A stretch of 21,174 nt of DNA from Candidatus Galloscillospira excrementavium (GTDB taxonomy: Bacteria > Bacillota > Clostridia > Oscillospirales > Oscillospiraceae), in the NCBI GenBank assembly GCA_018711785.1, contig DVHW01000107.1, forward strand, positions 1 through 21,174, written 5' to 3'. Under the pieces are notes generated by a model. That model saw nothing but the letters and a program-made list of their open reading frames with translations. It was not told the origin of the DNA and did no database searches. Positions 1 through 21,174 of this stretch are shown here, one piece after another (within the stretch, counting starts at the first letter, position 1; every line of letters starts with the position of its first letter). The position numbers were made by a program, and so were the translations under genes.

Positions 1-15
1 GGGCCCCTGGTTTTT

Positions 16-402
16 TCACTTGCCCAGCAGCTCCTCCACGATGGCCACGCCCTGGGCCACCATGCCGTCGCAGCCCTCCTTGCGGGGGATGCCCCGCTCG
101 GCACGGTCCTTCAAAAGAGTGGCGCAGTCCAGGGCGCCGTTGGCCTCCCGGAACTGGTTCAGGGCCGCCTTGGCCGTGTCGACATCATCCTTTCCCATCA
201 GCCCCAGCACCATCAGCGCGCCGGTGAGGGCGCCGCAGGTGGAGCCGTAGCGCATCCCGCCGCCGAAGTGGCTGCCCAGCCGGGCTGCCTGCTCCTCGGT
301 CAGGCCGCACTCGGCGGCAAAGGGGATGAGCACCGCCTGGCAGCAGTTGTAGTGCATGGCGGCGTCATCCCGCAGGGCTTGTGCGTGCTCTCTTTTTGTC
401 AT
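16..402 (-). CDS. C_GCAxxG_C_C family protein
   Basis: The 128-residue product resembles the small cysteine-rich family named C_GCAxxG_C_C, common in anaerobic Firmicutes and Deltaproteobacteria and of uncertain, probably redox-related function. Cysteines lie at residues 20, 21, 32, 56, 93 and 111, with a central glycine-rich segment (HFGGGMRYGSTCGALTGA, about 45-62) that carries the family signature, and a C-terminal GCDG motif. There is no signal peptide or membrane helix, so it is probably cytoplasmic. The ATG follows a weak GGAG some 11 bases upstream. It is the last gene of the recG operon, 41 bases after the GNAT gene with no terminator visible between them. The family call is fairly secure; the biochemical role is unknown. 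Confidence 0.8.
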   Translation of the reverse strand: MTKREHAQALRDDAAMHYNCCQAVLIPFAAECGLTEEQAARLGSHFGGGMRYGSTCGALTGALMVLGLMGKDDVDTAKAALNQFREANGALDCATLLKDRAERGIPRKEGCDGMVAQGVAIVEELLGK

Positions 403-443
403 AGTCGCTCGCTCCGTTTCCTTTTTATTTTCGTTTGATCGTC

Positions 444-893
444 TTATTCTCGGTCCAGGACCATCTGTCCGTATTGCAAAAACCGGAAGCCCAGCCGCTC
501 ATAGAGCTGCACCGCCCGCCGGTTGGCCTCGGTGACCTCCAGCCGCAGGCGCTTGTAGTCCCGGTACTGGTCCATGATCCACTGGAACACCTGGGTGCCG
601 TAGCCCTTGCCCCGGCAGTCGGGGGTGAAGTAGAGCTCCTCGATCATCAGGCAGCGCCCCCCCACCTCGGCGGCGTAGTAGCCGGTGACATAGCAGTAGC
701 CCACCGACTTCTCCCCCTCCAGCAGGAGCAGGCCCCGGAGGAAGGGCTCAGCCCGGTCCACCGCATCGCGGAAGGTGCGCTCCAGCACCGCCGTGTCCAC
801 CTCGTGCTCCACCGCGGGGCTGTGGTAAAAGTCCCGCACCATGGGTAGCACGGCGGAGGCGTCCTCCGCGCGCATCTCTCGAATGGTCAGCAT
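444..893 (-). CDS. GNAT family N-acetyltransferase
   Basis: A 149-residue single-domain GNAT acetyltransferase, expected to move an acetyl group from acetyl-CoA to an amine on a small molecule or protein. It starts with the usual TIREMRAED strand-helix. The acetyl-CoA pyrophosphate loop is visible as RGKGYG in LYFTPDCRGKGYGTQ (about residues 87-101), followed by the motif B region EVTEANRRAVQLYERLGF near 118-135. Length is typical of the family. The ATG has a good AAGGAG ribosome site about 8 bases upstream. The gene begins 23 bases after the recG stop and is probably cotranscribed with it. Substrate cannot be predicted from sequence alone. Confidence 0.9.
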   Translation of the reverse strand: MLTIREMRAEDASAVLPMVRDFYHSPAVEHEVDTAVLERTFRDAVDRAEPFLRGLLLLEGEKSVGYCYVTGYYAAEVGGRCLMIEELYFTPDCRGKGYGTQVFQWIMDQYRDYKRLRLEVTEANRRAVQLYERLGFRFLQYGQMVLDRE

Positions 894-916
894 ACGATCT
901 CTCCTTATCTCGATTA

Positions 917-3001
917 TTAGTTAAAGATATCCGCCTCAGCGGAGAACATCTCCCGCACCCGCTCCAGCAGCGGCCGGTGCTCCGGCGCGCGGAGCCCGGG
1001 GTCGGCGGCGAGGAGCTCCTCCGCCGCGGCCTGGGCCTCCTTCAAAAGACCCATGTCTCCCGCCAGGTCGGCGATGTGGAGCTGGGGCAGTCCGTGCTGC
1101 CGGTGGCCGAAGAAGTCCCCCGGCCCCCGCAGGCGCAGGTCCTCCTCCGCGATCTGGAACCCGTCGTTGGTCCCGGTCAGCACCCGCAGCCGCGCCCGGC
1201 TCTCGGCGCTGCGGGTGGAGGTGACCAGCACACAGTAGCTCTGGTGCTTTCCCCGGCCCACCCGGCCCCGGAGCTGGTGGAGCTGGCTCAGGCCGAAGCG
1301 CTCGGCGTTCTCAATGATCATCAGCGCGGCGTTGGGCACGTCCACCCCCACCTCGATGACGGTGGTGGACACCAGCACGTCCACCTCCCCGGCGGCGAAG
1401 GCGGACATCACCGCCTCCTTGTCCCGGGACTTCATCTTCCCGTGGACAAAGGCCACCCGCAGGTCAGGGAACACCTCGGTCCGCAGCTGCTCGGCGTAGA
1501 CCGTCACCGCCTTCAGGTCGGCAAAGCCGCTCTCGGGCGGGGACTCCTCCGCCCCCCGCTCCTCCACCGCCGGGCAGACGATATAGGCCTGCCGGCCCTC
1601 GGCCGCCAGCCGGCGGACAAAGCCGAACATCCGCTGCCGCTTGTCCTCCCCGACGAGGTAGGTCTTGACCGGTGTGCGGCCGGGGGGCAGCTCATCCATC
1701 ACCGACACGTCCAGATCCCCGTAGATGATGAGGGCCAGGGTGCGGGGGATGGGGGTGGCGGACATGACCAAGATGTGGGGGGTACGCTCCCCCGCCTTGG
1801 CCGCCAGGGCGGCGCGCTGGGCCACGCCGAAGCGGTGCTGCTCGTCGGCCACCACCAGGCCCAGGTCGTGGAACTCCACCCCGCCGGACAGGAGGGCGTG
1901 GGTCCCCACCACCAGGTCGATCTCCCCCGCCGCCAGGGCCGCCTGCACCCGCCTTTTCTCCGCCGCCCGCTCGCCTCCGGTGATCAGGCCCACCCGGACC
2001 CCCGCCGGGGCAAGGAGGGCGGAGAGGGACTTGTAGTGCTGCTCGGCCAAAATCTCGGTGGGGGCCATGAGGGCGGTCTGCAGGCTGCTGCGGCAGGCCA
2101 GCCAGGCGCAGGCGGCGGCCACCGCCGTCTTGCCCGAGCCCACGTCCCCCTGGATGAGCCGGTTCATGGGCCGGCCGGAGGCCATGTCGGCCGCCGCCTC
2201 CTCCGCCGCCCGGCGCTGGGCGGCGGTGGGCGCGAAGGGCAGCAGGGGCCAGAATCCGGCCAGGTCCGCTCCCGCGCAGACCACCCCCTGCTCGCCGTCC
2301 CGCCGGGAGCGGAGGAGGGCCATGCCGCAGGAGAGCAGGAACAGCTCCTCAAAGATGAGCCGCCGTCGGGAGAGCTCCAGGGCCTCCCAGCTGGCGGGGA
2401 AGTGGATGTTCTGGTAGGAGAACTCGCTCTGTGCCAGCTTGTGGCCCTCCCGCACCGTCTGGGGCAGCACCTCGGGGATGAGGCCGGCGCAGTCGGGCAG
2501 GCACCGCTCCACCAGTCCGGCCAGCAGGTTGTTGCTCACCCCGGCGGTCAGGGGGTAGACAGGCATGATGCGCCCGGTGAAGCGCTGGCGCCCCTCGGGC
2601 TCAAAGGCGGGGTTGGTCATCTGCCGCGCCCGGCCCTGGACCTCCATTTTCCCGTAAAAAACGTAGCTCTCCCCGGTCCGGAGGGCGTCCTTCACATAGG
2701 CTTGGTTGAAGAAGGTGACCGTCATGGCCCCCCTCCCGTCCACCGCCCGGACCTTCACCAGCTCCAGGCCCTTGCGGATGCGGGAGAGGCGGGGGGGCTC
2801 GGCCACCACGGCGCACACGCACACCATCTCCCCCGCCGGCGCGTCGGAGATGGCGCAGAGCCTGGTGCGGTCCTCGTAGCTGCGGGGGAAGTAGCGCAGC
2901 AGGTCCCCCGCGGTGGCAAGGCCCAGCCTGGCCAGGCTCCTGGCCCGGACCTCGCCCACCCCGGGCAGCGTCCGCAGCCCGGTCTCCAGCGTCAGCGCCA
3001 C
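917..3001 (-). CDS. recG: ATP-dependent DNA helicase RecG
   Basis: RecG remodels stalled replication forks and branch-migrates Holliday junctions in the cytoplasm. The 694-residue length is normal. An N-terminal wedge/OB-fold region (about 1-230; helix-hairpin-helix-like LPGVGEVRARSLARLG near 12-27) precedes the helicase core. Visible motifs are Walker A GDVGSGKT (285-292), DEQH box (386-389), SATPIPRT (414-421), QLRGRVGR (576-583) and the RecG-specific TRG region GFQIAEEDLRLRGPGDFFG (614-632). The start is GTG (GTG GCG CTG), behind a purine-rich GGGGAGAGGGGGGAG tract, and a promoter lies just upstream. It is the first gene of a three-gene minus-strand operon and is divergent from pyc. In many Firmicutes recG sits beside unrelated housekeeping genes, so the neighbours say little about function. 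Confidence 0.97.
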   Translation of the reverse strand: MALTLETGLRTLPGVGEVRARSLARLGLATAGDLLRYFPRSYEDRTRLCAISDAPAGEMVCVCAVVAEPPRLSRIRKGLELVKVRAVDGRGAMTVTFFNQAYVKDALRTGESYVFYGKMEVQGRARQMTNPAFEPEGRQRFTGRIMPVYPLTAGVSNNLLAGLVERCLPDCAGLIPEVLPQTVREGHKLAQSEFSYQNIHFPASWEALELSRRRLIFEELFLLSCGMALLRSRRDGEQGVVCAGADLAGFWPLLPFAPTAAQRRAAEEAAADMASGRPMNRLIQGDVGSGKTAVAAACAWLACRSSLQTALMAPTEILAEQHYKSLSALLAPAGVRVGLITGGERAAEKRRVQAALAAGEIDLVVGTHALLSGGVEFHDLGLVVADEQHRFGVAQRAALAAKAGERTPHILVMSATPIPRTLALIIYGDLDVSVMDELPPGRTPVKTYLVGEDKRQRMFGFVRRLAAEGRQAYIVCPAVEERGAEESPPESGFADLKAVTVYAEQLRTEVFPDLRVAFVHGKMKSRDKEAVMSAFAAGEVDVLVSTTVIEVGVDVPNAALMIIENAERFGLSQLHQLRGRVGRGKHQSYCVLVTSTRSAESRARLRVLTGTNDGFQIAEEDLRLRGPGDFFGHRQHGLPQLHIADLAGDMGLLKEAQAAAEELLAADPGLRAPEHRPLLERVREMFSAEADIFN

Positions 3002-3033
3002 GGCGCTCCCCCCTCTCCCCTTGGAATTGTAGA

Positions 3034-3062
3034 ATTATACCATATTCTCCGCCCCGGAGCAA
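3034..3062 (-). promoter_or_regulatory. Probable sigma-A promoter of recG
   Basis: On the minus strand TTGCTC (3062-3057) and a perfect TATAAT (3039-3034) are separated by 17 bases. Transcription would start near 3027, giving a leader of about 25 bases before the GTG of recG. The element is AT-rich against a very GC-rich background, which supports a real promoter. Confidence 0.7.
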
Positions 3063-3204
3063 GGCGGGCGGATCTCTCTCAGGCGAAACTGCATATTCTT
3101 TCCAACGAAAATGCAATTCCTTTCTCAACTCACTTCATTTAGGTTCCCCTGTAGATTCCTCCAAAATTGCAGATTGCGGCTTTTTTCACCCTGTGCGACC
3201 CGCC

Positions 3205-3240
3205 GATTTTGCAATTTTCAAAAATTCCGATTGCAAAATC
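3205..3240. promoter_or_regulatory. 11-bp inverted repeat overlapping the pyc -35 box (candidate operator)
   Basis: GATTTTGCAAT (3205-3215) and its exact complement ATTGCAAAATC (3230-3240) are separated by 14 bases. The right arm contains the pyc -35 hexamer TTGCAA. Further TTGCA/TGCAA cores occur just upstream (near 3110-3116 and 3165-3170) in an unusually AT-rich stretch. A bound regulator here would cover the pyc promoter. Which regulator is unknown. Confidence 0.5.
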
Positions 3241-3259
3241 ATGTGAGGTTTCATATAAT
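3231..3259 (+). promoter_or_regulatory. Probable sigma-A promoter of pyc
   Basis: TTGCAA (3231-3236) and a perfect TATAAT (3254-3259) are separated by 17 bases. The predicted start near 3266 gives a leader of about 105 bases before the pyc ATG. The rest of the 3002-3371 intergenic region holds this promoter, the recG promoter, the inverted repeat and the leader hairpin; I see no gene in it. Confidence 0.75.
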
Positions 3260-3312
3260 GGTATCAACTCAACTTAGGGTTCTCTGCTGCGGACAACGGC
3301 GTAACGCGGCCC

Positions 3313-3340
3313 GGGCAGGCAGCTTTGCCTGCTCCTTTTC
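3313..3340 (+). promoter_or_regulatory. Terminator-like hairpin in the pyc leader (possible attenuator)
   Basis: GGGCAGGCA (3313-3321) pairs with TGCCTGCTC (3326-3334), with one G-U pair, around a GCTT loop, and is followed by CTTTTC. It lies about 47 bases after the predicted transcription start and 32 bases before the pyc ATG. The short T-run makes it a weak terminator, and no alternative antiterminator pairing was established, so regulation by attenuation is only a possibility. Confidence 0.35.
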
Positions 3341-3371
3341 TGTCCAAAATCACTTCAAAACAGAAAGGACG

Positions 3372-6300
3372 ATGCAAGTGGCACAGCACGTATTCAACAA
3401 GGTCCTGGTGGCCAACCGGGGCGAGATCGCCATCCGGGTGTTCCGGGCCTGCTACGACCTGGGGCTCCACACGGTGGCCATGTACTCCGCCGAGGACATC
3501 AACGCCCTCTTCCGCACCAAGGCGGACGAGGCCTATCTGATTGGGGAGAACAAGTCCCCCCTGGGGGCCTATCTGGACATCCCCGGGATCATCGACCTGG
3601 CCAAGCGCCGCCAGGTGGATGCCATCCACCCCGGCTATGGCTTCCTCAGCGAGAATGCCGACTTCGCCCGGGCCTGCGAGGCGGAGGGTATCCAGTTCAT
3701 CGGCCCGTCCTCCGACGTGCTGGCCCGGATGGGGGATAAGCTGGCCGCCAAGGCCACGGCCATCGCCTGCGGCGTGCCCACCATCCCCGGCTCCACCGAA
3801 CCGCTCAAGGATGCCGACGAGGCCCTGGAGAAGGCCGTGTCCTACGGCTTCCCCATCATTCTGAAGGCCGCCGCCGGCGGCGGCGGCCGGGGGATGCGCC
3901 GCTGCGACACGCCGGAGGAGGTTGGGCCCGCCTTTGAGCTGGTGCGCAGCGAGGCCAAGAAGGCCTTCGGCAGCGAGGACATCTTCATCGAGAAGTACCT
4001 GGTGGAGCCCAAGCACATCGAGGTCCAGATCCTGGGCGACCAGTACGGCAACGTGATGCACCTGGGGGAGCGGGACTGCTCCCTCCAGCGCCGCTACCAG
4101 AAGGTGGTGGAGTACGCCCCGGCCTGGAGCGTGCCCGAGGCCGTCCGCGCCCGGCTGCGGGCCGACGCGGTGAAGGTGGCCAAGCACGTGGGCTACGTCA
4201 ACGCGGGCACGGTGGAGTTCCTGGTGGACAAGAGCGGAAACCACTACTTCATCGAGATGAACCCCCGCATCCAGGTGGAGCACACCGTCACCGAGATGAT
4301 CACCGGCGTGGACCTGGTCCGCTCCCAGATCCTCATCGCCGAAGGCTGTCCCCTTTCCGACCCCCGCATCGGCCTGGCCAAACAGGAGGACGTCCACATC
4401 AACGGCTACGCCATCCAGTGCCGGGTGACCACCGAGGACCCGGCCAACAATTTCGCCCCCGACACCGGCAAGATCACCGCCTACCGCTCCGGCGGCGGCT
4501 TCGGCGTGCGGCTGGACGGCGGCAACGCCTACACCGGCGCCGTCATCTCCCCCTACTACGACTCCCTGCTGGTGAAGGTCACCTCCTGGGACAACACCTT
4601 TGAGGGGGCCTGCCGCCGGGCCACCCGGGCCATCAGCGAGGAGCACGTCCGGGGCGTCAAGACCAACATCCCCTTCATCACCAACATCCTCACCCACCCC
4701 AGCTTTATCGCCGGGGCCTGCCACACCAAGTTCATCGACGAGACCCCCGAGCTCTTCGACATCGTGGACAGCCGGGACCGGGCCACCCGCATCCTCCGGT
4801 ACATCGCCCAGATCCAGGTGGACAATCCCTCCGCCGAGCGCAAGCAGCTGGACATCCCCCGCTTCCCGCCGGTCACCGGCCACCGGCCCGACGGGCTCAA
4901 ACAGATGCTGGACCAGAAGGGCCCCGAGGCGGTGCGGGACTGGGTCCTGGCCCAGAAGAAGCTGCTCATCACCGACACCACCATGCGGGACGCCCACCAG
5001 TCCCTCCTCTCCACCCGGGTGCGCACCCGGGACATGGTGAAGGGGGCCCCCGGCACCGCCGAGATCCTGGCCGACTGCTTCTCCCTGGAGATGTGGGGGG
5101 GCGCCACCTTCGACGTGGCCTACCGCTTCCTCCACGAGTCCCCCTGGGAGCGGCTGCGCCTGCTGCGGGAGGCCATCCCCAACATCCCCTTCCAGATGCT
5201 CCTCCGGGGCGCCAACGCCGTGGGCTACACCAACTACCCGGATAACCTCATCCGGGCCTTTGTCCGGGAGTCGGCCCGCAGCGGCATCGACGTGTTCCGC
5301 ATCTTTGACTCCCTCAACTGGGTCCCCGGCATGGAGATCGCCATGGAGGAGGTCCTCAAGGAGAACAAGCTCTGCGAGGCCACTGTCTGCTACACCGGCG
5401 ACATCCTGGACCCCAAGCGGGACAAGTATACGCTGAAATATTATGTCAGCCTCGCTAAGGAGCTGGAAAAGCGGGGCGCCCACCTGCTGTGCATCAAGGA
5501 CATGTCCGGCCTGCTGAAGCCCTACGCGGCCAAGAAGCTGGTGTCCACCCTGAAGCAGGAGATCGGCCTGCCCATCCACCTCCACACCCACGACACCACC
5601 GCCAACCAGGTGGCCACCTACCTCATGGCCGCCGAGGCGGGGGTGGACATCGTGGACTGCGCCATCGCCTCCATGTCCAGCCTGACCAGCCAGCCCTCCA
5701 TGAATGCGGTGGTGGCCGCCCTCCAGGGCCAGGAGCGGGACACCGGGCTGGACCTGCAGCGGCTCCAGCGGCTGGACGACTACTGGGCCGACGTCCGCCT
5801 GCGCTACGAGAGCTTTGACCACGGCCTCAAAAACCCCACCACCGACATCTACCGCTACGAGATCCCCGGCGGGCAGTACACCAACCTCTACCCCCAGGTG
5901 GTCTCCCTGGGCCTGGGCCACCGGTTCGAGGAGGTCAAGGAGATGTACAAGACCGTCAACGACATGCTGGGAGACCTGGTGAAGGTGACCCCCTCCTCCA
6001 AGATGGTGGGCGACCTGGCCATCTTCATGGTGCAGAACGACTTGACCCCGGACAACATCCTGGAGAAGGGCAAAAACCTCTCCTTCCCCGACAGCGTGGT
6101 CAGCTACTTCAAGGGCATGATGGGCCAGCCCGCCTGGGGCTTCCAGCCCGAGGGCCTGCAGGAGGTCGTCCTGAAGGGGGAGAAGCCCATCACCTGCCGC
6201 CCCGGCGAGCTGCTGCCCCCCGTGGACTTCGACGCGGTGCGCAAGGAGATGTCCGCCTTCATGCCGGAGGAGGACATCGACGAGCACTCCCTGCTCTCCT

Positions 6301-6815
6301 ACTGCCTCTACCCCAAGGTGTATGAGGAGTTCCGCCGCCACCGCAAGGAGTACGGCTACATCACCCGCATGGGCAGCCACGTGTTCTTCAACGGCATGGC
6401 CCTGGGCGAGACCAACAAGATCAACATCGAGGACGGCAAGACCCTGGTCATCAAGTACCTGGGCCTGGGCGACCTCAACGAGGACGGCACCCGCAACGTC
6501 CAGTTCGAGCTCAACGGCCAGCGGCGGGAGGTGGCGGTGCCCGACAAGACCGCCCAGTCCACCGTCCGCGCCGTCCCCATGGCCGACCCAGAGGACAAGA
6601 GCCAGGTGGGGGCCTCCATCCCCGGCATGGTGTCCAAGGTCAGCGTGAAGCCGGGGGACAAGGTGGAGGAGAACCAGGTCCTGGCGGTCATCGAGGCCAT
6701 GAAGATGGAGACCAGCGTGGTGGCCCGCCGGACGGGCACCGTGGACCAGGTCCTCATCCAGGAGGGTACCTCGGTGAAGGCCGGCGAGCTGCTCGTCACC
6801 CTGAAGCTGGACTGA
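3372..6815 (+). CDS. pyc: Pyruvate carboxylase
   Basis: Biotin enzyme that carboxylates pyruvate to oxaloacetate using ATP and bicarbonate, an anaplerotic step feeding amino-acid synthesis and the reductive branch of the citric acid cycle. The 1147-residue chain has all domains of the single-chain form: biotin carboxylase (starts FNKVLVANRGEIAIRVFRA; glycine-rich ATP loop GGGGRGM near 167-173; EMNPRIQVEHTVTE near 296-309), carboxyltransferase (begins LLITDTTMRDAHQSLLSTR near 532; metal-binding HLHTHDT), and a C-terminal biotinyl domain with EAMKMET, where Lys1111 is the biotinylated residue. The frame is open upstream to 3111, but the ATG at 3372 has an AGAAAGGAC ribosome site at 3362-3370 and begins the conserved domain, so the longer form is rejected. 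Monocistronic to judge from its own promoter and the hairpin after the stop. Confidence 0.97.
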   Translation: MQVAQHVFNKVLVANRGEIAIRVFRACYDLGLHTVAMYSAEDINALFRTKADEAYLIGENKSPLGAYLDIPGIIDLAKRRQVDAIHPGYGFLSENADFARACEAEGIQFIGPSSDVLARMGDKLAAKATAIACGVPTIPGSTEPLKDADEALEKAVSYGFPIILKAAAGGGGRGMRRCDTPEEVGPAFELVRSEAKKAFGSEDIFIEKYLVEPKHIEVQILGDQYGNVMHLGERDCSLQRRYQKVVEYAPAWSVPEAVRARLRADAVKVAKHVGYVNAGTVEFLVDKSGNHYFIEMNPRIQVEHTVTEMITGVDLVRSQILIAEGCPLSDPRIGLAKQEDVHINGYAIQCRVTTEDPANNFAPDTGKITAYRSGGGFGVRLDGGNAYTGAVISPYYDSLLVKVTSWDNTFEGACRRATRAISEEHVRGVKTNIPFITNILTHPSFIAGACHTKFIDETPELFDIVDSRDRATRILRYIAQIQVDNPSAERKQLDIPRFPPVTGHRPDGLKQMLDQKGPEAVRDWVLAQKKLLITDTTMRDAHQSLLSTRVRTRDMVKGAPGTAEILADCFSLEMWGGATFDVAYRFLHESPWERLRLLREAIPNIPFQMLLRGANAVGYTNYPDNLIRAFVRESARSGIDVFRIFDSLNWVPGMEIAMEEVLKENKLCEATVCYTGDILDPKRDKYTLKYYVSLAKELEKRGAHLLCIKDMSGLLKPYAAKKLVSTLKQEIGLPIHLHTHDTTANQVATYLMAAEAGVDIVDCAIASMSSLTSQPSMNAVVAALQGQERDTGLDLQRLQRLDDYWADVRLRYESFDHGLKNPTTDIYRYEIPGGQYTNLYPQVVSLGLGHRFEEVKEMYKTVNDMLGDLVKVTPSSKMVGDLAIFMVQNDLTPDNILEKGKNLSFPDSVVSYFKGMMGQPAWGFQPEGLQEVVLKGEKPITCRPGELLPPVDFDAVRKEMSAFMPEEDIDEHSLLSYCLYPKVYEEFRRHRKEYGYITRMGSHVFFNGMALGETNKINIEDGKTLVIKYLGLGDLNEDGTRNVQFELNGQRREVAVPDKTAQSTVRAVPMADPEDKSQVGASIPGMVSKVSVKPGDKVEENQVLAVIEAMKMETSVVARRTGTVDQVLIQEGTSVKAGELLVTLKLD

Positions 6816-6832
6816 CCGCTCCAAATTTCCCC

Positions 6833-6861
6833 TTGACATACCTCGGATCTCTAGGTATCAT
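6833..6861 (+). promoter_or_regulatory. Promoter of the PadR operon
   Basis: A perfect -35 TTGACA (6833-6838) lies 17 bases from a -10 TATCAT (6856-6861). Transcription should begin near 6868, within the right arm of the palindrome, leaving a leader of about 46 bases before the padR-like ATG. The promoter is almost wholly inside the palindrome, as expected for an autorepressed gene. Confidence 0.85.
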
Positions 6862-6882
6862 ATACCTAGAGATCCGAGGTAT
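6838..6882. promoter_or_regulatory. 21-bp perfect palindrome: candidate PadR operator and pyc terminator
   Basis: Left arm 6838-6858 and right arm 6862-6882 are exact complements around a CAT centre. Each arm is itself a dyad, TACCT-N9-AGGTA (6839-6857 and 6863-6881), so the element looks like two dimer sites 24 bp apart. It is followed by TGTTTTTT (6883-6890). Binding of the adjacent PadR protein would block its own promoter. Transcripts coming out of pyc would contain the whole hairpin plus U-run and could terminate, whereas transcripts from the internal promoter start inside the right arm and would not form it. Confidence 0.75.
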
Positions 6883-6913
6883 TGTTTTTTGCCTATAAAA
6901 AGGAGGTTTGACC

Positions 6914-7249
6914 ATGAAAGCGGAAAAATCCCTGCTCTCCGGCAGCGCCGCCCTGCTGGCCCTCTCCCTGCTCGCCACCGGGGACATGTACGGCTACCAG
7001 ATGATCGCCGAGCTGGAGGCGCGCAGCGACCACACCTTCCAGATGAAGGAGGGGACCCTCTACCCCATCCTCCACGCCCTGGAGCGGGAGGGGGCCGTCC
7101 AGGCCTACGAGCAGGAGGCCCCCGGCAACCGCATCCGCCGCTACTACCGCATCACCCCTAAAGGCCGCAAGCTGCTGGAGGAGAAGAAGGCGGAGTGGAG
7201 GACCTTTTCCCGGGCGGTGAACGCCATCGTATCCCCCGCCCAGGCCTGA
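6914..7249 (+). CDS. PadR family transcriptional regulator
   Basis: A 111-residue winged-helix repressor of the PadR family. The N-terminal helices run LLSGSAALLALSLLATGDMYGYQMIAELEARS, the recognition region is FQMKEGTLYPILHALEREGAV (the GTLYPxLxxLExxG signature, about residues 40-57), and the wing is RIRRYYRITPKGRKLLEEKKAEW. The C-terminus is short, as in the small PadR subgroup. The ATG at 6914 is chosen over an in-frame TTG at 6908 because AAAAGGAGG (6898-6906) is 7 bases from it. The gene is immediately downstream of the palindromic promoter and upstream of HAAS-domain genes, a linkage seen repeatedly in Firmicutes. It probably represses this operon; the inducing signal is unknown. Confidence 0.92.
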   Translation: MKAEKSLLSGSAALLALSLLATGDMYGYQMIAELEARSDHTFQMKEGTLYPILHALEREGAVQAYEQEAPGNRIRRYYRITPKGRKLLEEKKAEWRTFSRAVNAIVSPAQA

Positions 7250-7282
7250 GGCCCCCTGTAACGACGGAAAGAAGGTAGACCC

Positions 7283-8062
7283 ATGTCAGAGAGAGCCTTT
7301 GACATCTTCTGTTACCGGGTGTGCTCGGTCATCCGCTGGCGGGCGGCCCGCAGGCCCATCGCCGCCGAGCTCACCGCCCACCTGGAGGACCACGCCGCCG
7401 CCTTGGAGGCCGATGGCCTCGCCCCCGACACCGCCGTCCGGCGGGCGGTGGAGTCCATGGGCGACCCCTACGCCCTGGGGGCTCAGCTGGACCGGGTCCA
7501 TCCCCCCATCCTGCCCCGGCTGTCCCTGGTGCTCTCGGCACTGGCCGCCCTGGTCCTGGTGGCCGGACTGGTCATCGGCGTCCGGGATGGCACCGGCCTG
7601 TTCGCCCTGTCCGGTATTTCCCCCCAGTTCCCGGACCTGCCCTTCCGCCCCTCCGACGTCAAGGAACTGGTGACAGAGGGCGCCTCCTCCGGCGGCGGCA
7701 GTCTGGGGGAGTATACCCTCACCCCCTCCGGCGGGGCCGGTCTGGTCCATATCCACCACGTGTTCGACGCTCTGGCGGAGGACTTCCTCCAGCTCCAGGT
7801 GCCCCTCACCATCACGTCCGGCGCCCCCTGGCTCCCGACGCCGGAGGACAGCGCCCTCTCCGTGACCTATACCGACGACGCCGGCGGCTCCGGAGGCGGC
7901 TACTTCAGCACCGGGGAGGCGTACCTGCTGGGGGTCTCCGGCTGTCTGCGCCTGTCAGACCCCACCCCCGGGGCCGAGGCATTCACCATCACCGTGTCCA
8001 CCGCCGACGGGGCGGCGGTCGCCTTTGCCGTCACCCTGGACCAGGAGGTGAGCGCCCCGTGA
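7283..8062 (+). CDS. HAAS/permease-prefix-domain single-pass membrane protein, copy 1
   Basis: A 259-residue protein with a cytoplasmic N-terminal HAAS-type (DUF1700/permease prefix) helical domain at about 1-75. Its signature is IAAELTAHLEDHAAALEADG followed by AVRRAVESMGDPYALGAQLD. One membrane helix follows (about 78-100, LSLVLSALAALVLVAGLVIGV), then a glycine/serine-rich extracytoplasmic region of about 155 residues with no domain I recognise. HAAS domains accompany PadR regulators and often precede envelope or permease segments. An ATG with an AGAAGG ribosome site 33 bases after the PadR stop indicates one operon. It is paralogous to the product at 8835-9635 in the N-terminal domain. Function unknown; an envelope-linked partner of the PadR regulator is inferred from context only. 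Confidence 0.8.
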   Translation: MSERAFDIFCYRVCSVIRWRAARRPIAAELTAHLEDHAAALEADGLAPDTAVRRAVESMGDPYALGAQLDRVHPPILPRLSLVLSALAALVLVAGLVIGVRDGTGLFALSGISPQFPDLPFRPSDVKELVTEGASSGGGSLGEYTLTPSGGAGLVHIHHVFDALAEDFLQLQVPLTITSGAPWLPTPEDSALSVTYTDDAGGSGGGYFSTGEAYLLGVSGCLRLSDPTPGAEAFTITVSTADGAAVAFAVTLDQEVSAP

Positions 8063-8775
8063 GCCGCTTCCGCTTCTACATCCTCCCCCGCCTTCTCCTG
8101 GCCCTCAGCGTTTTGGCCCTGGCGGCCGGGCTGTGGGTGCTGTGGCTCTCCCTGGGGCAGCCCATGCCCACCGCCGCCCTGGCCTGCCGCCAGGCGGAGA
8201 CCGCCCGCTTCCTGGCCCCCGGCCAGCTGCTGGCCACCGGGGAGGTCCATCTGGACGAGGGCTACACCGAGCAGGACGCCTGGGCGGTGCTCCGCCGCGG
8301 CGAGGGGTACGCCCTGGCGGAGCTGGAGCGCACCGCCGGCTTCCTGTGGACGGTGGACTGGCTCTGGTCCTCCGACCCCGTCGGCAGCGCCCCTCTGTTC
8401 ACCTTCGCCACCGCCCGCTCCACCTGGTGGGACCCGGGCGAGGTCTGGCGGGACGACTACGACATCGGGGACACGGACACCTACGTCCAGACCGTCCCCC
8501 TGGCCGTCTGCGACGACCCCGCCGCTGTCCGCCTGGAGGGGGAGCTGCTGGTGGCGGGGGGCTGGGAGGACCCCCAGGCCGTCTATGCAGAGCGGGCGGT
8601 GCCCATCATCTGGTCCCCCGCTGAAAACGGCGTCTGGGTGGGGGAGCCGGTGTCCGCCCTCATGCCCCACAGCCCCGACGACCCCACCGTCCTCGGCGGC
8701 TCCATCCTCATCTGGTGCCGGGCCTACGACGCGGGCGGCAATTTAATCGCGTCCTGTGACCCCTCCGCCCGTTAA
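8059..8775 (+). CDS. One-helix membrane-anchored protein, copy 1
   Basis: A 238-residue protein that I do not recognise by function. An N-terminal membrane helix (about 9-31, LPRLLLALSVLALAAGLWVLWL) anchors a roughly 200-residue extracytoplasmic domain. The start is a GTG at 8059 that overlaps the preceding TGA as GTGA, with AGGAGG at 8043-8048. Its sequence after the helix (PMPTAALACRQAE..FLAPGQLLATGEV, then a stretch with VLRRGEGYALAELER) aligns with the product at 9628-10332 (PIPTAELARRATE..FFGPGEVLAD, then LVRSGDWYALESVR), so the two are paralogues. Translational coupling with the HAAS gene suggests that the two proteins act as a pair. Confidence 0.7.
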   Translation: MSRFRFYILPRLLLALSVLALAAGLWVLWLSLGQPMPTAALACRQAETARFLAPGQLLATGEVHLDEGYTEQDAWAVLRRGEGYALAELERTAGFLWTVDWLWSSDPVGSAPLFTFATARSTWWDPGEVWRDDYDIGDTDTYVQTVPLAVCDDPAAVRLEGELLVAGGWEDPQAVYAERAVPIIWSPAENGVWVGEPVSALMPHSPDDPTVLGGSILIWCRAYDAGGNLIASCDPSAR

Positions 8776-8834
8776 ACTGAATTTCCCTCCCCAACCCGGC
8801 AAAAACCCGCTGTCCGCGGAAAGGAGGTATCCCT

Positions 8835-9635
8835 ATGCCCAACCCGGAAGAACACTTCTCCCGCTACTGCGACCAGGTCTGCGCCCACGTCCGCTTCCGC
8901 CCCGACCACCCCGCCATCCGCGCCGAGCTCATGGCCCACCTGGAGGACCGGTACCGGGCCATCCTGGACCGCCAGCCCAACCTGCCCCTCTTCGAGGCGG
9001 GGGACCGGGCCGCAGCCGCCATGGGGGACCCCGCAGAGCTGGGCCGCGCCCTGGACGCGGCCCACAGCCCCCTCCTGGGCTGGGTCCAGATCTGGGTGCA
9101 CCGGCTACTCTGTGCTGTGGCCGCGGCAACCGCTCTTCTTATCTTTGTCCCCTACATTTTATCCCCTGATCTGCTGTCCTCTCTCTGGTCCCGGCAGCCT
9201 TATGACGAATTCCTTCTGAACGAGGCGGAGGAGGCCACGGTGGTGGCTGACTTTGACTGCGGTGCCTTCGTCTCCACGGAGGACTACACCTTCACCGTGG
9301 AGCGGACCGTGGTCCAGCAGCGGGATTCCTCCCTCAGCCTCTACTGTACCATCCATGCCCTCCATTTAAACCCCTGGCTCCGGAACCCCTACCTGGATGA
9401 CGGGGTATGGGCGGTAGATGACCTGGGTAACCGCCACCCCTCCTGGGAGGAGCCGGACTACGATGGCACCTTGTCGGTATGGAGCGGCTTCAGTTCCCCC
9501 TTCCGTACCCACTACATAGCTGCAGTCAACTCCATCCCCGCCGAGGCCAGCGAGATCACCCTGATCTTCGACCGCTACGGGAAAAACGAGATCTATCTCA
9601 CCATCCCCCTGAGAGGAGGCGAGTCCGATGGCTGA
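8835..9635 (+). CDS. HAAS/permease-prefix-domain single-pass membrane protein, copy 2
   Basis: A 266-residue protein with the same layout as the product at 7283-8062. The N-terminal HAAS-type domain (about 1-75) carries IRAELMAHLEDRYRAILDRQ and AGDRAAAAMGDPAELGRALDAAHSPL. One membrane helix lies near 86-109 (LLCAVAAATALLIFVPYIL). The roughly 155-residue extracytoplasmic part is unrecognised and richer in aromatic and acidic residues than in copy 1. The ATG has a strong AAGGAGGT site (8821-8828) six bases away. The 59-base gap after the previous gene shows no promoter or terminator, so it should belong to the PadR operon. The N-terminal domains of the two copies are conserved while the outer domains have diverged strongly. 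Confidence 0.8.
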   Translation: MPNPEEHFSRYCDQVCAHVRFRPDHPAIRAELMAHLEDRYRAILDRQPNLPLFEAGDRAAAAMGDPAELGRALDAAHSPLLGWVQIWVHRLLCAVAAATALLIFVPYILSPDLLSSLWSRQPYDEFLLNEAEEATVVADFDCGAFVSTEDYTFTVERTVVQQRDSSLSLYCTIHALHLNPWLRNPYLDDGVWAVDDLGNRHPSWEEPDYDGTLSVWSGFSSPFRTHYIAAVNSIPAEASEITLIFDRYGKNEIYLTIPLRGGESDG

Positions 9636-10332
9636 CCGCCCCAAGCGCCCTCGGCGCACTCTCACACGGCGGCAGAAGCTCCTGCGGGACGCCCTGCTCC
9701 TCCCCCTGGCCCTCCTGGCGCTCTACGCCGCCCTGGACTTCCCCATCCCCACGGCGGAGCTGGCCCGCCGGGCCACCGAACGGAAAAACTTCTTCGGCCC
9801 CGGGGAGGTCCTGGCCGACATACCGGGCACAGAGCCCTACGGGGAGGGGCGCTCCGATTCTGATGACCGGTACTATTTGGTCCGCAGCGGGGACTGGTAC
9901 GCTCTGGAGTCTGTGCGCCCGGATGGCCTGGCCTGGGAGACCGGCTCACTGGCCTCCGTCCAAAACGACCCTGCCCTCCCCCTGGCGTTCTCCGCCCCCA
10001 GTTACCGGACCACAGATCCCCTCCTGGTGCTCCGCAATGACCCCGAGATCGCGGAGGTGGAGCTGCTCTTCCCGGTCTACCTGGTTTTTACGGACTACGA
10101 GTGGACCGGCGACCGCTTTGCCCTGTGCTCCGTCCGCTCTACCCAGCCGGTGGAGGACTGTTTTCTCCTGTCCGCCCCCATCGATTGGCTCTCCCACATT
10201 TCACCTCCCGTAGCCCGGGGGTACTCCGCCGACGGCCGCCTGCTCTACACCAGCCCCGTCCCGGAGGCGTGGGAGAGCTACGACTTCTCCCTGGACATGA
10301 CCACCATCCCCTTCGAAGAGCTCTACGACTGA
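9628..10332 (+). CDS. One-helix membrane-anchored protein, copy 2
   Basis: A 234-residue protein, function not recognised. A basic N-terminus (MADRPKRPRRTLTRRQK) precedes a membrane helix at about 19-38, giving an inside-to-outside anchor, then an extracytoplasmic domain of about 190 residues. It shares PTAELA, FGPGEVLA and SGDWYAL-type motifs with the product at 8059-8775. The ATG at 9628 overlaps the end of the HAAS gene by eight bases (ATGGCTGA) and has GAGGAGG eight bases upstream. It is the last gene of the PadR operon, followed by a strong terminator. Together with the preceding gene it forms the second copy of the duplicated pair. Confidence 0.72.
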   Translation: MADRPKRPRRTLTRRQKLLRDALLLPLALLALYAALDFPIPTAELARRATERKNFFGPGEVLADIPGTEPYGEGRSDSDDRYYLVRSGDWYALESVRPDGLAWETGSLASVQNDPALPLAFSAPSYRTTDPLLVLRNDPEIAEVELLFPVYLVFTDYEWTGDRFALCSVRSTQPVEDCFLLSAPIDWLSHISPPVARGYSADGRLLYTSPVPEAWESYDFSLDMTTIPFEELYD

Positions 10333-10346
10333 CCCCCAGCGCAGAA

Positions 10347-10386
10347 AAAGGCCCGCCGCGGACAAGTTCGTCCGCGGCGGGCCTTT
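10347..10386. terminator. Bidirectional intrinsic terminator between convergent operons
   Basis: AAAGGCCCGCCGCGGAC (10347-10363) pairs perfectly with its complement at 10370-10386 around AAGTTC. On the plus strand the stem ends in CTTT and is followed by CTGTTTG; on the minus strand it is followed by TTCTGC after the AAAGG/CCTTT base. It lies 14 bases after the last PadR-operon gene and downstream of the phage operon on the other strand, so it can stop both. Confidence 0.9.
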
Positions 10387-10392
10387 CTGTTT

Positions 10393-10463
10393 GTCAAAAA
10401 ACCTCGTAGAGTTCGCGGCGCGCACGCCGCAGCCTTCTCGAACAAGTGCTCGCACTTGTTCGA
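10393..10463 (-). repeat. Structured dispersed repeat, copy A
   Basis: Reading the minus strand: a hairpin with arms TCGAACAAGTGC and GCACTTGTTCGA (10463-10438), then a GC stem GCGGCG-TGCG-CGCCGC (10430-10415), then a tract ending in AACTCTACGAGG and a T-run (to 10393). The tract matches 20759-20783 at 23 of 25 positions. The first hairpin sits about six bases after the last phage-operon stop codon. It may aid 3'-end formation, but it has the look of a dispersed repeat. Confidence 0.65.
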
Positions 10464-10468
10464 AAGTC

Positions 10469-11035
10469 TCACTCCACCAGTTTCTCCAGCTCGCCCCAGG
10501 TCAGCCCCAGCGCCTCGATGTCTCCCCAGGTGTCGAATCTCTCCTCCATCATGGCCCAGGTGATGTACCAGTACACGTACTCCACCGCCAGGTGGCAGGG
10601 CAGGATGTCCTCGATGATCTTCCGCATCTCCTCGAACCCGTCGGGGATGCCGGGCACGTCGGGGAAGGTGACCTGCACCTGGCCCGGCGTGCCGGTCTCA
10701 TGGGCCAGGGCGTTGAGCCCGCAGCCCTTCAGGGTGTCGTTGATGGCCGCGAGGGTGAAGCTGTCCCCGCCGATGCGCAGCAGGGCCGCCAGGGCCGCCC
10801 GGCGGCGCTCCAGGGTGTCCGCCACCGGCGCGCGGGTGAGCAGCGCCTCCACCGCCGCAAGGCCCGCCCCCTCCGCCGTGTCCAGCAGCATCTCCCGCTC
10901 GGTCTCCTCCAGCGCCGCCGCCACGCCGTCCAGGCCCGCCCCCACGGCCTCCAGCTCCCCGCCGTTGATGGTGCCCTCCAGCCGGTACACCCCCAGGGGC
11001 CGCAGCAAGTCCTTCAGATAGTCCCCGTAGCCCAT
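10469..11035 (-). CDS. YmfQ/XkdU-like phage baseplate protein (DUF2313 type)
   Basis: A 188-residue protein in the position of PBSX XkdU, directly after baseplate J. It begins MGYGDYLKDLLRPLGVYRLEGTINGGELEAVGAGLD, typical of the YmfQ family that joins the baseplate wedge to fibres. An ATG overlapping the previous stop as TGATG (11035) is preferred to a GTG one codon upstream; GGGGAG lies eight bases upstream. In complete phages tail-fibre, holin and endolysin genes normally follow. Here nothing phage-like follows: it is the last gene of the operon, followed by repeat copy A and the shared terminator. Confidence 0.8.
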   Translation of the reverse strand: MGYGDYLKDLLRPLGVYRLEGTINGGELEAVGAGLDGVAAALEETEREMLLDTAEGAGLAAVEALLTRAPVADTLERRRAALAALLRIGGDSFTLAAINDTLKGCGLNALAHETGTPGQVQVTFPDVPGIPDGFEEMRKIIEDILPCHLAVEYVYWYITWAMMEERFDTWGDIEALGLTWGELEKLVE

Positions 11036-12090
11036 CACGTCATCTCCCCGATACTCAGCGTCCCCAGCACCGGCAGCACATCCTCGTCCACCGCCACGTC
11101 GGCCGCCGGGACGGTGATGGCGTAGTTGGCCACCCCGTCCACCGAGAACAGCAGGGCCCCCAGCCGGGCCAGGAGCACGTCCTGCCCCAGCCGCTCCCCG
11201 CCAAACCAGTTCTCGATGGCCGCCTCCACCCGGCCGGACACGTCGTCAAAGTCCGCCCCCTCCGCGGCCTTCACCGAGAGGGACAGGTTCACCGTCTGGG
11301 TCTCCGGGGCCCGGACGGCCACATCCACGGCGATCTCCCGCCGCTCGTCGAACCACGCCTCCAGCCCGTCCAGCAGTTCCTCCTCCGGTACGCCCTCCGC
11401 CGTGGCCACCACCACGTCCACCGTGCCGGTGCCCCGGCTCCGGGGCAGCACCACCGCCGCCGCCACGCCGGGGTAGGACAGGGCCCCCTGCTGGTAGAAG
11501 GCGGCGTTGGCCCCGTTGGGCAGGCGCTGGAAGGTCTCCAGCACCCGCTGGCGCAGTTCCTCGTCCCCCTCGGTCCCAGTCCCGCCGGTAAACGGGGCGG
11601 GATTGGTGCACCGGCTCACCCCCACCGGCGCCACCGCCATGGTCAGGATGCTCCCCGCGGCCACATTGCCCCCCGTCCCCGGCTCCACCGCCCGGGCGGG
11701 CACGTCTACATAGGTCTCCCCCGCACCCAGCACCGCCGCCTCGGTAGTCTCAAACCGCACCAGCCCCGCGGTCATGCACACCGTCCCCAGCGGGATGTCA
11801 AGGTCGGAGGACGCCGCCGCGTCGCACTGGAAGCGGATGGTCCCCTCCGCCTGGGCGGCCTGCCGCCGAGCCAGGCCTCGCAGCTGGGCGTGCCGGTCCA
11901 GAAACTCCCCCGCCGCCGTCTGGGGGAAGCACTGCCGCCCCACCCAGTCGGCCTGGACATAGAGGGCCTGCACCTGGGCGGCCACGGCGTAGAGCCGCAC
12001 CGCCAGGTCCCCGTCGCCACCGGCCTCCAGGCCGGTCCGCTGGGCGAAGTCGGCGCACAGTGCGCCGTAGATCTCTTCCACTGTCTTCAT
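11035..12090 (-). CDS. Baseplate J family protein (XkdT-like)
   Basis: A 351-residue baseplate wedge protein homologous in layout to P2 gpJ and PBSX XkdT. Visible features are an N-terminal helical segment (VEEIYGALCADFAQRTGLEAGGDGDLAVRLYAVAAQVQALY), the FLDRHAQLRGLAR motif at about 63-75, a beta-rich middle with TGGTGTEGDEELRQRVLETFQRLPNGANAAFY (about 170-200, the characteristic GxxxEsDeelR..l region), and a C-terminal domain. Length is normal. ATG start two bases before the previous gene's stop. Part of the contractile-tail baseplate. Confidence 0.92.
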   Translation of the reverse strand: MKTVEEIYGALCADFAQRTGLEAGGDGDLAVRLYAVAAQVQALYVQADWVGRQCFPQTAAGEFLDRHAQLRGLARRQAAQAEGTIRFQCDAAASSDLDIPLGTVCMTAGLVRFETTEAAVLGAGETYVDVPARAVEPGTGGNVAAGSILTMAVAPVGVSRCTNPAPFTGGTGTEGDEELRQRVLETFQRLPNGANAAFYQQGALSYPGVAAAVVLPRSRGTGTVDVVVATAEGVPEEELLDGLEAWFDERREIAVDVAVRAPETQTVNLSLSVKAAEGADFDDVSGRVEAAIENWFGGERLGQDVLLARLGALLFSVDGVANYAITVPAADVAVDEDVLPVLGTLSIGEMT

Positions 12091-12091
12091 G

Positions 12092-12442
12092 TCATCCCTC
12101 CAGCGCCACGGCGGCGGTCAGGCCGGTGCCGTTCCAGGTCAGGCGTACGGTCAGCAGCGCCCGGTCCCCGTCGCCGGCCAGCTCCACCGACTCGATGCTC
12201 AGCCCGTCCTCCCCCGCCAGGGCCTCGGCCACGTACTGCTCCGCCAGGCCCTGCCGCTGGCTGGCCCTGCACCGGGGCAGCCGGTGCAGCTGGCTCCCCA
12301 GCTCGGGCAAAAAGGGGAAGCTCCCCCGCCGCGCGGTCAGCTTCCACAGCACCCGCTGCAGCAGTCCGTCGCTCCCCTCAGCCCGGCGCACGCCCCCCGT
12401 CCCGTCGGGCAGGTAGTCCCCATCCCGCAGCATCAGTTCCAT
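12092..12442 (-). CDS. gp25/GPW-like baseplate protein (XkdS-like, DUF2634 type)
   Basis: A 116-residue baseplate wedge subunit. RRGSFPFLPELGSQLHRLPRCR (about 39-60) is the family hallmark, corresponding to the conserved Gp25-like core around a buried Glu. LAEQYVAEALAGEDGLSIESVEL and a final beta hairpin complete the fold. Position between the OB-fold protein and baseplate J matches PBSX. The first ATG has GGGGAG only three bases away, so a start at the in-frame ATG at codon 4 is also possible. Confidence 0.85.
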   Translation of the reverse strand: MELMLRDGDYLPDGTGGVRRAEGSDGLLQRVLWKLTARRGSFPFLPELGSQLHRLPRCRASQRQGLAEQYVAEALAGEDGLSIESVELAGDGDRALLTVRLTWNGTGLTAAVALEG

Positions 12443-12451
12443 CTTCTCCCC

Positions 12452-12829
12452 CTACTCTCCGTCAAACAGGCTCTCAATGGGCACGCCGTTGATGAGCACC
12501 CGGCCCATCAGCTCCACCGTGCCGTCGTTTCCCAGCCGCACCGCCGCGTTGCCCGGCCCGGAGGAGATGCGCACCTCCCCCGGCGTGCCCTCCCCCTCGG
12601 CCCGGGCGGCAGTCACACAGTAGGCCGGCCCGGCGCCGGCGTTTTTCAGCACCAGCACCTCCTGCCCGGGCGCCGGGGTCCACTGATAGCCCCCCGGGGC
12701 GTAGACCGCCATGGCCCGCCGCTCCCCGTCCAGGTAGACGCCGGTGTCCTTTCCCCCGATGGTGGCGAAGCCCGCCTGGGCCTCCCCCAGCCTGTCCCGC
12801 CGCCTCCGGCTCTGTCCGGAAAGCCACAT
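12452..12829 (-). CDS. OB-fold baseplate/spike-like protein (gpV-like, XkdR position)
   Basis: A 125-residue protein with the OB-fold style of baseplate assembly protein V: KDTGVYLDGERRAMAVYAPGGYQWTPAPGQEVLVLK followed by a C-terminal hydrophobic GNDGTVELMGRVLINGVPIESLF. Such proteins form the membrane-piercing spike or sit beneath the hub. It is shorter than phage gpV and lacks a visible beta-helical spike tip. The ATG at 12829 is preferred to GTG at 12835, because GAGGAG is eight bases from the ATG and only two from the GTG. It lies between hub and gp25-like genes, where PBSX has XkdR. Confidence 0.75.
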   Translation of the reverse strand: MWLSGQSRRRRDRLGEAQAGFATIGGKDTGVYLDGERRAMAVYAPGGYQWTPAPGQEVLVLKNAGAGPAYCVTAARAEGEGTPGEVRISSGPGNAAVRLGNDGTVELMGRVLINGVPIESLFDGE

Positions 12830-12844
12830 GTACACCGCTCCTCT

Positions 12845-13789
12845 CTAATCCTCCCGCCGCTCCAGGGTCAGCCGGGTGCTCCCCCCGTCCATCCCCATCC
12901 GGCTCTCGGCCCGGGCCACCCGCCACGCCCCGGTGAGGGCGGGGGTGTCCCGGGCCAGATCCACTTCCTCCCCCGGCCAGGCGGCAAAGGTGCCCGACAC
13001 CGTCACCTCCAGCGCCAGCCGCCCCTTCTTCGCCTCGGCGATCTGATAGGCCCCGCTGTACCGCATGGCGTCCCCGGTGCTCCGCCCCGGCATGGTAATC
13101 ACCCTGCGGCACCGGCCGCCCCGGCGGTAAAACTCCTCATCCCGGACGGTCTGGGTGGTCTTGCGCACCCGGTCCCGCACCAGCACCTCGGAGAGCGCGC
13201 CGTACCGCTCCTCCCGCCACCGCCAGGCCAGGGCCGCTGTCTCGCTGTCCAGGGTGAGCCGCCGCTGCGCGCCCCAGGGCGAGAGCACCAGCGCCCCGGT
13301 CCGGTCGAATCGGGGCTCCACGCCGCCGTAGTACCGCACGAAGGAGCGCAGCACCTGCCACTCGCTCTCCCCGCTCTCCACCGAGAAGCCCGGCACCGCC
13401 GGGAAGTCGGCCTTCTCCGCCACCCGGATGCCGTAGGGCTCCACATGGTCCCGCAGGATGTCCTCCAGGGTGGCCACCTGGTAGTCGGCGCTCTCGGCCT
13501 CGTTGTCCAGCAGCAGGGCCGCCATGCCCCGGCCGGATACCTCCAGCGCACAGCCGTCCATGTCCCAGGTCAGCTCGTACTCGTCCACCCTGCCCCGGAA
13601 CAGCACCTCTCCGTCCTCCACGGCGGTGAACTCCACCGCGTCGGACAATGCGCCGTCCACCGCCGTCCCCCAGGGGCAGCGCACCTCAAAGCTGTCGCAG
13701 GGGGTCCCGGTCCCGTAGCTCAGGGTCCAGGACAGGGCCTCCGGCAGCTCCCACTTCCGCCTGTCGTACCCGGTCAGATAGAAGGTCAC
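12845..13789 (-). CDS. Baseplate hub protein (XkdQ-like, gpD/gp27 type)
   Basis: A 314-residue protein at the position of PBSX XkdQ, following the LysM gene. It begins VTFYLTGYDRRKWELPEALSWTLSYGTGTPCDSFEVRCPW, the usual first hub beta domain. The segment ATLEDILRDHVEPYGIRVAEKADFPAVPGFSVESGESEWQVLRSFVRYYGG (about 120-170) matches the gpD/XkdQ core, and it ends with a beta domain carrying SGTFAAWPGEEVDLARDTPALTGAWRVARAESRM. The start is a GTG overlapping the previous TGA as GTGA. The frame stays open upstream into the LysM gene, but that extension is out of frame with real coding sequence and rejected. Confidence 0.88.
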   Translation of the reverse strand: MTFYLTGYDRRKWELPEALSWTLSYGTGTPCDSFEVRCPWGTAVDGALSDAVEFTAVEDGEVLFRGRVDEYELTWDMDGCALEVSGRGMAALLLDNEAESADYQVATLEDILRDHVEPYGIRVAEKADFPAVPGFSVESGESEWQVLRSFVRYYGGVEPRFDRTGALVLSPWGAQRRLTLDSETAALAWRWREERYGALSEVLVRDRVRKTTQTVRDEEFYRRGGRCRRVITMPGRSTGDAMRYSGAYQIAEAKKGRLALEVTVSGTFAAWPGEEVDLARDTPALTGAWRVARAESRMGMDGGSTRLTLERRED

Positions 13790-14388
13790 TTCACCCGCAC
13801 CTCCTCGCCCGGGTAGATGAGGTTCGGGTTTTTGATCTGGGGGTTGAGGGCGATGACCTCCGCCAGGCCCACGCCGTACTCCCGGGCGATGCCCCACAGG
13901 GTCTCCCCCCGGCGCACCGTGTGGCGGACGGCAGAACCGGCGGCACTCTCCGCTTCTATACCGGCGCTCCCCGCCCCGCCGTCCGCGCTCTCTCCTGCCT
14001 GTCCCGTCCCGTACTCCTTCAGGCCCGGTGTCTCCGACGGGCCCTCCCAGAAGGTGAAGGTGTAGCTCACGTAGTCCGGCCGGGGCTCCTGCCGCAGGGA
14101 GAGCTCCACGAAGTAGGCGCTGGCCGGCTGCCATACCGGGTGGATGAGGGGCCCGGTCCCCCCGGCGTAAAAGAGGGTGGCCAGCTCCTTGAACTGGTCG
14201 TAGGCCTCCGGTCCCACGAACTCCCCCTCTCCCTTCAGCACCCGGTAGCTCCGCCCCAGGTCCTGGAGGTGGTAGACCCCCATGGGGAACTTCTGCACCG
14301 CCATGTCCCGGTGGTACTCGATGGTGTACACCCTGGGGTTGTGGGGCCACACATAGTCCTTGTAGCGCATCGCCGCCAGCTCTGCCAT
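13786..14388 (-). CDS. LysM-domain baseplate protein (XkdP-like)
   Basis: A 200-residue protein with an N-terminal tail-hub-associated domain (about 1-125; WPHNPRVYTIEYHRDMAVQKFPMG), an Ala/Gly/Glu-rich linker (126-152) and a C-terminal LysM domain (153-200, HTVRRGETLWGIAREYGVGLAEVIALNPQIKNPNLIYPGEEVRV) expected to bind peptidoglycan or organise the baseplate. This matches PBSX XkdP and phage gp53-like proteins. ATG with GGGGAGAGG upstream. In PBSX the gene directly follows the tape measure; here it directly follows a 200-residue protein instead. Confidence 0.9.
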   Translation of the reverse strand: MAELAAMRYKDYVWPHNPRVYTIEYHRDMAVQKFPMGVYHLQDLGRSYRVLKGEGEFVGPEAYDQFKELATLFYAGGTGPLIHPVWQPASAYFVELSLRQEPRPDYVSYTFTFWEGPSETPGLKEYGTGQAGESADGGAGSAGIEAESAAGSAVRHTVRRGETLWGIAREYGVGLAEVIALNPQIKNPNLIYPGEEVRVK

Positions 14389-14408
14389 TCTGTCCTCTCC
14401 CCGCTTTC

Positions 14409-15011
14409 TCAGTAGAGGGTAAATCCCCCGTCATACCGCCGGGCGTCCCGCTGGAACACCCGGTCCAGCGCCTCCGGCGTCCAGCCTCCGGCCCTGTTCG
14501 CCCCATCCGGGGCAACACTCGCCTGCCCCACCGGCCGGGACAGCTCTATCCCGGCGGATGGGGCGTCCGTCTGCCGCCCCATCCGCTCCACCCGCCCGCT
14601 CTGGGCCAGCTCCCGGTAGAGCCTCTCTGCCGCCGAACGGTCCCCCGCCGCCGGAATAATACCCGCAGTTGCCCCGTCCTCCGGGCGCGCCGCACCCCCT
14701 GCCGTCCGCAGGAGGTCCGCCGCCTGCCCTCTCCAGTCCGCCGCCCGGCGCAGGTTCTCCACTATCGACGGGGCGGAGCCCTCTGCCCCGTCCTCTGCCG
14801 TGGCTTTCTCCGCCCTGCCGCCGGAAACGGCGCTCGATGTCGGACCTTCGCTGACACGGGACAGCTCTGTCCCGCGTCCTTCGTCCGCCCCATCCTCTGT
14901 CCGCCGGACCGCCAGTCTGTCCAGGGCCGCCCCACACCACGCCAGGGTCTCCCCGTCCTCCTCGTCCTCCGGCCCCTGTCCGTCCAGGAGCCACTCCAGA
15001 TAGTCTGTCAT
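14409..15011 (-). CDS. Uncharacterised protein occupying the tape-measure position
   Basis: A 200-residue protein that I do not recognise. The N-terminus is acidic (MTDYLEWLLDGQGPEDEEDGE), the middle (about 40-165) is Ala/Gly/Glu/Arg-rich and looks disordered, and the C-terminus is compact (WTPEALDRVFQRDARRYDGGFTLY). No membrane helix or long hydrophobic coiled coil is present, unlike a tape measure. Third positions in the middle are more mixed than in neighbours (GGT ATT ATT, CGT, ACA, TCG codons), suggesting relaxed selection there. The ATG overlaps the chaperone extension stop as ATGA. It could be a vestigial or very short length-determinant, or a protein that caps the tube; neither is shown by the sequence. 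Confidence 0.65.
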   Translation of the reverse strand: MTDYLEWLLDGQGPEDEEDGETLAWCGAALDRLAVRRTEDGADEGRGTELSRVSEGPTSSAVSGGRAEKATAEDGAEGSAPSIVENLRRAADWRGQAADLLRTAGGAARPEDGATAGIIPAAGDRSAAERLYRELAQSGRVERMGRQTDAPSAGIELSRPVGQASVAPDGANRAGGWTPEALDRVFQRDARRYDGGFTLY

Positions 15012-15645
15012 GCCATCTCCCCCCGCCGCAGCCGCTCATACCGCTCCCGGTCAAAGGAGGCGTTCTCCCCCACGCCGTCCCCGGTTGTCTCCCGGCCGCA
15101 GACCGGGCAGCGCTCCGCCTCGGCCCGAGCCCGGCACTCCGGACACAGCCGGGAAAGCTCCTCCTCCTCGTCCAACAGCAGGTTGAGGGCACACCACAGG
15201 TAGTCCCGGTCCGTCATCTCCCGGGCCCGCTTTTCGGTGGGCAGCGCCTGAAAAATCCGGAGCACACGCCAGCGAAGGCGCTCCTCGCTCGTGCGCTCCA
15301 GCCTTTTTTTATGGCGTCCACCCGCCCCTCTCCCGCCGACGGGGAGGGGTTCTCCTCCCCGTCGAACCGGGCCCACCGCCCGGCCAGCTGGGCGATCTCC
15401 CCGGCGGTCATGCCCCGCAGGGCGGCCTCCCCGTCGGGGAAGACGGGCCTGCCGTCCCGCTCCAGCGCCCGGGCCAGGAGGCAGGCGTTGGCGCACAGGG
15501 CCCGCTCCCGCCCGTTCCGGCAAAGTTCTTCGGCCTCCCGCCGGGCCTCCAGCACCTCCATGGCGGAGAGCAGCCGCAGGCTCCGTCCGTCCTCCAGCTT
15601 CAGCCTCCGCCGCCCGGAGAGCAGGGAGGATTCTTCCCCTGTCAT
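15008..15645 (-). CDS. Tail assembly chaperone, -1 frameshift fusion product (XkdN + downstream ORF)
   Basis: Predicted 212-residue product in which ribosomes read 15645-15304, slip back one base on the A7 run and continue in the -1 frame to a stop at 15008. The added 98 residues begin RLERTSEERLRWRVLRIF and contain MTDRDYLWCALNLLLDEEEELSRLCPECR plus a second CPVCG, a likely four-cysteine zinc site. This is the G/GT arrangement known for tail assembly chaperones of many tailed phages. Alternatively the downstream part may also be made alone as 69 residues from ATG at 15217, which overlaps the zero-frame stop as ATGA. Both routes may operate. Confidence 0.7.
15214..15645 (-). CDS. Tail assembly chaperone, zero-frame product (XkdN-like)
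   Basis: A 143-residue zero-frame product in the slot between tail tube and tape-measure position, where PBSX has XkdN. It begins MTGEESSLLSGRRRLKLEDGRSLRLLSAMEVLEARREAEEL and has a helical domain with FPDGEAALRGMTAGEIAQLAGRWARF. After the slippery run the zero frame adds GWSARARSAF... to a stop at 15214; this tail looks less protein-like than the -1 frame. The ATG at 15645 overlaps the tube stop as ATGA. The chaperone is expected to help tube polymerisation around the length-determining protein. Confidence 0.8.
   Translation of the reverse strand: MTGEESSLLSGRRRLKLEDGRSLRLLSAMEVLEARREAEELCRNGRERALCANACLLARALERDGRPVFPDGEAALRGMTAGEIAQLAGRWARFDGEENPSPSAGEGRVDAIKKGWSARARSAFAGVCSGFFRRCPPKSGPGR
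15259..15310 (-). promoter_or_regulatory. Programmed -1 ribosomal frameshift signal
   Basis: Seven A residues (15310-15304) are read in the zero frame as A-AAA-AAA after GTG GAC GCC AT, the exact X-XXY-YYZ phase for a -1 slip. Four bases later a stem forms between GGAGCGCACG (15299-15290) and CGTGTGCTCC (15268-15259), extended by AGCGA (15289-15285) with TCGCT (15275-15271) across a two-base bulge. The overlapping -1 frame is open and protein-like. Confidence 0.75.
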
Positions 15646-16034
15646 CCGGCCGCCACCTCCAGCCGCCGGGCCGCCACGATGGTGATCTTCTCCACCACCA
15701 TGGCCCCCAGTGCCCCGGTCTCGGCGATGTCGCTCCACTGGCACCCGGCGTAGATGATCTTCCGGTCCGGCTTGCAGATGACCAGGCTGAAGTCCTCCAG
15801 GTCGTGGAAGTTGATGCCGTCCTGAATGGCCTCGTCGGTGGCGTAGAGCCTGGTCAGCTCGATGACGTGGCTGCGCGCTCCCGGGATGGTGGCCACCGGC
15901 TCCCGCTCGCCGAAGGCCTCCACCGCCGTGCTGTCCCGGCGGGTCCGGGCGGAGTAGCTCTGGACCACCGCCACCTTTTTGCCCTCCACCTCCAGGTAGA
16001 TGTCGCTGCTGGTGGGAAATCCCGCGATCTTCAT
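15642..16034 (-). CDS. Phage tail tube protein (XkdM-like)
   Basis: A 130-residue tail tube subunit, directly downstream of the sheath. It begins MKIAGFPTSSDIYLEVEGKKVAVVQSYSARTRRDSTAVEAFGEREPVATIPGARSHVIELTRLYA and continues as a compact beta-rich protein (DFSLVICKPDRKIIYAGCQWSDIAETGALGAMVVEKITIVA), as for PBSX XkdM. Monomers stack as rings to form the inner tube. ATG with a GGGGGAGAG tract close by. Length matches the family. Confidence 0.9.
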   Translation of the reverse strand: MKIAGFPTSSDIYLEVEGKKVAVVQSYSARTRRDSTAVEAFGEREPVATIPGARSHVIELTRLYATDEAIQDGINFHDLEDFSLVICKPDRKIIYAGCQWSDIAETGALGAMVVEKITIVAARRLEVAAG

Positions 16035-16046
16035 GCTCTCTCCCCC

Positions 16047-17087
16047 TTACACGCTGATGTGCGCGGTCAGCCAGATCTGGTTGACGCCGTGGGTCACCGT
16101 AAAGGAGAACTCCACCAGGCACACCGTGGGGTCGGCCTCGCTGGCCGTCACCGTCACGTTGTCGTAGCCGGTGATGATCTCCCGGCTCAGCCGGTCCTCC
16201 AGCTCCAGCACCACCTGGGAGCGGATGGCCCCCCGGCTCTGCTCGGTGTTCTTGGCCCGGCGGAAGCGGCTGCGCAGGGCGTTGCGGATGCCGGGGATGA
16301 CCTCGTCCACGATGAGGATGGTGCTCAGCTCCCGCCAGGTGGCGTCGGCCGCCTCTCCGGTCTTGGTGCGGGTGGTGATGCCCCGCACCACCGTCGTTTC
16401 GCCCCCCGACTGCTCCAGGGCGGTCACGCCGCCCAGGATGAGGGTGTCCAGCTCGTTGTCGTCAAAGCTCCTCTCCAGCTCGCCCAGGCCCAGCACCTCC
16501 GCGCCCCCCAAGGGCAGCGCCGGATCGCTCTCCCCGGCGATGACCCCGGCCACGGCGGCGGCCACGGAGCCCGCCGTGCCGCTCTTTTCGCAGGGGGCGG
16601 CCAGCACCACCCGCTCGGAGTTGATGTCCCCCGCCCGCTGGGCCAGCTGGGCCGCCGTTTCACCGGCGCCCCCGGGCACCACGGCGATGCGCTCCCGCCG
16701 CGCGCCGGAGGCCTCCTCCACGCTGTCCCGCAAATCCTGCTGCACTGTGAGGGTGGCGCTGTCGCACACTGTCACCGCCACGTCCTCCTCCGCGGCCAGC
16801 AGGGCGAAGGCCGCCTCGTACTCGTCGTCCTCCTCCACCGGCACGGCCAGCACCGCCCCCGCGCCGTTGAGGAACAAAAGCCGCACCAGCCCGGTCAGGC
16901 TGTCCCCCGCGCCGAAGGCGGTCACCGCCTCCTCGTACCGGCCCAGCCGGTACAGCGTCCCCGCCGTGCCGCCCTCGCTCTTGGCGGCGATGGCCACGGT
17001 CCGGCTCCCGCCCCGGCCGCGGACCACCGAGGACGCGTCGTAGGCCGAGTACACCCCCGGCCGCTCATGGATCGTCACACTGCTCAC
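16047..17087 (-). CDS. Phage tail sheath protein (XkdK-like)
   Basis: A 346-residue contractile tail sheath subunit. The N-terminus SSVTIHERPGVYSAYDASSVVRGRGG is the typical sheath start, followed by a variable domain. The conserved C-terminal domain carries TWRELSTILIVDEVIPGIRNALRSRFRRAKNTEQSRGAIRSQVVLELEDRLSREIITGYDNVTV and VCLVEFSFTVTHGVNQIWLTAHISV, the strand-exchange arm region. It is shorter than the PBSX sheath (about 466 residues) but similar to clostridial prophage sheaths. The start is a GTG overlapping the previous stop as GTGA, with GAGGAGAG upstream. Confidence 0.93.
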   Translation of the reverse strand: MSSVTIHERPGVYSAYDASSVVRGRGGSRTVAIAAKSEGGTAGTLYRLGRYEEAVTAFGAGDSLTGLVRLLFLNGAGAVLAVPVEEDDEYEAAFALLAAEEDVAVTVCDSATLTVQQDLRDSVEEASGARRERIAVVPGGAGETAAQLAQRAGDINSERVVLAAPCEKSGTAGSVAAAVAGVIAGESDPALPLGGAEVLGLGELERSFDDNELDTLILGGVTALEQSGGETTVVRGITTRTKTGEAADATWRELSTILIVDEVIPGIRNALRSRFRRAKNTEQSRGAIRSQVVLELEDRLSREIITGYDNVTVTASEADPTVCLVEFSFTVTHGVNQIWLTAHISV

Positions 17088-17581
17088 TGTGTTCTCTCTC
17101 CTCTCACGATAAAGTCCAGGAAGGCCCCGCCCTCGTCGGCCACGGCGTAGAGGTAGGCCTCGCACACCGCCTCCGCCGGGTACTTGAGCAGCCCGGCGGC
17201 GCTGTCCCAGGCCATCTCCCCCGCCGAGAGCTCCAACGGCTTCAGCCCCGCCGGTCCCCCCTGCTGGAGGGCCTGGGCCAGGGTGTCGAAGGCCTTCTGC
17301 AGCGCCTCGCCCCCCTCCGCCCCGGCGTACAGGTCGATGCCGAAGGTGATGCGCATCCGCCTTCCGTACAGCTCCTCCCAGCGCCCCTGCTGGGCGTTGT
17401 ACCGCTCCCCCAGGTAGTCCCGGAAGCCCGCCGGTCCGCCCTCAAAGCCCCGGATGGACACGGCGGCCGCCGGGGCGTCCGTCCGCGTCCTCTGCCGGGC
17501 CGGATAGGCGGAGAGGGCGTCCAGCCCCGCCTGCCGCAGGTATTCGGTCATGCTCTCCCGGATCTGGTCCAGTCCCGTCAC
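17084..17581 (-). CDS. Phage tail completion/terminator protein (XkdJ-like)
   Basis: A 165-residue protein between the head-tail connector genes and the sheath, the PBSX XkdJ/DUF6838-type position. It begins TGLDQIRESMTEYLRQAGLDALSAYPARQRTRTDAPAAAVSIRGFEGGPAGFRDYLGERYN and has ITFGIDLYAGAEGGEALQKAFDTLAQAL, with alternating strands and helices as in tail terminator proteins. GTG start overlapping the previous TGA as GTGA. It would cap the tail tube and join it to the neck. Confidence 0.78.
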   Translation of the reverse strand: MTGLDQIRESMTEYLRQAGLDALSAYPARQRTRTDAPAAAVSIRGFEGGPAGFRDYLGERYNAQQGRWEELYGRRMRITFGIDLYAGAEGGEALQKAFDTLAQALQQGGPAGLKPLELSAGEMAWDSAAGLLKYPAEAVCEAYLYAVADEGGAFLDFIVRGERTQ

Positions 17582-17904
17582 GCCTCTCCCTCCTCATCTC
17601 TGGGCTCCAGCATGGCCCACCAGTGGGAGAGCCTTTCCCCCACATAAATGGGCCGGGCGGTCTGTACATCATAGGCCCGCCCCAGGTACTCCGCCCAGCC
17701 CCCCTCCGGCGGCTGGGCCGTCCCCAGGTAGAGCAGGCGCTCCCGCCGCCGCAGGCCCAGGGGGGTGGGGAGGGTGTCTCTCCACCCCTCCCCTCTCTCC
17801 CGCACCGGCTGGACAAAGGCCCGGACCTCCACGGCCGCGCCCTCCCCCGCCGGGTGGAGGGTGACGGCCTGTCCGTACCGCTCCAGCAGCCCCTCCAGCG
17901 TCAT
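17578..17904 (-). CDS. Phage head-tail adaptor/stopper protein (XkdH-like)
   Basis: A 108-residue protein, MTLEGLLERYGQAVTLHPAGEGAAVEVRAFVQPVRERGEGWRDTLPTPLGLRRRERLLYLGTAQPP..., beta-rich and ending in HWWAMLEPRDEEGEA. The pattern (short N-terminal helix, then a barrel with RERLLYLG and PIYVGERLSHWWAMLE) resembles the head-closure/stopper family to which PBSX XkdH belongs. The ATG at 17904 overlaps the previous stop as ATGA; the longer upstream open frame only shadows the preceding gene and is rejected. Confidence 0.75.
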   Translation of the reverse strand: MTLEGLLERYGQAVTLHPAGEGAAVEVRAFVQPVRERGEGWRDTLPTPLGLRRRERLLYLGTAQPPEGGWAEYLGRAYDVQTARPIYVGERLSHWWAMLEPRDEEGEA

Positions 17905-18266
17905 CCCGGCACCCCCCGGAAGGAGAATGCCCGGTCCCGGAGGTAGGGCCCCATGACCTCTTCCGCCTGCCGGCGCAGGCCGGCGGCGTCCTCCAGCGCG
18001 GCGCCGCCCTCCGCCCGGCGGATGGTCAGGTCCCCGGCGGAGAAGCTCTCCACCCCATCCGCGCTCTCGCCGCCCCGCAGCAGGGACAGGGCCAGCCACG
18101 CCGCCGCCACCGGGAAGGCGCTGCCGCAGTCCTCCGCCGAAAGGCCCTCCCGCAGCCGCCCGGCCAGCTCCTCGGCGGCCTGGGCGCACAGGAGCTTCAG
18201 GGTCTCCTCCCGTGCCTCGCCGGCGCCGGAGAGGTCCATGGCCAGCTTCAGGATCTTCTCCTCCAT
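17901..18266 (-). CDS. Phage head-tail connector protein (gp6-like/YqbG position)
   Basis: A 121-residue mostly helical protein (MEEKILKLAMDLSGAGEAREETLKLLCAQAAEELAGRLREGL... PVAAAWLALSLLRGG) that follows the capsid gene. Position and helical make-up match head-tail connector proteins such as HK97 gp6 or YqbG. The C-terminal part LRRQAEEVMGPYLRDRAFSFRGVPG is basic. The ATG at 18266 overlaps the capsid stop as TGATG with GGAGG four bases away; a GTG one codon earlier is less likely. Confidence 0.7.
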   Translation of the reverse strand: MEEKILKLAMDLSGAGEAREETLKLLCAQAAEELAGRLREGLSAEDCGSAFPVAAAWLALSLLRGGESADGVESFSAGDLTIRRAEGGAALEDAAGLRRQAEEVMGPYLRDRAFSFRGVPG

Positions 18267-19297
18267 CACACCTCCAGCACCTTGGCGGCGTCCTCGTAGA
18301 TTTTGGCGAACCCGCTGATGCTGGTGATGGCGGCCCGCTCCAGCTGCCGGTCGATGAGCTTGTCGTACTCCACCGTCACCTCGCCGCTCTTCACCATCTC
18401 CAGAGCGTAGTTGCGGTCCAGACCGATAAGGGTGCCGCTAGCCAGAGCGGAGGTGCGCAGCAGCTGGGCCCCCAGGGGGGTGATGAGCCTGCCGCTGCCC
18501 TGGAAGTCCAGCCCCGCCATGGGGTCCCGGAACTCGGACATTTTCAGCAGGGACACCAGCACGTCCCCGGGCACCAGGAGGGTGTTCATCTCATAAGGGG
18601 CGAACTGGGCCCAGAAGTCCACCAGGGTGCTGTAATCAAAGGTGCTGCCCTCGCCGCCGATGGGCTTGGTGCCCACGGTGAAGGACTCCGCCGGGTTCTC
18701 GTTGCCGTCGCCGTTCAGCAGCACGTCGATGGCGTCCTCCAGGTGCATCCGGCTGATGTGGGCACCGATCTGCCGCAAAGTCACCGAAAACAGGTCCAGC
18801 TTCTGGTAGCGGACCGCCTCGTAGGAGGCCACCAGCATCCGCCCCCGCTTGTGGAGCTGCACCAGGTTGGCCTTGGTCTTGATCTGGGTCTGGGGGATCT
18901 CGGCCCCCTCCTCCACCCGCTTGAGCTCCTTCTGGTCCTGGTCGGGCTCCGAGGCGATGGAGCGGTAGTCCATCCCCTCCACCTGGGTCACAGTGGCGGT
19001 GATGGCGGGCAGGAGGTCGTCCTCCTCCATGCCCTGCCGCACCGACCGGGCGATGTACTCGGGGAAGAGCACGGCGGACTCGCTGGTGCGGAAGAACTTC
19101 TCCACCGGGTCGCTGCCCGCGCCCCGCACCCTGATGTCGAACCGCTTGAGCTGGCGCTGATAGGCGTCCAGCCCCTCCAGGGGGGTGCCCCGGTATTGCT
19201 CGCTGGGGTCGCAGTGCTCCAGCACCTGGGTGAAGGAGCGCCCCGCCTCCTGATACATGCCCTTTTCCAGTCTCACGCTGTCACAGTGATAGGTCAT
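18266..19297 (-). CDS. Major capsid protein (HK97 fold, XkdG-like)
   Basis: A 343-residue major head protein. The N-terminal 70 residues (MTYHCDSVRLEKGMYQEAGRSFTQVLE...) form an arm. The core includes ITATVTQVEGMDYRSIASEP, the E-loop region KANLVQLHKRGRMLVASYEAVRYQKLDLFSVTLRQIGAHISRMHLEDAIDVLLNGDGN and the P/A-domain stretch MNTLLVPGDVLVSLLKMSEFRD, ending with VEYDKLIDRQLERAAITSISGFAKIYEDAAKVL. This is the style of Firmicutes PBSX-like capsids. A strong AAGGAGGA precedes the ATG. Presence of capsid, protease and connectors shows that the particle has a head, unlike headless tailocins. Confidence 0.88.
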   Translation of the reverse strand: MTYHCDSVRLEKGMYQEAGRSFTQVLEHCDPSEQYRGTPLEGLDAYQRQLKRFDIRVRGAGSDPVEKFFRTSESAVLFPEYIARSVRQGMEEDDLLPAITATVTQVEGMDYRSIASEPDQDQKELKRVEEGAEIPQTQIKTKANLVQLHKRGRMLVASYEAVRYQKLDLFSVTLRQIGAHISRMHLEDAIDVLLNGDGNENPAESFTVGTKPIGGEGSTFDYSTLVDFWAQFAPYEMNTLLVPGDVLVSLLKMSEFRDPMAGLDFQGSGRLITPLGAQLLRTSALASGTLIGLDRNYALEMVKSGEVTVEYDKLIDRQLERAAITSISGFAKIYEDAAKVLEV

Positions 19298-19334
19298 CTC
19301 ATGTCCTCCTTTTTTCTCGTGGCGGGTGCGCCGG

Positions 19335-19682
19335 TCACAGCCGGATGGTGGCGGTGGTCCCGTCCGCCATGGCCACCAGGAACTCGCCGCCCGTGTCGCT
19401 CTGCCCCGCCTTCTTCACGCCGCCCTTGCCGTCGCCGCACAGGGTGACAAAGCCGGGCTTCACCGTGCTGTCGCTGCACGCCACCCGGGCAAAGCCGCCC
19501 ACCTGCACTGCGGCGCAGCCCCCTCTGGGCTCCAGGGCCACGCCGCAGGGCCGCTGGCCGCTGGCGCAGGCGGCCACCTGGCCGTCCTCACCCAGGGTCA
19601 CCACCTGGCCCCCCGCCACGCCGTCGGCCGCCGGCAGGGTGACCACCATCTCGCCGATGCCCTCACAGGAAAGTTTGCTCAT
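19335..19682 (-). CDS. Small head protein, decoration-like
   Basis: A 115-residue Gly/Val/Ala-rich beta protein between protease and capsid, where DUF2190 or gpD-like decoration proteins are usual. It has repeated short strands with VTLGEDGQVAACASGQRPCGVALEPRGGCAAVQVGGFARVACSDSTVKPGFVTLCGDGKGGVKKA and ends FLVAMADGTTATIRL. Six cysteines are noticeable for a phage coat protein. ATG at 19682 is chosen because of AAAAAGGAGG about eight bases upstream; an in-frame ATG at 19727 lacks a ribosome site. Identity is inferred mainly from position and fold style. Confidence 0.65.
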   Translation of the reverse strand: MSKLSCEGIGEMVVTLPAADGVAGGQVVTLGEDGQVAACASGQRPCGVALEPRGGCAAVQVGGFARVACSDSTVKPGFVTLCGDGKGGVKKAGQSDTGGEFLVAMADGTTATIRL

Positions 19683-19711
19683 CTCTCGTTCCTCCTTTTT
19701 ATTCCGCCCGC

Positions 19712-19725
19712 GCCCCCGCAGGGGC
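19712..19725 (-). repeat. Small UGCG-loop hairpin in the protease-decoration gap
   Basis: On the minus strand GCCCC-TGCG-GGGGC forms a 5-bp GC stem with a UNCG-class tetraloop 20 bases after the protease stop. It shares its loop with the GC stems of the two structured repeats. It may stabilise the 5' end of the capsid message after processing, or be a minor relative of the repeat. Confidence 0.4.
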
Positions 19726-19743
19726 ACGGGGTGGTTTCGCCGT

Positions 19744-20685
19744 TCAGATCAGGAATGCCCCGTCCTCTTTCCGGGTCTCTCCGCCACCTCTCCGGGGCAG
19801 CTGGGTCCGGACCGGGAACCGCCCCTCCAGCTGGGCCTCATAGGCCCGCTTGAGCTCCAGCAGCTCCTCCTCGCCCAGGGCCCCGGCGATGCGGAGCAGG
19901 GTCTCTGTCCCCAGGCCCTTCTGCGCCAGGCCCCCCAGCCGGGCCACCTCCCGGCGCAGTCCGGCCAGGTACCGCCGGCCCAGCTCGGCCTCCCGCTCCA
20001 GCTCCGCCAGCTCTCTCTGCCGCTCGGGCCAGGGCGCCGCCAGCTCCCTCAGGCTCCCCGCCGCCCCGCCAGAGCGGCCCAGGCCCTTTATGACCCCCGC
20101 CCTGGGCTGGGCGGGCACCGCCACAAAGGACCACTCATAGGCGTCGGTGACCCCGGTGAGCTCGGCCCAGCACAGCTTCCCGTTGTAGGTCCTGCCCCGC
20201 ACGTGGTGGCAGTGTTCGCCCCCCTGCTCCTCGCCGCACACCGAGCACACCGCGCGCTCCACAGCGCAGCCCACGCTGACCTCCCGCTTGATGCCGCCCT
20301 CGATCTCGGCGATGAGTTCCCGGTTTCCCTCGGTGCGCAACATATAGGCGTACCCCTTCAGGTAGCAGTACCGGTCCCCCGCCCTGGTGAGCACATTGGG
20401 CTCCTCCAGCACCTCGGTCCGGTAGATGCGGGCGGTCTGTCCCCTGGCGCTCCACTGGTGATCAAAGATGCCGCTCTTGCCCACGAAGAGCTCCCCCAGC
20501 TTTTCCAGGGCCTCCCGGCCAAACCGCTCCCCGTCCCGGTCCACCTCGTTGTCGCACAGCCGCACCGAGAACAGATACACCTCGTCCGCCTCCAGCGGTT
20601 TCTTGCTGAAGGCGTTGACCCGCTCCAGCTCCCCCGGGCTCACCTCTGCCTCCCGGTTCACGTCCGCTTCCTTGCTGATGTCCAT
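19744..20685 (-). CDS. Prohead protease with scaffold-like C-terminus (XkdF-like)
   Basis: A 313-residue protein upstream of the capsid genes. The protease part (about 30-200) has the HK97-type layout: VYLFSVRLCDNEVDRDGERF, candidate catalytic His76 in GIFDHQWSA, candidate Ser137 in REVSVGCAV, and AYEWSFVAVPAQPRAGV. Between the serine and the last strand sits a Cys/His-rich insert (CSVCG 147-151, HCHH 158-161), a possible metal site. The C-terminal 110 residues are charged, helical and coiled-coil-like (RQRELAELEREAELGRRYLAGLRREVARL), suggesting a fused scaffold. ATG at 20685 is nine bases from AGGAGG (20700-20695); the frame is open upstream to 20826 but that part runs into the repeat block and is rejected. 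Confidence 0.82.
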   Translation of the reverse strand: MDISKEADVNREAEVSPGELERVNAFSKKPLEADEVYLFSVRLCDNEVDRDGERFGREALEKLGELFVGKSGIFDHQWSARGQTARIYRTEVLEEPNVLTRAGDRYCYLKGYAYMLRTEGNRELIAEIEGGIKREVSVGCAVERAVCSVCGEEQGGEHCHHVRGRTYNGKLCWAELTGVTDAYEWSFVAVPAQPRAGVIKGLGRSGGAAGSLRELAAPWPERQRELAELEREAELGRRYLAGLRREVARLGGLAQKGLGTETLLRIAGALGEEELLELKRAYEAQLEGRFPVRTQLPRRGGGETRKEDGAFLI

Positions 20686-20730
20686 CCCATGACCCCTCCT
20701 TGATTTTTCATCCGCTCCATCCTGCCTCGC

Positions 20731-21022
20731 CCGCCGCAGACGCGGCAGACGGAAGTCCGTCAAAAAGCCTCGCAGAGTTCGCGTCCGCAGACGCGAAAAA
20801 AGTCCAGTCGGTTTTTCCGGGGACACCCTCCAGAGGGCCTTCTCTTGCCCTTACAGGGCAATTCACCTTGTTTGCCTCGGAAAAAACACTTCTCGGCCCG
20901 CAAACGTGCGGGTGGGCCCTCCCACGCAGGTCCGCCAGCGCGCTGCCGCGGGCCGCATCCCGCTCGAAAAAGTGGCGAGACACTTTTTCGAGGTGCTTCG
21001 CTCCGCCGCATACGCGGCAGAC
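20731..21022. repeat. Hairpin-rich noncoding block with structured repeat, copy B
   Basis: The 433-base gap 20686-21118 shows no credible gene. It contains several inverted repeats: CTCGAAAAAGTG/CACTTTTTCGAG (20963-20992), CCCGCA-AACG-TGCGGG (20897-20912), CGCGTC-CGCA-GACGCG (20781-20796), and two near-identical 20-base units at 20731-20750 and 21003-21022 (19 of 20 identical). The stretch 20759-20783 matches 10393-10417 at 23 of 25 positions. On the minus strand its order (AAGTG hairpin, then a UGCG-loop stem, then AACTCTGCGAGG and a T-run) repeats that of copy A, with about 165 extra bases between the first two hairpins. Confidence 0.65.
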
Positions 21023-21118
21023 CTCTCTCATTCCGCTGCTCCGCCTCTCCCCGCACGACCCGCTTCGCTGGGCTCGTGTGGGGGCCCCAACCTGGTCGAG
21101 TCGTCCCGGCCCGGCCCT

Positions 21119-21174
21119 TCAGCTTTTCCGGCCTTCCCGCTCTGTCCGCAGCTCCTCCGCCTGCTCCCGGTACA
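21119..21174 (-). CDS. C-terminal end of an upstream gene (partial; possibly phage portal)
   Basis: Seventeen codons, YREQAEELRTEREGRKS, run from the window edge to a TGA at 21119-21121. The charged helical end with a stop, on the same strand and upstream of the protease, fits the C-terminus of a portal or other head gene of this operon. The identity rests on PBSX gene order (portal before protease) and not on sequence similarity. The gene starts beyond the window. Confidence 0.4.
   Translation of the reverse strand, partial: YREQAEELRTEREGRKS

What the first reader, a model, noticed from the sequence alone, without database searches (positions are those of the whole stretch)
10469..21174. 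Compact headed contractile phage operon lacking tape measure, tail fibre and lysis genes
The operon encodes protease, capsid, connectors, sheath, tube, chaperone and a complete small baseplate, in PBSX order. It has no long tape-measure gene between the chaperone and the LysM protein, and after the YmfQ-like gene it stops at a terminator facing a host operon, with no fibre, holin or endolysin. Codon usage matches the host. All structural frames are intact, which argues against simple decay. A retained, head-bearing particle without its own lysis or receptor genes fits a domesticated element, for example a PBSX-like killer particle or gene-transfer-agent-like system. Terminase and portal must be outside the window for any of this to work.
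Basis: partly seen in the sequence, partly recalled or inferred. Interest (0 to 1): 0.72.

Follow-up and report, generated by a model that had tools for sequence, protein, structure and literature searches.

The report
Inherited phage-like particle gene cluster
This stretch is most of a small phage-like particle cluster that many gut bacteria of one family seem to have inherited from parent to offspring for a long time, which fits a tamed virus kept for packing pieces of the bacterium's own DNA, although nobody has yet seen this particle or its DNA.

Summary
Window 20685-10469 (- strand) encodes a headed contractile particle in PBSX-like order, with no long tape-measure gene and no fibre or lysis gene before a strong terminator. 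TerS, TerL and portal lie on contig C211 of the same genome. In 59 of 59 named loci spanning TerL to gpI, 12 core genes keep order and strand. The tape-measure slot holds a short protein (window 200 aa) with a conserved C-terminal motif. Of 300 family genomes 128 carry the capsid gene, 127 once. Head proteins diverge in step with RecG (r=0.92, 50 genomes); ordinary prophage capsids do not (r=0.11, 24 genomes). dN/dS is mostly below 0.3. recG lies within 25 kb downstream in 13 of 20 genomes with both on one contig. TerS here lacks an N-terminal extension that some relatives keep. Some lineages lack sheath and tube but keep terminase and capsid; no headless form was found, though most searches began from the capsid. 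Best reading: a domesticated, gene-transfer-agent-like DNA-packaging particle. A 2026 paper reports GTA-like packaging in Oscillospiraceae without an operon; this is a candidate. Packaging, release and delivery are inferred.

The parts
21119..21174 (-). 3' end of the portal gene (rest on contig C211 of the same genome); a repeat-rich spacer follows down to about 20690
   Evidence: same bases as the portal 3' end on C211
19744..20685 (-). putative head maturation protein (XkdF position; protease label by position only)
   Evidence: PHROG 16951 E 4e-127, unknown function; no Pfam function
19335..19727 (-). putative head decoration/stabilising protein
   Evidence: PHROG 4588 head and packaging E 9e-15
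18266..19297 (-). major capsid protein, 343 aa
   Evidence: PHROG 3922 E 8e-111; PF25209 E 1e-15
17901..18269 (-). putative head-tail connector 1
   Evidence: position and conservation; no family match above cut-off
17578..17904 (-). putative head-tail connector 2
   Evidence: position; no family match
17084..17581 (-). putative connector / tail terminator
   Evidence: PHROG 25177 E 5e-37, unknown function; position
16047..17084 (-). tail sheath
   Evidence: PHROG 279 E 2e-45; PF17482 and PF04984; PDB 5li2 E 7e-6
15642..16034 (-). putative tail tube
   Evidence: PHROG 27038 E 8e-62, unknown function; position after sheath
15214..15645 (-). putative tail assembly chaperone 1
   Evidence: position; no family match
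15008..15214 (-). putative tail assembly chaperone 2, with zinc-ribbon-like cysteines
   Evidence: position; zinc-ribbon matches below cut-off
14409..15011 (-). short protein in the tape-measure slot, 200 aa, C-terminal RDARRYDGGF motif
   Evidence: aligned with 23 relatives; R188, D189, R191, R192 invariant in 24 of 24
13786..14388 (-). XkdP-like baseplate protein with LysM
   Evidence: PF01476 E 4e-13, PF07157 E 1e-4; PHROG 184 hub E 1e-8
12845..13789 (-). baseplate hub (gp44-like)
   Evidence: PHROG 177 E 4e-36; PF22255
12452..12835 (-). membrane-piercing spike (gpV/Mu gp45-like)
   Evidence: AlphaFold model, Foldseek 9ki1_V and 3qr8
12092..12442 (-). baseplate wedge W (gp25-like)
   Evidence: PHROG 975 E 5e-6, PHROG 43 E 2e-4
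11035..12090 (-). baseplate J (XkdT-like)
   Evidence: PHROG 6 E 1e-72; 28% to a gene annotated XkdT in Bacillus phage BalMu-1
10469..11038 (-). tail protein I (XkdU/YmfQ-like by position)
   Evidence: PHROG 521 E 1e-22
10347..10386 (.). intrinsic terminator, 17-pair stem

Best explanation
The window holds the head-to-baseplate part of a domesticated phage cluster (TerS-TerL-portal-XkdF-like-MCP-connectors-sheath-tube-chaperones-short tape slot-baseplate) that was present in an ancestor shared by several Oscillospiraceae genera, has no integration or replication genes and, here, no lysis or fibre genes, and has been inherited largely vertically under purifying selection. Shown: gene content, divergence in step with the host, selection, absence in this TerS of an N-terminal extension that some relatives have. 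Inferred: expressed in some cells, it builds a small capsid with a very short contractile tail; TerS without its DNA-binding part lets TerL fill heads with pieces of host chromosome rather than its own genes, as described for RcGTA; particles leave by lysis with genes encoded elsewhere, or next to the cluster in relatives, and may pass DNA to kin. That is a gene-transfer-agent-like system.
For: Completeness: TerS, TerL and portal on C211; 59 of 59 loci spanning TerL-gpI keep 12 core genes in order and strand (from the 80 best capsid matches). Copy number: 128 of 300 family genomes, own included, 127 with one match; 47 of 247 genomes of the order, five families, 46 with one. Vertical: identities of four head proteins vs RecG r=0.917 (n=50), four tail proteins r=0.878 (n=42), Mantel p 0.001 each; best match in own genus 38 of 40 (RecG 39 of 40). 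Control: PF05065 capsids occur in 25 of 51 of these genomes, 0-3 copies; for 24 usable ones r=0.11, element r=0.93 in the same genomes. Selection: dN/dS mostly below 0.3 in nine species pairs of five genera. Position: recG within 25 kb downstream in 13 of 20 same-contig genomes, six genera. TerS: Terminase_2 model covered 58-129 of 141 in the window's genome (below cut-off), 6-128 in L130; the alignment shows about 60 extra N-terminal residues in L128, L130 and L132. RcGTA TerS lacks the specific DNA-binding domain (PMC7947584, passage). Retention: 0 of 9 f23 loci and 0 of 7 g69/g71 genomes gave a sheath hit, while all have TerL and capsid; of 23 loci found by sheath or J 19 hold the capsid, 3 are cut at the contig start, 1 is a 30% J match to something else. 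GTA-like packaging is reported in Oscillospiraceae with no operon named (PMC12946183).
Against: No particle, expression or packaged DNA has been seen. Long TerS forms exist in some relatives, so loss of specificity is not family-wide, and for a second long TerS (L131) the Pfam model matched only 50-130, so the domain assignment is weak; the TerS model found no structural relative. Genome searches started from the capsid, so loss of the head would be under-counted; the sheath and J scans covered viral contigs only and used single proteins. Seven of 20 same-contig genomes have recG more than 50 kb away. Evolution is not wholly clonal: baseplate dS exceeds that of RecG in most g23 pairs, and in pair G225/G246 head dS (about 0.08-0.22) is below and baseplate dS (0.40-0.47) above RecG's 0.29; TerS dS is saturated in some pairs, so exchange among relatives is likely. 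No formal test of tree congruence was run. Absent from 172 of 300 family genomes and from the one same-genus genome tested (73% complete). The own genome is 71% complete and its contig ends 160 bp above TerS.
Confidence: 0.73

Rival explanations
1. PBSX-like killer: the cluster makes a headed contractile particle that may pack host DNA but does not deliver it, and kills sister cells with its tail.
For: PBSX-like gene order up to XkdU (PBSX order recalled); sheath, putative tube and spike intact in the window; RBP-like gene after gpI in 13 of 106 loci; baseplate genes diverge faster than head genes.
Against: Sheath and tube are missing in f23, g69 and g71 forms while terminase and capsid stay, the reverse of what selection for killing should keep; no RBP gene in the window.
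Confidence: 0.17
2. Capsid-forming satellite or small phage that borrows integrase, replication or lysis from helpers and still moves.
For: Size 10.7-13.5 kb from TerL to gpI; 41 relatives listed in the viral-contig collection; a second prophage with its own integrase-, TerS-, TerL- and portal-like genes begins about 130 bp after gpI in IMGVR 2728369350; recG linkage lost in some genomes.
Against: Divergence in step with RecG, one copy in 127 of 128 carriers, no integrase listed within about 9 kb in 12 carriers (lists cut at low scores).
Confidence: 0.06
3. Decaying prophage remnant with no function.
For: Lysis, fibre, integration and replication genes are missing in the window.
Against: Frames open, dN/dS mostly below 0.3 in five genera, 59 of 59 loci with all 12 core genes.
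Confidence: 0.04

Closest known systems
FpGTA of Faecalibacterium (PMC12946183; abstract, sections 9, 10 and 26 read, other parts in passages)
   Same: GTA-like cluster in the same bacterial order; TerS-TerL-portal-head order; no replication genes; [quoted passage not shown] second locus with baseplate, fibre and lysis genes. Relatives of the window in family f23 lack sheath and tube and run about 10.2 kb (L379), near the 10.5 kb of podovirus-like FpGTA I.
   Different: The window's cluster has sheath, tube and a baseplate in one operon; sequence homology to FpGTA could not be tested because no named Faecalibacterium locus was reachable here.
PBSX of Bacillus subtilis
   Same: Gene order terminase-portal-XkdF-capsid-sheath-tube-chaperone-(tape)-LysM-hub-spike-J-XkdU (order recalled); packages 13.4 kb host fragments (PMC12946183 passage).
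   Different: No long tape measure and, in the window, no fibre or lysis genes; about half the size (PBSX size recalled); one copy co-diverging with the host across genera.
RcGTA of alphaproteobacteria
   Same: Vertically inherited head-tail cluster of similar size (recalled); TerS without specific DNA-binding domain (PMC7947584 passage).
   Different: RcGTA has a non-contractile tail (recalled) and other hosts; relation of the proteins not tested.
Lactobacillus phages iLp84, PLE3 and kin
   Same: TerL about 50% identical over 97%.
   Different: Full phages of 34-42 kb; they are not among the capsid or sheath matches.

Membership tests
Gene transfer agent | packages random host DNA, no preference for own genes | not testable with these tools
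   needs particles and sequencing; only indirect support from PMC12946183
Gene transfer agent | structural and packaging cluster without integration or replication genes | tested here: met
   recombinases in 12 carriers with truncated lists
Gene transfer agent | vertical inheritance in step with host, purifying selection | tested here: met
   with signs of exchange in baseplate genes
Gene transfer agent | TerS without specific DNA-binding domain | tested here: inconclusive
   short TerS in the window's genome lacks the N-terminal extension of L128, L130, L132, but the extension is tied to a DNA-binding domain only by one Pfam match and recall; fold search gave nothing
Gene transfer agent | parts at several loci | tested here: inconclusive
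   orphan RBP-like gene in four g23 genomes and a distant one in a fifth; none found in the window's genome
FpGTA | homologous TerL, portal and capsid | not testable with these tools
   no named Faecalibacterium locus reachable
FpGTA | podovirus-like, no contractile sheath | tested here: not met
   sheath in the window; f23 relatives do lack it
PBSX | gene order from TerS to XkdU | tested here: met
   against recalled PBSX order
PBSX | long tape measure (XkdO) and late fibre/lysis genes | tested here: not met
Tailocin | headless, no terminase or capsid | tested here: not met
Temperate prophage | integrase, repressor and replication genes in one unit | tested here: not met
   the integrase-like gene next to L405 belongs to a second prophage

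The most novel reading that the evidence does not exclude
An order-wide family of inherited gene transfer agents exists in Oscillospirales; its older form has a very short contractile tail (about 20-45 nm if the slot protein acts as tape), and the tail-poor, podovirus-like agent now published from Faecalibacterium arose from such a form by losing sheath and tube, while terminase and capsid were kept because DNA packaging is what selection maintains.
Probability: 0.42. Interest if true: 0.87.

Novelty: new variant of a known kind. Interest (0 to 1): 0.74.

Why it matters
GTA-like DNA packaging was reported in Oscillospiraceae faecal particles without an operon being named (PMC12946183). This cluster is a concrete candidate in cultured Flavonifractor, Pseudoflavonifractor and Oscillibacter, so the question can be tested by one deletion. 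It would be a contractile-tailed agent, the tail-loss series would show which parts of a phage a host keeps, and it would add a route of gene flow among common gut bacteria.

Tried and rejected
Structure of TerS: model pLDDT 78, best PDB match E 1.2, so nothing is drawn from it. PDB search with the capsid profile: nothing. Pfam annotation of the proteins after gpI failed on wrong coordinates and was not repeated; RBP, holin, XhlA-like, M15 and CHAP labels, and HflX, spore protein and alcohol dehydrogenase, are my reading of the sequences (recalled). M15 and CHAP seeds hit the same loci, so I count them together as hydrolase-like. The slot protein had one sub-cut-off Pfam match to Mu gp45 (E 0.0021), taken as chance. 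The idea that the cluster is the late module of a full phage in IMGVR 2728369350 was rejected: the neighbour has its own integrase-, repressor-, HNH-, TerS-, TerL- and portal-like genes. The idea that a fibre gene of the window's genome sits elsewhere: two weak hits (C35, C13) lie in what look like other phage remnants, and the g23 orphan gene has no match in G000. I do not know whether the MT835xxx records come from purified particles, so their chromosomal flanks are not used as evidence of packaging. A partial second TerL hit is a repeated 3' end. Literature searches listed no paper on this cluster beyond PMC12946183; most subscription papers and preprints are not held. The 51 carriers were picked by me for long contigs and spread of genera; G013 dropped out for want of a RecG match, G219 from the capsid control for a stop codon. 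The frames that end next to LysM include spurious ones; only those with the motif are counted, and their starts are uncertain.
Full report
What is there. The window is a whole contig (C16, 21,174 bp) of a draft genome of 1.8 Mb in 281 contigs, 71% complete. On its minus strand, from 20685 down to 10469, lie a putative head protein in the XkdF position, a decoration protein, the major capsid protein, three putative connectors, sheath, putative tube, two chaperone frames, a 200-aa protein in the tape-measure slot, an XkdP-like LysM protein, hub, spike, W, J and I. The spike's model matches Mu gp45 and P2 gpV. After gpI comes a 17-pair terminator at 10347-10386, then convergent host genes. TerL (73% to the Flavonifractor sp. 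An10 protein) and portal (79%) are on contig C211 of the same genome, with a TerS frame before them. The first bases of the window on that strand repeat the portal's last codons, so the two contigs very probably meet at a repeat-rich spacer.

How general it is. Of these 80, 59 have both TerL and gpI, and all 59 have 12 core genes in the same order on the same strand, over 10.7-13.5 kb; the other 21 lack one end in the DNA held. Being the best capsid matches, they are near relatives. Among 300 family genomes, own included, 128 carry the capsid, 127 of them once; two of these matches are partial, and one genome has a second, partial match (36 of 73 genera). Among 247 genomes of the order, own included, 47 carry it, in families f1, f7, f14, f23 and f25 (tool labels; f1 is taken as Oscillospiraceae from record titles), 46 of them once. 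In the first sample of 60, 14 carry it, the own genome among them; the one other genome of the same genus, 73% complete, does not.

Vertical inheritance. I took 51 carriers, chosen for long contigs and spread of genera; 50 had a RecG. Pairwise identities of four head proteins follow those of RecG (r=0.917, Mantel p 0.001), four tail proteins too (r=0.878, 42 genomes). The best match lay in the own genus for 38 of 40 genomes, against 39 of 40 for RecG. Trees were built but not formally tested for congruence. As a control, ordinary HK97-type capsids (PF05065) occur in 25 of the 51 genomes in 0-3 copies; for 24 of them (one dropped for a stop codon) identity does not follow RecG (r=0.11), while the element's head proteins in the same genomes do (r=0.93). 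Between species of nine pairs in five genera dN/dS of the cluster's genes is mostly below 0.3; the highest are 0.47 (spike) and 0.45 (TerS). In most g23 pairs dS of head genes is near that of RecG, but TerS dS is far higher and baseplate dS mostly higher; in G225/G246 head dS is below and baseplate dS above RecG's. So the cluster is inherited, with some exchange, above all in the baseplate. RecG lies within 25 kb downstream of the cluster, always on that side and in 12 of 13 cases on the same strand, in 13 of 20 genomes with both on one contig, from six genera; in the other seven it is more than 50 kb away. In 30 genomes they are on different contigs, and one gave no RecG. Genus g81 shares a rearranged order in 4 of 4 genomes looked at. 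Listed integrases (PF00589) and large serine recombinases (PF07508) in 12 carriers lie at least about 9 kb from the cluster, nearest in G116; the lists were cut at low scores, and in the own genome only 160 bp above TerS are known.

The tape-measure slot. In 72 of 72 named loci with tube and LysM found, the interval between them is 492-1551 bp and has to hold the chaperones too. The frames with the motif that end at the LysM gene are about 134-294 aa; in 24 of 24 aligned copies R, D, R and R of the C-terminal RDARRYDGGF motif are invariant. The middle varies in length and looks disordered, not like the long helix of a usual tape measure. At 0.15 nm per residue (recalled) it would set a tail of 20-44 nm. 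Whether it acts as a tape or only ties the hub to the tube is open.

Packaging. TerS of the window's genome matches the Terminase_2 model from 58 to 129 of 141, below cut-off; L130 matches 6 to 128, L131 only 50 to 130 though it is long too. L128, L130 and L132 share about 60 N-terminal residues that the short forms of the Flavonifractor and Pseudoflavonifractor clades, and also of some Oscillibacter-named MAGs (L117, L118), lack. In proteins of this kind the N-terminus binds DNA (recalled). [quoted passage not shown]

What is lost and what is kept. None of 9 f23 loci gave a sheath hit (one a weak tube hit); the three read frame by frame (L379, L382, L391) have no room for one, and in L379 the cluster with a following 155-aa gene runs about 10.2 kb. 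An HflX-like gene is next in L069, L379 and L382. None of 7 genomes of g69 and g71 gave a sheath hit; four were read and keep head genes, connectors and at most bits of tail, as does record MT835508. In f25 some loci have a sheath hit (L383, L384, L388) and two do not (L385, L386); f7 has one (L387). Scans of viral contigs with sheath and J gave 23 further loci on 21 contigs, some known before: 19 hold the capsid, 3 are cut at the contig start before it, 1 is a weak J match elsewhere. I found no headless form, but genome searches began from the capsid. As far as this sample goes, terminase and capsid are held most firmly, which speaks for DNA packaging rather than killing as the kept function.

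Lysis and fibre. Of 106 loci (some from one genome) with at least 1.5 kb after gpI, 70 have nothing recognised there, the window among them; 9 have an RBP-like carbohydrate-binding gene, 4 that gene plus a holin-like one, 3 a holin-like gene, 12 a cell-wall-hydrolase-like gene (5 of them with small membrane proteins), 8 an XhlA-like gene (labels are mine). In four genomes of genus g23 a lone RBP-like gene (three are 80-83% identical to the fourth) sits elsewhere, next to a spore-protein gene in three of them; a fifth genome has a 47% copy. This hints that receptor-binding genes have moved to a second locus.

Comparison with print. PMC12946183 (Nat Commun, Jan 2026; abstract, sections 9, 10, 26 and passages read) describes FpGTA in Faecalibacterium: a 10.5 kb head operon plus, in some strains, a 5.5 kb operon with baseplate, fibre and lysis genes, particles of about 40 nm with about 9 kb DNA and no visible tails. 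It reports GTA-like packaging in Oscillospiraceae (Onthomonas, 3 of 25 events), while only one of four MAGs searched, a Faecalibacterium, gave an operon. The present cluster fits that gap. Homology with FpGTA is suggested by order, size and the sheathless f23 forms; I could not test it. In phage records: TerL 50% to Lactobacillus phages, J about 28-32% to Mu-like and other phages, capsid 22-27% to a few large or faecal phages besides faecal records at 52-69%, sheath only two unannotated faecal records.

Verdict. Domesticated and mostly vertically inherited: very likely (about 0.92). Packaging of host fragments: likely (about 0.74). Delivery to other cells: open (about 0.5). It is a new variant of a known kind.

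Noticed in passing
L288 (G000:C211) about 1400-1866 and 1-291; window 20690-21119: The 3' ends of terL and of portal are repeated in the spacers that follow them; this probably broke the assembly.
   Followed up: partly
recG in G090, G086 and G200 (L282-L284): RecG reads as one frame of 767-919 aa with extra residues near position 404, possibly an intein or inserted domain.
   Followed up: no
L221-L224 (genus g81): Shared rearranged order: decoration and capsid genes stand between terL and portal.
   Followed up: partly
L312-L314, L320 (G116, G156, G190, G023): Lone carbohydrate-binding RBP-like gene, beside a small acid-soluble spore protein gene in three of the four.
   Followed up: partly
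L405 from 11755; L416: A separate prophage with its own integrase- and terminase-like genes begins about 130 bp after gpI in IMGVR 2728369350.
   Followed up: yes
L299-L301 (MT835508, MT835769, MT835952): GenBank 'Bacteriophage sp.' records from Mexican faecal samples hold the cluster between chromosomal genes (ribosomal operon, recG).
   Followed up: partly
window 6908-10332, +: A PadR-like regulator and three further genes converge on the cluster; homologues flank it in several Flavonifractor-like genomes.
   Followed up: no
window 15008-15214, -: Second chaperone frame carries paired CxxC motifs like a zinc ribbon.
   Followed up: no
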